Below are positions 1 through 64,000 of a stretch of DNA of 64,000 nucleotides, in pieces (position 1 is the stretch's first letter; every line of letters begins with the position of its first letter). The position numbers and the translations under genes were made by a program. This DNA comes from Alcanivorax sp. REN37. Lineage in GTDB: Bacteria > Pseudomonadota > Gammaproteobacteria > Pseudomonadales > Alcanivoracaceae. The notes beneath the pieces were generated by a model, which was not told where the DNA came from, made no database searches, and worked only from the letters and a program-made list of their open reading frames with translations. The stretch lies in contig NZ_JBGCUO010000001.1 of assembly GCF_041102775.1 (NCBI RefSeq), positions 1,240,001 to 1,304,000 of the forward strand, given 5' to 3'.

Positions 1-309
1 TGCTTGGTCGCCCAAGGTGCAGGTCAGCTCGCTGCCACAATCAGCGTCTGACCAATGACTGAATCGCTGTCCGTCACCCGCCTCAGCGGCGACCGTCTGT
101 GGTGCCGGCAGGGTGCTGCCGCAGTCGCCATGGGCGCAGACCAGCGAGCGGTCCAATGTGGCCACCCGGCCCAGCCCCACCACACTGATCTCGGCCGCGA
201 TCGGTGCCGTGGGAGTCGGGCCGGACCCGCCATTGTTACTGCCGCCGCCGCAGGCAGTCAGGGTCAAAGCGGCCATGCCACCCACGACCAGCACACTGTG
301 TCGCATCAT
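1..309 (-). CDS. Putative lipoprotein, N-terminal part (runs off left edge)
   Basis: The reverse strand reads ATG-ATG at 304-309, preceded by a GGAG-like site, and stays open to base 1 (103 codons). The start encodes MMRHSV followed by a hydrophobic stretch and the lipobox LTAC, then a Gly/Ser-rich linker (GGGSNNGGSG). This is the pattern of a type II signal peptide for outer-membrane lipoproteins. The rest contains several Cys and short Gly/Ser turns (CAHGDCGS, SDADCGSELTC) and does not point me to a named family. The gene is cut by the window edge, so length and function are unknown. It is divergent from pncC. Confidence 0.6.
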   Translation of the reverse strand, partial: MMRHSVLVVGGMAALTLTACGGGSNNGGSGPTPTAPIAAEISVVGLGRVATLDRSLVCAHGDCGSTLPAPQTVAAEAGDGQRFSHWSDADCGSELTCTLGDQA

Positions 310-422
310 CGGATCTCCATGGAAATGTGGCACCCTTATACCGGTGCTTTATGGCGGGGCGGTGACGGCAGCCCTGTCGATGCCTACACTCGGTGCCTCA
401 TAGGCAACCGGGGAACGTGGGT

Positions 423-899
423 ATGGAACAGGCACGGCAGGTCGGCATAGCGCTGGCGGCGCGCGGCTGGATGATGACCACTGCGGAATCTTGTACCGGC
501 GGCGGTATTGCGGCTGCGATCACCGACATCCCCGGCAGTTCCGCGTGGTTCGACCGCGGCTTCGTCACCTATTCCAATGACGCCAAGCAGGCGTTGCTGG
601 GGGTGGCCGCGACGACATTGGCGACCCATGGTGCGGTGAGCGAAGCGGTGGTGCTTGAAATGGCCGAAGGTGCCCGCAAAGCCAGCGGTGCACAGTGTGC
701 GGTGTCGGTGTCCGGCATCGCCGGGCCTGATGGCGGCAGTGCAGGCAAACCGGTCGGCACCGTCTGGCTGGCGTGGGCCTTCGAGGGACGCCCCAGCGAA
801 GCACAGCGCTTCCGTTTCGCCGGCGATCGGGCGGCCGTGCGGGCCGCCGCGGTGCAAGCTGCGCTGGCGGGTGTGTTGGCTCGCCTGAGCACTGCGTGA
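423..899 (+). CDS. pncC: Nicotinamide-nucleotide amidohydrolase PncC (CinA C-terminal family)
   Basis: PncC deamidates nicotinamide mononucleotide to nicotinate mononucleotide in the NAD salvage cycle. The 158-residue product is a stand-alone CinA C-terminal domain. It carries the family signatures TAESCTGG near the N-terminus, [17 protein letters not shown] and the SGIAGPDGG loop, then GTVWLAW. An upstream GTG at 393 would add ten residues, but the ATG at 423 gives the normal family N-terminus. It lies directly upstream of recA, as in Pseudomonas and relatives. The ligand-independent assignment to the family is secure; the precise substrate follows from the family. Confidence 0.9.
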
Positions 900-916
900 A
901 TCATCCTGCCCGGGGG

Positions 917-945
917 TTGCACCGGCTGTCGCCCCTGCGCATAAT
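917..945 (+). promoter_or_regulatory. Predicted sigma-70 promoter of recA
   Basis: TTGCAC at 917-922 and CATAAT at 940-945 are separated by 17 bp. A LexA box begins one base downstream of the -10 element, so LexA binding would cover the transcription start. Confidence 0.7.
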
Positions 946-946
946 G

Positions 947-962
947 CTGTCCTTATTGACAG
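947..962 (+). promoter_or_regulatory. LexA (SOS) box upstream of recA
   Basis: CTGTCCTTATTGACAG fits the gammaproteobacterial SOS consensus CTGT-N8-ACAG exactly. It sits about 50 bp before the recA start and just after the -10 hexamer, the expected place for repression by LexA and induction on DNA damage. Confidence 0.9.
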
Positions 963-1014
963 TGGTCTTATGGACACTGGTCACACCCTGACATTGATGC
1001 TGAGGAACTCAGAA

Positions 1015-2058
1015 ATGGACGACAACAAAAGCAAGGCCCTGAAGGCTGCGCTGGCGCAGATCGAGCGGCAATTCGGCAAGGGCTCGGTCATGCGCATGGG
1101 CGATCACAAGCGTGAGCCCATTCCTGCCATTTCCACCGGCTCGCTCGGGCTGGATGTAGCCCTCGGTATCGGCGGTCTGCCCAAGGGGCGGATCGTGGAA
1201 ATCTACGGTCCGGAATCCTCCGGTAAAACCACGCTGACGCTGTCCGTTATCGCACAAGCGCAGAAGCACGGTGCCAACTGTGCTTTCGTTGATGCCGAGC
1301 ACGCTCTGGACCCCGACTACGCCGAGAAACTGGGCGTCAATGTTGATGACCTGATCGTGTCGCAGCCGGACACCGGCGAACAGGCGCTTGAAATCACCGA
1401 CATGCTGGTGCGCTCCGGTGCGGTGGACGTGGTCATTGTCGACTCGGTGGCGGCCTTGGTGCCGAAGGCTGAAATCGAAGGCGAGATGGGGGACCACCAC
1501 GTCGGCGTGCAGGCCCGTCTGATGAGCCAGGCGCTGCGTAAGATCACCGGCTCGGTGAAGAATGCCAACTGTCTGGTGATCTTCATCAACCAGATCCGCA
1601 TGAAGATCGGTGTGATGTTCGGCAACCCGGAAACCACCACCGGCGGTAACGCGCTCAAGTTCTACTCCTCGGTGCGGCTCGATATCCGCCGCATCGGCTC
1701 GGTAAAGCAGGGCGATGAGATCACCGGCAGCGAAACCCGCGTTAAAGTGGTGAAGAACAAGGTGGCGCCGCCGTTCCGTCAAGCGGAATTCCAGATCCTA
1801 TACGGCACCGGCATCAACAATCTCGGTGAGGTGCTGGACATGGGCGTGCAGCTTGGCCTGATCGACAAGGCCGGCGCTTGGTACTCCTACCAAGGCGACA
1901 AGATCGGGCAGGGTAAACAGAACGCCTGTGACTACCTGAGCCAAAACCCGGACATTGCCGGCACCCTCGAGAAGCAGATCCGCGCCCAGTTGCTGACTCC
2001 GGTGGCGCCGGCCGGTGCCGCAGGTGAGGTGGATCTTGAGGCCCAAGAAGAAGATTGA
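1015..2058 (+). CDS. recA: Recombinase RecA
   Basis: RecA is the ATP-dependent strand-exchange protein of homologous recombination and the co-protease that triggers LexA cleavage. The 347-residue product has the N-terminal helix ([18 protein letters not shown]), Walker [10 protein letters not shown] at residues 65-73, Walker [10 protein letters not shown], loop L1/L2 signatures ([40 protein letters not shown]) and an acidic C-terminus ([10 protein letters not shown]). Upstream in-frame codons from 970 lack conserved residues, so ATG 1015 is taken. A LexA box lies upstream, and recX overlaps the 3' end, so co-transcription is likely. Confidence 0.98.
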
Positions 2059-2524
2059 GCTGGAGCCGGCCGAGCGTCCGGCGGAGCTGAAGCGCAGCGC
2101 TCTGGCCATGCTGGCACGGCGGGATTATGCCCGCCGTGACCTACATGACCGCTTGGCGCAGCGCTACGGTGCCGGTGACGACCTCGACCAGCTGCTCGAT
2201 TGGCTCGAAGCCCAGCGCTTTATTGACGATGCCCGCTATGCGGGCATGTTTTTGCGCAGCCGGCTGGAGCGTGGCCATGGGCCGATGCGGGTGCGTCAGT
2301 CGATGCAGCAGGAAGGGCTGTCCGCAGAGCTGATTGAGACGGCGTTGGCTGAGGCTGACGTGGATTGGTTCGAGCAAGCGCGTCAATGCAGTCGCCGCCG
2401 CTTCAGCGGCCCGGCACCAGCCGATCCCCGCGAGCGCGCCAAACGGTTGCGCTTCCTGCAGTACCGCGGCTTCACAGCCGATCAGTGCTTCCACGCGCTG
2501 GATGCCGGCAGCGACGACGACTAA
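2036..2524 (+). CDS. recX: Regulatory protein RecX
   Basis: RecX binds RecA filaments and limits RecA activity. The product (about 162 residues) is made of repeated three-helix units typical of the family: [36 protein letters not shown], the [14 protein letters not shown] segment and a final [11 protein letters not shown] unit. The start is uncertain. TTG at 2036 follows a GAGGTGG ribosome-binding site inside the recA 3' end; GTG codons at 2015 and 2024 lack one. The overlap with recA suggests translational coupling. Confidence 0.85.
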
Positions 2525-2662
2525 TGGCCGCCGCTGCAGGGAACGCTGCAGCGCACACTCTGATTTTCCCCGTGGCGGCGGTGTGGCCCCGCATGGCGCC
2601 GCTATGGTGACCCCGCTATACTGCTGCCCTTCCGTCCTACCGCGACCCATGCAGCGAGACTT

Positions 2663-5257
<2,595 letters not shown>

Positions 5258-5266
5258 TTTTCACAG

Positions 5267-5292
5267 AGAGCGCAGCCTTGGCTGCGCGCTCT
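5267..5292 (+). terminator. GC-rich hairpin between alaS and lysC
   Basis: CGCAGC at 5271-5276 pairs with GCTGCG at 5281-5286 around CTTG, with AGAG/CTCT extending it past a two-base bulge. There is no T-run, so intrinsic termination is doubtful; it could instead be an mRNA stability or attenuator-like hairpin. Confidence 0.3.
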
Positions 5293-5361
5293 GCCATGCA
5301 TCCGGCGCACACAGATGGTAGAGTGTTGCGCCTTTTTTCAACTGCAGACAGACGTCCCGAT

Positions 5362-6591
5362 ATGGCCCTCATCGTACAAAAATACGGCGGTACCTCGGTG
5401 GGTAGCGTCGAACGGATCCAAGCCGTCGCCGAGAAGGTGGCGCGCTTCCAAGCCGAAGGCAATCAGGTGGTGGTGGTGGTGTCCGCCATGAGCGGTGAAA
5501 CCAACCGCCTGATCGCGCTGGCGAAAGAGATTGCCGACGAACCGTCTCCGCGTGAAATGGACGTGCTGTTGTCCACCGGCGAGCAGTGCACCATCGCGCT
5601 GCTGTGCATGGCGCTGGAGAACATGGGTGTGCCGGCCCGTTCCTACACCGGCGGCCAAGTGCGCATCCTCACTGACCACAGCCACATGAAAGCCCGCATT
5701 GAAGCCATCGACGACGCCCGTGTACGCGCCGATCTGGATGCTGGTCGCATTGTGGTGGTGGCTGGCTTCCAAGGTGTCGATCACGACGGCAGCATTACCA
5801 CCCTTGGCCGCGGCGGCAGTGACACCACCGCAGTGGCGCTAGCGGCGGCGCTGAAAGCCGATGAGTGCCAGATCTATACCGACGTGGACGGTGTTTACAC
5901 CACCGATCCGCGTGTGGTGCCGCGCGCCCAGCGGCTGGAAAAAGTGACTTTCGAAGAAATGCTCGAACTCGCCAGTCTCGGCTCCAAGGTGCTGCAGATC
6001 CGGGCGGTGGAGTTCGCCGGAAAATACAGTGTGCCGCTGCGTGTCCTGCACAGCTTCAAGGACGGCCCCGGCACCCTCATAACCGTCGACGACGAGGTAG
6101 ATATGGAACAGCCGGTCATCTCCGGGATCGCGTTCAGCCGTGATGAAGCCAAGATCATTGTGCGCGGCGCGCCGGATACCCCGGGCATTGCCTACAAGAT
6201 CTTGGGCCCGGTGGGCGCTGCCAATATCGAAGTGGACATGATCGTGCAGAACGTTGGCAAAGATGGCGCCGCCGACTTCACCTTCACCGTCAACCGCAAC
6301 GACGTGAAGCGTGCCCGCCAAGCGCTGGAAGCGGAATCTGCCAACCTCGGCAATCCGGAGCTGATTGCCGACGACAAGATCGCCAAGATCTCTCTGGTCG
6401 GAGTCGGCATGCGCTCACACGCTGGTGTGGCCAGCAAAATGTTCGGTGCGCTGGCCGAGGAGGGCATCAACATCGAAATGATCTCCACTTCGGAGATCAA
6501 AATTTCGGTGGTGATCGCTGAGAAATACCTGGAACTGGCGGTGCGTGCGCTGCACAGCGCCTTCGGTTTGGACGCGCCGGCAGAGGACTGA
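5362..6591 (+). CDS. lysC: Aspartate kinase
   Basis: Aspartate kinase phosphorylates L-aspartate, the first step to lysine, threonine, methionine and diaminopimelate. The 409-residue product begins with the family hallmark [14 protein letters not shown] and carries the kinase motifs [21 protein letters not shown] and [18 protein letters not shown]. It is followed by two C-terminal ACT domains (regions near [15 protein letters not shown] and [20 protein letters not shown]) for feedback control by lysine and/or threonine. ATG 5362 is chosen because the family starts there; an upstream in-frame start at 5278 adds only non-conserved sequence. Confidence 0.96.
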
Positions 6592-6770
6592 GTGAGGGTG
6601 GATTTTCAGGGTACCGCGGCAAGACATTCCACCCGGTATCCTGCATAATCCCTTCCTGCGTGCCTAGCAGAGGCAGGCAAGCCCGGAGCAAGGATCTCCT
6701 CCGGAGCTGCCTCACTTGGCGCGGACACATTGCGCTCATTGACACCCAAAGGACCCAGGAGGGACCACCC

Positions 6771-6959
6771 ATGCTCATTCTTACCCGGCGAGTAGGCGAA
6801 ACCCTGATGGTTGGCGACGATGTCACCGTGACTGTGCTCGGCGTCAAAGGCAACCAGGTACGCATCGGCGTCAACGCCCCCAAGGAAGTGGCCGTACACC
6901 GCGAAGAAATCTACCAGCGCATCCAGCACGAGAAGGCGGGCGAAGGCTCAGCTGTCTGA
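6771..6959 (+). CDS. csrA: Carbon storage regulator CsrA
   Basis: CsrA is a homodimeric RNA-binding protein that represses or activates translation by binding GGA motifs in 5' leaders. The 62-residue product is a full-length member: [44 protein letters not shown], with conserved R44/V40-type residues for RNA binding. A strong AGGAGGGA site precedes ATG 6771. It sits between lysC and tRNA-Ser, the arrangement seen in Pseudomonas. The 5' leader contains further GGA triplets (around 6741-6765), so autoregulation is possible, which is inference. Confidence 0.97.
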
Positions 6960-7075
6960 TTTTTCAGCAAACAGTTCAATCAACGCTGGGAATTCAGCAA
7001 CAAGATGGTATGATGCGCGCGGTCTGAAATTCAGATTGCAGCCGGCGGAAATAGTAGAGGCCGGTGCGAGTTTCA

Positions 7076-7165
7076 GGTGAGGTGGCCGAGTGGCTGAAGG
7101 CGCTCCCCTGCTAAGGGAGTATACGTTAAACCGTATCGAGGGTTCGAATCCCTCCCTCACCGCCA
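7076..7165 (+). tRNA. tRNA-Ser (anticodon GCU)
   Basis: The 90-nt class II tRNA has acceptor stem GGTGAGG/CCTCACC, anticodon stem CTCCC/GGGAG around loop CTGCTAA (anticodon GCT at 7110-7112, reading AGC/AGU), a long variable arm (ATACGTTAAACCGTAT), T-arm GAGGGTTCGAATCCCTC, and encoded CCA at 7163-7165. A TATGAT -10 element at 7009-7014 is followed by a GC-rich discriminator typical of stable-RNA promoters. Confidence 0.97.
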
Positions 7166-7171
7166 TATATG

Positions 7172-7199
7172 AAAATGCCCGCTGATGCGGGCATTTTTG
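7172..7199 (+). terminator. Rho-independent terminator after tRNA-Ser
   Basis: AAATGCCCGC / GCGGGCATTT stem with loop TGAT followed by a T-run. It ends the csrA/tRNA-Ser region and also lies just beyond the 3' end of the convergent 3D-domain gene. Confidence 0.9.
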
Positions 7200-7213
7200 T
7201 TTCTGCTTTCCGC

Positions 7214-7672
7214 TCAGCGCCGTGGCGCGTTTTGCGGCGCATCACGCCAGCGGATGGTGACCGTACGCACTCCCCAGCGACGGGCGGCCTGTAAATCAGT
7301 GCCGTGGTAAACGTCGATTTTCTTGCGCCAGCGCGGATGCATTTTGTCGAGCACCAAGTACTCACCCGGCAAGCCATCAATGGTGACACGGCTGCGGTGG
7401 CTCAGGCCCATGTCGAGCAGATCGCGGGACACGGCAATGGCGCGCATCCCCGGCCGCAGCCGGTCGCCCCAGGCCCCCACGCTGACATCGCCCTGGCCCT
7501 GGCCTGGCAGTGAGTTGTAAGCCGACGCGGTGACCTGTAGCTGGTGCTCGCCGGCTCCGGCGGCCATGGCGCAGCCGAGCCCTAGCCCCAGCAGCAGCGC
7601 GCGGATCACCGGCACACCAGGGGGCAGCAGCACACGCCGGCGGCAGGCACCGAGCGGACAGGGCATCGACAC
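7214..7672 (-). CDS. Secreted 3D-domain protein
   Basis: The product (152 residues from GTG 7672, which has a GAGGAA ribosome-binding site) begins with an export signal: an Arg-rich n-region (CRRRVLLPPG), hydrophobic core ALLLGLGLGCAMAAGAG, then a mature region starting with VTASAYNS. The segment GDRLRPGMRAIAVSRDLL, GEYLVLDKMHPRWRKKIDVY and ARRWGVRTVTIRW matches the 3D domain, a double-psi beta-barrel named for three conserved Asp residues and found in cell-wall-active proteins such as the MltA end domain. No lytic catalytic domain is attached, so it may bind or cleave glycan by itself; the activity is unknown. An ATG at 7666 is an alternative start. Confidence 0.75.
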   Translation of the reverse strand: MSMPCPLGACRRRVLLPPGVPVIRALLLGLGLGCAMAAGAGEHQLQVTASAYNSLPGQGQGDVSVGAWGDRLRPGMRAIAVSRDLLDMGLSHRSRVTIDGLPGEYLVLDKMHPRWRKKIDVYHGTDLQAARRWGVRTVTIRWRDAPQNAPRR

Positions 7673-7911
7673 ATGGGGATTCCTCTTTTTTACAGCTCGC
7701 CAGTATCAGGCAAGGCGCTGAAGGAGGCCAGCAGGGGCGCGCGGAAGCGGGATCTAGGTCTCGCGTTGGCGCCAATGCAGAGAGGCATAAGGGCCGCCGT
7801 GCGGCTGTTTTACATCTGTGTCGGCGGACGCTTGTAAAGCCACTGGTGAAGGCGCTCCGCTTGCACCAGAATGCGAGGATTCGATCCCCCACGGTGCCAG
7901 CAAGGAGCGCC

Positions 7912-9393
7912 ATGACTCCCGTCATTCTGATCGTTGAAGACCCCCGCGACTGGGCGGCTTATCTGCCTGCCCGCCACCTGATGACCGCCCAGCAGTACCT
8001 CGACAGCAACACCCAGTTTGGCAGTGGCCGGGTACAGGTGATTAACCTGTGCCGCAGTTACCGCTATCTGAGCCCCGGCTATTACTGCTCGCTGTTGGCC
8101 GAAGGGCGCGGTCACCGGGTGATCCCGTCGGTGCGCACGGTCAACGATTTGTCGCGCAAAGCACTCTACGGACTGCACCTGGAGTCGCTGGAAGCGACGC
8201 TCGATAAGGCGATGAAGAAGCGCCGCCAAGACGGCGATCGGCTGACGGTGAAAGTGTTCTTTGGCCACACCGAGCAAGCGGGGTTGGAAGAGCTTGCGCG
8301 CCAGCTGTTCGACCAAATGCCGTGCCCGATCCTGCAGGTGGAGTTCCGCCGGCGCGACCATTGGGCGGTGGAGTCGGTGAAGGCCACCAGCTTGCACCAA
8401 CTGAAAGGCAAGGAAGAGGATGCGTTCGCCGCCGCGCTGGAACAGTTCAATGCCAAGGTGTGGCGCAAGTCCAGCACCCGGCGCAAGTACCGGTATGACC
8501 TGGCGATGCTGGTCAATCCGGACGAGAAATTGCCGCCCAGCGATAAAGTGGCGCTGCGCAAGTTCATCCGCGCCGGCGCCGAGCTGGGCATTAACGTGGA
8601 GCCGATCGGACGCGCCGATTATCCACGCTTGGCGGAATACGATGCGCTGTTCATCCGTGAGACTACAGCGCTCGGTGACCATACCTACCAGTTCGCCCGC
8701 AAGGCCGAGCAGGAGGGCATGGTGGTGATGGACGATCCCGGCAGCATTCTGCGCTGCACCAACAAGATCTACTTCGCCGAGCTGATGCAGGCGCACCAGG
8801 TGGCGGTGCCGAAAACCCGCTTCCTGTTCCGCGACAACCGCCATGATGCGGCGGCGCTGGTAGAAGAGCTGGGCTTGCCGGTGGTGCTGAAGATCCCCGA
8901 CGGCAGTTTCTCGCGCGGCATTAGCAAAGCCGACAGCGTCGAGGCGCTGGACAAGGCGCTGGTGGAGTACTTCAAGCAGAGCGCGGTGGTACTGGCACAG
9001 GAGTTTATGTACACCGACTTCGATTGGCGGGTTGGTATTCTCAACAACCGTCCGTTGTTCGCCTGCCAGTATTTCATGAGTAAAGGGCATTGGCAGATCT
9101 ATAACCATGCCGGTGGCAAAACCCAAGCCGGGCGCGCCCGCACGCTGGCAGTACAGGAAGTGCCGGCCAAGGTGCTGCGCACGGCGCTCAAGGCGGCGCG
9201 GCTGATGGGCAACGGGCTGTACGGGGTCGACCTCAAGCAAAGCGGCGACCGGGTGGTGGTGGTGGAGGTGAACGATAACCCCAACGTCGACAGTGGGGTG
9301 GAAGACAAGTGGCTGGGTGATGATCTCTATCGCCAGATCATGCTCGAATTCCTACGCCGCATGGAGGGGCGTCGGCTCGGCCTGCCGAGCTGA
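7912..9393 (+). CDS. RimK-like ATP-grasp family protein
   Basis: The 493-residue product has an N-terminal RimK-like region (MTPVILIVEDPRDWAAYLP, CRSYRYLSPGYYCSLLAEGRGHRVIPS) and a C-terminal ATP-grasp ligase domain from about residue 280. ATP-grasp motifs visible are NKIYFAELMQAHQVAVPKT, the nucleotide-binding VVLKIPDGSFSRGISK, DFDWRVGILN and the metal-binding EVNDNPNVDSG near the C-terminus. E. coli RimK adds glutamates to ribosomal protein S6; this longer family probably adds an amino acid to another protein or peptide, and the substrate is unknown. ATG 7912 is preferred over the upstream 7846 start because conservation begins at MTPVILIVED and AGGAGCGCC precedes it. Confidence 0.85.
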   Translation: MTPVILIVEDPRDWAAYLPARHLMTAQQYLDSNTQFGSGRVQVINLCRSYRYLSPGYYCSLLAEGRGHRVIPSVRTVNDLSRKALYGLHLESLEATLDKAMKKRRQDGDRLTVKVFFGHTEQAGLEELARQLFDQMPCPILQVEFRRRDHWAVESVKATSLHQLKGKEEDAFAAALEQFNAKVWRKSSTRRKYRYDLAMLVNPDEKLPPSDKVALRKFIRAGAELGINVEPIGRADYPRLAEYDALFIRETTALGDHTYQFARKAEQEGMVVMDDPGSILRCTNKIYFAELMQAHQVAVPKTRFLFRDNRHDAAALVEELGLPVVLKIPDGSFSRGISKADSVEALDKALVEYFKQSAVVLAQEFMYTDFDWRVGILNNRPLFACQYFMSKGHWQIYNHAGGKTQAGRARTLAVQEVPAKVLRTALKAARLMGNGLYGVDLKQSGDRVVVVEVNDNPNVDSGVEDKWLGDDLYRQIMLEFLRRMEGRRLGLPS

Positions 9394-9465
9394 TTGGGGC
9401 CGGTTTTACCGGGTTTTTCCCTGACCGTTCGCGGGCACAGGGCAAGTTCGCTAGACTTTGCGCCC

Positions 9466-10923
9466 ATGAAAGCCATGTTGACTTCGGTAGTGGCCCTGTT
9501 CGTCAGCCTCGCGCTGTTGCAGGGCGGCACTGCCATGCTCGGTACCCTCATCGCGCTGCGGCTGGGACTGGACGGCGCGTCCCAGCTGATGCTCGGCCTG
9601 ATGATGGCGTTCTATTCCGCCGGCTTCATCCTGGGCGCCATGCGCGGCGTGGTGGTGATCCGCAAGGTCGGTCATATCCGCGCCTTCGCGGTGTACGCGG
9701 CGCTGGCGTGCGCGGCCATCCTGGCTCACCCGATCGTGCTCGATCATGTGGCCTGGCTGGCAATGCGGTTCGTGTTCGGTTTCTGCGTTGCAGGCCTGCT
9801 GACGGTGACCGAAAGCTGGATCCACGATCGTGCCACCAACGAAACCCGCGGCAAGTTGCTCGGTGTTTACACCGTTAACTACTACGCGGCGTTCGGGGTC
9901 GGCCAGTTGCTGGTCGGACTTGGCAATCCCAGTGATTTCATCCTCTATTCCGGCGTAGCAATGCTGATTGTGCTGTCGCTGGTGCCGCTGGCGCTGACCC
10001 AGAGCCTGATTCCCAGTACCCCCACTGACGCCGAAGGCTTGAGTTGGCGGCGACTGGTGCGGCAGGCGCCGGCCGGCACCACCGGTGCCTTGGCCTCTGG
10101 TATCGCGCTCGGTTGTTTCCTGGGTCTGGCACCGGTGTATGCGCTGGATTACGGCCTCAGCGTGGCGCAGGTATCCGGCTACATGGGCTTCAGTGTGCTG
10201 TGCGCCATTTTTGTGCAGTGGCCTGCGGGCTGGCTGTCTGACCGGCTCGGGCGTTTGCCGGTGGTGGTCGGGCTGCAACTGATTGCGGCATTGGCGGCGC
10301 TCGGTACGGCATTGCTGGGTCCGGTGTCGATGGTGGCCCTGTTTGCTTTCTCTGGCGTGTTCTATGCGCTCTCCACCGCGATGTACCCGATGAGCGTTGC
10401 GTTGACCACCGACCAGGTAGACAGCAGTCAGATGGTGGCGGCGTGTGCCGCGATGCTGCGCACCTTCGGCATCGGCACCATGGTCGGGCCACTGGTGGCC
10501 GCGGCGGCGATGCAGGGGCTCGGCAATGCCAGCCTGTTTGTGTTCTTGGCCGCGGCACTGGTGTTTGCGGCCGGGCTGATTCAAATCCGTTTCCGTGCCA
10601 GCGATACCGTGCCGCTGGACGAGCAGGGCGCTTACGTGGCGGTGACACCGGTGTCGTCACCCTTGATGGCGGAAATCGATCCCCGCAACGAGGACTTTGA
10701 CGCCAACAGCGGCACCGAGCCGAGTGACTGGGATCTGGCTGACAAGCTCGAAATCCTGGTGATGGAAACCGAAGACTTGGTTGAGCAGCGCGTTGAAGAA
10801 GCGCTAGAGGAACGGGTTGAGGAAGCGCTGGAAGAGCGGGTTGAGGAGTTGCTGGAAGAGCGGGTGGAAGAATGGCTCGAAGAGCACGGCAACGATCCGA
10901 AGCCGCCGCCCGCCGGCAGCTAA
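9466..10923 (+). CDS. MFS transporter with repetitive acidic C-terminal tail
   Basis: The product is an inner-membrane major facilitator of 485 residues. The first 390 or so residues form about 12 hydrophobic segments. The usual loop 2-3 element (GAMRGVVVIRKVGHIRAF) and the second-half WPAGWLSDRLGRLPVVVG motif are present. The family resembles the YcaD-type putative transporters; the substrate is not predictable. The C-terminus is a cytoplasmic tail of about 90 residues, highly acidic, that ends in four tandem 8-residue repeats (RVEEALEE type). ATG 9466 starts the first membrane helix directly; upstream in-frame codons from 9394 are not membrane-like. Confidence 0.85.
   Translation: MKAMLTSVVALFVSLALLQGGTAMLGTLIALRLGLDGASQLMLGLMMAFYSAGFILGAMRGVVVIRKVGHIRAFAVYAALACAAILAHPIVLDHVAWLAMRFVFGFCVAGLLTVTESWIHDRATNETRGKLLGVYTVNYYAAFGVGQLLVGLGNPSDFILYSGVAMLIVLSLVPLALTQSLIPSTPTDAEGLSWRRLVRQAPAGTTGALASGIALGCFLGLAPVYALDYGLSVAQVSGYMGFSVLCAIFVQWPAGWLSDRLGRLPVVVGLQLIAALAALGTALLGPVSMVALFAFSGVFYALSTAMYPMSVALTTDQVDSSQMVAACAAMLRTFGIGTMVGPLVAAAAMQGLGNASLFVFLAAALVFAAGLIQIRFRASDTVPLDEQGAYVAVTPVSSPLMAEIDPRNEDFDANSGTEPSDWDLADKLEILVMETEDLVEQRVEEALEERVEEALEERVEELLEERVEEWLEEHGNDPKPPPAGS
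10789..10884 (+). repeat. Four tandem 24-bp coding repeats in the MFS tail
   Basis: Units at 10789-10812, 10813-10836, 10837-10860 and 10861-10884 each encode R-V-E-E-x-x-E-E with x-x = AL, AL, LL, WL. The period is 8 residues, not the 7 of a canonical coiled coil, and nearly every non-hydrophobic position is Glu or Arg. Confidence 0.9.
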
Positions 10924-10940
10924 TGCTACTTGCCATGAAA

Positions 10941-10968
10941 AAAGGGCCGCAGATGCGGCCCTTCTTCT
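10941..10968 (+). terminator. Rho-independent terminator after the MFS gene
   Basis: AAGGGCCGC / GCGGCCCTT stem with loop AGAT followed by TCTTCTT. It may serve both the MFS gene and the convergent HhH gene. Confidence 0.8.
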
Positions 10969-10996
10969 TGCCCGACGGTCGTCCCTAGGCAGCGCC

Positions 10997-11239
10997 TCAG
11001 CTGTGATCTGGCTGCTGAGCACGGGCCACCGCAGCGGTGAGTGCTGCACGCGCCTGCGGGCTGTTGCGCCAGCAACTGCTGCCGGTTAACGCCGCCCCGG
11101 CGGCTAACAGGCTGTCTACGTCCGCGACGGCCAGCGCCGCGAACGAGTCCACCCCCATTTGCTCCAGCCGCTGTACGACGGTGGGGCCGACGCCTTTCAG
11201 CGCCAGTAGTTGGGTGCGTTCAGTTGCTGAAAATGCCAT
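10997..11239 (-). CDS. Small helix-hairpin-helix protein
   Basis: The 80-residue product contains one helix-hairpin-helix motif (LLALKGVGPTVVQRLEQMGVDSFAAL), followed by a helical stretch with the conserved GSSCWRNSPQARAAL segment. HhH motifs bind the DNA or RNA backbone non-specifically. Short proteins of this type occur in Pseudomonas-group genomes with no assigned role. It lies 33 bp downstream of the two-domain GST-like gene on the same strand, so the two could form an operon. Confidence 0.75.
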   Translation of the reverse strand: MAFSATERTQLLALKGVGPTVVQRLEQMGVDSFAALAVADVDSLLAAGAALTGSSCWRNSPQARAALTAAVARAQQPDHS

Positions 11240-11272
11240 CAGCGTGACTCCATCTGGACCGCCAAGGTCGCC

Positions 11273-12031
11273 TCACGCGCCGTACTGGGCGAGCAGGTAA
11301 TCCATGATCGCCTGCGACTCGAACAGTTCATCGCCGCTGTTAGGGTCGACCAGATAAGGAATAGCCACCTTGCCGGCCCGTTCCAACAGCGCCAAGCGGT
11401 TGCGCTGCTCTGGGCGGTAATCCGGTGCCACCCGTGCGCGCAGTGGCGGCAGTACCCAGTCCATCGCCTGGGTGCGGCCGGACTGGCGCAGGATGTAGGG
11501 AATTTCCAGCTCGGTCAGCAGCTCGCGCACGCGGCGGGCAAACGGGCTGGCTTCGAAGCTGTACAGCTCCAGCAGCTCTTCCGGCGGTTGGCTGTGCCGC
11601 GCGCGCAGACCCCGACCGGCACGCAGGGCGGACGCGCCGAACGACCCGGCGGTGCTGAGTGCGCGGCTGAGCAATCCGGTGGGAGCGGGGCGATTGCCAT
11701 AGGTGCTGTACAGGTACTCGATGATGTCATCGGACTCGTACAGCAGCTCGTCGGTGTTCGGGTCTTCCAAGAACGGGAACTGTTCCTTGCCACCGATGCG
11801 GGCGACCAGCTCGCGATAGCGGCTGCCACCCTTCGGGCACGGGTAAATCTCCACGTCCAGATCCAGATCAGTCAGGGCCTCGCGCACCCGGCGACAGAAC
11901 GGGCAGCCTTCCATGTCGTACAGACGCAACAATTCGGCCGGCTGTTTGTGGCCACTGCGACTCTGGATGCCGCGGCCTTGTTCGCTGGCGGAGGCCAACA
12001 ACGCGGTGCCGATATCGAAAACAGCGCTCAT
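11273..12031 (-). CDS. Tandem glutathione S-transferase N-terminal (thioredoxin-fold) protein
   Basis: The 252-residue product holds two thioredoxin-fold GST N-terminal domains in a row. Domain 1 (about residues 35-125) has LRLYDMEGCPFCRRVREAL with an intact CPFC redox pair and a QFPFLEDPNT cis-Pro loop. Domain 2 (about 150-250) has LLELYSFEASPFARRVRELL, where both Cys are replaced (SPFA), then KVAIPYLVDPNSGDELFES. Neither domain has the helical GST C-terminus. It may act in glutathione-linked redox chemistry; the target is unknown. ATG 12031 follows AGGAGCGTTGGAG; an in-frame TTG at 12037 is less likely. Confidence 0.8.
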   Translation of the reverse strand: MSAVFDIGTALLASASEQGRGIQSRSGHKQPAELLRLYDMEGCPFCRRVREALTDLDLDVEIYPCPKGGSRYRELVARIGGKEQFPFLEDPNTDELLYESDDIIEYLYSTYGNRPAPTGLLSRALSTAGSFGASALRAGRGLRARHSQPPEELLELYSFEASPFARRVRELLTELEIPYILRQSGRTQAMDWVLPPLRARVAPDYRPEQRNRLALLERAGKVAIPYLVDPNSGDELFESQAIMDYLLAQYGA

Positions 12032-12190
12032 CTCCAACGCTCCTGAGAATCAATGATGGGGCGACACTAGGGGGCCGCGGGAAAGCGGTCAATGCCGCAA
12101 CGGCTCCAAACCGAGTCTGTGCAGCATTTGGCGGTAAATTTTAACCTGCGGCAGGCGATGAGTACGGCTGTGAAAAAACCGTTCAATTAA

Positions 12191-12223
12191 ACAATTGATA
12201 ATCATTCTCACTGAAACTATGAT
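12191..12223 (+). promoter_or_regulatory. Fur-box promoter upstream of TonB-dependent receptor
   Basis: TTGATA (12195-12200) and TATGAT (12218-12223) are 17 bp apart. ACAATTGATAATCATTCTC at 12191-12209 overlaps the -35 and matches the 19-bp Fur consensus GATAATGATAATCATTATC at 14 positions, 12 of the last 13. Iron-dependent repression of the downstream receptor is therefore likely. Confidence 0.75.
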
Positions 12224-12292
12224 CGCCCGGCAGTTTGCGGGGAAGGGGACTCCCAGCAGAACCAGACTTCTTTCTCATCCGGGGACCATCAC

Positions 12293-14473
12293 ATGTTGAA
12301 GCTCAAATCTCTGCGGCCCGCCGCGGGTTGCTTGTTGCTGTTTGCCGGTTATGCCGGTGCCGAGGCCCTGCCGGTCACCGACGCGCCGCGTGCGCTGGAA
12401 CCGGTCTTGGTGACCGATGACGTCATTACTCAGGATGCAGCACGGGCGCTCGCGCAGCGCCAGAACAGCGTCAATGCCACAGTGGTGATTGGCCGCGAAC
12501 AGTTAGCCCAGTTCGGTGATCTGGCGCTGGGCGATGCGCTGCGCCGTATTGCCGGTGTCAGTTTCCCCAACCCCAACCGCGCCCGCGAGCCGCGCCTGCG
12601 CGGTGCCAGCCGCGAATACACCCAGACGCTGGTGGATGGCCGCCGGTTGCTGGATGGCAGCTCGGACCGCAGCACCGAGTTGGATCGCATCCCGGTGTCG
12701 CTGGTAGAGAGGGTGGAAATCATCCGCACGCCCACTGCGGGCATGGACGGCCAAGGCGCCGCCGGCACCATCAACGTGGTGCTGCGGCGGGACATTGAAC
12801 AGCCGGCCGGCAGCGTGCAGTTTTCGCTCGGCCACCATGAAGGTCAGGGCAACATCGCCTCGACCACTGTCAACCAAGTGGGGCAGGTGGACCGGCTGTC
12901 CTATGCGTTGGCGGTGAACCTGCAGCGCAACCGCCGCGGCGAGGGCAGTGACAGCTACGACTACCGCCCTAACGGTGACCCCAAAAGTGCCTCGCTAGAC
13001 CGCAATGGTCGCCGCTTGGATCAAGTCAATGTCACCCCACGGCTGATCTTCAACCTCGACCAAAGGGAGCTGACGCTGTCGCCCTATTACCTGCGTACCC
13101 GCGAAGACCGCCACAGCGTGGGCGACAAAGTGGCTGCCGATCTGGTCACGGTGAATGAGCGCAGCGTGGAAGACCGTGAGCGTATCCGGGAATTCTGGGG
13201 TTCCCATGTTCAGTGGCAACAGCCGTTGGCAGCCGTGTGGGACCTGGATCTGCAGCTGGATCTGCAGCAGGGCAAGGAAGACACCGAACGCAACGGTGTG
13301 CGCTATAACGCCAGCGGTGCCATCGATCAGCGCGACCGCCGCGATGCACGCATCGATCTGGCGCGCTATCAAGCCAGCGCTTCGGTGGGCCGTCAGTGGG
13401 CCCGCCACCAGCTGCAACTGGGCACCCTGTGGAGCCAGGAGCGGCGCGAGGAAGACAACGCCGAAACCCGCAATGGCGCGCCGCGCCCGCCCAACGCCTC
13501 GCGGCAGATGGATGTGCGCGAAGACATCCTAGCCGCCTGGGCGGAATCCACCTGGCAACCGCAGTCCGCGCTGCGGGTGAACTACGGTCTGCGCATGGAG
13601 CGCGGTGAAACCCAATCGACGCCGGTCGGTGCGCGCACCTCTAAACAAGACGCCACCGAGCTGTTGCCTTCGGCCAGTGTCGCCTACCGCTTCCACCCGC
13701 AGTGGGAAGCTCGCGCTGGCGTGGCCCGCACCCTGCGCCGCTCTGATCTGCGTGACCTGTCGACGCTGGTGGAACAGAAGAGCGGTACCATCGCCAAGCC
13801 CGATAAGAGCGGCAACCCAGATGTGAAGCCGGAACGGATCTGGGGCGTGGACCTGGGACTCGACCATTACCTGAGTCAGCTCGGCGGCCATGTCGGCATC
13901 AACCTGTTCCACCGCGATGTAGAAGACCGCATTGAAACCATGCTAGTGGACACCAACGGCCGCTGGGTATCGAAACCGGTCAACGCCTCGGAAGGCTATT
14001 TTCAAGGCGTTGAGCTGGAAGCGCGGGTACCGGTGGGCGACACCGGGCTCACCACCTGGGGCAACGCCACCTTCATGCGTTCGCGGGTCAAAGACCCGAT
14101 GACCTCGGAGCGGCGCCGCTTCAGCGACCAACCGGATGCGCTCTACAACGTCGGACTGGATTACTTCATCGCGCCGATGAACCTGACCTTGGGCACTCAT
14201 TACCACTACATCCCGAGCTACAACACCAAGGTGATGTTGGCCGACGGTGGCCGCCGTGACCTGCGCGAAGAAAGCCTCAACCGGCTCGACTTCTCCGCCC
14301 GTTATGCCGCCAGCCGCCAGTTTGAAATTAGTGCTCAGGCCCTTAACGTGACCCGCCGTGCGGGCCGTAGCCACAGCACCGTGTTCAAGCCGGACATGAG
14401 CCTCGACAGCAGTAACTTCTCTGACGCCCCATCCGCGCGCGCCTATCAGGTCGCCGCCGTTTACCACTGGTAA
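12293..14473 (+). CDS. TonB-dependent outer-membrane receptor
   Basis: The 726-residue product has a signal peptide (LKSLRPAAGCLLLFAGYAGAEA), a TonB-box-like EPVLVTD, a plug domain (residues about 50-165: VVIGREQLAQFGDLALGDALRRIAG, LRGASREYTQTLVDGRRLL, VERVEIIRTPTAGMDGQGAAGTINVVLRR) and a 22-strand-type barrel ending in a terminal aromatic (VAAVYHW), as required for outer-membrane assembly. It imports an iron chelate or other scarce nutrient using TonB energy. The promoter has a Fur box, supporting iron-siderophore uptake, but no siderophore or ABC genes are adjacent, so the ligand is unknown. Confidence 0.93.
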   Translation: MLKLKSLRPAAGCLLLFAGYAGAEALPVTDAPRALEPVLVTDDVITQDAARALAQRQNSVNATVVIGREQLAQFGDLALGDALRRIAGVSFPNPNRAREPRLRGASREYTQTLVDGRRLLDGSSDRSTELDRIPVSLVERVEIIRTPTAGMDGQGAAGTINVVLRRDIEQPAGSVQFSLGHHEGQGNIASTTVNQVGQVDRLSYALAVNLQRNRRGEGSDSYDYRPNGDPKSASLDRNGRRLDQVNVTPRLIFNLDQRELTLSPYYLRTREDRHSVGDKVAADLVTVNERSVEDRERIREFWGSHVQWQQPLAAVWDLDLQLDLQQGKEDTERNGVRYNASGAIDQRDRRDARIDLARYQASASVGRQWARHQLQLGTLWSQERREEDNAETRNGAPRPPNASRQMDVREDILAAWAESTWQPQSALRVNYGLRMERGETQSTPVGARTSKQDATELLPSASVAYRFHPQWEARAGVARTLRRSDLRDLSTLVEQKSGTIAKPDKSGNPDVKPERIWGVDLGLDHYLSQLGGHVGINLFHRDVEDRIETMLVDTNGRWVSKPVNASEGYFQGVELEARVPVGDTGLTTWGNATFMRSRVKDPMTSERRRFSDQPDALYNVGLDYFIAPMNLTLGTHYHYIPSYNTKVMLADGGRRDLREESLNRLDFSARYAASRQFEISAQALNVTRRAGRSHSTVFKPDMSLDSSNFSDAPSARAYQVAAVYHW

Positions 14474-14647
14474 GCAGTTCCTCTCCGGTGGCGGCGGCCT
14501 GCAAAAGGCCGCCGCCATTCACCCAACAGCTCAAAACAGCTGAGCACTCCTGTCATTGTGACCAAGCGTTTGCTCGGGCATGTTAACCGCCTGTGCCGGG
14601 CGGTGGTGCCCGGCAATCCACCGACTGAAGGCGAAAGGACCCTCTCC

Positions 14648-15859
<1,212 letters not shown>

Positions 15860-15888
15860 GCCGCGCCCCACGACCCCGGAGACTTTTC

Positions 15889-18051
15889 ATGACTGAACAA
15901 ACTGCGATTCGTTGGGACCTCGACGCGGACGGCATCGTTACCCTGACGCTGGATGATCCGAACCAATCTGCCAACACCATGAACGAGCTGTATGGCCGTT
16001 CCATGGCGGCCACCGTTGAGCGCCTGCAGCAAGAAAAAGACCAGATCAACGGCATCATCATCACCTCCGCCAAGAAAACCTTCTTTGCCGGCGGTGACCT
16101 GCGCGACCTGCTCAAGGCGCGCCAGGAAGACGCCCCGCAATTCCTCGCCAACGTCACTGAGATCAAGCGCCAGCTGCGCGTGATCGAGACGCTCGGCAAG
16201 CCGGTAGTGGCGGCGCTGAACGGCACTGCTCTGGGCGGTGGCATGGAAATCGCCTTGGCTTGTCACCATCGGGTGGCGCTGGACAATCCATCGGCCCAAT
16301 TCGGCCTGCCGGAAGTCACCCTCGGCCTGTTGCCTGGCGGCGGCGGCGTGACCCGCGTGGTGCGCATGCTTGGCATTCAGAACGCGCTGATGAACGTGCT
16401 GATGCAAGGCCAGCGCATGAAGGCGGCGAAGGCCAAATCTGTCGGCCTGATCGATGACATTGCCGCCACCCCGGAAGAAATGCTGGAAAAGGCCCGCGCC
16501 TGGATCAAGGCCAACCCGTCGTCCAAGCAGCCGTGGGACAAGCAGGGCTTCAAAATCCCCGGCGGCGATCCCAAAGTGCCGGCCTTTGCCATGAACCTGC
16601 CGGCATTCCCGGCCAACCTGCGCAAGCAAATCAAAGGTGCCAACTACCCGGCGCCGCTGGCGATCATGTCGGCGGCGGTGGAAGGCGCCCAGGTGGACTT
16701 CGACAGCGCTTCCTTGATCGAAGGCCGCTACTTCGTGTCCTTGGTCACCAGTCAGGTGGCGAAGAACATGATCACCGCGTTCTTCTTCAACCTGCAGGCG
16801 ATCAACGCCGGTGCCAGCCGTCCCAAAGACGTGCCGAAGTACAAGGTTGAGAAAATGGCGGTGCTGGGCGCCGGCATGATGGGCGCGGGCATTGCCTACG
16901 TCAGCGCCCGCTCCGGTGCCGAGGTATTGCTCAAGGATGTCTCGCTGGAGAACGCCGAGCGCGGCAAAGACTACTCACGCAAGCTGCTCGACAAGGACGT
17001 GTCCCGCGGCCGCCTGACCGCGGAAAAGCGCGATGAAATCCTGGCGCGCATCACCCCCACCGCCGATGCCAACGATCTGGCGGGCGTCGACTTTGTCATC
17101 GAAGCGGTGTTCGAGAACACCGAGCTGAAACACAAGGTGTTCCAGGAAATTCAGGACGTGGTGAAACCGGGCGCGGTGCTGGGGTCCAACACCTCCACGC
17201 TGCCGATCACCGGTTTGGCGGAAGGTGTGCGCGACCAGGCCAACTTTATCGGCATCCACTTCTTCAGCCCGGTGGACAAAATGCCGCTGGTGGAAATCAT
17301 CCGTGGCAAGAACACCAGCGATGAAGTGCTCGCTAAGGTGTTCGACTACACGCTGCAGATCAAGAAAACGCCGATCGTGGTTAACGATTCACGCGGCTTC
17401 TTCACCAGCCGTGTGATCGGCACCTTCATCAACGAAGCCATCGCCATGGTGGGCGAGGGCATCAGCCCGATTTCCATCGAGCAGGCCGCCACCCAAGCCG
17501 GTTACCCGGTGGGCGCGCTGAAGCTGATGGATGAAATCAACATGAAGCTGTCGCTCAAGATCGCCGGTGAATACCAAGCCGCGGCCAAAGCGGCGGGCCA
17601 AGAGCCCGTGCAGCACCCGGCGCTGGCGGTAATGGAGCGCATGGTCAACGAATTCCAGCGTCCGGGGAAACTCGATGGCGCCGGTTTCTACGACTACCCG
17701 GAGGGCGGCAAGCCGCGCATTTGGCAGGGCTTGTACGATGCCTTTGGTGGCCAGCAGGAGATCCCGCTGCGCGACATGCAGGAGCGCATGCTGTTTGCTG
17801 AAGCGTTGGAAACCGCCAAATGTGTGGAGGAGGGCGTGCTGACCTCGGTGGGCGATGCCAACATCGGTTCCATCTTCGGCATTGGCTTCCCGGCTTGGAG
17901 CGGTGGTGTGCTGCAGTACATCAACCAGTACCAAGGCGGTCTGAAGGGCTTCATTGCCCGCGCTGAGGAACTGGCTGCCACCTACGGCGCCCGTTTTGCA
18001 GTGCCGCAGCTGCTGCGTGACATGGCGGACAAAGGCGAGACCTTCCGCTGA
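15889..18051 (+). CDS. Multifunctional fatty-acid oxidation subunit (enoyl-CoA hydratase / 3-hydroxyacyl-CoA dehydrogenase)
   Basis: The 720-residue product combines an N-terminal crotonase domain (residues 1-300: FAGGDLRDLL, GTALGGGMEIALACHHR, FGLPEVTLGLLPGGGG with the catalytic Glu residues) and a C-terminal L-3-hydroxyacyl-CoA dehydrogenase (from about 320: the Rossmann motif MAVLGAGMMGAGIAY, SNTSTLPITGLAE, HFFSPVDKMPLVEII with catalytic His). It performs hydration and NAD-dependent oxidation in beta-oxidation, passing product to the thiolase encoded just upstream. It is equivalent to FadB or FadJ; I cannot choose between these names from the sequence. A strong terminator follows. Confidence 0.93.
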   Translation: MTEQTAIRWDLDADGIVTLTLDDPNQSANTMNELYGRSMAATVERLQQEKDQINGIIITSAKKTFFAGGDLRDLLKARQEDAPQFLANVTEIKRQLRVIETLGKPVVAALNGTALGGGMEIALACHHRVALDNPSAQFGLPEVTLGLLPGGGGVTRVVRMLGIQNALMNVLMQGQRMKAAKAKSVGLIDDIAATPEEMLEKARAWIKANPSSKQPWDKQGFKIPGGDPKVPAFAMNLPAFPANLRKQIKGANYPAPLAIMSAAVEGAQVDFDSASLIEGRYFVSLVTSQVAKNMITAFFFNLQAINAGASRPKDVPKYKVEKMAVLGAGMMGAGIAYVSARSGAEVLLKDVSLENAERGKDYSRKLLDKDVSRGRLTAEKRDEILARITPTADANDLAGVDFVIEAVFENTELKHKVFQEIQDVVKPGAVLGSNTSTLPITGLAEGVRDQANFIGIHFFSPVDKMPLVEIIRGKNTSDEVLAKVFDYTLQIKKTPIVVNDSRGFFTSRVIGTFINEAIAMVGEGISPISIEQAATQAGYPVGALKLMDEINMKLSLKIAGEYQAAAKAAGQEPVQHPALAVMERMVNEFQRPGKLDGAGFYDYPEGGKPRIWQGLYDAFGGQQEIPLRDMQERMLFAEALETAKCVEEGVLTSVGDANIGSIFGIGFPAWSGGVLQYINQYQGGLKGFIARAEELAATYGARFAVPQLLRDMADKGETFR

Positions 18052-18067
18052 GTCGTCCGGCTATCGG

Positions 18068-18094
18068 AAAAGCCCGCTTCGGCGGGCTTTTTTG
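18068..18094 (+). terminator. Rho-independent terminator after the beta-oxidation pair
   Basis: AAAAGCCCGC-TTC-GGCGGGCTTTT stem-loop followed by T-run. Confidence 0.9.
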
Positions 18095-18602
18095 TGGGCG
18101 TCAGGTGGCGCTCTGCTGTTTCCGATAATGGGTACTAGGCCGCCGCGTAAGTAAATGGGTGGGGGCTGTGTGAAATGCGGCCGTGTTTTTACTCATCTTC
18201 TAAATGTAATAAATTAGAAAATATACCGGTGCCAACACGTTGGATGACAGTGGCCAATGGTGTGGTAATTGGTTTTTCTTTGCTGGAACGACCTTTCGTT
18301 TTGATTTTTTGTTGTTGGAGTGACGGGGTTTGTCACTTTTCTGGAACGGCGAAGATGAATAGTGAACTGATTGTAACCTGCTGATTTTGAAGGTGTTGAC
18401 CTGCATCAAGTCGCTGATGAGAATAGCCGACCTACCGCACGGCAGAGGCGGGCTGCTTCTCCACTTTTAGGTTTTTGTATTCGGGTTGATGAAGAACGAG
18501 CGCACTGAGTGCGCAGGGGTAAACACGTCATGCGATTGAATCCGCTGAAATCAGCCATGGGCTGGGACCTCGTTAATGCCGGTCGCTTCCGGGAGGACAC
18601 CC
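18095..18602. other. AT-richer intergenic stretch without recognised gene
   Basis: About 500 bp. Bases near 18175-18385 are visibly AT-richer than the flanks (for example TAAATGTAATAAATTAGAAA). A 69-codon open frame there has no homology I recognise and no ribosome-binding site. GCGCACTGAGTGCGC near 18508 is a short palindrome. The composition suggests acquired or decayed DNA next to the transposase-like gene. Confidence 0.4.
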
Positions 18603-18908
18603 ATGTCTACTGACGAGCGCATCCTCAATGTCCATTTCAAGCTGCAGGTGGTGTCCTGGATCATCAACGACGGGCAGCCGTTAGAGCTGGTGTGCGAGCA
18701 GCACGGCCTCTATCCGCCGGCGGTGCGTCGCTGGTTGGAGCAGTACGGCGGTTTACCGGCGCCGGCACCGGAGTCCTGTGATCAGTTGCGTCAGCAATTG
18801 CAGGCGCTTGAGGCAGAGAACCTGCGCCTACGTCGTATTAACAGCCGCTTGCAGGCGCTGGTACGCCGTGTACGGCAACAGTTGCGCCTACCGGCACAGA
18901 CCTGTTGA
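18603..18908 (+). CDS. Transposase-derived (IS3 OrfA-like) HTH protein
   Basis: The 101-residue product has a helix-turn-helix of the IS3/IS911 OrfA type (FKLQVVSWIINDGQPLELVC, then HGLYPPAVRRWLEQYGG) and a leucine-zipper-like C-terminal half (LRQQLQALEAENLRLRRINS). A strong GGGAGGA site precedes ATG 18603. No OrfB (DDE catalytic) partner follows and no terminal inverted repeats are visible; the next element is a terminator. It is either a remnant of an insertion sequence or a domesticated DNA-binding protein. Confidence 0.6.
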   Translation: MSTDERILNVHFKLQVVSWIINDGQPLELVCEQHGLYPPAVRRWLEQYGGLPAPAPESCDQLRQQLQALEAENLRLRRINSRLQALVRRVRQQLRLPAQTC

Positions 18909-18956
18909 ACCCAGCGTCGTCTGCGTTGGGAAGCGGGCTCAGTCCGCTGGCGGAAA

Positions 18957-18985
18957 CAAAAACGGCCCCATGCGGGGCCGTTTCT
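18957..18985. terminator. Bidirectional rho-independent terminator
   Basis: AAAAACGGCCCC-ATG-CGGGGCCGTTT has A-runs on one side and T-runs on the other, so it can end both the HTH gene (+) and the convergent ddh gene (-). Confidence 0.85.
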
Positions 18986-19008
18986 CTTGGGCGCTGGCGC
19001 GCTTGCAG

Positions 19009-19995
19009 TCAGAGCAGTTCCTTGCGCAGCTGTGCGGCAGATTTCGGAGACAACAGCCCCGGCGCAATATCGAACACGGTGTAGGCGCCGCATTGTCCGG
19101 ACTGCTGCAAGCGGTATACCGCCCGCGCATACGCCACCAGCACGCTGGAGGTGAACTCCGGGTTGCTGTCCAGCGCCAACGAAAACTCCATGATTTGACG
19201 GGTACTTTCGCCGCTCAGGCCGCTGCGGATCACGAAACCGCCGTGAGGCATTTTGCTGTGCTCGGCGGCCAAGGTGGCGTCGTCGATGATGTGGACGGTG
19301 GTGTCGTAGTCGGCAAAGTAGTCCGGCATGGTGACGATGGCGTTGCGCACCTGATCGGCGTCGGCGCCGTCTTCCAGTACCACATAGCATTCGCGCTGGT
19401 GCTTCTCACGGGTGCTCAGCTGCGGCTGCTCGCCGCGGCGGACCCGTTCGATCGCGTCCTGCGCGGGCAGCGTGTATTGCACACCGGCTTTCACGCCCGG
19501 CACCCGCCGTACTGCGTCGGAGTGGCCTTGGCTGAGGCCCTTGCCCCAGAAGGTGTAGGTTTCGCCGCGTGGCAAAATCGCTTCGCCGAACAGACGGTTG
19601 AGCGAGAACAGGCCCGGATCCCAGCCGCCGGACAGCATTGCCACTTTGCCAGCGGCGCGGGCGGGGGCGTCAAGGGTGTCGAAGTACTCGGGGATGCGGG
19701 CGTGGGTATCGAAGCTGTCGACGGTGTTGAACAGTGCCGCCAGCTGCGGACCCTGTTCCGGCAGATCGCTTTTGGAGCCGCCGCACAGAATCATCACGTC
19801 GATGGCGTCGGTGTAGTCCGCTACCTGAGCCAGTGGCAGCACAGGCACCTCGGCATTGAGTAGGGTGACCGATGCCGGATCGCGGCGGCTGAACACGGCA
19901 ACCAACTCCAGGTCGGGGGAGTGGGTGATGGCGGCTTCGACGCCGCGTCCCAGATTGCCGTAGCCGGCGATGCCGATGCGGATGCGCGCTGTCAT
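19009..19995 (-). CDS. ddh: meso-Diaminopimelate D-dehydrogenase
   Basis: The enzyme interconverts tetrahydrodipicolinate and meso-DAP in one NADPH-dependent step, a shortcut for lysine and peptidoglycan precursor synthesis. The 328-residue product starts with the Rossmann motif RIGIAGYGNLGRGVE, has the NADP-typical VFSRRDP, and ligand-site motifs LCGGSKSDLPEQGP, DSFDTHARIPEYF, SGGWDPGLFSLNR, FWGKGLSQGHSDAVRR and KMPHGGFVIRSG. Length agrees with the Corynebacterium enzyme (about 320). ATG 19995 follows GAGGAG at normal spacing. The single-step dehydrogenase is uncommon in gammaproteobacteria, which mostly use the succinylase route, so horizontal origin is possible. Confidence 0.92.
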   Translation of the reverse strand: MTARIRIGIAGYGNLGRGVEAAITHSPDLELVAVFSRRDPASVTLLNAEVPVLPLAQVADYTDAIDVMILCGGSKSDLPEQGPQLAALFNTVDSFDTHARIPEYFDTLDAPARAAGKVAMLSGGWDPGLFSLNRLFGEAILPRGETYTFWGKGLSQGHSDAVRRVPGVKAGVQYTLPAQDAIERVRRGEQPQLSTREKHQRECYVVLEDGADADQVRNAIVTMPDYFADYDTTVHIIDDATLAAEHSKMPHGGFVIRSGLSGESTRQIMEFSLALDSNPEFTSSVLVAYARAVYRLQQSGQCGAYTVFDIAPGLLSPKSAAQLRKELL

Positions 19996-20244
19996 GGGGT
20001 GGTCTCCTCTGGCCAGGGCGCGCCGTGCCGGCACGCCGGTAAAGCCGCGCATACTACCATCGGCAAGGCCGCGACCCCACCGCCAATCGCAATCTGCTAG
20101 CGTGCGGTAGGAGTTCAAGGGGCAGTGTGAAGCGGGTTGGCGCACAAGGGCTGCCTCGTCGCTGACGGGAGAAAACAAGGTCACCGGCACTGACGGGGCG
20201 ATGCGCGAGGCAGGGCGGTTGCCTGTTATTTTCCCCGTCGTCCC

Positions 20245-20620
20245 TGACTAGCCAGCTAGATATCAAGCCGCCCCGCCGACTCGCTGACCTGCTGACCCGC
20301 TACCCCCCGGACTAGCTGACTAACCGACTAGCCTTCAAACTGATCCACTGATCCACTGATCCACTGATCCACTGATCCACTGACCCACTGACCCACTGAC
20401 CCACTGACCCACTGACCCGCGGACTCGCGGACTCGCGGACCCGCGGACCCGCGGACTCGCTGACCCACCGGCCCACCGACCCAGAGATCCACGGACCCAC
20501 CAACCCTCGGACTAGCTGACTAACCGACTAGTCTCCAAGCTGACCCGCCCACCCGCCCACCCGCCCACCCGCCCACCCGCCCACCCGCCCACCCGCTCAC
20601 CCGCTCACCCGCTATCCCAC
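20245..20620. repeat. Degenerate 8-bp-unit minisatellite (consensus NGACYCRC)
   Basis: From 20245 to about 20620 the + strand can be read in unbroken 8-base steps. Ten units at 20341-20420 are TGATCCAC x5, TGACCCAC x4, TGACCCGC; then GGACTCGC/GGACCCGC units to 20460, mixed units to 20500, and CCACCCGC x6 from 20549. A composite block of about 32 bp (20309-20340) recurs at 20509-20540, exactly 200 bp (25 units) away. The tract lies between ddh and the YeiH gene. There are no unique spacers as in CRISPR. Confidence 0.9.
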
Positions 20621-20640
20621 TGACCTGGTGCATGGCACCT

Positions 20641-20675
20641 GGCACCCGGCATCCGGCATCCGGCATCCGGCATTG
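20641..20675. repeat. Short 7-bp tandem repeat (GGCATCC)
   Basis: GGCACCC, GGCATCC x3 and GGCATTG follow one another immediately after the 8-bp minisatellite, so a second, different unit has expanded next to the first. Confidence 0.85.
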
Positions 20676-20837
20676 CGCTGTCCATTTAGTCGGCGCAAGG
20701 CCCTTGCTCTCGTCTACCACCGCCCGAAACGATCATAGAGTTGCCCGAGGAGGTGGCCGTCCGCTCGGTTATTAGCTGTCTACGCTAACCGCCGTCACCG
20801 CCGTCGGGAGGCTCGACGAGTGCACGCGGAGGCTCGC

Positions 20838-21899
20838 TTAGGCGCTGCCGAACGGCAGCCAATACAACCCGGCTAAGCCCACCAGCAGTAGCCAGCCGAA
20901 CAGCAACGCCGCCAGCAGCAGTGGCCGCAACCCGGCCTCACGGACCGCGCCGATGCGGGTGCCAAGGCCAAGGGCGGCCATGGCTGCCGCCAGCAGCGCG
21001 TCATCCAGCTGTACCAATGCAGCGCGCAGCGGTTCCGCCAACGGCCACAGGGTGTTCACGCCCGTGACAGCGATGAAGCCCACGGCAAACCACGGGATAT
21101 GCAGGCGGCGCGGACCCTCCTCAACGGCCGTGTGCTGGCGGCCGAGCCACCAAGACAGCGTCAGCAGAAACGGCGCCAGCAGCATCACCCGCACCATCTT
21201 GGTCACCACCGCCGCATCGGCCGCCGCCGGGTCCACGGCTTGGCCGACTGCCACCACCTGCGCCACTTCATGCACGGTGGCGCCGGTGAAAATGCCGAAT
21301 AACCGCGGTTGCGCAAGCCACTCAAGATGCAGCGCGGCACCGTACAGCCACGGATACAGGAAGGTCGCCAGCGTGCCGAACACCACCACGGTCGCCACGG
21401 CCACCGCCACCTGGTCGGCTCGTGAGCGGGTCACCGGCGCGGTGGCCAGCACCGCAGCGGCACCGCAGATGGCGCTGCCGGCGCCGATCAGCATGGCGTC
21501 GCGCATCGGTAAGCGGAGCAACTTCATGCCCAGCAGGCACGCCACCAAGAAGGTCGAGGTCAGCACCAGCGCATCCAGCGCGACGGCGGCCCAGCCCACC
21601 TGCGCCACATCAGTGAGGCTCAAACGCACCCCGTACAACACGATGCCCAAGCGCAGCAGTTGCTGCTTGGCCAACTGAATGCCCGCAGCACTGGGCGCCA
21701 ACACTGCGGCCGGGGCCAGGTTGCCCACCACCATGCCGAGCAAGATGGCCAGCGTCAGTGTGCTCAATCCCAACGTGCCCGGCAGGCTCCACTGCGCCGA
21801 CCAAGTGGCTGCAGCTGCCAGCAGACCGGCCAGCAGCAAACCGGGCAGCAGGTGAATTGCCGGGCGTAGACGCAGTGGAGTGGGGAGTTGTAGCAGCAT
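20838..21899 (-). CDS. yeiH: YeiH/UPF0324-family putative sulfate exporter
   Basis: This is an inner-membrane protein of 353 residues with about ten hydrophobic segments. Conserved family features include GIVLYGVRLSLTDVAQVG, the MLIGAGSAICGAAAVLAT segment, FGIFTGATVHEVAQVVAVG and the C-terminal GLGTRIGAVREAGLRPL. Family members are predicted sulfate or related anion exporters, and evidence for transport is limited. ATG 21899 gives the usual length (E. coli YeiH about 349); codons upstream to 21992 are not conserved. The LysR regulator often found next to yeiH is absent. Confidence 0.85.
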   Translation of the reverse strand: MLLQLPTPLRLRPAIHLLPGLLLAGLLAAAATWSAQWSLPGTLGLSTLTLAILLGMVVGNLAPAAVLAPSAAGIQLAKQQLLRLGIVLYGVRLSLTDVAQVGWAAVALDALVLTSTFLVACLLGMKLLRLPMRDAMLIGAGSAICGAAAVLATAPVTRSRADQVAVAVATVVVFGTLATFLYPWLYGAALHLEWLAQPRLFGIFTGATVHEVAQVVAVGQAVDPAAADAAVVTKMVRVMLLAPFLLTLSWWLGRQHTAVEEGPRRLHIPWFAVGFIAVTGVNTLWPLAEPLRAALVQLDDALLAAAMAALGLGTRIGAVREAGLRPLLLAALLFGWLLLVGLAGLYWLPFGSA

Positions 21900-22642
21900 G
21901 ACAAGTGGCCTGTGAAAGCGGGAAGACGTGGCCAATCTATCGCTGGAAGAACTATGCATATAACGGTTTGTGCGGATGTTGCTTATCTGCAAAACCGATT
22001 AGCGGGTGGCTTATGGTCGGTTCGATGAATAAAGGCGTGATTGCCCGCCCTTCGCCGCGAACGGCAGCGGCAAGGCGCCGATTGGTAGAGCAGTGATCCA
22101 ACCTGCTACGGGCATGACCGCTGGACCAAAGCGGGCCACGGGCCGAGTGTTGCGGTGCATCGATTAAAGCGGGAAACGGTGGGTGAGGGCGGGGGAGCGA
22201 TGGTCTCTGGGGAGCATTGAAGCGGCCGAGTCGAGCGCCGGCGTCGGACCTCAGGCCGTTGGCAGTACTGGAGAGCACTACACCCGCGTCGCGGTACGGC
22301 GCCATTGGGGGCTCGTGTTCACAGGAGGAGCGGCGGTAATGGGGTTGGACTTGGCCCCGGCAGCCATCCGACCGGCCCGGGTGAAGCGGCGCGCCGATCG
22401 CTGCAGCGGTTGCTCTCGGCCGCTATGCCGTAACGCCGTTGATTTGAAATCCTGGAGGGCCGTGCTGGCAGCATGCGGGAGCCCGGCGAGCGCGTAGGAT
22501 TCGCCATACAGGGCGGGACGCCACGGGCACTTACCACCGCTCGCGCGAAGCGCTCCGCGTGGTGTTCAGCTCCGCGAGGCGTGGCGACGCAGTGAGGCCA
22601 GCGTGATACCGATGCATCACACCCGTCGCCCACCGTAGGCGG
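21900..22642. other. Intergenic region without recognised gene
   Basis: About 740 bp between the yeiH start and the 3' end of an MFS gene. Open frames on both strands (longest about 117 codons) have no family resemblance, no good ribosome-binding sites and overlap each other. I see no clear terminator or promoter. Confidence 0.4.
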
Positions 22643-23851
22643 TCAGCCTGCTGGCTGGAGCGCTCGCCGTGCCCACACTTCATCACGCAGCAGCGCCAGC
22701 ATCGACGCCGCGGCTAACACCACTCCGACCCCGCAGGCCGCATGCCAACCACCGTATTGCCAAGCCGCAGCACCCAGCGCCGAGCCGGCGGCCGCACCGG
22801 CAAAATAGAGCGTCATATAGCAGGCATTCAGGCGTGCGCGGGCGTCCGGTTGTAGCGCGTAAATCACCATCTGGTTGTTAATGTGCACACCTTGCAGCGC
22901 CAGATCGATCATCAGCAGGCCGACCAAGAAGCCGATCAGACTCTGCCCGCCCCACGCCAGCAGCGCCCAGCTGGCGATGCCGATCAACACCGCCGCCCAG
23001 GTGGTGTGTCGGCCCCAGCCTCGGTCCGCCAGTCGCCCGGCGGCGCTGGCCATCAATGCGCCAGCCACCCCGGCCAGGCCGATCAGACCAATGGTGGCGT
23101 CGTCCATACGATGCGGATCGCCGGCCAGCATCAGCGCCATGGTGGAAAACAGCACGCTTAGCGAGCCAAACATCAGGCCGCCCATTAGCCCGCGCGTACG
23201 CAGGCGCGGTTGCAGGTACAGCAACCGTCCGAGGGAGCGCAATTGGTGCAAATAGCCGCCTTCGGCGTGCTGGTTGCGCGACGCGGGCAGCACGCGCGCC
23301 AGCACTAGCGCGCACAGCAGCAACGTGGCGCCGCCGACCCAGTACACCGTGGTCCAGCCACCCACTTCCGACAGCACGCCGGCCACGGTGCGGGAAATCA
23401 AAATGCCCACCAACAAGCCGCTCATCAGCAGTCCCACGGCACGGCCGCTCTGTGCCGGCGGTACCAGCGTGGCGGCCATCGGCACCAACACCTGTGCGGC
23501 CACCGAGAACAGCCCGGTCATGATGATGCCCCCAGTCAACTGAGGCAGCGACTGGGCGCTGGCACTGAGGATCAGGCCGGCACTGGCCAGCACCATCAGC
23601 GACACCACCAACCGCCGGCGCTCCAACAGGTCGCCGAGCGGCACAAACAGCAGCAGGCCGGCGCCGTAGGCCAGTTGCGCCAAGGTCACGGTGAGGCTGG
23701 CATCGGCATCGCTGATCCCCAGCCCGATGGCGATGGAATGCAGCAACGGTTGGTTGAAATAGTTGGCGCCGGCACACAAGCCGCAGGCCACCGCCATCAG
23801 TAGCAGGACAGCAGGCGACAGGGTCGGTGTGGTGGCGTGGGGGGCCGTCAT
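22643..23851 (-). CDS. MFS transporter (drug/sugar efflux type)
   Basis: The 402-residue inner-membrane protein has 12 predicted helices. Motifs include GANYFNQPLLHSIAIGLG, the MFS loop 2-3 motif GDLLERRRLVVS, SGRAVGLLMSGLLVGILISR and YWVGGATLL. It resembles the YgaY/YdhP-like group of proton-driven exporters; the substrate is not evident. ATG 23851 is preferred over an in-frame TTG at 23857. It lies 61 bp downstream of the SulP gene on the same strand and may be co-transcribed with it. Confidence 0.85.
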   Translation of the reverse strand: MTAPHATTPTLSPAVLLLMAVACGLCAGANYFNQPLLHSIAIGLGISDADASLTVTLAQLAYGAGLLLFVPLGDLLERRRLVVSLMVLASAGLILSASAQSLPQLTGGIIMTGLFSVAAQVLVPMAATLVPPAQSGRAVGLLMSGLLVGILISRTVAGVLSEVGGWTTVYWVGGATLLLCALVLARVLPASRNQHAEGGYLHQLRSLGRLLYLQPRLRTRGLMGGLMFGSLSVLFSTMALMLAGDPHRMDDATIGLIGLAGVAGALMASAAGRLADRGWGRHTTWAAVLIGIASWALLAWGGQSLIGFLVGLLMIDLALQGVHINNQMVIYALQPDARARLNACYMTLYFAGAAAGSALGAAAWQYGGWHAACGVGVVLAAASMLALLRDEVWARRALQPAG

Positions 23852-23912
23852 CGGCAAACATCCTGTGAGCAGCGAACGGGCGGTGCCCGCACCAAACGGG
23901 CACCGCGGACGA

Positions 23913-25640
23913 TCAGGCTGCGGGTGGATTCAGTTCCGTTAGCGCGTCGCCCAGCGTGGATGCGAAGGTCAGCTGCCCGGCAATCGGCTGCACTTCAGCC
24001 CGCGCCAGGGTTTTCAGCGGTTGGAACTGCAGGTTGGTGACCATGATCTGGCTGCCGCGGGCATTGGCGTGCTCGACGAAACGCAGGAAGGCGCTGAGCC
24101 CGCCAGCATCAAGGATTGGCACCGCACTCATGTAGAGAATCATGCCTTCCTGCTCGTGGCACTGCTCCAATAGCTCGTCGAACACCCGTTCGGCCGCGGC
24201 AAAGAACAGCGGGCCGATGATCTTCACCACCTGCCAATTGGGCGGCACCGGCTGGCCGGCCAGCGACAGGTGCTGGGCGGTGATCGGGGTAATGCGGGTC
24301 ATCGACGCGATGTTTTGCATGAACAGCAGCGACGCCAGCACGATGCCGACGGCGATCGCGATCACCATGTCGAAGAACACCGTCAGGCCGAGGCAGACCA
24401 GCAGAATCATCACATCCTGGCGCGGCGCCCGTTGCAGCAGCCGTTTCACCTTTGGCGCCTCACTCATGTTCCACGCCACCATCAGCAGCAGCGCGGCCAT
24501 CGACGCCATCGGCAGGTAACTGAGCCAGCGCGCCAGCACCAGCACTGCGGCCACCAGGACCAGCGAGTGGAATACCGCCGCCAGCGGCGAAGTGGCGCCG
24601 GAGCGGAAGTTGGCGGCGGAACGGGCCAGTGCTGCCGTTGCCGCAAAGCCACCGAAGAATGGCGCTGCTAGGTTGCCGAGCCCTTGGCCGAGCAGCTCGC
24701 CGTTGGCGTTGTGGCGCCGGCCGCTCATGCCGTCCAGCACCACCGCGCACAGCAGCGATTCAATAGCGCCGAGCATGGCAATGGTGAACGCCGCCGGCAG
24801 CAGCGCCTGCCAGGTGGCCAGCTCCGTCAGTGCCGTGGTGGGGCTGTCCCAGGTCCAGGGCAGTTTGAACTCCGGGAAGAACGGCGGGATGCCTTGGCCG
24901 GTACTGCCATCCGGGAATAGGAAGCTAAAACGGGTGCCGATGGTGTCGATCTGGTGGCCGTAGTGGCCCAGCAGCAACGACAGCCCGACCCCCACCAGCA
25001 CCGCCGGCAGGTGACCCGGCAACGGGATGCGCAGGCGCGGCCACAGTATCAGCACCGCCAGCGTGCCAAGGCCGGTAACCAGGGTAGGCCAGTGCCAGCT
25101 CGGCAGCGCCTGCGCCAACATCACCACCCGCTCCACGTAGTGCTCCGGCAGCGCGCTGCTACTGAGACCAAGGAAGTCCTTGACTTGCAGGGTGGCAATG
25201 ACAATGGCGATGCCGGCGGTGAAGCCGAGCGTGACCGGAGCTGGAATGTACTCAATGAAGCGGCCAAGTCGGGCGCCGGCCATCGCCAGCATGATCACCC
25301 CGGCCATTAACGTGGCGATCAGCAGCCCGCCGAGGCCAAATTGCTGTACCACCGGCTGCAGCACCACCACGAAGGCGGCGGTGGGGCCGGAAACAGAAAA
25401 GCGCGAGCCGCCGGTGAGGGCGATGATCAGCCCCGCGACCATACCGGTGTAGAGGCCGTACTGGGGCGGTACGCCGATGGCGACCGCCAACGCCATCGAC
25501 AGCGGGATGGCGATGATGCCGACGGAAATGCCGGCGAACAGATCTTTCAACAGTCGGGCGCGAGTATAGGGTTCGCGCAGACAGGCTTCCTGCACCGCGC
25601 TGGCAAAGCGCAAGGTGGTCAAATGAGAGCGGTCAGCCAT
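23913..25640 (-). CDS. SulP-family anion transporter with STAS domain (DauA-like)
   Basis: The 575-residue product has the SulP signature [21 protein letters not shown] at the first membrane segment, [28 protein letters not shown]-type selectivity region, [31 protein letters not shown]-like core, and a C-terminal cytoplasmic STAS domain (about residues 450-575, with [21 protein letters not shown]). Length and organisation match E. coli DauA (C4-dicarboxylate) and bacterial sulfate or bicarbonate carriers. The exact substrate is not predictable; YeiH (sulfate exporter) nearby makes sulfate plausible. ATG 25640 is chosen since [12 protein letters not shown] begins the N-terminal domain. Confidence 0.88.
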   Translation of the reverse strand: [575 protein letters not shown]

Positions 25641-25779
25641 CAAGGGTCCTGGGTCGGGAGGGCAGCCCCACAAGCCAACCGTTGGGGCTTAACGGTGTTG
25701 CAGCGTCACCGGCAGCAGGGCCGGCGACGGGGAGTAAGCATACGCCCTCGCCGACAGGGGGTGTAGGGGACGATTCCCA

Positions 25780-25808
25780 TTGATAGGCATGATTCTCATT
25801 TGTATTGA
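25780..25808 (+). promoter_or_regulatory. Promoter with Fur-like half site
   Basis: TTGATA (25780-25785) and TATTGA (25803-25808) are 17 bp apart, with GATTCTCATT in the spacer. This resembles the Fur-type promoter at 12191-12223. The full 19-bp Fur match is only moderate (about 11 of 19 in the best alignment I could make), so iron regulation is a guess. Confidence 0.4.
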
Positions 25809-25866
25809 CTGTGACCGCTGGTCAGTGACAGAGTGGCAGTTCGTTCCTAGCCCCCTCGGAGCCACC

Positions 25867-26262
25867 ATGTCAGTCCTGGATGTGTCCCGCTTCCCCATCG
25901 TGCGCTTCAGCACTATGCCCGGCGATGTCGCCGCCACTGAAACCTGGATCAGCGAACTCGAGCAGTTACTCCAACGCGACGAACCCTTCGCGCTGGTGTA
26001 TCCGCCACTGCCGCAGCCCATGCCCGAACCCAGCCCCGACCAAGCCGCTGCGCGGAAAACCTTCGTGCTTTGGTTCAAACGCAACCGGGAGCCATTCCGC
26101 GCCCTGTGCAAGGCCCTAGTGATGACTGCTGAAAAGGAAGAAGAACTGCCGCTCTATGAGGGCATGCTGCCGGCACTCAATGCCATGTATCAGGTGCCGG
26201 TGGAGTTGGCATGCGGCGATGACGCTGCCGATCAACATGCGCTGAGCCACCTGGCCTCTTGA
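25867..26262 (+). CDS. Conserved-type small cytoplasmic protein of unknown function
   Basis: The 131-residue product (ATG 25867, preceded by a GGAG-like site) has no signal peptide and no membrane segment. It starts MSVLDVSRFPIVRF, has a Pro-rich linker (YPPLPQPMPEPSPD) and an amphipathic, charged C-terminal half (FVLWFKRNREPFRALCKALV, EKEEELPLYEGMLPALN). I do not recognise the family. It is divergent from the SulP gene and sits behind a promoter with a Fur-like element, so a role in metal response can be tested. Confidence 0.6.
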   Translation: MSVLDVSRFPIVRFSTMPGDVAATETWISELEQLLQRDEPFALVYPPLPQPMPEPSPDQAAARKTFVLWFKRNREPFRALCKALVMTAEKEEELPLYEGMLPALNAMYQVPVELACGDDAADQHALSHLAS

Positions 26263-26799
26263 TTCTCCTGCCCCGTGGGTGCAGTGCTGGCCAGATCAAG
26301 CGACAACAGAGGTCGCGTAGCGGCAGCAAAATGATCGCCCTGTGTCACCGATTTGTTACCGGTGGCGACAGGCGCTGCGCCCTTCACCACGGCTGTGTTA
26401 CGTAACTGTAAGCCGTCCCTTGGCATAAACGTAAACTGCATCCCACCGCTTGACCGACCACGCCAGTTACGCCACCCTCTGCGCCGCATTTTCCCACCCG
26501 GAGCAAGGATTCTCTCCGTCGGAAGATCGCAAAATTGCTTTGTCATTGTGGACCCGTAACTGTTGCCAACCCCTCGCAACTGCTAACGTGCGTCCGCGTT
26601 CAAGGCTTGTTGCAAGGTGTTGTCGGGTTGGCTGCGGACGTCTGCGGCGCCGTCGGACGGCACAGAAACCTGTGTTCCGCGTCATCTGGCGCAGTCACCG
26701 CTCGCCGTTTCCGGCGGCCTTTGGCTGGGCACACATGCATGGGCATCCGATGGCAGCGTCTCGCCGGAACGTGAGACCGCGCAATTGAAGGTGGAAAGT
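26263..26799. other. Long leader upstream of the polysaccharide locus
   Basis: About 535 bp precede wzi and have no convincing gene. A perfect 10-bp palindrome GTTACGTAAC lies at 26397-26406, possibly part of a regulator site. The in-frame extension of wzi reaches 26617 but does not look like protein with a conserved N-terminus. I found no ops element here. Confidence 0.4.
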
Positions 26800-28281
26800 T
26801 TGCAAGCACGAGTTGTTCTGTTGCCGCTGTTGCTCGCCGGCGCGATCGGTGCAGCGGAGGCCCGTCCATGGTTGGAACCCGATGATCTGCGCGCCCGCCA
26901 CAGTGTCCAGTGGTTGGCCGACCGCGGCTGTTTCAACGCGCCGGTATCCACTTGGCCGCTGATGTGGGCCGACCTGTCCCCGGGGCTTGATGCCGCCGCG
27001 ACCCTTCCGGAATGCCGTGACAGCGCTGCGTGGCGCTATCTGGCGTTCGAGCGCGATTACCAGCGCAACCACACTATTCAAGCCTCGGTGACGCTTGGCG
27101 GCGCCAGCGATGAGCCGGTGTTCCGTGGTTTCTCCGCCGCACCGCGTGAAGAAGCAGAGGCATCTGTCCGCCTGGAAATGAGCTCCGGTCGGTTAGCCAT
27201 GGGCCTGACTGGCACTTGGACCAATGATCCCCGCGACGGCGACAGTGGCCGCGTCGACGGCTCCTATCTGGCTGGCACTGCCGGCAACTGGGTGCTGGGC
27301 GCCGGCGCCATCGATCGCTGGTGGGGCCCAGGCTGGCGCAGTAGCACCATTCTTAGTGACAACGCCCGGCCGGCGCCGGGTGTTTGGATCAACCGTCGTG
27401 CCTCTACGCCCAGCGGCTGGCGGCCGGCCAGCTGGCTGGGGCCGTGGAATTTCACCGCCTTTGCCGGGCAGCTGGAGCGCGAGCGCTATGTGCCGCGTAC
27501 CAAATTGATCGGCATGCGTTTCAGCTTTAAGCCGTGGCGATATATGGAAGTGGGCTTGAGCCGCACCGTGCAGTGGGGCGGTTCCGGCCGTCCGCAGGGC
27601 TTCTCAAGTTTCTGGGAAGCCATGATCGGCCGCGACAACGGCCAACGCGGGCCCGATGGCGATCCTGGCAACCAGCTCGGCGGCGCCGATGTACGCTTCG
27701 GCTTCCCAGTAGGGAGCACTGTGCTGGGCGTCTACGGTCAAGTTACCGGGGAAGATGAAGCCGGTGGCTTGCCGTCTACTTATATGGGCTTAGCCGGGAT
27801 CGATTTGGGCACCCAACTGTGGCAGGGCGAGCAGCGGTTGTTCGTCGAGTACACCGACACCACCGCCGGCGCTTGGTCCCATGAACGTCGGCCGAATGTG
27901 GGCTATGAACACTCTATTTACCGCACCGGCTACCGTTTTAACGGTCGTAACATTGCTTCAACCTGGGAAAGCGATGCTCAAGTGCTGAGTGTGGGCGTCA
28001 GCCACTTCTTCTCCGGCGGCCAAGAAGTGTCGGTGGGCTACGACCGCGCGAAGTTGAATCGTGATGGCACCCAGCGGCCCCGCCCGGCCAGTGCGGGTAT
28101 TCCGATGCTCGACCCTATCGGCCGACAGGATGTGGATATTTATTCGCTGCAGTACCGTCAGCCGCTGCTGCGTGGCCGGCTGACGCTGTCGGCTTACTAC
28201 ACTGATAAGGAAATTCGCTCTGCGCTGGATGACTATTCGCGGGGCACCGTTATGGCGTTGTGGGAGTTCCGTTTTGACTGA
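26800..28281 (+). CDS. wzi: Capsule assembly protein Wzi family
   Basis: Wzi is an outer-membrane beta-barrel lectin that anchors or organises exported polysaccharide. The product (about 493 residues) has a signal peptide (QARVVLLPLLLAGAIGAAEA), then the family elements WLADRGCFNAPVSTWPL, GNWVLGAGAIDRWWGPGW (the Wzi W-W-GP motif), GMRFSFKPWRYMEVGLSR, NQLGGADVRFGFP and a terminal Phe-rich strand (ALWEFRFD). The start is uncertain: TTG 26800 with GAAGGTGG upstream is preferred, with GTG 26791 and TTG 26785 possible. It heads the export operon and overlaps wza. Confidence 0.85.
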   Translation: MQARVVLLPLLLAGAIGAAEARPWLEPDDLRARHSVQWLADRGCFNAPVSTWPLMWADLSPGLDAAATLPECRDSAAWRYLAFERDYQRNHTIQASVTLGGASDEPVFRGFSAAPREEAEASVRLEMSSGRLAMGLTGTWTNDPRDGDSGRVDGSYLAGTAGNWVLGAGAIDRWWGPGWRSSTILSDNARPAPGVWINRRASTPSGWRPASWLGPWNFTAFAGQLERERYVPRTKLIGMRFSFKPWRYMEVGLSRTVQWGGSGRPQGFSSFWEAMIGRDNGQRGPDGDPGNQLGGADVRFGFPVGSTVLGVYGQVTGEDEAGGLPSTYMGLAGIDLGTQLWQGEQRLFVEYTDTTAGAWSHERRPNVGYEHSIYRTGYRFNGRNIASTWESDAQVLSVGVSHFFSGGQEVSVGYDRAKLNRDGTQRPRPASAGIPMLDPIGRQDVDIYSLQYRQPLLRGRLTLSAYYTDKEIRSALDDYSRGTVMALWEFRFD

Positions 28282-29470
28282 CCATCGCACTGTTGCCGCG
28301 CCGCAGGCGCGTGCTGGCCTGGCGCCGCTGTTCAAAGCAGCCGCTGCGCTGACTCTGGCTGCAACGTTGGGTGCCTGCACTTTGGTACCCGGCTCCCATA
28401 TTCCTCAGACCGGCCGTAATCCTTGGTTTGGTGGTGAAGCGCCAGAAAGCGAAGCGGAAGCCGTGGCGCTGCCAGAGCTGCTGCGGTTGCACGAAATATC
28501 GCCGACCCGCAAAGCGCCGGAGGTGACGCTGGCAGAGCCGGTACTGCCGCCAGTACTGGAAAACGCCGAGCAGGAGCATTACGACTACGTGGTGGGGGCG
28601 GGCGATGTGCTGAACATCACCGTTTGGGATCATCCCGAGCTAACCATTCCTGCCGGCTCCATGCGCAGCCCTTCCGAAGCGGGCAACTGGGTCCACAACG
28701 ACGGCACCATCTTCTACCCCTATGTGGGTAACTTGCAGGTGGCCGGGCTGAAGGTAACCGAGATCCGCGAGCTGATCACACAGCGCATTTCTCGCTACAT
28801 CGAAGATCCGCAAGTGGACGTCTCCGTTGCTGCTTTCCGCTCCCAGCGTGTCTATGTATCGGGCAGCGTGACCCAGCCGGGGGCTTATCCGGTTACCAAC
28901 GTGCCCATGCGCCTGCTGGACGCGGTTAACCAAGCCGGTGGTCTTACCGAAGAGGCCGACTGGCGCAAGGTCATCCTGACCCGTGACGGTCGCGACTACA
29001 CCTTGTCGCTGAAAGCGGTCTACGAGCGCGGCGACGGCCGCTATAACATCATGCTGCGGGGCGGCGACGTAGTGCACGTGGGCCGCGGTGATGACAACAA
29101 AGTGTTTGTCATGGGCGAAGTGCGTGATCCCAAATCCCTGTTCATGGGGCGTAATGGACTCACCCTTGCCGAAGCGCTGTCTGATTCCAAAGGCATTAAC
29201 GAATTGATGGCTGATGCATCAGGTATCTTCGTGATGCGCCGCAGCGTGGAAGGCGATGAGCGGCATATCGACCTTTACCAGCTCAATGCGAAGCACGCCG
29301 CCGCCATGATTCTGGCCGATGAATTCGTGCTGGCACCGCGTGACATTATTTATGTGACGACGGCGCCAGTCGCGCGTTGGAACAAAGTCATCGCGCAGCT
29401 GATGCCCACGGTGCAGGCGATTTACTACGGCGCTCTGGCAGCAGACCGCATCAAGGATATTGATAACTAA
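28274..29470 (+). CDS. wza: Outer-membrane polysaccharide export lipoprotein (Wza)
   Basis: Wza forms the octameric outer-membrane channel for capsule or EPS export. The 398-residue product has a type II signal (AAAALTLAATLGACTLVPG, lipobox LGAC), the PES signature (YVVGAGDVLNITVWDHPEL, GTIFYPYVGNLQVAGL), SLBB ligand-binding domains (VYVSGSVTQPGAYPV, VFVMGEVRDPKSL) and a C-terminal amphipathic helix region. TTG 28274, preceded by GGGAG, is the only start near the signal peptide and overlaps the wzi stop. The next gene, wzb, overlaps its stop by one base. Confidence 0.92.
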   Translation: MTDHRTVAAPQARAGLAPLFKAAAALTLAATLGACTLVPGSHIPQTGRNPWFGGEAPESEAEAVALPELLRLHEISPTRKAPEVTLAEPVLPPVLENAEQEHYDYVVGAGDVLNITVWDHPELTIPAGSMRSPSEAGNWVHNDGTIFYPYVGNLQVAGLKVTEIRELITQRISRYIEDPQVDVSVAAFRSQRVYVSGSVTQPGAYPVTNVPMRLLDAVNQAGGLTEEADWRKVILTRDGRDYTLSLKAVYERGDGRYNIMLRGGDVVHVGRGDDNKVFVMGEVRDPKSLFMGRNGLTLAEALSDSKGINELMADASGIFVMRRSVEGDERHIDLYQLNAKHAAAMILADEFVLAPRDIIYVTTAPVARWNKVIAQLMPTVQAIYYGALAADRIKDIDN

Positions 29471-29895
29471 TGTTTGAACGCATTCTTGTAGTGTGCGACG
29501 GCAACATTTGCCGCAGCCCCACGGTGGCGGCCATGCTGGCACAGCGGGCCGGAAAGCAAACCAGCTCCGCCGGTTTGGTGGGGCTGGTGGACCATGACAT
29601 GGACGCCTTGGCCCGCGAAGTGGCCAGCGCCCATGGTCTGGAGTGCCCCCCTCACAAAGCGCGCAAACTCACCCGCGAAATGTGCCGCGAGGCCGACCTG
29701 ATCTTGGTGATGGAATTGCGCCAGAAAGATCGTGTCTCCCAACTTGCCCCGGAAGCCAGTGGCAAAACCATGCTGCTTGGCCGCTGGATCGGCAACAAAG
29801 AAATCCCCGACCCCTACAAACGGCACCGCGAGGTGTACGAGCAGGCGTATCAACTGATGGATGAGGCCGTGGCGGCCTGGACCCAGCGTCTTTGA
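29470..29895 (+). CDS. wzb: Low-molecular-weight protein-tyrosine phosphatase (Wzb)
   Basis: Wzb dephosphorylates the tyrosine autokinase Wzc, allowing cycles of polymer export. The 141-residue product has the LMW-PTP P-loop C9-D-G-N-I-C-R-S (CX5R(S/T)) at the N-terminus and the acid/aromatic loop IPDPYKRH containing the general-acid Asp. The gene start overlaps the wza stop (TAATG) and wzc follows 14 bp later, the classic wza-wzb-wzc order. Confidence 0.95.
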   Translation: MFERILVVCDGNICRSPTVAAMLAQRAGKQTSSAGLVGLVDHDMDALAREVASAHGLECPPHKARKLTREMCREADLILVMELRQKDRVSQLAPEASGKTMLLGRWIGNKEIPDPYKRHREVYEQAYQLMDEAVAAWTQRL

Positions 29896-29909
29896 AAACG
29901 GAACCGTCA

Positions 29910-32111
29910 ATGACTGAGCAAACCCGCAGCCGTACGCCGAACCGCAGCGCTGAACCGGCCAGTGATGAGATCGACCTGACCCGCCTGTTTGCCTTGGTGC
30001 AAGACAACTGGCTCAAGATTGCGCTGGTGACCTTGATCGCCATGGCCATGGGCGTGGCCTACGCCTTGCTGGCTACACCTATCTACCGGGCCGACGCCTT
30101 GCTGCAAGTGGAAGCCAAGCAATCAGGCTTGCCGGTACTGGGCGAGCTGTCTGAGCTGATTTCCTCGGAAAGCTCTGCGCAAACAGAAATCGAACTGATC
30201 CGCTCCCGCATGGTGCTGGGCGCGGCCGTAGATGAACTGCACGCAGACGTTCTGGTGGAACCGCGTCGCACGCCCTTCATTGGTCGCTTCACGGCACCGG
30301 CGCCAACCGAAAATCGCATCCTGTTTTCTGGCTGGGCGGACGCCGAGCAGACGCTTTGGGTCGACCAGCTGCAAGTACCTGCCTGGCTGCAGGGCAAAGA
30401 TTTGACGCTGCGCGTTACCGACGGCGGCTTCGACTTGCTCGGCCCAGATGGGGAGTTGCTGGCCAGTGGTCGTAGCGGGGCGGTAGCAGAGTCGGAAGAT
30501 GGCCGCGTTGTCATTCTGGTGCGCGAATTGTCCGCCCAATCCGGGCAGGAATTCACTGTGACCAAGCTGTCGCGCGTCAAGGCCATCCAGATGGTACAGG
30601 CAGAATTGTCTGTGTCAGAGAAGGGGCGTAACACTGGCATTTTGGCGCTCAGTATGACCGATCCGCGCCCGGCGCGAGTTGAAACCTTGCTCAATGCGGT
30701 GGCACAGAATTACTTCCTGCAAAACGTGCAGCGGCGCTCCGCCGAGGCGGAAAAGAGCCTCGAATTTTTGGACGAACAAGTGCCGGCCATCCAGCAGGAC
30801 CTGACCAGCGCTGAAGAAAAGCTCAACGCCTACCGGCTGAAAAGCGAGTCAGTAGACCTGTCGCTGGAAACCAAAGCAGTACTGGATCAACTGGTATCGC
30901 TGGAAGCCAGCCTGGTTGATCTGCGCTTGAAAGAGTCTGAAGTCAGCCGTCTTTATACCTCTGAGCACCCGGCCTACCGCACGCTGATGCAGCAGAAGAA
31001 AAACTTCGAAGACGAACGCGACCGCCTCAACCGCCAAGTAAAAGGCCTGCCGGAAACCCAGCAAGAAATCCTGCGCCTGATGCGTGATGTGGAGCTAAAC
31101 CAGCAGATTTATGTGCAGTTGCTGAACCGCACCCAAGAGCTGCGCATCATGAAGGCCGGTACTGTGGGCAACGTGCGCATCATCGACAAAGCCGAAGTGG
31201 CGCCAGACCCGGTGAAGCCGCAAAAGCCGCTGATTGTGGCGTTGACGACGCTGCTCGGTTTGATGGCCGGCTTGGGCTACGTGTTTGTCAAAGCCCTGTT
31301 CAACCGCGGCCTGGAAAATCCGGACCAGCTGGAGCAGGAAGGCATTTCCGTTTACGCCACGCTGCCGCTGTCGGAAGACCAACAGCGCAATGAACGTATT
31401 TGGAACAAAGTGCGTCGCCGCCGCGGCGAAACCTCTGGCAGTGGCACCTTGCTGGCCGATTCCAGTCCCGGTGATTTGGCGATCGAAGCGCTGCGCAGCC
31501 TGCGCACCTCGCTGCATTTCGCCATGCTCGAAGCCAATAACAATGTGCTGATGATCAGCGGCCCCAGCCCGGGTGTGGGTAAGTCGTTCGTGGCTGCCAA
31601 CTTCGCTGCAGTGCTGGCGCAGGCGGGTCAGTCTGTGGTGCTGGTCGATGCCGACATGCGCAAAGGTCTGCTGCACCGCTACTTCGCCAATGAGAAGAGC
31701 AATACCGGCCTGTCCGCGCTGCTGTCCGGCCGAGCTGAGCTCTCCCAAGTGATTCAGAGCACCAACACCGAAGGGCTTTCATTCATTCCGCGTGGTGAAG
31801 TGCCGCCGAACCCGGCCGAATTGTTGATGCATAGCCGCTTTAAAGCGTTGATTGACGAGCTGTCTAAACAGTTTGATCTGGTATTGGTCGATACCCCGCC
31901 AATCATGGCGGTGACCGATGCGGCCATTATTGGTCAGTCTGTTGGCACCTCACTGCTGGTAGCCCGTTACGGCCGCAGCAGCGTCAAAGAAGTAGAACAG
32001 GCCATCCTGCGCTTTGAGCACAACGGTGTAGAGATCAAAGGTTGTATCTTCAACGCAGTGGAACGCACCGCCAGTAACGCCTATTACTACTACGCGTACG
32101 AGTACAAGTAA
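29910..32111 (+). CDS. wzc: Polysaccharide biosynthesis tyrosine autokinase (Wzc)
   Basis: Wzc is an inner-membrane co-polymerase and BY-kinase that controls chain length and export with Wza. The 733-residue product has two transmembrane helices flanking a periplasmic Wzz-like region (IALVTLIAMAMGVAYALLA near residue 35; LIVALTTLLGLMAGLGYVFV near 440), a cytoplasmic kinase with Walker A GPSPGVGKS at 551-559, Walker A' VVLVDADMRKG, Walker B FDLVLVDTPP, and a C-terminal tyrosine cluster NAYYYYAYEYK (six Tyr) for autophosphorylation. ATG 29910 is preferred over TTG 29892. Confidence 0.95.
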   Translation: MTEQTRSRTPNRSAEPASDEIDLTRLFALVQDNWLKIALVTLIAMAMGVAYALLATPIYRADALLQVEAKQSGLPVLGELSELISSESSAQTEIELIRSRMVLGAAVDELHADVLVEPRRTPFIGRFTAPAPTENRILFSGWADAEQTLWVDQLQVPAWLQGKDLTLRVTDGGFDLLGPDGELLASGRSGAVAESEDGRVVILVRELSAQSGQEFTVTKLSRVKAIQMVQAELSVSEKGRNTGILALSMTDPRPARVETLLNAVAQNYFLQNVQRRSAEAEKSLEFLDEQVPAIQQDLTSAEEKLNAYRLKSESVDLSLETKAVLDQLVSLEASLVDLRLKESEVSRLYTSEHPAYRTLMQQKKNFEDERDRLNRQVKGLPETQQEILRLMRDVELNQQIYVQLLNRTQELRIMKAGTVGNVRIIDKAEVAPDPVKPQKPLIVALTTLLGLMAGLGYVFVKALFNRGLENPDQLEQEGISVYATLPLSEDQQRNERIWNKVRRRRGETSGSGTLLADSSPGDLAIEALRSLRTSLHFAMLEANNNVLMISGPSPGVGKSFVAANFAAVLAQAGQSVVLVDADMRKGLLHRYFANEKSNTGLSALLSGRAELSQVIQSTNTEGLSFIPRGEVPPNPAELLMHSRFKALIDELSKQFDLVLVDTPPIMAVTDAAIIGQSVGTSLLVARYGRSSVKEVEQAILRFEHNGVEIKGCIFNAVERTASNAYYYYAYEYK

Positions 32112-32120
32112 GGCTTCCGG

Positions 32121-32618
32121 ATGGCGTGGTATTTACTGCAAACCAAGGCCCGGCAAGAACGTCGGGCTTTGTTGCATCTGCAGCAGCAAAACTACAGCTG
32201 CTATCTGCCGGAAATACGCCAGGAGCGGCTGCAAGGCACGCAGCACGTGGTGGAGGCCAGTCCGTTGTTCCCCGGTTACCTGTTCATCGAGCTTGAACAC
32301 GTGGGACAGAGCTGGGCGCCGATTCGCTCCACGCGCGGGGTGTTGCGATTAGTCGGCTTTGGCACTGCGGCGCCGTTGGCACTGCCGGATGGATGGGTGG
32401 AAGCGTTGCGCTTACGACTGCTGCTGCAGCGGGGCGACGCTGCGGAGCCCATCCTGAAAGCCGGCGACAAGGTGCTGCTGACCACGGGCGCCTTTGCTGG
32501 AATGGAGGCCGTGTTCGACTGCTACGATGGCCAGCAGCGGGCCATCATTCTGTTGCGTTGCATGGAAACGTTGCAGCGCGTCGGTGTGCCACTGGACAGC
32601 CTCAGCAAAGATCGATGA
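32121..32618 (+). CDS. rfaH: Transcription antiterminator RfaH
   Basis: RfaH is a NusG paralogue recruited at ops DNA that lets RNA polymerase read through long polysaccharide operons and couples transcription to translation. The 165-residue product has a NusG-type N-domain (WYLLQTKARQERRALLHLQQ, SPLFPGYLFIELE, WAPIRSTRGVLRLVGFG) and a KOW-type C-domain (LKAGDKVLLTTGAFAGMEAVFDCYDGQQRAIILL). It follows wzc by 9 bp, in the export operon. A matching ops element lies 615 bp downstream ahead of wecB. Confidence 0.93.
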   Translation: MAWYLLQTKARQERRALLHLQQQNYSCYLPEIRQERLQGTQHVVEASPLFPGYLFIELEHVGQSWAPIRSTRGVLRLVGFGTAAPLALPDGWVEALRLRLLLQRGDAAEPILKAGDKVLLTTGAFAGMEAVFDCYDGQQRAIILLRCMETLQRVGVPLDSLSKDR

Positions 32619-32831
32619 CCCCGTTTTCTAATCCTGACTGCAACCGAAGCGCGCGTGGTTTTCTTAACATTGCGCAACACGAGGGCGACGCTTTTGGCAC
32701 AATCTTTGTGACCAAACGTGCATTTTACGAAACGCTTCATTTCGACGTCTGATTTCGCCGCGGCTGTCTTGTAACCGTCATTTCGTCTGCTCATACTCGC
32801 CGTTCACTCGTTGAACGGACCCGGCACCAGG

Positions 32832-33164
32832 ATGGTGGACGAAGCCTCCTACCGCATTCTTTCCCTGCTTCAGCAGAACCCTGAACTGACCCAGCGCGAG
32901 CTGGCGCAGGCCCTCGGCGTGTCCTTGGGCAAGGCCAACTATTGCCTGCGTGCGCTGCTCGACAAGGGCTGGTTGAAGGCCGAGAACTTCCGCCGCAGCG
33001 ACAATAAAACCGCCTACCTTTATGTGCTGACGCCTAAGGGAATCAGCGCACGGGCGCGTTTGGCTGTGAACTTCCTTAAGCGTAAGGAAGCGGAGTACGA
33101 AGCACTGGTGGAAGAAATTGCGCGACTGCGCAAGGAAGTGGGAGAGGGCAGCGCGCCGGACTGA
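32832..33164 (+). CDS. MarR-type winged-helix regulator associated with EPS loci
   Basis: The 110-residue product is a compact winged-helix protein: ASYRILSLLQQNPELTQREL, ALGVSLGKANYCLRALLDKGW (recognition helix), NFRRSDNKTAYLYVLTPKGI (wing), and a charged coiled-coil end (FLKRKEAEYEALVEEIARLRKE). It fits the MarR-family EPS-associated regulators found between rfaH/wzc-type genes and O-unit genes. It probably controls the locus, with targets unknown. ATG 32832 starts the domain; an in-frame TTG at 32811 is an alternative. Confidence 0.85.
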   Translation: MVDEASYRILSLLQQNPELTQRELAQALGVSLGKANYCLRALLDKGWLKAENFRRSDNKTAYLYVLTPKGISARARLAVNFLKRKEAEYEALVEEIARLRKEVGEGSAPD

Positions 33165-33232
33165 GCGTCTGTTCAATGAACAGTTTTGGCCCGCAGAGGC
33201 CCCGTTTTCAGGAAAGTAACGGCAAATCCTGG

Positions 33233-33244
33233 GGCGGTAGCGTG
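33233..33244 (+). promoter_or_regulatory. ops element (RfaH recruitment site)
   Basis: GGCGGTAGCGTG matches the enterobacterial ops core (GGCGGTAGnnTG) exactly, in the same strand as the downstream operon and 79 bp before wecB. The surrounding GGCAAATCCTGGGGCGGTAG resembles the 3' end of a JUMPstart sequence. With rfaH encoded just upstream, this strongly suggests RfaH-dependent transcription of the O-unit genes. Confidence 0.9.
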
Positions 33245-33322
33245 CCTAGAGGGCTGCCATGCAGCCGTACCGCCTGCTGAAACAGCAGCGTAGCTTTTTG
33301 AAATAGAGGGAAGTCAGTCGCC

Positions 33323-34447
33323 ATGACGCAGTTGAAGAAAGTGATGTGTGTGTTTGGTACCCGCCCGGAAGCCATCAAGATGGCCCCGGTGGTAAAAGCG
33401 CTGGAAGCGCAGGAAGGCATTGAGTCACGCGTCTGCGTAACTGCCCAGCACCGCGAGATGCTCGATCAGGTGCTCAAGCTGTTCGATATCCAACCGGATT
33501 ACGACCTCAACATCATGGCGCCGGGGCAGGACCTCTACGACATCACCACCCGCATTCTGCTCGGCCTGCGTGATGTATTCCGCAAGGAAAAGCCGGACAT
33601 GATCTTGGTGCACGGCGACACCAGCACCACCTTCGTGGCCTCCCTGGCCGCCTTCTACGAGAAAATCGCCATCGGCCACGTGGAAGCGGGGCTGCGCTCC
33701 GGCAACCTACAATCGCCTTGGCCGGAAGAAGCCAACCGACGTTTGACCGGTGTGCTGACCCAAGTGCATTTCGCGCCAACAGCTACTGCACAAGACGCCC
33801 TGCTGCGCGAAGGCGTCGACCCCGCCACAGTGGTGGTCACCGGCAACACCGTGATTGATGCCCTGCTGTGGGTGAAGGAGCGCATCGACGGCGATGCGGA
33901 ACTGCGCGGCCGTTTGGCAAGCGAGCTGCCCTACGGCACCGAGCGCCCGATGGTACTGGTTACGGGGCACCGCCGCGAAAGCTTCGGCGGCGGCTTTGAA
34001 CGCATCTGCCAAGCCGTCGCCAAGTTAGCCACTACCCATCCAGATCACGAATTCGTCTATCCGGTGCACCTGAACCCCAATGTGCAAGAACCGGTAAAGC
34101 GCTTGCTCAGCGGCCTCAACAACGTGCACCTGATCAGCCCGCAGGATTACCTGCCGTTCGTCTGGCTGATGATGAACGCCAAATTGATTCTCACCGACTC
34201 CGGCGGCATCCAGGAAGAAGCACCGTCACTGGGCAAGCCCGTGTTGGTCATGCGTGATACCACCGAACGCCCCGACGCCATTAGCGCCGGCACCGTCAAG
34301 CTAGTGGGCACTGAAGCCGACACCATTTACCGCGCCGCCCATGAACTGCTGACTGACGACAGTGCGTGGCAGGCCATGAGCCGTGCCCACAACCCGTACG
34401 GCGATGGCACCGCTGCCAAGCAAATCGCCGCCGCACTGAAACCCTGA
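33323..34447 (+). CDS. wecB: UDP-N-acetylglucosamine 2-epimerase (non-hydrolysing)
   Basis: WecB converts UDP-GlcNAc to UDP-ManNAc. The 374-residue product has the family motifs [62 protein letters not shown], and the catalytic/allosteric [37 protein letters not shown] site precedes ATG 33323. It is the first gene after the ops element and is paired with the WecC-type dehydrogenase, so UDP-ManNAcA is a likely precursor. Confidence 0.95.
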
Positions 34448-34470
34448 TTGCAACGTACCAAGGAAGATCA

Positions 34471-35730
34471 ATGAGCTTCGATACCCTCTGCGTCATCGGC
34501 CTGGGCTACATCGGCCTGCCTACCGCCACCATGTTTGCTAGCCACGGCAAGACCGTGATCGGCGTGGACGTTAACCAACACGCCGTGGATACCATCAATC
34601 AGGGCAAGATCCACATTGTTGAGCCGGACCTGGACAAAGCCGTGCACGAGGCCGTGTCTGCCGGCCGTTTGCGTGCTACCACCCAACCCGAGCCCGCTGA
34701 TGCATTCCTAGTGGCGGTGCCGACACCGTTCAAGAAAGAGCTGCGTGAAGATGGCATCCCGGAACCAGACTTGAGCTACATCGAAGCAGCCTCTAAAGCG
34801 CTGGCGCCAGTGCTTAAGAAAGGCGATTTGGTGATTTTGGAATCTACATCGCCGGTAGGGGCCACTGAGCAGATGGCGGCGTGGCTGGCAGAAGCACGCT
34901 CGGATCTCAGCTTCCCGCAGCAGGCGGGTGATGAGGCCGATATTCTGATCGCCCATTGCCCAGAACGGGTATTGCCTGGCCGGGTGATGATCGAGCTGAT
35001 CGAGAACGACCGCATTGTCGGCGGCATGACCACCAAGTGCGCTGAAGCAGCCGTAGAGCTTTACCAGACCTTCGTCAAAGGCGAGTGCCTGACCACCAAT
35101 GCCCGCACTGCGGAAATGGCTAAACTCACGGAAAATGCCTTCCGCGATGTAAACATTGCCTTTGCCAATGAGCTGTCGCTGATTTGTGATGAGCAGGACA
35201 TCAATGTGTGGGAGTTGATCAAGCTGGCGAATCGGCATCCGCGCGTGAATATTTTGCAGCCGGGACCGGGGGTTGGGGGGCACTGTATTGCGGTGGATCC
35301 GTGGTTCATCGTATCCGTTGACCCGGAGAATGCTCGCTTAATTCATGCCTCCAGGTTGATAAATGACGCAAAACCGCAATGGGTTATTACAAAAGCTCTG
35401 GAAGTGGTTAAAAAAATTGCGGAGGAGAAGTTGGTCGATCGAGTCACAGTTTCCTGTTATGGGTTGTCTTTCAAGGCAAATATTGACGACCTGAGGGAGA
35501 GTCCGGCGCTTGGTATAGCAAGAGAGCTTCATAAAAATAAAAAAATAGAATTGCTTATATGTGAGCCGTATATATCTAAACTACCGAAAGGGTTTGAAAG
35601 CGCCTCTCTCGTAGATTTCGACAGAGCGATTATGGCTGATTTGCATTTGCTACTTGTGGATCATGACTTCTTCAGAAAAAAAAGTAGACCCGGGGGTGAG
35701 GTAATTGATACTCGCGGAGTATGGCGTTAA
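34471..35730 (+). CDS. wecC: UDP-N-acetyl-D-mannosamine dehydrogenase
   Basis: WecC oxidises UDP-ManNAc to UDP-ManNAcA with NAD. The 419-residue product has the N-terminal Rossmann motif CVIGLGYIGLPTATMFASHG, the substrate-binding VGGMTTKCAEAAVELYQTF and KLTENAFRDVNIAFANELSL, and the active-site GPGVGGHCIAVDPWF with the catalytic Cys. A GGAAG site precedes ATG 34471. The GC content falls within the gene: 62% in the 60 bases from 34501, 25% in the 60 from 35521, with the change near 35340. The 3' half therefore looks like it was replaced together with the O-unit cassette. Confidence 0.94.
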   Translation: MSFDTLCVIGLGYIGLPTATMFASHGKTVIGVDVNQHAVDTINQGKIHIVEPDLDKAVHEAVSAGRLRATTQPEPADAFLVAVPTPFKKELREDGIPEPDLSYIEAASKALAPVLKKGDLVILESTSPVGATEQMAAWLAEARSDLSFPQQAGDEADILIAHCPERVLPGRVMIELIENDRIVGGMTTKCAEAAVELYQTFVKGECLTTNARTAEMAKLTENAFRDVNIAFANELSLICDEQDINVWELIKLANRHPRVNILQPGPGVGGHCIAVDPWFIVSVDPENARLIHASRLINDAKPQWVITKALEVVKKIAEEKLVDRVTVSCYGLSFKANIDDLRESPALGIARELHKNKKIELLICEPYISKLPKGFESASLVDFDRAIMADLHLLLVDHDFFRKKSRPGGEVIDTRGVWR

Positions 35731-37275
35731 ATGCAGGGCTTGTCATATGCGAAAAATGCTGCCTGGAATTACGGTGGCATACTAGCATTAACTCTCACGG
35801 CCATAGTTGCTGCTCCCATATACATTCATTATATGGGTGATGATGGGTTTGGTCTGTTTCGGCTGACAATATACTCGATAATAAGCTTTGCGTTTCTGTT
35901 AGAGTTAGGGGCTGCTGCCGCACTAAAACGCATCATCGGGTCTTCTCTGAATAGGGGTGACTTTTCTGAGGCAAAAACTGCAATATTTCTCGGATTTACT
36001 TTCTTCCTGGCGCTGTCGCTTTTGTCGGTGTTGGCATCAACTCAGGCATCGTCAGCGCTCGCCAAAATTCTATCCGTCGACGAATCAAAAGTGAATGAGT
36101 TTAGTCGACTGGTAAGGATCGCCGGGATATATTTGGGGGTGTTGTTTATGCAAACCCCCCTTAACGCTCTTTCCACTGCAATTGGACGATTCGATTATAT
36201 TCAGCTGCCGCAAGTAAGTTTGCGAGTACTGCAATTGGTGTTTTTACCTGCCATGGTGGCGTTCAATGATCATAGTGCTGTTGCAGGAGGGTATGCTACC
36301 CTAGCTGCGGCCGCATTGTCCTTGATGTTCAGCTACTACCTTCCAAGAAGGGAACTTCACCAGATATTTAGTCAGGGCCAATTTCAATTCTCCGGCAGTA
36401 TCATGAAGGAATTCTTTAGTTTGAGCGGCTATAGTCTGGTGATCGCCATTTTGCCGGCTTTTCTTTACTATGGCGCCGATTTTGCGGTCGCGAGATACCA
36501 TGGCGCCACGAGCGTTGCATTGTTCGCTATAGCCACTATTGTGGCAACCCAAGTTCGCACGTTTGTATCCGGTGTCCTATCGCCCGGATTTGCTTACGCC
36601 AGCAAAATGGCTGCATTAGGAGATATAGATGGATTAGGCGCGCTGATAAAAAAGTTACTCAGATACGGAGTTAGTGCCTGGGTGCTCTTTTCTTTCCCCT
36701 TGATCTTCTTTGCCGAGCCAATAATATCAGTGTGGGTGGGCGAGACGTATTCGAGTTACTGGATATTGACAGTCATCCAGCTACTTGGTGTTGTCGGGGT
36801 TGCTCTCTACTTGAGCATATACACGGTCATGAATGCAATGGGGCGTTTGAGAGCCATTGCCGTCATGTCTGCCGGCTTTGTAGGTGCTGCAGCAGGCGCC
36901 TTGTATCTCGTTGGGGAGAGTGGAGCATCAACTCTAGAGTGGATCGCAGCATGCGTTGCAATAACTCTATTTATCAGAGGTGTAGCATGTGTCTTATATG
37001 TCTCCAATATCTTCGGTGCCCACATTTTTCTGTATCTTGTAAAGGTTTTTACTAAGTCGCTAATCGTCTTTGTTTTGACGGCACTGCTTTATCAGATTGT
37101 GCGCCTTCTTTTAGATGATTTTCATGCTGCCTATCTGTGGATAGGGTTTCCCATTATTGCGATATTTAACTTAATTTTCTGTTGCTTCTGCTTCCTGAGT
37201 AGGCAGGAGCTGAGTATGGCAAGGAGAAAGCTGTTTTTGATCGGAAATAGAGTTTTGAAGAGGAAGTTGTCATGA
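35731..37275 (+). CDS. wzx: Oligosaccharide repeat-unit flippase (Wzx type)
   Basis: The 514-residue product is an integral membrane protein of about 12-14 helices resembling MATE/MVF-type flippases. It starts SYAKNAAWNYGGILALTLT, then YIHYMGDDGFGLFRL, a family-like G-Y-G position, and continues with hydrophobic pairs to the C-terminus. It moves undecaprenyl-linked units across the inner membrane. It begins right after the wecC stop and its end overlaps the pyruvyltransferase start (ATGA). Composition is AT-richer than the flanks. Confidence 0.85.
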   Translation: MQGLSYAKNAAWNYGGILALTLTAIVAAPIYIHYMGDDGFGLFRLTIYSIISFAFLLELGAAAALKRIIGSSLNRGDFSEAKTAIFLGFTFFLALSLLSVLASTQASSALAKILSVDESKVNEFSRLVRIAGIYLGVLFMQTPLNALSTAIGRFDYIQLPQVSLRVLQLVFLPAMVAFNDHSAVAGGYATLAAAALSLMFSYYLPRRELHQIFSQGQFQFSGSIMKEFFSLSGYSLVIAILPAFLYYGADFAVARYHGATSVALFAIATIVATQVRTFVSGVLSPGFAYASKMAALGDIDGLGALIKKLLRYGVSAWVLFSFPLIFFAEPIISVWVGETYSSYWILTVIQLLGVVGVALYLSIYTVMNAMGRLRAIAVMSAGFVGAAAGALYLVGESGASTLEWIAACVAITLFIRGVACVLYVSNIFGAHIFLYLVKVFTKSLIVFVLTALLYQIVRLLLDDFHAAYLWIGFPIIAIFNLIFCCFCFLSRQELSMARRKLFLIGNRVLKRKLS

Positions 37276-38369
37276 AGACCGCTGTCGTAACTTTTCACGC
37301 CGCATATAACTATGGTGCGGTTCTGCAGGCCTATTCGCTGCAAAAAGCGCTAGAAGAAGCGGGTTTCGAGCCGCAAATGGTTGATTATTGGCCCGAGACT
37401 AGGGAGGCTGCATCAAAAAGCATGATGTCGCCGCTGAAGGGGTTGAAAGGCCTTGTCATCAATCTCCTCACCTTGATCAATTATTCGAACATAAGAGAGC
37501 GGCGCAGGCGATTCGATGATTTTAGGAGATGGGCATGGAAGAAGAGCGAATTGAGGTACCAGAGCAATGAGCACTTGTTAGAGTTGCTGCCTAATGCTGA
37601 GCTGTTCATAACCGGTAGCGATCAGGTATGGAATCCTTCATCTGGAATTGATCCAGCCTATTTTCTCGAGTTCGCGGTCCAGTCTGGGAGAGCAACGGCA
37701 TCCTATGCGGCGAGTATTGGCGTGCCAGACGTTCAGGGGGATGACGCGCGTGCCATGGCTCCCCTAATCGCCGCTATTGAACGCATATCTGTCCGTGAGC
37801 ACAGGGCGGCAGAGATAGTAAGGAATCTGACAGGTAGAGATGCCCAGGTTGTCGTGGACCCGGTCTTTCTACAAACTGCCGAACAGTGGAACACATTGGT
37901 TAAGGATCCCGGCATTACAGGCGATTATCTGCTTGTGTACGCTGTCAGGAGAAGACGGTATATGGAAGATATCATTAGGCAGATCAAGCAGCGATACGGT
38001 CTCAAGGTGGTATTGATACCGGGCACCAACCCCGCCGCGCGGGGCTTCATTTCTGCCGACAGGGTCGTTTGGGATGCGGGCCCAGCTGATTTCGTGTCTC
38101 TATTTGCACATGCAAAGGCAGTCTGCACCAACTCATTTCATGGAACTGCGTTTTCGATAATTTATAACAAACCTTTTGTGAGTGTTTCCCACACAAAGGG
38201 TGACTCCAGAGTTACAAGCATACTTGAACGCCTTGATCAACGCTGGCGCCAGCTGAAGGAGGGTGACGATTTGCCGGAGCAGTTTCTGAGTGATTTCGAT
38301 TGTACTTCTATATTGGATTACCATACTAGGGAGTCCTTTTCATTCCTGAATTCGTTGAAAAAAAGATAA
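37272..38369 (+). CDS. Polysaccharide pyruvyltransferase family protein
   Basis: The family adds ketal-linked pyruvate from PEP to sugars of exopolysaccharides. The 365-residue product shows the typical N-terminus KTAVVTFHAAYNYGAVLQAYSLQKAL, ITGSDQVWNP, ASYAASIGVP, SVREHRAAEIV, VVDPVFL and the C-terminal CTNSFHGTAFSIIYNKPFV. It lies between flippase and polymerase and overlaps the wzx stop by four bases. Pyruvylation of the repeat unit is therefore likely. Confidence 0.9.
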   Translation: MKTAVVTFHAAYNYGAVLQAYSLQKALEEAGFEPQMVDYWPETREAASKSMMSPLKGLKGLVINLLTLINYSNIRERRRRFDDFRRWAWKKSELRYQSNEHLLELLPNAELFITGSDQVWNPSSGIDPAYFLEFAVQSGRATASYAASIGVPDVQGDDARAMAPLIAAIERISVREHRAAEIVRNLTGRDAQVVVDPVFLQTAEQWNTLVKDPGITGDYLLVYAVRRRRYMEDIIRQIKQRYGLKVVLIPGTNPAARGFISADRVVWDAGPADFVSLFAHAKAVCTNSFHGTAFSIIYNKPFVSVSHTKGDSRVTSILERLDQRWRQLKEGDDLPEQFLSDFDCTSILDYHTRESFSFLNSLKKR

Positions 38370-38371
38370 CG

Positions 38372-39610
38372 ATGATGCCCTTGACCCATGTCAGATTGTC
38401 TTCTTGGACCGTAAGTCTTCACGTGATCGGATTTTTCTCTTTTTCTGGCTATTATGTTGGACTAGGAGTATTCATCGATACGTTCGGGTTTGCGATGTCC
38501 CGTTTTTATTCTGCGCCGGTCAGGGTGCTTATATCGTTGCTGGGACTAATCTGGTTCGTAAAGATGGTACCCTTGCTGCTTAATCATATAAAAGGGTGGG
38601 CATTGGCAGCATATATCGCGATGGGCTTCTTTCTGACGCTGTATTGTTTCAACGTATTCGCTAACTTCTCTTTGGAAGAATATTCGCTGCCAATTACTGA
38701 TTATTTTTCTTACGTTATCCTTTTTTGTGTTTTTCCGATGTTGTTCTTTTCTGCGTTGAGGTCTGAAGAAGACTTCGACAGGCTGGCAAATATCATCATA
38801 TTTTCCGGTTTTCTGCTCGGCGTAGTTAGTTATTTTCTCTACGCTGAGCAAATAACCGGCGGGGTCACGCGCATTAGCGCAATATCTCGCGATAACGACG
38901 ATGCTTCGTATTTGAGCCCCTTGGCGCTCTCCTACAGTGGATCACTGACCATCATTGTTTCACTGATGAAGTTGATGTCAACGACCTCCAGGACGCTTCA
39001 AAAGGTATTTTATTTGTCTGCAGCGATTTCCGGATTGTATTGCTTCATGCTTGGCGCCTCAAGGGGGTCCGTAGTATCGCTTTTCATTTCCTTTATCCTA
39101 TTGCTCGTTATATATCGAGCTAGATTCAGGCTTTCAACGCTCATTTTTTTGATCAGCATACTGGTTTGTGTGCCGACATTTCTCTCAATTACTGGTAGCG
39201 GAGTTTTTGAAAGAGTCCTTAACATACGTGCTGATGTTGAATCTGGCGCCAGTTCTAGTGCAAGGGTCGAGATATGGCGAGCTGCATTCGACAGCATTAA
39301 GGAAAACCCGTTTTTTGGTGGCAGGATTGAAGTGTTCGGAAACTACCCTCATAACTTCTTAGTTGAAGCCTTCATGGTGACGGGTCTGGTTGGGGGCGGA
39401 TTGTTTTTGTTTTCGTACCTGTATTTCTCGGCTAAGTCGTTCAAGTTGGCTGTGTCGGAGAAATACATATTGCCATTTCTTATTTTGACGCATGGGTCAG
39501 TGGAGAAGTTTTTTAGTGGAAGTGTTAAGGACTCTATCTTAATTTTTATTGCGTTGGGAATGACTTGTTCTGCTTTGCGGCTTTCGCGGGAGAGGGAAGC
39601 ATGTGCTTAG
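38372..39610 (+). CDS. wzy: O-antigen/EPS polymerase (Wzy type)
   Basis: The 412-residue product is very hydrophobic, with about 10-12 membrane helices and a large periplasmic loop (SIKENPFFGGRIEVFGNYPHNFLVEAFM). The YPHNFLVE motif and placement match the Wzy/WaaL family, and a ligase is not needed in this locus, so a polymerase is the better call. A basic-loop GASRGS and ARVEIWRAA precede the motif. It begins three bases after the pyruvyltransferase stop. Alternative starts are ATG 38372 and 38375. Confidence 0.8.
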   Translation: MMPLTHVRLSSWTVSLHVIGFFSFSGYYVGLGVFIDTFGFAMSRFYSAPVRVLISLLGLIWFVKMVPLLLNHIKGWALAAYIAMGFFLTLYCFNVFANFSLEEYSLPITDYFSYVILFCVFPMLFFSALRSEEDFDRLANIIIFSGFLLGVVSYFLYAEQITGGVTRISAISRDNDDASYLSPLALSYSGSLTIIVSLMKLMSTTSRTLQKVFYLSAAISGLYCFMLGASRGSVVSLFISFILLLVIYRARFRLSTLIFLISILVCVPTFLSITGSGVFERVLNIRADVESGASSSARVEIWRAAFDSIKENPFFGGRIEVFGNYPHNFLVEAFMVTGLVGGGLFLFSYLYFSAKSFKLAVSEKYILPFLILTHGSVEKFFSGSVKDSILIFIALGMTCSALRLSREREACA

Positions 39611-39876
39611 TCTAGGGGCTAGTTTATGACGTCTCATATATTAGGATCATGAATAGCTAAGGGCGTCTGGAAGGTTTTTATTAGGTTGAATGTTTATTGT
39701 ATTGGTTGAGTTAGTTCTGGTTTGCGAAATCAGAGCGGTAGGCTGAATCTTATTTATTGCTAGAAATGCTCTATTTCTTACAGTCTAAGTTGCGTGAGTT
39801 TATTTGTATTGTTGTTCGGGTTCCGATTCTCTTTTTATCTTGAATTTTGCTATTGCTGTTTTGGGGCGAGAAGGCG
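39611..39876. other. AT-rich gap in the O-unit cassette
   Basis: About 265 bp of AT-rich DNA with no open frame of note and no homology I recognise. It may be a scar of earlier gene loss between wzy and the glycosyltransferase gene. Confidence 0.45.
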
Positions 39877-40941
39877 ATGAGAGACATTCTATACGTCCTG
39901 GCAACACCTCATTTTTTCTCTGAGGGCATGTGTGGGCGAGTCAGTCATGCAATAGGATTTGTTAGGGGGATGACAGAAAACGGAGTCTCTGTGCGAGTAG
40001 TCTCTGGGCCCGACCCTGAAGGCTTTCTAAAGGAATCTAAAAGCCATAGCTCTATCGAAAGTAGATTGTTTTTTTATTTTAGGGTTGCTTGGGCGCTTGC
40101 AGTTGCTAAAGAGTCGCGTGCAGTTATTCGCTGGCGTCCAGTTCTGCCATTTATATTATTTCCTATTATATTTTATAAAAGAAAAATGATGGATGTATTC
40201 TGGGAAATAAACGGCGTGACGGGAAAAAATTCTCGCTTTCCTATTGTAAGATGGATTTCGAGTGTTTCTATATGGCTGGCGAACCTCACCGGTGCTGCCG
40301 TGGTTGTTTCAGAGAGTTCCGCAAAAGGTTTAAGGCAGGCCGGTTGGTCGAGGAAGTTGTTTGTGATTAGGAATGGCTATGACTCCACGGTCTCGTGGCC
40401 AGATATTGAAGCTCAAAGAGGGACTCCTATTTCTTTGGTTTATTTTGGGGCTTTCCAGAGATATTATGACTGGAATGTTTTGATATCTGTTTATGAGCAG
40501 GCGCGGGAATCTGGACTGGTTTCTAACTTGATGATTTGGGGGTTTGAAAGAGAGTTTAATGTTTCCGGTATTGAAGTGATGGGTAGGTTCAATATTCATG
40601 AATTGCCGAAGAGTTTAAGCGGTTTAGTAAACCCGGCGCTTGTTCTTCATACGGACGATAGTCAGCTTTCCTATGAGGGAAGCCCAATGAAACTTTATGA
40701 ATATTTATCGACTGGGCTTCCGGTAGTAGTGTCGGATAGCCAACGAGAAAAGATAAGTGCGAATTTTCATGTTTATTGGTACAAGGCGGGCTGTGGAAAA
40801 TCTCTCAAAGAAGCGATTTTCATGGTGTCGTCTCGATATGAAGAAGCGCTACAATTATCTCGCGGTAATGTTTTTCTTGCTGAGAGTCTAGGCTCTTGGG
40901 GAGTGGTGACGAGAGAGTTTGCAGAGCTGGTTAATAATTAG
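39877..40941 (+). CDS. Glycosyltransferase (GT4-like)
   Basis: The 354-residue product has a GT-B architecture: N-terminal domain beginning RDILYVLATPHFF and including a cluster of basic residues, then the linker VVVSESSAKGLRQAGWSRKLFVIRNGYD and a C-terminal donor-binding domain with VYFGAFQRYYDWNVLI and the E-x7-E-like segment SYEGSPMKLYEYLSTGLPVVVSDS. It transfers a sugar to the lipid-linked unit; donor and acceptor are unknown. ATG 39877 with GAGAAGG upstream is taken, not the in-frame TTG 39847. Confidence 0.8.
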   Translation: MRDILYVLATPHFFSEGMCGRVSHAIGFVRGMTENGVSVRVVSGPDPEGFLKESKSHSSIESRLFFYFRVAWALAVAKESRAVIRWRPVLPFILFPIIFYKRKMMDVFWEINGVTGKNSRFPIVRWISSVSIWLANLTGAAVVVSESSAKGLRQAGWSRKLFVIRNGYDSTVSWPDIEAQRGTPISLVYFGAFQRYYDWNVLISVYEQARESGLVSNLMIWGFEREFNVSGIEVMGRFNIHELPKSLSGLVNPALVLHTDDSQLSYEGSPMKLYEYLSTGLPVVVSDSQREKISANFHVYWYKAGCGKSLKEAIFMVSSRYEEALQLSRGNVFLAESLGSWGVVTREFAELVNN

Positions 40942-41138
40942 TTTTGTTGTTCTTGAGGCTCGGTGCATTGTGTTATTGGCTTTACGTCTAAAGACGATGT
41001 CAGTGTTTCGTTATTTGAGATACAATTGTAGTTACATTAAGGTTAAGTAGTAAAAGGCTGGGTTTCGTCTAAAGTTTTCTGAGATTGGGTGGAGTAATGT
41101 TCTGCATGTAAACTATTATGAGGTTGCCATGCGTGTAG

Positions 41139-41396
41139 AAAAAAGCGTTCTTCCCAAGAAAGCGCATCGAGGTGTTTGCCGACGGGCGTACGTTGCAAAT
41201 CGACAACTTCCGTAAGATGACCGGTTATGGGAGGCGGGGATTCAATAAGATGAATCTCTGGCGTCAAGACAAAGGCCTGGATAGCTGTGGTGCAGCCTTC
41301 TTCCACTCTATTGAAAGAGGCGAGCCATGCCCGATTTCTCCAGAGAAAAGCGGGCATCACTATTCAGGTTACTCACCTACTGACGAGTCAAGTTGA
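41139..41396 (+). pseudogene. Remnant of bi-domain (Gfo/Idh/MocA-type) oxidoreductase, C-terminal end
   Basis: The frame after TAG at 41136-41138 reads KKAFFPRKRIEVFADGRTLQ, then IDNFRKMTGYGRRGFNKMNL, then WRQDKGLDSC and a short tail to the stop at 41394-41396. The F-A-D-G-R-x-L-x-I-D-N-F-R and K-x-N-L-W-R-Q-D-K-G segments match the C-terminus of the two-domain dehydrogenase/oxidoreductases that commonly precede heparinase-family genes in EPS loci. The first several hundred residues are missing and upstream DNA (40942-41138) is AT-rich and non-coding. The tail after about SIERGEPCPIS has lost the usual sequence, so this is a decayed fragment. Confidence 0.65.
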
Positions 41397-41421
41397 TTGA
41401 TCGAGTCAAGAGGATGCATAG

Positions 41422-43053
41422 ATGTTGATAAGGATTCTCTATACTCTTTTACCATTGAGACTACATCAGTGGTACAGCTTGCTATATTATCGAATTATAC
41501 GTCGCTTCTGGCCTTTTCGCCTGCCGCCAGTAAATGGCTTTATATTTGAGAATAGGAGATTTGATTTTCAGAAATATATGCCCTCGCCTTGGCATGGCAA
41601 CAACGAATTCACATTCTTGAATGTGAAGGGAAAGGTACGCTGGGATAAATTTGAGCCAATACCTGAACAGGCCATGCTTTGGCAGTATAATCTCCACTAT
41701 TTAGATGAGCTTTGGGCATGTAATAGCAGTAATGATATATCCTCTCAGCGTGATCTCATCTTGGCTTGGTGGGAGGCTAATAAGGAGGTCTTGGGAGTGC
41801 CTTGGGATCCTTATCCGACCTCGTTGCGAGCAGTAAATCTGTGCAAGTGGCTATGGTTAAATCCGGGGCAGATCGACAGCTGCAAGGCAGGTACTATTCT
41901 TGGGCGCCACTATATTGAGATTCGTAGGAAGCTCGAGATCCATCTTCAGGCCAATCATCTTTTTGCGAACCTTAAAGCACTTTGGTTTATACAAGCTGCA
42001 TTGCCGGAGGTTAGGTCTCGGGATTGGCAGTGGTTAATAGCAAAGATCAAGGCGCAAATTTCAGAGCAGTTTGACGATTGCGGTGGCCACTTCGAGTTGT
42101 CCCCAATGTATCACAGGATAATGCTTTGGGATCTGATGGATATGCTAGAGTTGGCGAGCGATGTAATAGATTTCAGTGTGCTGAAGCCAATCTTGGAAGA
42201 TAAAATAAGAAAAGGCCTTCGATGGGCGATTGCACTTTCACATTCTGATGGAGAAATAGCGCTATTTAATGACGGGGCGCTTGGAGGGGCTCCATCATTG
42301 AACTCCCTAATTTGCTATGCGTCAAAATTAGGGGTGGCTGAGCCTCAATTCAAGGATGGTTCTTACAGTGGCTATTTAGTAACTCGGAAAAATATTGCTA
42401 CATTAATATGTGATGCTGCTCCGGTGGGGCCTGCCTTTCAGCCAGGTCACGCTCATGCGGATAGCCTCAGTTTTGAGCTTAGTTTAGGCCTTAGTCGAGT
42501 TGTAGTGAATTCGGGTACTTCGGTCTATGAGCTAACGCCCGAACGACTCTATCAACGCTCTACAGCAGCTCACAACACTGTAGTAGTTGACGGTAAAAAC
42601 TCTTCAGATGTTTGGTCGTCGTTCCGTGTTGGGCGCAAGGCCAGAGCAAGTATTATTAGGCAAGTAATTAAAGAGGGATTCGCTGAATTTGAAGCGTCTC
42701 ACGATGGCTATAGGGGCTGCATGCACAGGCGATTGTGGCGCTTATCGGATGATAGACTGACTATCCGAGATTCCTTGAATGGGAAGTTTTGTGAAGCATC
42801 AGCTTTTTTCCATTTCCATCCAGAAGTAAAAATTAATATTTTAGATCGAGATGCTATCTGTGTTTGTGGCGGCGATTTTAAAATGAAAGTGTTTTTTTGC
42901 GGTGCGGAAAATTTGGAAGTTCGAATAAAGGATGGTTTTTGGTATCCAAAGTTTGGTGAAATGAAGGCTAATAAATTTGCAGAGGTGACATGGTCGTCTG
43001 GCGCATTGTCTACCGAGTTCAGTTGGGAGGTCATTCGTGAAGGCCAACTCTAA
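41422..43053 (+). CDS. Heparinase II/III-family protein (polysaccharide lyase-like)
   Basis: The 543-residue product has an N-terminal alpha-toroid region (WQYNLHYLDELWA, WDPYPTSLRAVNLCKWLW, HLQANHLFANLKALWFIQAAL with the NH and substrate-channel residues) and a C-terminal beta-sandwich (PGHAHADSLSFELSLG, YQRSTAAHNTVVVDGKNSSDVW). The family cleaves acidic polysaccharides. In EPS loci it may trim or release polymer, or control chain length. An AGAGG site precedes ATG 41422. It overlaps the next glycosyltransferase gene by 17 bases. No signal peptide is obvious despite a hydrophobic N-terminus, so location is unclear. Confidence 0.8.
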   Translation: MLIRILYTLLPLRLHQWYSLLYYRIIRRFWPFRLPPVNGFIFENRRFDFQKYMPSPWHGNNEFTFLNVKGKVRWDKFEPIPEQAMLWQYNLHYLDELWACNSSNDISSQRDLILAWWEANKEVLGVPWDPYPTSLRAVNLCKWLWLNPGQIDSCKAGTILGRHYIEIRRKLEIHLQANHLFANLKALWFIQAALPEVRSRDWQWLIAKIKAQISEQFDDCGGHFELSPMYHRIMLWDLMDMLELASDVIDFSVLKPILEDKIRKGLRWAIALSHSDGEIALFNDGALGGAPSLNSLICYASKLGVAEPQFKDGSYSGYLVTRKNIATLICDAAPVGPAFQPGHAHADSLSFELSLGLSRVVVNSGTSVYELTPERLYQRSTAAHNTVVVDGKNSSDVWSSFRVGRKARASIIRQVIKEGFAEFEASHDGYRGCMHRRLWRLSDDRLTIRDSLNGKFCEASAFFHFHPEVKINILDRDAICVCGGDFKMKVFFCGAENLEVRIKDGFWYPKFGEMKANKFAEVTWSSGALSTEFSWEVIREGQL

Positions 43054-44194
43054 GATGAAAGTAGTTGTCGTCACCAGCTATCCTCTTATCGAGCCAGTTG
43101 TAGCTAATAGAATGATTCCTTTTTTAAATGGTTTTTTAGAGGACGGAAGAGAAGTTCATTATTTATGCCCGTCATCAGATGGGAAACCTGTAAGCTTTCC
43201 TCACAGTGTCAGAGTTCATGAGGTGGCGCTTTCTTTAGAAAAGCCCGCAGGTTTTTTTGGACGCGCTCTTAAGGAAATGAAGGACGCGTTTAAATTGTTG
43301 AAGACGGCTAGAAAAGTTGACGCTTCTGTCTACTTAGTTACAGCACCCTCAATGTTCTTGATATTTTTATCACCGTTGTTGCTGTTGAAATACAAGGTTG
43401 TTCTCGATATCAGAGATCTTAGCTGGGAATATCTGTCTGATCAGAAGGTCTCGCAGCGATTTGCTAAATATCTATTTCGTATTATTTTTGAAAGAGCGCT
43501 GGGTTTTTTTGAGGTTGTTTCTGTTACAAATGATACCGAGTACAAGTACGTTAGTAGGAAGATGCGTCAACGCCGGGATGTAATTCAGGTCTCTAATGGG
43601 GTGTCGCAACTACAATTCGAGAGGCTTAGCAAGGTGGAGCCGTCTCAGAATGAATCCATGGTGGTATCCTATATCGGAAATGTGGGCCTTGCGCAAGACC
43701 TTTCTACTCTAGTCAAAGTTGCTGCTCTTCGACCAAAAATTAAATTTAAAATTATTGGTGCAGGTAATGATTTGCATCGAGTTCAAGAGCTTTCTAAAAG
43801 ACTCCAGCTTGTCAACGTGGAGTTTGTTGGTAGAGTGCCATGGGAAGAAGTTATTTATTACTATAATCAATCTGATGTTCTCTACGCCCAGTTGGCTCCT
43901 TGCTTTTCTGGTGCTATGCCCTCGAAGCTGTATGAGTATTTAGCAACAGGAAAGCACATTATCTATGGCGGCGGTGATCAGGCCCAAAGAATACTAATGG
44001 AGTTTTCAAATTATCAGTTAGTAGAGCCATGCGATCCCTATAAATTAGTTGGCGCCCTCGATGCCGCCAACAAGATGAAAGTAGCCTCTTTCATAAGTAT
44101 GAAAGATAGAGAGAAAGTGGCTGATAAGTATATTCGTGAGAACCAAGTGATCAAATTGAGGGACGCGCTAAGAGCTATGGAGGCAAATTTGTGA
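43037..44194 (+). CDS. Glycosyltransferase, family 4 (WbuB-like)
   Basis: The 385-residue GT-B enzyme has an N-terminal acceptor domain (VVVVTSYPLIEPVVANRMIPF) with hydrophobic membrane-contacting stretch (YLVTAPSMFLIFLSPLLLLKY), LDIRDLSWEYL, the switch VVSVTNDTEYKYVSRKM, and C-terminal donor domain (SYIGNVGLAQDLSTLVKVA, PSKLYEYLATGKHIIYGG with the EX7E-type segment). It resembles the WbuB/WbnF group. GTG 43037 follows GGGAGG at normal spacing and is preferred over ATG 43055. Confidence 0.83.
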   Translation: MKANSKMKVVVVTSYPLIEPVVANRMIPFLNGFLEDGREVHYLCPSSDGKPVSFPHSVRVHEVALSLEKPAGFFGRALKEMKDAFKLLKTARKVDASVYLVTAPSMFLIFLSPLLLLKYKVVLDIRDLSWEYLSDQKVSQRFAKYLFRIIFERALGFFEVVSVTNDTEYKYVSRKMRQRRDVIQVSNGVSQLQFERLSKVEPSQNESMVVSYIGNVGLAQDLSTLVKVAALRPKIKFKIIGAGNDLHRVQELSKRLQLVNVEFVGRVPWEEVIYYYNQSDVLYAQLAPCFSGAMPSKLYEYLATGKHIIYGGGDQAQRILMEFSNYQLVEPCDPYKLVGALDAANKMKVASFISMKDREKVADKYIRENQVIKLRDALRAMEANL

Positions 44195-45159
44195 AAGCTG
44201 CGATTACGGGAGCATCTGGCTTTATCGGCTCTCATTTAATAGACCGTCTTTCCCGTGAGTCTATCGAAGTTGTGGCGCTGTCTCGGCGGGCATTATACGA
44301 CCTGCCTGAAAACACGACTTGGGTTAAAATTGATTCCCTAGAAGATGTTGGTAACTGGTCAAGCCATCTTCACGGAGTTTCGGTTTTATATCACTTGGCG
44401 GGCATGGCTCATCAGACACGGCTGCAGGGAAATGAGGCACTCAGAGCCTTTGAGCGCATAAATGTAGATGCGACACTGTTATTGGCTGAGCATGCACTAA
44501 AGTCGGGAGTGGGCGTTTTTATATATATGTCATCAATTGGAGTGCACGGAGCTGAAACTTACGCTCCGCTGGTTCCGGATTCTTCTGTCGATCCTGTAGA
44601 TGACTATGCTGTCTCAAAGCTTAAGGCCGAGAATAAGCTTCGTGCTATTTTTGAAGGAACTAGCACTCGCTTAATTATTGTTAGGCCTCCTATGGTTTAT
44701 GCACTGAGCGCACCTGGCAATTTTCAGCGCCTTGTTCGAGCCGTGAATATTGGCGTCCCTTTACCTTTCGGTCTTTCTCGAAATAAGCGCAGCCTTATTT
44801 CTGTGTACAACTTGTGTGATGTTCTCTGGCTAACCTTTAAGCGTCAACTACCCTCTGGTACGATAATTCTGCCTTGCGAGGCAGAGCTGCGGAGTACGGC
44901 GCGAATTGTTAAAGGTATCGCAGTGGCTTTGAAGAAGCCAGCAAGGCTTTTACCCGTACCAGTTTTTATTATGAACTGGGCAGCTTGGTTACTAGGTAAG
45001 CGTAGAGCTGCCACCAAGATATTGGGCGATTTCGAGATCGATCCGCAAGCACTTGAAGACCAGTTGGGACTACGGTTTTCCGGAAGTTTTGAAGATGAGC
45101 TTTGTCGAGGGATGTCCCAGGGAAAAACCACTTCTAGAAAATTTACTCAACCAGCCTAA
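44191..45159 (+). CDS. NAD-dependent nucleotide-sugar epimerase/dehydratase (SDR)
   Basis: The 322-residue product is an extended SDR: AAITGASGFIGSHLIDRL (GxxGxxG), LYHLAGMAHQTR, SSIGVHG and the Y-x3-K catalytic pair in DDYAVSKLKAENKL, IVRPPMVYALSAPGNFQRL. It is like WbpV/Gne/WbuV-type enzymes that act on UDP-HexNAc, supplying a sugar such as QuiNAc, FucNAc or GalNAc. GTG 44191 (GGAGG upstream) overlaps the preceding stop. It is followed directly by the initiating transferase, which often uses such a sugar. Confidence 0.85.
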   Translation: MKAAITGASGFIGSHLIDRLSRESIEVVALSRRALYDLPENTTWVKIDSLEDVGNWSSHLHGVSVLYHLAGMAHQTRLQGNEALRAFERINVDATLLLAEHALKSGVGVFIYMSSIGVHGAETYAPLVPDSSVDPVDDYAVSKLKAENKLRAIFEGTSTRLIIVRPPMVYALSAPGNFQRLVRAVNIGVPLPFGLSRNKRSLISVYNLCDVLWLTFKRQLPSGTIILPCEAELRSTARIVKGIAVALKKPARLLPVPVFIMNWAAWLLGKRRAATKILGDFEIDPQALEDQLGLRFSGSFEDELCRGMSQGKTTSRKFTQPA

Positions 45160-45176
45160 CTTAATTGAGTACCTTT

Positions 45177-46187
45177 ATGCTGTGGATCGCTGTAGCAACT
45201 GTATTCGCCTTGGCGGTGATATTGACCGGGTATCTGCGCCAGTATGCGCTTAAAAAAAGCATTATCGACATTCCCAACGAGCGCAGCTCCCACACCGTGC
45301 CGACGCCACGGGGCGGGGGAGTGGCCATTGTTGTGGCGTTCTTGCTGTCGCTGCTGGTGCTGTCCGGCACCTTGCAAGGCTGGTGGTACTTGGTGGCGCT
45401 GCTTGGTGGCGGGGCCCTGTGTGCAGTAGTGGGATTCTTGGATGACCACGGGCATATTGCGGCCCGCTGGCGTCTGATCGCCCATTTCGCCTGTGCCGCT
45501 TGGGTGCTGGCCTGGATGCCGCAGCTGCCGCCCCTGCTTTGGGCGGGACACGAAATCGATCTGGGAATTGCCGGCTATGTATTGGCCGCCTTCTATTTTG
45601 TGTGGATGTTGAATCTGTACAACTTCATGGATGGCATCGACGGGATCGCCAGTGTGCAGGCCATTACCATCTGTCTGCTCGGTGGGGCGCTGTTGTGGCA
45701 AATCGGAGCCCTGGAAATCGCGACCTTGTCGTTCTTGTTAGCAGCAGCGGTAGGGGGCTTTCTGGTATGGAACTTTCCGCCGGCGCGCATCTTCATGGGC
45801 GACGCCGGCAGTGGCTTTCTCGGCTTGATGATCGGTGCCTTGGGGTTGTTTGCCGCGGTAGCACAGCCTGCATTGCTGTGGGCATGGTCGATCCTGATGG
45901 GCGTGTTCATCGTCGATGCCACCTTCACGCTGTTCCGCCGTTTGCTGCGCGGTGACAAGGTTTATGAGGCACACCGTTCCCACGCGTACCAATACGCCTC
46001 CCGTGAAGTGGGCGGCCACCGCCCAGTGACGCTGGCGGTATTGGCCATCAACCTGCTGTGGCTGGGTCCTTGGGCGTTTGCGGCCGCACTGGGCTATATG
46101 GATCCGGCGTTGTGTTTGCTGATTGCCTACCTGCCGCTGCTGGCATTGGCGCTGCGCTTCCACGCCGGCAAGCGGGAAACGGCATGA
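45177..46187 (+). CDS. wbpL: Initiating phosphoglycosyltransferase (WecA/WbpL family)
   Basis: The enzyme moves HexNAc-1-phosphate from UDP-sugar to undecaprenyl phosphate, starting unit assembly on the inner membrane. The 336-residue polytopic product has the MraY/WecA motifs IDIPNERSSHTVPTPRGGG, VVGFLDDHG, NLYNFMDGIDGIA (catalytic Asp pair), FPPARIFMGDAGSGFLG and the C-terminal HRSHAYQ loop. ATG 45177 is taken; TTG 45165 is possible. GC returns to chromosomal level here, so this gene marks the right edge of the cassette. Confidence 0.9.
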   Translation: MLWIAVATVFALAVILTGYLRQYALKKSIIDIPNERSSHTVPTPRGGGVAIVVAFLLSLLVLSGTLQGWWYLVALLGGGALCAVVGFLDDHGHIAARWRLIAHFACAAWVLAWMPQLPPLLWAGHEIDLGIAGYVLAAFYFVWMLNLYNFMDGIDGIASVQAITICLLGGALLWQIGALEIATLSFLLAAAVGGFLVWNFPPARIFMGDAGSGFLGLMIGALGLFAAVAQPALLWAWSILMGVFIVDATFTLFRRLLRGDKVYEAHRSHAYQYASREVGGHRPVTLAVLAINLLWLGPWAFAAALGYMDPALCLLIAYLPLLALALRFHAGKRETA

Positions 46188-46756
46188 AGACGCTATTGGT
46201 GCTGGGTGCCGGTGGTCACGGTAAGAGCGTTGCCGAAGCGGCACTGCTCGGCGGTGAGTGGCAGCGGGTGTGGTTTCTTGATGACAGCTATCCCGAACGC
46301 ACAATGAGTCTGGGCTGTGAGATCGTTGGTTGTGTGGCGGCGCTGGCAGAGTTCGCGGATCAAGCTCAAGGAGCTATAGCAGCGGTAGGCAATAACGAGG
46401 TGCGCGCTCAATGGTGCGACGCCATCGAGGCCGTGGGCTTGGAATTAGTGAACGTGTTCCATCCGCAGTCGATCGTCAGTCCCTCGGCCAAGCTCGGCCG
46501 CGGAATCGCGGTCATGGCTGGTGCCGTGGTTGGCACCGAGGCGGTGCTGGCTCGCGGTGCTTTGGTAAACGCCAATGCCACCGTGGACCACGACGCTCGC
46601 TTGGATGCCTTTGCTCACCTCGGAGTGGGTGTCCAGATCGCCGGCGGGGTTGTGGTGGGTGCCCATGCATGGCTACAGGCCGGCGCTAGTTGTGGCTATC
46701 ACGTGGTGGTGCCGGAAGGAGCGCGTATCGGGCCAAGTATTGGCCTTTCTGCGTAG
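46184..46756 (+). CDS. Sugar N-/O-acyltransferase, NeuD/PglD type
   Basis: The 190-residue product has an N-terminal Rossmann-like motif (LLVLGAGGHGKSVAEAALL), a nucleotide-sugar binding region (AIAAVGNNEVRAQW) and a C-terminal left-handed beta-helix with repeated hexapeptides (VSPSAKLGRGIAVMAGAVV, TVDHDARLDAFAHLGVGVQ). It transfers an acetyl group from acetyl-CoA to an amino- or hydroxyl-sugar. The start overlaps the wbpL stop (ATGA). PglD-like enzymes usually work with a DegT aminotransferase and a dehydratase, which are not in this window. Confidence 0.85.
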   Translation: MKTLLVLGAGGHGKSVAEAALLGGEWQRVWFLDDSYPERTMSLGCEIVGCVAALAEFADQAQGAIAAVGNNEVRAQWCDAIEAVGLELVNVFHPQSIVSPSAKLGRGIAVMAGAVVGTEAVLARGALVNANATVDHDARLDAFAHLGVGVQIAGGVVVGAHAWLQAGASCGYHVVVPEGARIGPSIGLSA

Positions 46757-46793
46757 TGTCTCGTGACTGCTCTCTATGAGAGCAGCACCTGCC

Positions 46794-46825
46794 GCCGGTG
46801 GCGCCCTACGCGTCACCGGCTTTTT
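46794..46825 (+). terminator. Rho-independent terminator after the acyltransferase gene
   Basis: GCCGGTG...CACCGGC stem with interior pairing and T5. It separates the O-unit operon from algC/galU/pgi. Confidence 0.75.
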
Positions 46826-46853
46826 GTTGGCGTCTTGCTGACAGGATAAGTGA

Positions 46854-48239
46854 ATGCTGAACCCCAATATTTTCCGCGCCTACGACATCCGAGGCATCTA
46901 CGGCGACACCCTCACTGACGAAATCGCTTTCGCCATCGGCCAAGCGGTGGGTTCAGTGGCGCGTGATGCGGGAGAGGTGAGGGTGGCCATTGGCCGCGAC
47001 GGGCGTCTGTCGAGCCCGGAGCTCAGCCGCCAGCTTGCCGCTGGATTGCGGGTAGCGGGTTGCGACGTGGTGGATTTGGGCATGCTGCCTAGCCCGGTGC
47101 TTTACCACGCGGTCAACACCCAGCTCGATCTCCGCTCCGCGGTGATGGTCACCGGCAGTCACAACCCGGTGGACTACAACGGCTTCAAGATCATGATCGC
47201 TGGGGAAGTGTTGTCGGCGCAGCAGATTCAACAGCTTTATCAGCGCATCGTCAGCGGTGAGTTACGGCGCGAACGGCCCGGAGAGTTGTTCCAGCGCGAA
47301 GTACTGTGCGATTACCTGGACGATGTATTGGCGCGCCACAGGCTGCCACGTCCGATGAAAGTGGTGCTCGACAGCGGCAACGGTGTCGCCGGCATGGTGG
47401 TGCCTTATTTGTTCCGCGCCATGGGCTGCGAGGTGGTGTCGCTGTTTGAAGATGTCGACGGCAGTTTTCCCAACCACCATCCCGACCCCTGTGATCCGGC
47501 GAACTTAGCCAGCTTGATTGAGGCGGTGCAGGAACACGGGGCTGATCTGGGAATTGGTTTCGACGGCGATGGCGATCGCCTCGGCGTGGTGTTGGAGAAC
47601 GGCCGTATTGTCTATACCGATGTGTTGCTGATGGCACTGGCGGAAGATCTGCTTCAGCGTAGCCCCGGCGCACAAGTGGTGTTCGACGTGAAGTGCACCG
47701 GGCAGCTATTCGGTGTCATCGAAGGTGCCGGCGGCCGCGCAGAAATGTGGAAAACCGGGCACTCGATGATCAAGCGCCGTATGGAAGAAACTGGCGCGCT
47801 GCTGGGCGGCGAGGCCAGCGGCCACATCTATCTCAGTGAAAACTGGTATGGGGTGGACGATCCGATGGTGGCCGCGGTGCGTCTGCTGCAGATCCTTGGT
47901 CGGCATGATGGTCCGGCATCGGACTACTTCGAGCGCTTTCCCATGCCGCTGACGACCCCAGAGCTGATGCTGGCTGCCACCGAAGAAACCAAGTTTCTGA
48001 TCGTGGAAGATGTGCGGGCGCAGGCCGCACTGTTCGAAGGCGCCCGCATCACGCTGCTGGACGGCCTGCGCGTGGACTTTCCCGACGGCTGGGCGCTGTG
48101 CCGAGCGTCTAATACCTCTCCCAATCTGGTGCTGCGGTTTGAAGGAGTGGATGAGCCAGCGCTGGAGCGTATCAGAGCGCAAATGATGGCTGTCGTTACC
48201 GCTGCTGCGGCGCGGCACAGCAGCGAAGGCGCGTCCTGA
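46854..48239 (+). CDS. algC: Phosphomannomutase/phosphoglucomutase (AlgC-type)
   Basis: The enzyme interconverts hexose 6- and 1-phosphates, supplying Glc-1-P and Man-1-P. The 461-residue product has FRAYDIRGIYG, the phosphoserine loop VTGSHNPVDYNGFK, the Mg site GFDGDGDRLG, the sugar-binding GGEASGHIY and the phosphate-binding RASNTSPNLVLRFEG. AGGATAAG precedes ATG 46854. It lies at the downstream edge of the polysaccharide locus with galU and pgi, forming a precursor supply group. Confidence 0.93.
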   Translation: MLNPNIFRAYDIRGIYGDTLTDEIAFAIGQAVGSVARDAGEVRVAIGRDGRLSSPELSRQLAAGLRVAGCDVVDLGMLPSPVLYHAVNTQLDLRSAVMVTGSHNPVDYNGFKIMIAGEVLSAQQIQQLYQRIVSGELRRERPGELFQREVLCDYLDDVLARHRLPRPMKVVLDSGNGVAGMVVPYLFRAMGCEVVSLFEDVDGSFPNHHPDPCDPANLASLIEAVQEHGADLGIGFDGDGDRLGVVLENGRIVYTDVLLMALAEDLLQRSPGAQVVFDVKCTGQLFGVIEGAGGRAEMWKTGHSMIKRRMEETGALLGGEASGHIYLSENWYGVDDPMVAAVRLLQILGRHDGPASDYFERFPMPLTTPELMLAATEETKFLIVEDVRAQAALFEGARITLLDGLRVDFPDGWALCRASNTSPNLVLRFEGVDEPALERIRAQMMAVVTAAAARHSSEGAS

Positions 48240-48437
48240 CAACCTGTGTTCGGCGCGTGCCACAGCGCTGGCTGCGAGGCGTACAGCCGTAGTGACCTCA
48301 CCAAGGCATCGATCCCAGTATCACCCGTTTGTTCTGCCATTCCGGCTTGGCTGGCACTGCGCTAGTGTCAGCACTTCCCGATCGCCGATGTCAGTGAGCG
48401 GCAGGGCACTCTGGGCCCACGCTATTTCGAGGAATCT

Positions 48438-49331
48438 GTGAGCGCTGCAGTCAAGAAAGCCATCATTCCCGTTGCAGGCTTGGGCACCCGCATGCTGCCG
48501 GCTTCCAAGTCGATGCCCAAGGAACTGCTGCCGGTGTTCGATCGCCCCGCGATCCAGTATGTGGTGGATGAGGCTGTCGCTGCCGGTGTGACGGACATCA
48601 TGTTGGTGACCCGGGCTGGTGACAGCGCTATTCAGCAGTACTTGTCCATTGACGCAGACTTGGACGCCGCGCTGGAGGCGCGAGGCAAAACGGCATTGGC
48701 TGCACAAGTGCGCGATCTGGTGTCGCCGGGGGTTACTATCCAGAGCGTGCCTCAGCCCCAGCCATTGGGTTTGGGCCATGCAGTGCGGCAGGCCGCCGAA
48801 TGGGTAGGGGAAGCACCCTTTGTGGTGATGTTGCCCGATGTTCTGGTTGATCAAGCTGACGGCGCATCGCCGGATCTGGCATGTATGTTGGCTCGCTTTC
48901 AAGCGACCGGCGCGGCGCAGGTGTTGGTACAGAGTGTGCCTGCGCAACAGGTGGACCGTTACGGCATTGTGTCACTTGCCGGCGCGCTACCAGGTGCTGG
49001 GGAAAGCGCGCAGATGGCCGGTGTAGTCGAGAAGCCCACATCCACCGATGCGCCGTCCAACCTAGCAGTGGTGGGGCGCTACGTGCTGCCAGCGCGTGTG
49101 ATGGCGCTGTTGGCGGCAGTGCGGCCGGATGCCTGTGGTGAAATTCAGCTGACCGACGCAATTGCCGCGTTGATCGCTGAGCAGCCCGTAGAGGCCTATG
49201 TCATGACGGGGCTGGCATTTGATTGCGGGAGCAAAACCGGTTACTTGCAGGCGTTCCTGCATTATGCCCTTCGTCACCCAGAGCTGGCCGCTGAAGCGCG
49301 CGCCATCGTAGCGTCCGCTTGTGACTACTGA
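48438..49331 (+). CDS. galU: UTP--glucose-1-phosphate uridylyltransferase
   Basis: GalU makes UDP-glucose. The 297-residue product has KAIIPVAGLGTRMLPASKSMPKELLPV with the nucleotide-binding GxGTR, PLGLGHAVRQA, FVVMLPDVLVD, the VVEKP segment and DCGSKTGYLQAF at the C-terminus. GTG 48438 follows CGAGGAA. It works with the mutase upstream and pgi downstream. Confidence 0.93.
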   Translation: MSAAVKKAIIPVAGLGTRMLPASKSMPKELLPVFDRPAIQYVVDEAVAAGVTDIMLVTRAGDSAIQQYLSIDADLDAALEARGKTALAAQVRDLVSPGVTIQSVPQPQPLGLGHAVRQAAEWVGEAPFVVMLPDVLVDQADGASPDLACMLARFQATGAAQVLVQSVPAQQVDRYGIVSLAGALPGAGESAQMAGVVEKPTSTDAPSNLAVVGRYVLPARVMALLAAVRPDACGEIQLTDAIAALIAEQPVEAYVMTGLAFDCGSKTGYLQAFLHYALRHPELAAEARAIVASACDY

Positions 49332-49695
49332 GATCTTATTGCCATAGTTGCTGGTCCTTGCCCACGGCTCGTCGAGCGTGCGGTCCCTTCCTGTACACCT
49401 ATCCCGATTGCTGACGACTCAAGCGGCTCTGGCTGATGCCGTGTGGGCAACTGCTTTGTTTCGCGAACCGGTCTAGCATGCTCCTCCGCAGCGCCGGATG
49501 CCCACCGGCCGGTCGGCGCAGCTAAGCAGCATAGTTTGAGTTCAGCAAGCGCCCGGCTCCCTAGCCCTGTGCCTGTTGTGGCCGTAGGGCGACCGCTACG
49601 ACCGGTGGGCCTCCAGTGCAGTCGCCACAATAATGATGTGAGGTCAGCGCCACCGCTGTGACACGATTTTGAGCACCAGCAAAAATGGAACACGC
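49332..49695. other. Intergenic region before pgi
   Basis: About 360 bp with no recognised gene. Short open frames on both strands lack conserved features. I see no clear terminator. Confidence 0.4.
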
Positions 49696-51345
49696 ATGAT
49701 GGCACCAGCACGCGACGCTCTGCGGCAGCGGGCACTGCACTTCGCGACAACGCCGTTGCAGGCTCTGTTTGCGCGCGAACCGAGGCGCGCTGAGCAACTG
49801 CGATTTCAACTCGATGGCTTGACCCTGGACTTGTCCAAGCAACGCTTGGACGTGGGTGTATTGACCGAGCTAGTCGCGCTAGCCGGTGAGCGGGAATTGA
49901 CGCGCTGGGTAGAAAAGCTGTTCGCTGGTGACCCCGTGAATGTGTCCGAAGGGCGTGCCGCCAAGCACTGGCAGCTGCGCGATCTGGCGGCACGCGCGCC
50001 GGACGTCGCCGAGCAGCTGCAGCGAATGGAAACCATAGTTGAGCAATTTTTCCAGCGCCAATGGTGCGGTGTGCGCGGCGACGCTGTGGAGCATGTGATC
50101 AACTTGGGGGTGGGCGGCTCTGATCTCGGACCGGTGATGGCGCACCATGCGCTGCGGGACCTGCCTGGTGTGCGCAGCGGTGGCGTCAGCGTCCACTTCG
50201 TGTCCAGCATGGATGGCAGTCAACTGGCCCCGTTGCTAGCCCAATTGGATCCCGCCCGCACCGTCTTTGTAATTTCGTCCAAGTCTTTTATCACGGTGGA
50301 TACCTTGTCCAATGCACGTACTGCGTTGGCATGGTTGCAGCAGGGCTTGCCCGGTTGGAGCGAGGGGGAAATCAAGCAGCGCCATGTCTTCGGCGTGTCC
50401 GCCGCGCCAGAGCGAATGGATGCATGGGGCATTCCTGCGGCTAACCAACTGCTGTTTTGGGATTGGGTTGGCGGCCGTTACTCAGTCTGGTCCACCATCG
50501 GATTGCCGATCGCGTTGTCGGTCGGCATGCAAGCGTTCCGTGATTTCTTGGCCGGTGGCCACGCCATGGATCAGCACTTTCGCGGCACGCCACTGATGGC
50601 CAATTTGCCGGTATTGTTGGCCTTGACCAGCATTTGGAACATCAATTATCTCGACATCCACACCCGTGCCATCCTGCCCTATGAGGGGCGCTTGAAGTTC
50701 TGGCCCTCCTATCTGGAGCAGTTGGAAATGGAGTCCAACGGCAAGTCGGTGACCCGCGATGGTCAGGGGGTGGCGGATCATACCTGCCCGATTATCTGGG
50801 GTGAGGTGGGTCCCAATGCTCAGCACGCGTTCTACCAGCTGCTGCACCAAGGCACCCACACCGTGGCCTGCGAATATCTGCTGTGCGCCACTCCATCGGG
50901 CGCGTCCCCGGAGCTGCAGGCGCAACACGACCTGACGTTGGCCAATGCACTGGCGCAGATGCAGTTGATGGCATTCGGTGATGGCATTCTCGACGATGCC
51001 GACCAGCTGCCGCCCCACAGCCGTTACCGAGGCGGACAACCCTGCACCACCTTGCTGCTCGACGCCCTGACGCCCTACAGCTTGGGTCTGTTGGTGGCGC
51101 TCTACGAACACAAGGTGTTTGTAGAGGCGGTGATGTGGGGTATCAACCCGTTCGATCAATGGGGTGTTGAGATGGGCAAGCAGCTGGCTACGCGCCTGCT
51201 GCCGGCGGTGCAAGGCGCCGCGATGCCTGCCGACTTGGACGGTTCCACCCGGGCGCTGTTGGAGCAGATTCGTAGCCTGCGGGAGGTGTCTGCCGCCGCT
51301 GACTTAGACAAGGGCCGTTGCCGTAGGGCCAGTGGCCCTCGGTGA
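49696..51345 (+). CDS. pgi: Glucose-6-phosphate isomerase
   Basis: Pgi interconverts glucose-6-P and fructose-6-P. The 549-residue product matches the usual length. Signature regions are INLGVGGSDLGPVMAHHAL, FVSSMDGSQLAPLLAQLD, VISKSFITVDTLSNARTAL-like phosphate site, the GGRYSVWSTIGLPIALSVG motif, the catalytic Glu-containing MESNGKSV, the catalytic His in YQLLHQGTH and the C-terminal WGVEMGKQLA. ATG 49696 fits the family N-terminus; a TTG at 49669 would add nine residues. Confidence 0.95.
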   Translation: MMAPARDALRQRALHFATTPLQALFAREPRRAEQLRFQLDGLTLDLSKQRLDVGVLTELVALAGERELTRWVEKLFAGDPVNVSEGRAAKHWQLRDLAARAPDVAEQLQRMETIVEQFFQRQWCGVRGDAVEHVINLGVGGSDLGPVMAHHALRDLPGVRSGGVSVHFVSSMDGSQLAPLLAQLDPARTVFVISSKSFITVDTLSNARTALAWLQQGLPGWSEGEIKQRHVFGVSAAPERMDAWGIPAANQLLFWDWVGGRYSVWSTIGLPIALSVGMQAFRDFLAGGHAMDQHFRGTPLMANLPVLLALTSIWNINYLDIHTRAILPYEGRLKFWPSYLEQLEMESNGKSVTRDGQGVADHTCPIIWGEVGPNAQHAFYQLLHQGTHTVACEYLLCATPSGASPELQAQHDLTLANALAQMQLMAFGDGILDDADQLPPHSRYRGGQPCTTLLLDALTPYSLGLLVALYEHKVFVEAVMWGINPFDQWGVEMGKQLATRLLPAVQGAAMPADLDGSTRALLEQIRSLREVSAAADLDKGRCRRASGPR

Positions 51346-51692
51346 TGTGCATTATGGGTTAAGGAATCCTGGCTCTATGAACACGCCTGATGAAAAGCAA
51401 GAGGCCGCTTAAATTCCTGCCAACTCAGGGGCAGTTCACATTCTTAATATTGTGTCTGCCTCATCGCGCGTTGATGCCCTAATAATATGCGCTTCATCTC
51501 TTCAACTCCCTCACCCACCGTCTGTCAGCTCAAAGTGCAGTGCGATCTAAACTGTCGCGCTCTCGCGCTAGGGTCGCTTTTTCCCCCAAAAAGCAGCGCC
51601 GCCATCTCCTGATTGTTAGGTCACGGCTCACAAAGAGGAATGCAGAGCGCGGCGGGGCCAGACGATCGCACTGATTATGGCTCGAGACTGTC
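51346..51692. other. Leader of the six-gene operon
   Basis: About 345 bp. It contains a perfect inverted repeat GCTTTTT-CCCCC-AAAAAGC at 51576-51594 and AT-rich DNA near 51440-51490, but no promoter I can place with confidence. No open frame looks coding. Confidence 0.45.
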
Positions 51693-52904
51693 ATGAGTGA
51701 CCCGTTGAAAACGTTCAGAAACTTTTATGGTAAGGCCGCCCCGCTGGCAATTGCTGTCCTAATGATCGCATTGGCAATAGTGCCTGACACTGTGTTAGCG
51801 GGCGGTGAGAAGAAAACGGTTTACTTTGCTGGACTTGCTCTGTCAGGTACCGCCGCTGAAAGCGCTGCCTCATTCCCTCATACCTTGGCTCTAATGCAGG
51901 AGCGGTCGGAGGAAGGCGGGGCTAATCTACAACAGGAGCTATGGGACGCTATTTCCAGTGCTCCGCTTGCACACCTCCACTTAGAGACAAACCTGGCCGA
52001 GCATTCAGACATTGAAGGCGCGGTGGCACTGGCAATGCTTGTTGACTGGGAAAATGTATCCCGAGAAAAGCTTGGTGATACTACAAAAATGGTCGCTGAT
52101 CTCCATGCGCAGGCCTTGCTATTCGACTACTCAAGCAAAAGGGTTCTGGCCGCGTACCCGGTGGATCGACAGTTGATTCATGTGGTGCAGGGGGACCCAG
52201 ATGCAGGCACCGAGGCGAGCCTCATTCGCGCCCTTTATTTCAATGAGTCGGACAACATCTTCCATCAATTTGCTAGGCGTTTGCAGGACCTAGAGGTGCG
52301 AGCCAGCTATGGGAACGCTATTCGCGTGATGTCTGTGGCGCTGGAGGACCAAGCGCTGGAGATGCTGAGGGCGCATGGCCAGGACCCGGACGTGTTTCAG
52401 GGCTGGGTAGCCGACCAGTTCGGAAAACGATTTTCTGATCGATTACAAGTGCCCTTCATTCCCTATGCGAAAGGTGTGGCTATTGGCGCCAGCATGGCCG
52501 CTCGTTTTGCCAACGGCGACGTGTATCAGCTTGAGCTGCCTGAGCCAGACTACCGAGTGCACTTTGTTGTGCGTGGCTTTAAGAAGGTGTTGCTCGACAG
52601 TAATTCTGCGGAGGCGGCTTGGGCATATGGCACATATCTGAATGTGCGTATCGCAAACTACGATGACAGCCGCGTTTATCTGGATGCCCCGTTCAAATTC
52701 GGAGCGGTGAAGAAAGTGCCCTCTTCGGCACAACAGTTGGACGACTGGACCGCGTTCCGTGAATCTATTTTTTCGCTTCTAGACCAAATTTGCGTCCAGG
52801 TCACCCAGCAGGATCGACGCTGGCTAAATAAATGGTCAGATGGCCGTGAGGTGCAGAAACAACTGCGGGAGCTAAACCGTCAGGTAATCGAGAGATCTCG
52901 ATGA
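51693..52904 (+). CDS. Exported protein of unknown function, gene 1 of envelope operon
   Basis: The 403-residue product begins with a signal peptide (LAIAVLMIALAIVPDTVLAGG, cleavage likely after VLA). The mature part has no recognised domain. It contains an alternating acidic/hydrophobic segment (ALAMLVDWENVSREKLGD, FDYSSKRVLAAYPVDRQLI) and a C-terminal RRWLNKWSDGREVQKQLREL. The FDYSSKRVLAAYP pattern suggests beta strands as in CsgG-like proteins, but this is only a hint. It starts the operon after a 345-bp leader and stops 10 bp before gene 2. Function unknown. Confidence 0.65.
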   Translation: MSDPLKTFRNFYGKAAPLAIAVLMIALAIVPDTVLAGGEKKTVYFAGLALSGTAAESAASFPHTLALMQERSEEGGANLQQELWDAISSAPLAHLHLETNLAEHSDIEGAVALAMLVDWENVSREKLGDTTKMVADLHAQALLFDYSSKRVLAAYPVDRQLIHVVQGDPDAGTEASLIRALYFNESDNIFHQFARRLQDLEVRASYGNAIRVMSVALEDQALEMLRAHGQDPDVFQGWVADQFGKRFSDRLQVPFIPYAKGVAIGASMAARFANGDVYQLELPEPDYRVHFVVRGFKKVLLDSNSAEAAWAYGTYLNVRIANYDDSRVYLDAPFKFGAVKKVPSSAQQLDDWTAFRESIFSLLDQICVQVTQQDRRWLNKWSDGREVQKQLRELNRQVIERSR

Positions 52905-52914
52905 TGAAGGTGGG

Positions 52915-54036
52915 ATGAAAATAGCAATGGCGAAGAGCGTGAGTATCTGGGAGCGGTTGATCATCGGTGTGGTGCTATCGCTACTAATGTCCACAGCGGC
53001 GGCCCTGGATTACAGAGGAAAAGCATCTGTGCCTTACCGTCAAGGTGTTTTCAGTTCCGGCCCTAAACCGGAGCTAAGGCAGGAGGCCATTGTCGCGGCG
53101 CGGTTGAGCGCCTGGAGTCATTACACTTCGACTTTCTCACCTTCTCGCATGGCGGCTTACCGCGGGATTGAGCAAGACATCGTCGGCAACCTCGATCAGT
53201 ACGTTACAGACACAACGGTGCTCGAGGATGCCGTAGATCGCGATGCGCGTCTTTACACCGTGTCAGTTCGAATTCGCGTTAACGAGGCCGCGCTGAACGC
53301 GCGATTGAACGCCGACGGGGCCGGCACCTCTGATATGGCGCTGATCCAAGGCGAGCTGTTTAGCTTTGTCTTTGTAGCTAGGGAAGCAGAGACGGTTAAG
53401 TCGTTCGAAGAAAGACGCACCCAAATTCGCAGCTCCGATACGGCTCTAGATGCCAGCCGTAGCGGCTACGCTGCTGGCGGACAGGCAAGGCTGCAGGAGC
53501 AATCTGCGGAGATCGAGAAGCACACGACCGGGGGCAGCTCTCAGCGTCGGGCAAATGAGACTAGTTTTCGTATTCGTTCAAGCGCTGACGTCGATGCCGC
53601 AATGACAGAGACCTTGAGTGGATATGGCTTTGATGTGGTGCTCTACGGTGACGTGCTGGCTTCTTGCGGCGGCAGTGACATGGCCACCATCAACAATGAG
53701 TTTCAGCTGTCGAATGAAATGTCTGTAAGTACCCGCAGAGATGCGATCCAGGCCGCGCGTGCTTGCGATGTTAATTATTTTGCTGTGGGAACGATGGACG
53801 TGGGCATGCATGACGTCGATCCAGTAACCGGGCATCAACGGGTTACCGTATCGGTACGGGGGCAGGTTTGGGATATCTCTGGGCGCCTGCCTCGCAACGT
53901 GGCGTCAGTGGGCCCAGTGCAGTACAGCGGGCTGGGTCCCGAGCCGGAAGTCGCCATGCGTAACGGGTTGAAATTAGCGTCCGAGCAAGCGGCTCGAACA
54001 TTGGTCGATCAACTTAACGCTAGAAAGTTGCGTTAA
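52915..54036 (+). CDS. Exported FlgT/LPP20-like protein, gene 2 of envelope operon
   Basis: The 373-residue product has a signal peptide (LIIGVVLSLLMSTAAA). The N-terminal mature region, from ELRQEAIVAARLSAWSHYTS to YTVSVRIRVNEAALN, has the alternating helix and beta-strand pattern of the FlgT N-terminal/LPP20 type, in which many Ala and an A-R-x-x-A-W segment lead into a strand-rich end. The C-terminal half (GFDVVLYGDVLASCGGSDMA, CDVNYFAVGTMDVG, EVAMRNGLKLASEQAARTLV) recalls the middle domain of such proteins. Similarity is by eye and unproved. GAAGGTGGG precedes ATG 52915. Confidence 0.6.
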   Translation: MKIAMAKSVSIWERLIIGVVLSLLMSTAAALDYRGKASVPYRQGVFSSGPKPELRQEAIVAARLSAWSHYTSTFSPSRMAAYRGIEQDIVGNLDQYVTDTTVLEDAVDRDARLYTVSVRIRVNEAALNARLNADGAGTSDMALIQGELFSFVFVAREAETVKSFEERRTQIRSSDTALDASRSGYAAGGQARLQEQSAEIEKHTTGGSSQRRANETSFRIRSSADVDAAMTETLSGYGFDVVLYGDVLASCGGSDMATINNEFQLSNEMSVSTRRDAIQAARACDVNYFAVGTMDVGMHDVDPVTGHQRVTVSVRGQVWDISGRLPRNVASVGPVQYSGLGPEPEVAMRNGLKLASEQAARTLVDQLNARKLR

Positions 54037-54076
54037 GGGAAGTACGTTTCTTTTTAAAAACTGGGAGAGCACGTCA

Positions 54077-54778
54077 ATGCAGAAAAATAAGGGAATGATG
54101 AAGCTGGGCTTGGCCCTGGTGATGGGAAGCATGATGTGGGCACCAGTGAGTTCCCAAGCGGCCTTCGGTGGTTTGACGCGGGGTGGTCAATCGGAATCGG
54201 GCACAGCGGTCGACGTCGATACCCTGGTCGACGAGCAAAAAGTGCTAATGGGTAAGTTGCATTCTGCCATGAGCGAGATCCTCCAGGCTCAGTCGCTGAC
54301 TCTTGAAGCGCAGGGATTCCGCGAGCAGGCTGCGGCCACTAAGGCAGTCGCCGGTAATTATGCAAGTGGGAACGTCTCAGGAGCGGACGCGGTCAAGCGC
54401 GATATTCAAATGACCCGTGAGAATCAGGAGCTGATCGAAAAAGGGGTGAGCGAGAGTGAAGCGCTTTCGTCCGAAGGACTGAAAACCCTAACCAGCGCAT
54501 TACCGCACTACGTGGAGGGAACCCGTCAAAGTGGTCAGTTAGGGGAGGCGTTCCAAGCTTGGACGGCATCATCACAAAGTGCTGTGTCCGGCTCACTGCG
54601 CTCCAATCCGATGAAGGCGCGCAAATTAAAAGGCGCTTTGAGCGAAGCCACAGCAGTGCTTTCCTCCTTGCCTGATCTGATTAGCGCTTGGTCAGGTACG
54701 ACCCGCTCCTTCATTGGTTATGGTCGTAGCAATAACGTGGATGTGAGCGACGTCGAAGCCCGCTTGGGAGATCTCTGA
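54077..54778 (+). CDS. Small exported protein of unknown function, gene 3 of envelope operon
   Basis: The 233-residue product has a signal peptide (KLGLALVMGSMMWAPVSSQA, cleavage after SQA). The rest is mostly helical, rich in Ala, Ser and charged residues (LHSAMSEILQAQSLTLEAQG, QELIEKGVSESEALSSEG), with few aromatics. No named family is recognised. Its stop is one base before gene 4. A periplasmic helical accessory or structural subunit is possible. Confidence 0.65.
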   Translation: MQKNKGMMKLGLALVMGSMMWAPVSSQAAFGGLTRGGQSESGTAVDVDTLVDEQKVLMGKLHSAMSEILQAQSLTLEAQGFREQAAATKAVAGNYASGNVSGADAVKRDIQMTRENQELIEKGVSESEALSSEGLKTLTSALPHYVEGTRQSGQLGEAFQAWTASSQSAVSGSLRSNPMKARKLKGALSEATAVLSSLPDLISAWSGTTRSFIGYGRSNNVDVSDVEARLGDL

Positions 54779-54779
54779 C

Positions 54780-56060
54780 ATGAGCGGGGGGCCGGGGAGG
54801 ATGGGCAGCAAGACGCCTTTTATAAGGCTTCTAGTATTAGTTTCACTGCTCGTTGCCGCTCCATTTTCTCTGGCCGCCGGCCTCCATGTAGTAACTGTTG
54901 AAGGAACGGGAGAAGGTCAGAACCTAGCTCAGGCAACCGCCTCAGCTTTGGTGTCGGCGCTGGCTCAAGTCAATGGGGTGCATGTTGAGGCGGTCCAGTT
55001 TATGGCCGAGGTGACGGTAGCACTTGAGACCAGCTCCAGCTCTGATTTCGCCTCTGCGACTGCTAATGCGGAAGCGATATCCCAAGCGACAGGGGGAGCG
55101 GTTAAGGCTTATCGGATTGTGTCCCAAGAGAATATGGGGGGCCATTGGCGAGTGCAGGTGGAGGCACAGGTAGCGGCCTATCAGCGATCGGTCCAGTCCG
55201 ATCGACTGCGGATTGTGGTGCTCCCCTTTAGGCCAGCCCAGAGAGGGGTAGATAAGTCCATCGAAGGGGCCCTCGCCAGCGAGCTAAATACTTATTTGAC
55301 TCAAAGTCGCCGCTTCGCAGTGTTAGATCGCACCTTTGAGAATGAGCGTCAAAGCGAGATGCAGATTGCATCGTCCGCCAGCGCCCCCATTGAAGAAATG
55401 GCCCGTCTAGGGCAACGACTCGGTACAGATCTGATGCTGGTGGGACATATCGACCAAGCTCAGGTGATGACCCAGCGCACAGAGTTAGCGGGGCGCACTT
55501 TAACTAACCAGACCAGCCGTGTTCGGCTGCAGTACCGCATTGTCGAGACGGCTACTGGACAGGTGAAGCTGGCTGAGAGCCTGACTCGCTCTCAAGAGGG
55601 GGCTGATCTGCAGAGGCTGGTCCAGCGTATTGCAGAAGATATGGCCCGCGACATTGTAGATGCCATTTTCCCGATCACTGTCGAAAGCATCTCCGGTGAA
55701 TCTTTGTTCCTCGGACAGGGCGGGAGATTGCTGAAAGCTGGGCAAGTCTACCGACTGATTCAGCGCGGAGAAGTGATCCACGATTCTTACACCGGAGAAA
55801 GCCTCGGGCATCAGGAGCTAAATGTAGGCCGGGTCCGTATTACCGATGTCCAGAGCAAACTGGCGCAAGCGCAGGTTCTGGAGCTGAGTGGGGATTTGCG
55901 CGATCTGTTTGGGCCTGGGCGACTGATCTTACGTGGACCATTGGCGGAGCCGCCCGCATCACCTACACGAGAAAGCAACAACCGTCCGCCACCCAGCGCT
56001 GCTACGCCTGCTTCTAGCGGTATTAGCACCATGCAGAAGACCCTCGAGTCGGATTGGTGA
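54780..56060 (+). CDS. Exported CsgG/LpoB-like protein with FlgT-like N-terminus, gene 4 of envelope operon
   Basis: The 426-residue product has a signal peptide (LLVLVSLLVAAPFSLAA). The first mature domain (HVVTVEGTGEGQNLAQATAS to HWRVQVEAQVAAYQ) resembles FlgT-N/LPP20 modules. The second domain is like the CsgG/LpoB/FlgT-M group: LRIVVLPFRPAQRGVDK, SELNTYLTQSRRFAVLDRTF, ARLGQRLGTDLMLVGHI, VRLQYRIVETATGQVKLAES. The C-terminus is a low-complexity Pro/Ser tail. CsgG members form outer-membrane pores or activate envelope enzymes. GGGAGATC precedes ATG 54780. Domain calls are by eye. Confidence 0.7.
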   Translation: MSGGPGRMGSKTPFIRLLVLVSLLVAAPFSLAAGLHVVTVEGTGEGQNLAQATASALVSALAQVNGVHVEAVQFMAEVTVALETSSSSDFASATANAEAISQATGGAVKAYRIVSQENMGGHWRVQVEAQVAAYQRSVQSDRLRIVVLPFRPAQRGVDKSIEGALASELNTYLTQSRRFAVLDRTFENERQSEMQIASSASAPIEEMARLGQRLGTDLMLVGHIDQAQVMTQRTELAGRTLTNQTSRVRLQYRIVETATGQVKLAESLTRSQEGADLQRLVQRIAEDMARDIVDAIFPITVESISGESLFLGQGGRLLKAGQVYRLIQRGEVIHDSYTGESLGHQELNVGRVRITDVQSKLAQAQVLELSGDLRDLFGPGRLILRGPLAEPPASPTRESNNRPPPSAATPASSGISTMQKTLESDW

Positions 56061-56099
56061 GCTTCTGAGACAGAGCAGATTGGGAATATTGCGAGAGTG

Positions 56100-57362
56100 A
56101 TGATGAGAGCAGCATACCTGAGAGTAGGAACTGGACTGGCCCTGGCTTGGTTGTGGAGCACGCCTCTGCATGCGCTATCTCTTGATGACTTCGTTCCGCC
56201 TGCGGCCGGTGGTGAGAGCCGTCCCAGTGGCGCGACGTCCGAGCACCAAGGAATGGTGGTGGCGGAGTCCATGCAAGATGCGCTGGGGTATGCCTATCAA
56301 CAGCTTATGGTTGAAGGAGAAGGTGTACAGGTGGTTCGTACAGCCACGGGACTGGGCGTGCTGTCCGGCGCTAGCGCTAGCTACAGGACCTACGACAACC
56401 TCAACGCCACCTTGATGAGTAAGCGTGCCGCTTATTCTCGTGCATTTATGGCTGCTCAAGGAGGACTGGTTCGACATTCGGAAGGCCTTTCCCAGCAGTG
56501 CGTACAAGCGATGGAAAGCGAGAGCTTGGTGATAGATACGGGTTCCGAGACGCTGGTTAATGACAGTCTCAGTGTGAGTGAGAAATGTAAGGACATTACT
56601 CAGGGCATGCTGTCCGGAGCCGTTGTCTACGCTGTGGATGATCGGCCCGAAGACAAGACCGTCCAAGTCATGCTGGCTAGTAGCACCCGTACTCGGCTAG
56701 CGGTCGATAGAGTGGGCGCTGCGGTAGTGGCGACTGCAGACCCGGATGCAGCGTTCGAGCATGTGGCTCGTGAGATCAGTCTGGGGGTGGTTCCCCCAAT
56801 GGGGGCGCGGCTGATCAGTAATCCTGAGACTGGGGAAAACATTGTCATAGGTTTCGGGAGTGCCATCATTCGTCAGCACACGGACGCTCCGATCCAGCGC
56901 CAGTTCCGCCAGCTGGCTCAACGCCAATCAGCGTCACGTGCTAACCAAGCTCTCGTGAGTTTTTTGACGGGCACGGAGCTGTACTGGAGCGGAAGCTTTG
57001 ATGAGAAGCAGCTTGAGGGCAGCCAGCAATTCACCCAACAGTTAGGCGAGCAGGGCCCCGCTGAGGATGTTGAACGTCTGCAAGACACTCGCCACGGGTT
57101 CTTGAACCAGTTACGGATGACCGCTGAGGGTCGTGCCGCCACCGAGGGCGTGGTGCCACCAGGTGTGCAAGTGAAGAGTTTTCCCAGCGAGGATGGCTAC
57201 TGGATGAACACGGTCGCGGTGTATATGCCGTCGTTGTCGCGTCAGGCCCGCAAGGCTGGGGATGCAACGGCACCTGCCAAGCAGCCGTCTGGAGGTCTGA
57301 ATGAAGCGGCAGATAATCCGCGGGGGCCGAGTGGCCGGGTTATCCTGGATAACGACTTCTAA
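56100..57362 (+). CDS. Exported protein of unknown function, gene 5 of envelope operon
   Basis: The 420-residue product has a signal peptide (VGTGLALAWLWSTPLHA). The mature part has an LPP20/FlgT-like feature (MSKRAAYSRAFMAAQGGLV), a strand-rich stretch ending in MLASSTRTRLAVDRVG and GARLISNPETGENIVIGFG, then FLTGTELYWSGSFDEKQLEG, and the last part a disordered Ser/Pro/Asp tail. I cannot name the family. ATG 56100 is chosen (GTG 56097 and ATG 56103 also possible). The 3' end overlaps gene 6 by 62 bp, so gene 6 is translationally coupled. Confidence 0.6.
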   Translation: MMRAAYLRVGTGLALAWLWSTPLHALSLDDFVPPAAGGESRPSGATSEHQGMVVAESMQDALGYAYQQLMVEGEGVQVVRTATGLGVLSGASASYRTYDNLNATLMSKRAAYSRAFMAAQGGLVRHSEGLSQQCVQAMESESLVIDTGSETLVNDSLSVSEKCKDITQGMLSGAVVYAVDDRPEDKTVQVMLASSTRTRLAVDRVGAAVVATADPDAAFEHVAREISLGVVPPMGARLISNPETGENIVIGFGSAIIRQHTDAPIQRQFRQLAQRQSASRANQALVSFLTGTELYWSGSFDEKQLEGSQQFTQQLGEQGPAEDVERLQDTRHGFLNQLRMTAEGRAATEGVVPPGVQVKSFPSEDGYWMNTVAVYMPSLSRQARKAGDATAPAKQPSGGLNEAADNPRGPSGRVILDNDF

Positions 57363-58167
57363 GTTCACTTCCTTGGCGGTCAGGGCTGCTTTGATACTCG
57401 GGTGCGGAATAGCTGTGGCCGCAGCTGGAGACAGGGTTAGTGGGCCGCGAAGTTGGCTACTCCAGTATGCTGACCGCCCCCTCCCGACATTGGCGTCGCC
57501 TAGTGATCGTGACGATGTGAAAGAATTTAATCGCAGAGCCTATTGGATGGGCGAGAGGCAAGGGTACCGTCGAGCATTAGTAGCATTTCAGGCGGAGGCC
57601 TCAGGGCGCGAGTGGGTGGGGCAGCGCGGTCGCCAGTACTGCCATTCGTTTCTCAGCCGACCGGAACGTGATGCGTGGTTCCAGAGCCTAGTAAGGCTTG
57701 CCGGAGGAAAACAGTCAGTGGCCGCCGTCTGGGCGGAGCGTCATCCCATTCAGGTGCGCATGGGGGGACTGCAAGAGCGTGTGGTCTCTGTCGATGAGGG
57801 CTGGGTAGCCGACTGCAACGTAGCGGTGGTGGCTATTCAAAGTAAAGCTCCAGAATTACCGCCGGCTCCGGAACTATGGCAGCAAGTTTACGATGCGGCC
57901 GTGCTGGCCCGGCGGCAGAGTCACTTGGCCCGTTCTCAGGAGTTGTTGGAAGCTCTCCACGCCACACCGGGGCTACCGGATAGGGCCAATACCACCGCAC
58001 AATTAATTGTCGTCTTGGCGGAGCAGGGAGACTTCGAGCAGGCTCGCTCCAAGGCGCAGAGCGAGCTAGACCTACTAGGAGTTACGGACGCCACGTTGCT
58101 TGAGGACATAGTGCGGTGGCTATCAAGCAGTGCATTGGTCGGAGTAGGCACTGCTGACTTTCAATAA
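57301..58167 (+). CDS. Exported protein of unknown function, gene 6 of envelope operon
   Basis: The 288-residue product has a long n-region and hydrophobic core (FTSLAVRAALILGCGIAVAAAG). The mature part has a Tyr/Arg-rich segment (FNRRAYWMGERQGYRRALVA), two Cys (QYCHSF, VADCNVA), and a C-terminal helical hairpin pattern (ARRQSHLARSQELLEALHAT, AEQGDFEQARSKAQSELDLL) that resembles a TPR-like repeat. A GGAGG site lies just before ATG 57301. It closes the operon, convergent with the PACE gene. Confidence 0.6.
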   Translation: MKRQIIRGGRVAGLSWITTSKFTSLAVRAALILGCGIAVAAAGDRVSGPRSWLLQYADRPLPTLASPSDRDDVKEFNRRAYWMGERQGYRRALVAFQAEASGREWVGQRGRQYCHSFLSRPERDAWFQSLVRLAGGKQSVAAVWAERHPIQVRMGGLQERVVSVDEGWVADCNVAVVAIQSKAPELPPAPELWQQVYDAAVLARRQSHLARSQELLEALHATPGLPDRANTTAQLIVVLAEQGDFEQARSKAQSELDLLGVTDATLLEDIVRWLSSSALVGVGTADFQ

Positions 58168-58314
58168 GCCTATTCGCAGTCTTAGTAGCCGCTCCGGAAT
58201 TATTGCAGACAGCTGTGGCCTCTTTGCCAAAGCAGGGAGCGCGATAGCGTCGAAGTCCCGTCTTGCTGACCCTACCTATCATTGGTATTCGAGAGCGCAT
58301 CAGCCGCAGCCCCC

Positions 58315-58737
58315 TCACGCTCTCGGCAACACAAACACCCGATCAAACAGCAGCGTAAACACGAAGGTGTAGACGAAGAAAAACAGCAAAATCGCTGCTT
58401 CCATTTTGAACGCCATCCAAGGCCCCACCGCGTACCACCACATGTAAAGCGGAATGGTGAACAGGAACAGGCCGACTTCGAATCCGGTGGCATGCACCAG
58501 GCGCACTTTCAGTGTGCGCTCGCGGATCAGGCTGCGTCGCTCCCAAGCTTCGAACAGCGAGTTGAAGGCAAAATTCCACACCAAGGCGATCACGGACACC
58601 GCAATGGCCACCGGCACAGAGTCCGAGGCCGCACCGCCGCTGAACATCATCAGCAGCGCGGTGGAGAGGGGAATGGCAAACAGTTCAAACAGCAGGATAT
58701 AAACGAAACGCCGGGTAACCGGCTGCAGCAGGATCAT
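58315..58737 (-). CDS. PACE-family efflux transporter (bacterial transmembrane pair protein)
   Basis: PACE proteins such as AceI export biguanides like chlorhexidine, or polyamines, with proton exchange. The 140-residue product has four helices in two tandem BTP modules: RRFVYILLFELFAIPLSTAL (with the conserved Glu), AIAVSVIALVWNFAFNSLFE, then LVHATGFEVGLFLFTIPLYM and AILLFFFVYTFVFTLLFDRVF. Both modules end with a W-N-F/F-F-type and E/D-R pattern. ATG 58737 is chosen; the open frame continues upstream into unrelated sequence to 59274. Confidence 0.85.
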   Translation of the reverse strand: MILLQPVTRRFVYILLFELFAIPLSTALLMMFSGGAASDSVPVAIAVSVIALVWNFAFNSLFEAWERRSLIRERTLKVRLVHATGFEVGLFLFTIPLYMWWYAVGPWMAFKMEAAILLFFFVYTFVFTLLFDRVFVLPRA

Positions 58738-58959
58738 TTTTGAACATCCGATTCGGCTGATTTGATGACAAATCCGGACCGCCCCGGTCTTCAAAAAAGA
58801 TGGCCTGCCTGCGGTTTCTGGCAGGAGGCCAATCTGCCCCGGGCCAACTGTTTCGGCAACCTTAGGCAGTAAAAACATGTAAAGGCTGGCCGTGACTGCG
58901 GTGCGTTTCCAGCACCGCTCGGCGGGGCACCTCCCGATTCGGCTGACTGTTCGGTTAGT

Positions 58960-59178
58960 GCGTGGCCTTGGCGCCGGGGGGGGGGGACCGTAGCAGTCCC
59001 GGGCGTCTGTTTGGCAGAAAAATTGCTCCGGGGAGTACCGTTGGCGCCAGCGTCGACTCTTTTTTGCGCGTTTTGCGTTGGTGCTCTTGATGCAGCACCT
59101 GTTCTGCTGCTCAGCCAGATGGTGGAGTGGGCAGGCGGCCAGTGCTGCGTACAGCTGGAGCACTGCGGTGACTTGCAT
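58960..59178 (-). pseudogene. Decayed copy of the small lipoprotein gene at 60110-60427
   Basis: On the minus strand from ATG 59178 it reads MQVTAVLQLYAALAACPLHH, a lipobox-like LAAC, then EQQNRCC and SPEQFFCQTDARDCYG. The other copy reads TPEQFFCHPDAQGGYDSPSC and MQQNSERAE. DNA identity is also clear at 59001-59030 and 60202-60233 (GGGCGTCTG...TGGCAGAA...AATTGCTC). This copy lacks a stop in frame after the motif and continues past a run of 11 G into unrelated sequence, so it looks decayed. Confidence 0.5.
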
Positions 59179-59236
59179 GCAGCAGTGCCGACTGCCACAC
59201 TGGCCGCCCTGCAAAATACAACCCGTTGGTGGTTCC

Positions 59237-59419
59237 ATGAAACGGCATCTGTCTCGCGAAGAGGTCTCGTTCAAGGTCGATCAAGCCATTGGCTCTCTGG
59301 CCATTGAGAACGTGGTTGTGTCCAAGCGTACCCGCATCACTATGCTCGCTATCGCGTCCGGTCGGATGCCTGTTGATAAGGCAGTAGACCGAGTTATTCA
59401 GCGATACCTCCCAGCCTGA
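59237..59419 (+). CDS. VbhA-type antitoxin of Fic toxin
   Basis: The 60-residue product begins MKRHLSREEVSFKVDQAIGS and contains SLAIEN, which fits the class I Fic inhibitory motif (S/T)xxxE(G/N): the Glu would point into the Fic active site and block ATP binding. The rest (TRITMLAIASGRMPVDKAVD) is helical. ATG 59237 follows GGTGG. The fic gene begins 10 bp after its stop, as in vbhA-vbhT and related pairs. Confidence 0.8.
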   Translation: MKRHLSREEVSFKVDQAIGSLAIENVVVSKRTRITMLAIASGRMPVDKAVDRVIQRYLPA

Positions 59420-59429
59420 ACCGTCTTCG

Positions 59430-60047
59430 ATGACGGGCTATGAGCACTACGATCATGAGCAGGATGAAGATCCATACCTGATTCCTGGTTCTATGTGCCT
59501 GCGCAACAAGCTCTGTATCACTGATACCCAAACATTGATGGCGGTAGAAGCTGAAATTTCTTCGCTGCTGATGGCGGGGTTGGTTTCCGATCCTGTGGAG
59601 GCAAGCTTCGATTTGGCCCATTTGTGCAGAATCCATGAGGCCTTGTTTTCACCGGTCTATGATTGGGCTGGGACGGTTCGGCAAACCGAAATCAGTAAGG
59701 GTGGAAGGCTTTTTCTTCCCTACCGGCTGATCGAAGAAAAAGCAGAGCAAGTATTTCAGGAACTCCATAGGGAGAACCTGCTTCGGGGACTCAAGCTTGA
59801 GGCGTTCGCCGAGAGAGCTGCGTACTACCTTGGCCGAATCAATGAACTCCACCCTTTCAGGGAGGGTAACGGCAGGACTCAGCGGGTTCTGTTTGATCAG
59901 CTGGCGGAGCTGTCAGGTTTCGTTTTTTGCTGGACTGCTGTATCGGCTAGCGCCATGGCGGAGGCATGTCGGTCTGCCAGAGGTGCTGACACTGATTATC
60001 AAGGTTTGCAGAGGATGCTGGGCATTATTCTGTCCAGCGCCAAGTGA
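59430..60047 (+). CDS. fic: Fic-family toxin (protein adenylyltransferase)
   Basis: Fic toxins transfer AMP from ATP to proteins; small bacterial FicT members inactivate DNA gyrase and topoisomerase IV. The 205-residue product has the full Fic motif HPFREGNGRTQR at residues 141-152 (catalytic His141, anion-binding loop GNGR) and the preceding flap VYDWAGTVRQTEISKGGRLF. It starts 10 bp after the VbhA-type antitoxin and has no other domain, so it is a self-contained toxin of the VbhT/FicT group. Confidence 0.92.
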   Translation: MTGYEHYDHEQDEDPYLIPGSMCLRNKLCITDTQTLMAVEAEISSLLMAGLVSDPVEASFDLAHLCRIHEALFSPVYDWAGTVRQTEISKGGRLFLPYRLIEEKAEQVFQELHRENLLRGLKLEAFAERAAYYLGRINELHPFREGNGRTQRVLFDQLAELSGFVFCWTAVSASAMAEACRSARGADTDYQGLQRMLGIILSSAK

Positions 60048-60109
60048 CTCCCGCCTTTGCTGATTGCTGTTACGCGCGCAGCTAAGCCTCCATTGCGGCA
60101 GCCTCAGCG

Positions 60110-60427
60110 CTAGTCCCGTTTTTGTCGAGCGCTGCGCTCCTCAGCAAGAGCGCTGCCATGGCGGGTCGCCTTCGCGCAGGAAGGGCTGTCATAGCCACCT
60201 TGGGCGTCTGGGTGGCAGAAGAATTGCTCGGGGGTCATCGGCGCTGTGGGCGCCAGTGCCGGATCTGATTGTCGGGCTGGGTATGGGCGCTCTTGTTGCA
60301 GTGCCCGTTCCGCCCGCTCGCTGTTCTGCTGCATTAGCGCTGTGGGGGACGTGGGCTGGGGGGCGGCGCAGGCAGAAAGGATGGCCAGTATCAGGGCTGG
60401 GGGCAGGTGGCGAAGAGGCATCGGCAT
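60110..60427 (-). CDS. Small putative lipoprotein
   Basis: The 105-residue product has a type II signal with LILAILSACAAP (lipobox LSAC) and a short mature part with a QQNSERAERALQQERPY helical segment and TPEQFFCHPDAQGGYDSPSC. I do not recognise a family. The mature part has two Cys that could form a disulfide. A related, decayed copy lies 1 kb away at 58960-59178, so the toxin-antitoxin pair sits between the two copies. Confidence 0.6.
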   Translation of the reverse strand: MPMPLRHLPPALILAILSACAAPQPTSPTALMQQNSERAERALQQERPYPARQSDPALAPTAPMTPEQFFCHPDAQGGYDSPSCAKATRHGSALAEERSARQKRD

Positions 60428-60544
60428 GTCAGGGCTCCAGCATCAGATTGCTGGGGTTGGAACGCATTTTGAGGAAAACGATCCCTCGATAATGGCGCGT
60501 TGTCACAGTGGCATCGTGGTGCAGGCATAACGAGCTGTGATCGT

Positions 60545-60570
60545 ATAAAGATAAAAAATATAGTCTTTAT
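60545..60570 (+). promoter_or_regulatory. Candidate HipB operator
   Basis: Perfect inverted repeat ATAAAGA-N12-TCTTTAT upstream of hipBA in very AT-rich DNA. HipB-type regulators bind such palindromes. Confidence 0.45.
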
Positions 60571-60614
60571 GGCGGATTAGGCGCACTAGAGATCTGTTTT
60601 ACTATCATTATTTT

Positions 60615-60641
60615 TTGATTTAAGGATATCTTTTCTATACA
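60615..60641 (+). promoter_or_regulatory. Possible promoter of hipBA
   Basis: TTGATT (60615-60620) and TATACA (60636-60641) have a 15-bp spacer, short but workable. The start would lie just ahead of the hipB ATG codons. Confidence 0.35.
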
Positions 60642-60655
60642 TTGTGGGCATTGCA

Positions 60656-61027
60656 ATGAATAGGGATGCGTTTCCTATGCGTTATGACGATCTTAATACC
60701 CTGCCGATCAAGGACGTCATGGCTCGCTTCGGCGCTCAGCTGGAGCGTTATCGGTTGTCGCGCAACCTGCGCCAAGAAGACGTTGCCCGTGCCGCCGGCG
60801 TCAGCCGTATGACCGTCAGCAAGCTGGAAAGTGGCGGCGGCACCTTGGAGACGTTGGTGCGGGTGCTGCGTGCGCTCGACATCGAAGAGCGCTTGTTACA
60901 GCTGGTGCCGGATGCCACCTTGAGCCCGCTGGACCCTCGCTCTGGCCAGGCCGCTGGCCGGCAGCGTGCGCGTCCGGTGGCGGCGCCGACGGCGGATCAG
61001 CCCTGGACCTGGGGGGATGAGTCATGA
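60656..61027 (+). CDS. hipB: HipB-type antitoxin / XRE-family regulator
   Basis: The 123-residue product has a Cro/C1-type helix-turn-helix (RFGAQLERYRLSRNLRQEDV, AAGVSRMTVSKLESGGGTLE) and a C-terminal Ala/Pro-rich tail. It binds the operator DNA and neutralises HipA. ATG 60656 is chosen; ATG 60677 is also possible and would give a longer leader. The stop overlaps the hipA start (ATGA), as expected for a coupled toxin-antitoxin operon. Confidence 0.85.
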   Translation: MNRDAFPMRYDDLNTLPIKDVMARFGAQLERYRLSRNLRQEDVARAAGVSRMTVSKLESGGGTLETLVRVLRALDIEERLLQLVPDATLSPLDPRSGQAAGRQRARPVAAPTADQPWTWGDES

Positions 61028-62322
61028 CCCGCGCCGAGGTCTGGCTGTGGGGGCGCCGCATCGGCGCGGTGGTCTGGGATGACGCTCGCGGCTACGGTGT
61101 GTTCGAGTATGACCCCGCCTTCCTGACTTCCGGCATCCAGCTAGCGCCCTTCACGTTGCCATTACGCGCTGGGGTATTCGATTTTCCGGCCTTGCCGCGC
61201 GACACGTTCAAGGGACTGCCCGGCCTGCTGGCGGATAGCCTGCCGGACAAGTTCGGCAACCTATTGATTGACCGCTGGCTGGCGCAGCAAGGCCGCTCGC
61301 CCGGCAGCATGAATCCGGTGGAGCGACTCTGCTACACCGGCACTCGCGGCATGGGCGCGCTGGAGTTCCAGCCAGCCCGGTTGAGTCGCGAAGCCGGCGC
61401 CGGCACGCTGGACATCGAGCAGCTGGTGAACTTGGCAGCGGATGTGCTGGCCGAGCGCGAGCATCTGTCCGGCCATCTTGGCCCGGATCACGATGACCGA
61501 GCGTTGGGGGAAATCCTTAAGGTGGGTACCTCGGCGGGCGGCGCGCGCGCCAAAGCAGTACTGGCGTGGAACCCCGTCACCGGGGAGTTCCGCTCCGGTC
61601 AGGTGGATACCCGCGCCGGTTTCGAGCACTGGCTGTTGAAGTTCGATGGGGTGTCTGGCAATGCGGACAAGGAGCTAGCCGATCCGCTGGGCTTCGGGCG
61701 CTTGGAATACGCCTGCTATCTGGCGGCCCTGCAGGCCGGGGTGTCGATGGCGCCAAGCCGCTTGTACGAGGAAGGCGGGCGGGCGCACTTCATGACCCGC
61801 CGCTTCGACCGCACTGCGGACGGTGGCAAGCTGCATATGCTGTCGCTGGGGGCGTTGCGACACTTTGACTTCAACCAGCCACGGGCCTACGCCTACGAGC
61901 AGGCGCTGGAGACCATCCGGTTGTTGGGGCTGGGGCAGGCGGCCATCGATGAACAGGTGCGGCGAGCGTTTCTCAATATCGTGTTGCGCAACCAAGATGA
62001 CCACGTCAAAAACATCGCATTCCTAATGAACCGGCGTGGGCAGTGGTCGCTGTCGCCGGCATTTGATGTGGTTTACGCCTGGAACCCGGATGGCGCCTGG
62101 ACCAGTCAGCACCAGATGTCTGTGAATGGCAAAACCACCGGCTTCGTGTTGGATGACCTATTGGCTTTCGGCCGCTTTGCCGACCTGAAGCCGGCACGGA
62201 CCCGGCAGATATTGGCGCAGGTGTGCGAGGCGGTAGGCAACTGGCGGCAACACGCCGAGACTGCCGGTGTGCCCGACGCGCTGGCGCAAGGTGCGCAGGC
62301 GGGGTTCAGGCTGAACTGGTAG
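61024..62322 (+). CDS. hipA: HipA-type toxin kinase
   Basis: HipA phosphorylates glutamyl-tRNA synthetase and related targets, halting translation and producing persisters. The 432-residue product has the N-terminal couple-HipA region (VWLWGRRIGAVVWDDARGYG, PDKFGNLLIDRWL, the VERLCYTGTRGMGALEF segment), the glycine-rich loop VGTSAGGARAKAVLAW, and the kinase catalytic residues in NQDDHVKNIAFL (N-x-D-x-H-x-K-N) plus the Mg site DVVYAWNPD. All key residues are present, so activity is likely. Confidence 0.92.
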   Translation: MTRAEVWLWGRRIGAVVWDDARGYGVFEYDPAFLTSGIQLAPFTLPLRAGVFDFPALPRDTFKGLPGLLADSLPDKFGNLLIDRWLAQQGRSPGSMNPVERLCYTGTRGMGALEFQPARLSREAGAGTLDIEQLVNLAADVLAEREHLSGHLGPDHDDRALGEILKVGTSAGGARAKAVLAWNPVTGEFRSGQVDTRAGFEHWLLKFDGVSGNADKELADPLGFGRLEYACYLAALQAGVSMAPSRLYEEGGRAHFMTRRFDRTADGGKLHMLSLGALRHFDFNQPRAYAYEQALETIRLLGLGQAAIDEQVRRAFLNIVLRNQDDHVKNIAFLMNRRGQWSLSPAFDVVYAWNPDGAWTSQHQMSVNGKTTGFVLDDLLAFGRFADLKPARTRQILAQVCEAVGNWRQHAETAGVPDALAQGAQAGFRLNW

Positions 62323-62432
62323 CCGTGGTCGGCGTGACTAGAAACCAGTAAAGGTAGCGTTGGCGAAGGTTGCTGGCCCACCGTTGGTGGAAAGCGGCCA
62401 GTCCGCTCCCCAAGCAGCGCAGCAACGATAAA

Positions 62433-62457
62433 GAAGCCGGATATTCCGGCTTTTTTT
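62433..62457 (+). terminator. Rho-independent terminator after hipA
   Basis: AAGCCGGA-TAT-TCCGGCTT with a T-run. Confidence 0.88.
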
Positions 62458-62894
62458 GCTTTCCCGTTCAGCCATTGCAAACCCACCTCTGGCCGCAGTC
62501 GAACGGCGCCACTCTGTGGAGGCGCTGTGTCTCCAAGGAAGCTAGCGTGGTGCCGCTGCCGGACATTTGGCCCCATAACTGGGCGGTGCCGTTGGCGCTT
62601 TCCTGTGTGCAGTTGCCGGGTGGCTCGGGCCGCCGGCGCAATGCGGATGTGCAACTAAAACAGCCGCCGGGGTTAACAGTGAGCTACAACGCACAGCCGC
62701 TGCAAAGCAGCGGCACGGGAACCACTGTGGTGCCTGTTTGTTGTGAGCAGATAGCGGATATAAAGCTGACAGCGCTGCCCAATAACGCTAGCCGGCAACG
62801 GCCAAGCGAGAGAGACGCCGGCGGTGTGGGGGCGGCGGGAATCAGTCGCACAGCCGGCGCCAATACCGCCGCCCCGCCGACACACCAAGCAAAA
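62458..62894. other. Intergenic region between hipA and the SfnB-like gene
   Basis: About 440 bp. A few open frames exist on both strands but none has a conserved motif. I see no element of note. Confidence 0.4.
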
Positions 62895-64000
62895 TCAGCT
62901 CCACGGATGCTGCGGCGGCGCCACGCCGTTGACCACATGGTTGCCGACAATGTGGTACTTCCAACGCACCGGATCATGCAGCGTGTGCACGCGCGCGTTA
63001 CGCCAGTGTCGGTCGAGGCCGTGTTCCTCCAACGTGGCGCGGGCGCCGGCCAGCTCGAACAGGCGATTGCTGGCTAGCAGCGCCACCTCAGTGGTCAGCA
63101 CTTTGGCTTCTGCGGTCAGCAGCGATGCTTGTGCCACGTTGTGCTGGTCGGGGTGCAGCAGCGCGTGATCGATGGCATCAGCCGCCAGATCAAGCACTGC
63201 TTCCGCTGCCCGCAGGCGGATATGGATGTCGCCAATTTGTTGCAGCAGGTAGGGATCATCGGTGGCTTTTTCCAACCCCGAATCGATCCACGGGCGGGTG
63301 TGGCGGCGCACGTAATCCAGCGTATCGTCCAGCGCGCCGCGGGCGAGGCCGGCGTCGATGGCGGCCTGAATGAACTGCGAGATGGCGCCGGCCGCGGTGG
63401 GGCGATCAAACGCCTTCCAGATCGGTACCACCTGTGCCGCGGGCACCCGTACTTGCTCCAACCGTACGGTGCCGCTGGCGGTGGTGCGCTGGCCGAAGCC
63501 GGACCAGTCATTGATCACCGTCAGGCCCGGAGTGTCGCGTGGCACCACCGCCAGATGCGGACGCCCGTCGCTGTCCACGGTGACGATCGGAATCCAGTGC
63601 GCCAGCAGCGCGCCGGTAGAAAAGAACTTCTCGCCATTCACCACATGGCCGCCGTCATCAGCGGCGGTGATCAGCGTTTTGAAATCCGCCACATGCTTGC
63701 CGCCGCGCTCCGAGAACGCATTGCCGAAGCGGGCGCCGGACAGCGCTAGATCAAAGAAGAAACGTTGCTGTGCCGGGCTGGCGTCCAGCGCCAGGTGGGC
63801 AAGGATGACGAAATGATTTTGCGGCAATTGCCCCAACGAGCCATCGGCAGCGGCAATGAGTTTGAACACCTGCGCCACGGTGCGATGGCTGGCACCGAGG
63901 CCGCCGTATTGGCGCGGCACCGTGATCGCCCACAGGCCGCTTTGCGAATAAGCGTACAGTTCTTCGATCGGCAGTCGCCGTTCGCGGTCACGCGCTACGG
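62895..64000 (-). CDS. SfnB-like acyl-CoA dehydrogenase-type flavin monooxygenase (5' end beyond window)
   Basis: The minus-strand frame runs from the right edge (first complete codon 63998-63996) for 368 codons including the stop. It has the fold pattern of acyl-CoA dehydrogenases that work as FMN-dependent monooxygenases: GLWAITVPRQYGGLG, FGNAFSERGGKHV, GEKFFSTGALLAHWIPIV, DWSGFGQRTTASGTVRLEQV, YVRRHTRPWIDSG and DPVRWKYHIVGNHVVNG. This is typical of the SfnB/DszC group, which act in desulfurisation or sulfonate use. The N-terminus is missing. Confidence 0.75.
   Translation of the reverse strand, partial: VARDRERRLPIEELYAYSQSGLWAITVPRQYGGLGASHRTVAQVFKLIAAADGSLGQLPQNHFVILAHLALDASPAQQRFFFDLALSGARFGNAFSERGGKHVADFKTLITAADDGGHVVNGEKFFSTGALLAHWIPIVTVDSDGRPHLAVVPRDTPGLTVINDWSGFGQRTTASGTVRLEQVRVPAAQVVPIWKAFDRPTAAGAISQFIQAAIDAGLARGALDDTLDYVRRHTRPWIDSGLEKATDDPYLLQQIGDIHIRLRAAEAVLDLAADAIDHALLHPDQHNVAQASLLTAEAKVLTTEVALLASNRLFELAGARATLEEHGLDRHWRNARVHTLHDPVRWKYHIVGNHVVNGVAPPQHPWS

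Follow-up and report, generated by a model that had tools for sequence, protein, structure and literature searches.

An operon of putatively exported proteins, some of them with CsgG/FlgT-like folds or acidic-aromatic C-terminal tails, is kept in order across phyla

Do six tightly packed genes of Alcanivorax sp. REN37 encode one system, and what might this system do in the cell envelope? The window, i.e., the entire analyzed stretch of 64,000 nucleotides, carries these genes between positions 51693 and 58167, and the original prediction suggested that they could form a hitherto undescribed assembly or secretion complex of the periplasm and outer membrane. We addressed this question by ORF calling, family and profile searches, structure models, and a survey of related loci.

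Organization of the locus

ORF calling revealed six real co-directional ORFs, all encoded on the plus strand and referred to as g1 to g6. Their predicted sizes and spacing were borne out, with intergenic gaps of 10, 40, 1, and 36 bp (the latter being 39 bp if g5 starts from ATG instead of GTG), followed by an overlap of 62 bp between g5 and g6. The signal peptide claimed for each protein stands to the extent of a hydrophobic N-terminal stretch, recognized by eye on every one of the six. Matches above the Pfam or NCBIfam cut-offs were obtained for none of g1, g2, g3, g5, and g6. Promoters and terminators were not found in excess of shuffled sequence, and none of the six proteins matched PADLOC models of anti-phage defense, or defense and phage families, at an E-value of 0.01.

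On the same strand, the operon is preceded by polysaccharide-type genes and subsequently by genes which we take to be pgm, galU, and pgi (29892..51345). A Pfam scan covering 10 ORFs between 29892 and 45156 assigned Wzc/Wzz, UDP-GlcNAc 2-epimerase, UDP-sugar dehydrogenase, a MatE-type transporter, pyruvyl transferase, the Wzy/O-antigen ligase family, glycosyltransferases, and a heparinase-like protein. In six congeners pgi adjoins pgm (recognized in L157 only via the opposite frame), and because this arrangement differs from that of the window, a clean empty site was not read.

Conservation and origin of the operon

The survey comprised 48 loci defined by a g2 search. In 44 of them, as well as in the window, g1-g2-g3-g4 follow each other in this order on one strand, the four exceptions being two Burkholderia loci with g4 located approximately 1.2 kb upstream and two loci cut by contig ends. 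L040 holds g1-g2-g3 without g4. Hosts of the operon belong to Pseudomonadota and Thermodesulfobacteriota, plus a single bin of Verrucomicrobiota; they include Stenotrophomonas and Pandoraea at one end and Desulfobacteraceae MAGs at the other, and the conserved gene order across phyla argues for more than a chance arrangement. In Cupriavidus metallidurans CH34, the operon is located on the megaplasmid. Conservation of the genes together elsewhere, on which the original prediction depended, was thus found for g1 to g4. As one system of six, it holds for this fixed quartet but not for g5, which is present in seven of the 48 loci, or g6, for which no homologue was detected.

The synteny survey proposed for Alcanivorax and its relatives would show nothing, since only one of the 46 genomes searched of the own family, the window genome itself, contains g2. 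Based on this uniqueness and on a GC3 below that of most neighboring genes measured, the operon was probably acquired horizontally. No constant neighbor family was found outside the g1-g4 operon, and the neighbors therefore did not bear out the secretion role that had been considered. A lipobox-like motif was recognized in 40 of 54 g4, 17 of 54 g1, and 7 of 54 g3 proteins, using a crude pattern on sequences with uncertain starts.

Predicted folds of g1, g2, and g3

The model of g1 (51693..52904, 403 aa, putatively exported) reached a pLDDT of 76.6 and a pTM of 0.73. Foldseek matched it to the LPHT ring (8z5n, 8.4e-6), FlgT (3w1e, 1.3e-5), and CsgG (4uv2, 2.9e-5), the matches spanning one domain with TM-scores by query length of 0.16–0.28 among the 50 g1 matches listed. 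Judging by how its helices and strands follow each other, g1 is predicted to consist of two tandem CsgG/FlgT_M-like domains at approximately residues 41–183 and 210–372. The model of the likewise exported g2 (52915..54036, 373 aa; pLDDT 74.0, pTM 0.49) gave weak matches to 6uxc (4.8e-4), Tip-alpha (2wcr, 5.0e-3), CsgG (4uv2, 0.010), and GNA1162 (4hrv, 0.015), and its sequence matched nothing in the PDB up to an E-value of 10. These weak matches suggest a two-domain protein with an LPP20/Tip-alpha-like N-terminal and a CsgG/GNA1162-like C-terminal fold, the domain split being our own reading. Identity to CsgG chains is 8–12% in the fold alignments. The putatively exported g3 (54077..54778, 233 aa) belongs to a family without a name according to its family alignment, is probably helical as judged by eye, and is duplicated in tandem in L064.

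Common ancestry of g1, g2, g4, and g5 at the sequence level was rejected, all six profile pairs being negative with hhalign probabilities below 3%. Of the anticipated related folds, CsgG/FlgT-type folds were recovered for g1, g4, and, more weakly, g2, but kinship by hhalign was absent. The helix-to-strand module proposed to be shared by g2 and g5 agrees weakly with the CsgG/Tip-alpha-like model of g2 but not with the negative profile comparison of g2 and g5.

Domains and relatives of g4

For g4 (54780..56060, 426 aa), FlgT-N/LPP20-like and CsgG/LpoB-like regions had been predicted. Pfam retained CsgG, with 21.8 bits only just above the cut-off of 20.8, but LpoB remained below its cut-off (20.4 vs 22.3 bits), and the FlgT_N, LPP20, and FlgT_M models gave no match in the window protein. 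The g4-family profile matched CsgG (4uv2) over positions 167–272 (E 6.8e-5) as well as, over positions 297–394, PDB entry 6ve2 (E 2.2e-8), which we take to be TsaP, the entry itself reading LysM domain-containing protein. These matches assign to g4 a middle domain of the CsgG/FlgT-M type and a C-terminal domain resembling TsaP, behind which come a linker and a tail ending in LESDW. Among eight g4-family proteins scanned, CsgG exceeded the cut-off in six (window, L002, L003, L038, L064, and L099) but not in L036 and L039; FlgT_M exceeded it in L003 only (32.7 vs 31.2 bits), and LysM was matched in none.

Elsewhere in the same genome (C2 locus), a g4 paralogue with the C-terminus PGSSEAPLSW has as its neighbors LpoB (184 bits) and a DUF1425 protein of the YcfL type. 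A search among close relatives with g4 alone matched 36 of 57. These matches were rejected as orthologues of the window g4 and assigned to the LpoB-linked paralogue, because 29 of the 30 loci read besides that of the window (L002–L031) also carry a second, LpoB-like match, confirmed as LpoB by Pfam in L002 only. In the tree, the window g4 is closest to a Rhodospirillales operon copy (34% identity), with support of 93/95 for the wider group, an approximate place within it, and four rows with long branches. A recent duplication of the LpoB-linked paralogue was ruled out by this tree, in which the g4-like proteins of LpoB-type operons occupy other branches than operon g4. The absence of curli, flagellar, and LpoB partners had been part of the prediction. 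It held for flagellin (PF00669; control positive in 4 of 14) and the curlin repeat (PF07012; control positive in E. coli), neither of which was found in the 99.7% complete genome; LpoB is encoded away from the operon, with the g4 paralogue. Three secretins are present in this genome.

g5 and g6

The protein g5 (56097..57362; 421 aa from GTG, 420 aa from the next ATG) shares 38.6% identity with a Pseudoalteromonas protein. Full-length homology connects it to its aligned relatives, with identities of 39% to L043, 29% to L060, and 14–16% to the others, and alignments and profiles join it to PF20891 (DUF6844) proteins. The PF20891 cut-off was passed by the relatives L066, L071, L072, L073, and L036, nearly reached by L064 (25.5 of 27), and not by g5, L043, or L060. 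Judged from these alignments, g5 is a divergent DUF6844 relative. It is found beside g4 also in L036, L043, and L062. A frame fusing DUF6844 with an FlgT-like part in L003 is unusable as proof of a partnership, since its two parts are separated by a stretch of unknown residues within the frame. The last gene, g6 (57301..58167, 288 aa, exported as judged by eye), was compared with five candidate homologues adjoining g5 elsewhere. All were rejected at z-scores of at most 2.4, the best pair being that with L060, for which 9 of 300 shuffles scored as high.

Acidic-aromatic C-terminal tails

All 52 distinct records of complete operon-type g4 end in an aromatic residue, W (49) or Y (3), and 51 of them carry an acidic residue at position −4. 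Distinct records were counted as L055, L056, and L061 are the same contigs as L085, L108, and L091 and have identical g4. In the window, the last four codons of g4 (56046..56057, plus strand) encode E-S-D-W. Clustering at 60% identity resulted in 16 clusters, 15 ending in W and one in Y; residue −1 is identical in 88% of the pairs of these clusters, compared with 4–18% at ten positions sampled between −5 and −40, and the linker preceding the tail is of unconserved sequence. A tail of the same kind closes g5, whose terminal LDNDF includes the last four codons D-N-D-F (57348..57359, plus strand). Ten of 13 aligned g5 proteins end in F, one in W, and two in L (i.e., 11 of 13 in F or W); clustered at 60% identity, seven of nine g5 end in F and two in L. 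Of 24 further complete, non-duplicate g5 relatives, 20 have R, H, P, or G as the last residue, all of these belonging to a single family; among the other four, an aromatic residue is terminal in three and DKDL in one. Only one of the 24 has a detected g4 as its neighbor.

The first gene between g4 and g1 in Burkholderia/Caballeronia, termed x, likewise ends in ADEF or ADDF (three of three). The Burkholderia x was rejected as a reduced g5 (HMM E-value 0.049, hhalign probability 1.3%), the tail alone being common to both. The C-termini of g1, g2, and g3 differ from the g4 and g5 tails, with some g3 ending in F. In LpoB-type operons, the member bearing an aromatic tail varies with the version: those lacking DUF6844 have it on the FlgT-like protein, those containing DUF6844 on the latter and on the LpoB-like protein (five of five loci read); in the five operons with DUF6844, the g4 relatives lack the C-terminal W. 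The tails of g4 and g5 may represent docking peptides onto a partner, but could be conserved for another reason.

Possible function of the operon

Based on gene order, spread, distant folds, and tails, we infer that g1 to g4 form the core of an undescribed mobile envelope module, i.e., an outer-membrane-associated periplasmic assembly with docking of the g4 and g5 tails and a ring or scaffold role, a reading to which we give about an even chance. The putatively exported g1, g2, and g4, whose alpha/beta folds would belong to the CsgG/FlgT/LPP20 group, would most likely assemble on the periplasmic side of the outer membrane, apposed to its inner face, where a lipobox on g4, g1, or g3 of other lineages would anchor the respective protein. 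In its composition g4 resembles FlgT, an N-terminal part preceding the CsgG/FlgT-M-like middle and the TsaP-like C-terminal domain, and continues through the variable linker to a C-terminal [DE]xxW; g5, often located beside it, ends in [DE]xxF. Both tails might dock in an SSB-like manner into one receptor, which may belong to the core or be an envelope protein of the host, and g4 and g5 would therefore be held at the same assembly. This assembly would probably link the outer membrane to the cell wall as an accessory ring or scaffold without flagellum or curli, a role comparable to that of FlgT at the flagellar motor or of LpoB at a wall synthase. To our knowledge, no phenotype has been described for the g1-g4 operon.

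Several other readings compete. The kinship of g4 and g5 with a pair from LpoB-YcfL operons could mean that the set modulates wall synthesis or cutting, with g1 and g2 replacing LpoB. The LpoB and DUF1425 neighbors of the own-genome g4 paralogue, an Azospirillum pair of DUF6844 and g4-like proteins coming after genes annotated as YcfL and LpoB, and a Pseudoalteromonas g4-g5 pair adjoining an SLT/MltC-type lytic transglycosylase and an LPP20 protein favor this idea. We nevertheless regard it as rather unlikely, as a wall enzyme was not found as a constant neighbor of g1-g4 (among ORFs of which a minority was family-searched) and the CsgG/LpoB fold is common to proteins of many roles; it overlaps our preferred explanation and differs only by its commitment to the wall. 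A CsgG-like channel for secretion or surface display of polysaccharide or protein, tied to the adjoining capsule-type cluster, appears unlikely. It would fit the position of the operon after a Wzc/Wzz/Wzy-type cluster, an acyltransferase ahead of g1 in two Pandoraea loci (Pfam on L102 only), and surface-type proteins downstream, i.e., a TPS domain over the cut-off in L068, Big_6 below it in L076 (25.5 vs 27.6 bits), and an annotated “cell wall anchor” in Caballeronia. However, the neighboring families are not constant, the g1-g4 loci of Stenotrophomonas, Xanthomonas, and Dyella have other neighbors by eye, and no sign of a pore-forming segment was seen.

Very improbable is an accessory ring of a flagellum or type IV pilus, similar to the H-ring or TsaP, despite the FlgT/LPHT-ring fold of g1, FlgT_M in L003, the TsaP-like domain of g4, the three secretins, and ORFs adjoining the operon in L101 which we presume to be FlgB, FlgC, and FlgD. 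The genome lacks flagellin, and no secretin or pilus genes were recognized by eye among the ORFs listed for 21 loci, few of these ORFs having been family-searched. With respect to the tails alone, we consider it distinctly improbable that they do not mediate docking but are recognized as signals by a periplasmic protease or by a PDZ protein of quality control. Proteins of the DegS/Prc type read C-terminal aromatic residues, and a tail closing a linker of variable sequence would suit them, but the operon has it only on g4, g5, and the Burkholderia x, with other endings on g1, g2, and g3 (apart from some g3 in F), and acidic residues at −4 and −2 belong to it. Docking in one assembly, in turn, has to be weighed against the 20 g5 relatives of one family without the tail and the profiles showing no kinship among g1, g2, g4, and g5.

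A broader version of the preferred module, doubtful at present, would be a mobile machine of outer membrane and periplasm across phyla, in which a body made of several CsgG/FlgT-type subunits receives unrelated accessories plugged in by a shared C-terminal acidic-aromatic peptide, a principle that would extend to LpoB-type operons. If true, the cell envelope would possess a kind of tail code. The gene order kept across distant bacteria and three of four core proteins of the window without a Pfam or NCBIfam match above the cut-offs point to a selected envelope function, no description of which was found in those parts of the literature covered by our searches on DUF6844, FlgT, CsgG, LPP20, LpoB/YcfL, TsaP, and the H-ring. 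The operon would unite DUF6844 with the CsgG/FlgT-like and LPP20-like families in one assembly, and its tails of four residues offer a small target amenable to direct testing.

Comparison with known systems

FlgT, the H-ring protein serving the flagellar motor, is composed of an N part, a CsgG/FlgT-M-like middle, and a C-terminal beta domain. It is exported, resembles the g1 model (as does the LPHT ring), and shows the same kind of domain order as g4. In contrast, the present host has no flagellin, the operon is another one, FlgT models do not match the window g4, g4 adds a linker and an acidic-aromatic tail, and g1 apparently contains a pair of such domains. The curli secretion channel CsgG is similar to the middle of g4 and to the g1 and g2 models but differs by the low identity in fold alignments, the further domains of g4, and the lack of curlin and of any sign of a pore. 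TsaP, the partner of the type IV pilus secretin, shares its C-terminal domain (6ve2, 3jc8) with g4 by profile, whereas LysM is unmatched in the g4 family and pilus genes were not recognized beside the operon. The Azospirillum operon of LpoB, which acts on a wall synthase, YcfL, DUF6844, and an FlgT-like protein has paralogues of g4 and g5 side by side, with DUF6844 missing from the C2 locus; unlike the present operon, it contains LpoB and YcfL, lacks g1 to g3, and its g4-like proteins next to DUF6844 do not end in W. The tail of SSB is unrelated, cytoplasmic, dedicated to DNA metabolism, and ends in IPF, but offers an analogy in that its linker, too, closes with acidic residues and an aromatic C-terminus, and a tail code of the envelope would be comparable to the part that it plays in DNA repair.

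Results

The six co-directional open reading frames at window positions 51693-58167 of the + strand (genes 1-6) have the order, gaps, and 62-bp overlap described in the original prediction. Gene 4 encodes the sole protein of the six with a curated-model match (Pfam CsgG, 21.8 bits, cut-off 20.8), scoring 20.4 bits against the LpoB model and thus falling under its cut-off of 22.3. Scans of all six proteins gave no match over cut-off in NCBIfam and none at E 0.01 in PADLOC and PHROGs.

Genes 1-4 are a conserved operon. Gene 2 was present in three of 94 relatives including the host genome itself (1/46 genomes of the family, the host only; 2/48 others of the order), and its profile matched 7 of 398 genomes of the phylum sample, again including the host and with the G170 match covering the N-terminal part only. 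A GTDB contig scan with a four-row gene 2 profile reduced 83 candidates to 48 loci, originating from Stenotrophomonas (n=22), Pandoraea (n=9), Xanthomonas, Lysobacter, Dyella, Cupriavidus, Burkholderia, and [Pseudomonas] hibiscicola as well as from bins of uncertain MAG assignment (Zoogloeaceae, Rhodospirillales and other alphaproteobacterial, two Desulfobacteraceae, Geobacter, Opitutales). Profiles of genes 1, 3, 4, and 5 were run on these loci, many of them near-copies of one another, and revealed genes 1-2-3-4 in order on one strand in 44/48; as the loci were chosen by gene 2, this gene itself was not counted as conservation evidence. Gene 5 was found in seven of the 48. It precedes gene 4 within the ordered operon of L066, L067, and L069, and the ordered set of L064 contains a second gene 3. 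This pair lies in tandem at 9086-10773, the rest of the gene 1-5 operon being intact. In two Burkholderia loci, gene 4 is followed by two other genes and then by genes 1-2-3, an arrangement shared by Caballeronia (L037), and in L070 and L107 the operon is interrupted by contig ends.

Outside the GTDB scan, the same order was found in C. metallidurans CH34 (L038), G045 (L039), G282 (L057), and G332 (L058); L055, L056, and L061 (G183, G388, G478) duplicate the L085, L108, and L091 contigs, with identical gene 4, and add nothing. G056 (L040) has genes 1-2-3 and a divergent LPP20 gene, with gene 4 not found by profile. Pandoraea anapnoica LMG 31117 holds two differing copies of the gene 1-4 operon on two contigs (L104, L098). 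Across 34 compared loci (the window, 22 from the set of 48, and 11 more), no constant neighbor was found beside the core; among the 40 widest clusters listed, those beyond genes 1-5 were overlapping frames or families under at most 5/33 labels. By eye, ORFs near operon relatives resemble FlgB, FlgC, and FlgD (L101 5947-7564) and flagellin and FliD (L119 21-4589).

The host genome comprises 3.02 Mb in 8 contigs at 99.7% completeness, the window lying in contig 1. Directly upstream of the operon, Pfam and reading of the sequence place a capsule or O-antigen-type cluster with sugar genes (29892-51345, + strand), with Pfam matches to Wzc/Wzz, epimerase, UDP-sugar dehydrogenase, MatE-type transporter, pyruvyl transferase, Wzy-like, heparinase-like, and glycosyltransferase proteins, followed by ORFs that we take to be pgm, galU, and pgi. 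The pgi arrangement differs in six congeners from that in the window. Downstream (59078-62322), ORFs resemble by eye toxin-antitoxin-type pairs: a short reading frame with a Fic-like ORF of low GC3 (59430-60047), and a helix-turn-helix ORF followed by a HipA-like ORF (60644-62322).

The operon was probably acquired by this genome: gene 2 was found in none of the 45 further members of the family that were searched, and GC3 is lower in the six genes (0.57-0.60) than in the three preceding genes (0.66-0.73) and the HipA-like gene downstream (0.80), although the nearby Fic-like gene has 0.56. In the gene 4 tree, the Rhodospirillales operon copy is nearest to the window's gene 4, and the host's own paralogue (C2:35793-36983), adjoining LpoB and DUF1425 (YcfL-type) genes, clusters with L003 and copies from LpoB-type loci of the family.

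Against PDB sequences, the gene 4 family profile matched 6ve2, presumably TsaP (E 2.2e-8, positions 297-394), and CsgG 4uv2 (E 6.8e-5, positions 167-272). The predicted gene 1 model (pLDDT 76.6, pTM 0.73, 8-row alignment) matches the LPHT ring 8z5n (8.4e-6), FlgT 3w1e (1.3e-5), and many CsgG, LptE, and DUF330 chains, and its helices and strands follow an order that can be read as a beta-alpha-alpha-beta(3)-alpha unit occurring twice. TM-scores by query length of 0.16-0.28 among the 50 matches listed are low, as expected if one domain matched. The gene 2 model (pLDDT 74.0, pTM 0.49, 7-row alignment) gave weaker matches to CT253, Tip-alpha, CsgG, GNA1162, and LptE. No sequence kinship between genes 1, 2, 4, and 5 was detected by hhalign in 6/6 pairs (probabilities <3%); a shared fold therefore rests on structure rather than sequence, with models for genes 1 and 2.

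The 52 complete gene 4 proteins from operons of the gene 1-4 type all have an aromatic C-terminus (49 W, 3 Y), and 51 of them carry an acid at -4; the window's gene 4 protein ends in ESDW. Distinct records were counted, excluding L096 (contig end), the duplicates L055, L056, and L061, and the gene 4-like protein of L036 (LpoB-type operon, ending in P). Clustering at 60% identity left 16 proteins (15 W, 1 Y) with a pairwise identity of 88% at residue -1, 51% at -4, and 4-18% across ten positions sampled between -5 and -40; only 19/389 core columns reach 0.87. Clustered gene 5 proteins (n=9; DNDF in the window) end in F (7) or L (2), with acidic residues at -2 in eight and at -4 in seven. No tail-type end occurs in clustered gene 1 and 2 proteins, and most gene 3 clusters have a terminal L or F, without the acids. 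In the Caballeronia and two Burkholderia loci, two genes separate gene 4 from gene 1, and the first of them ends in ADEF or ADDF (3/3); profile comparison ruled it out as a gene 5, although it shares the tail.

In LpoB-type loci L002-L031, 29/30 gene 4-like proteins end in PGSS..P..W plus at most two residues, the thirtieth (L031) having a frame that stops early, and the LpoB-like genes end otherwise than in Trp. Five loci (L036, L063, L118, L119, L124) carry a DUF6844 and gene 4-like pair adjacent to LpoB-like genes, without genes 1-3. Here the gene 4-like protein lacks a terminal W in 5/5, and the gene directly upstream of the pair has one in 5/5 (L036 4907-5539, LpoB by annotation; L063 8381-9220, L118 8547-9170, L119 6396-7265, and L124 2932-3537, putatively LpoB-like). 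From these sequences, tails seem to move between operon members.

Window gene 5 is linked to DUF6844 proteins by full-length alignment, and PF20891 scored 25.5-91.6 bits (cut-off 27) on five scanned relatives in gene 1-4 operons. Gene 4-like and gene 5-like genes adjoin in the window, L036, L043, L062, L063, L064, L066, L067, L069, L071, L072, L118, L119, and L124. A single open frame at L003 906-3518 has DUF6844 and FlgT_M/CsgG parts, an uncertain fusion because runs of unknown residues lie inside the frame, one between the parts. Gene 5 shares 39% identity with a Pseudoalteromonas megaplasmid protein encoded after a distant gene 4 (E 3.6e-12). Their operon (L043 4843-12802), with roughly eight genes for exported proteins that also include members of the LPP20 family and a lytic transglycosylase of SLT/MltC type, is possibly a second version of the system.

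Discussion

In our reading, the operon encodes a periplasmic assembly associated with the outer membrane, based on lipobox-like motifs and on folds of envelope ring and lipoprotein families. By a crude pattern, the motif appears in 40/54 gene 4 and 17/54 gene 1 rows; the window's own proteins resemble, by eye, ordinary signal-peptide proteins. The tail resembles a docking peptide. Against the tail reading count 20 of 24 further gene 5 relatives, one single family, which lack such a tail; the others have three aromatic ends (L124, L153, L154) and one DKDL end (L123). The 24 are complete and non-duplicate; four rows at contig ends, two duplicates, and four already covered by the earlier gene 5 alignment were excluded. 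The short loci of the 20 tail-less relatives gave no gene 4 hit, but the same holds for L123, L153, and L154, which do have an aromatic or DKDL end.

Flagellar and curli roles are unlikely in this genome, as neither flagellin nor curlin was found in it. The best specific guess is a cell-wall role, since relatives of genes 4 and 5 have LpoB and lytic transglycosylase neighbors.
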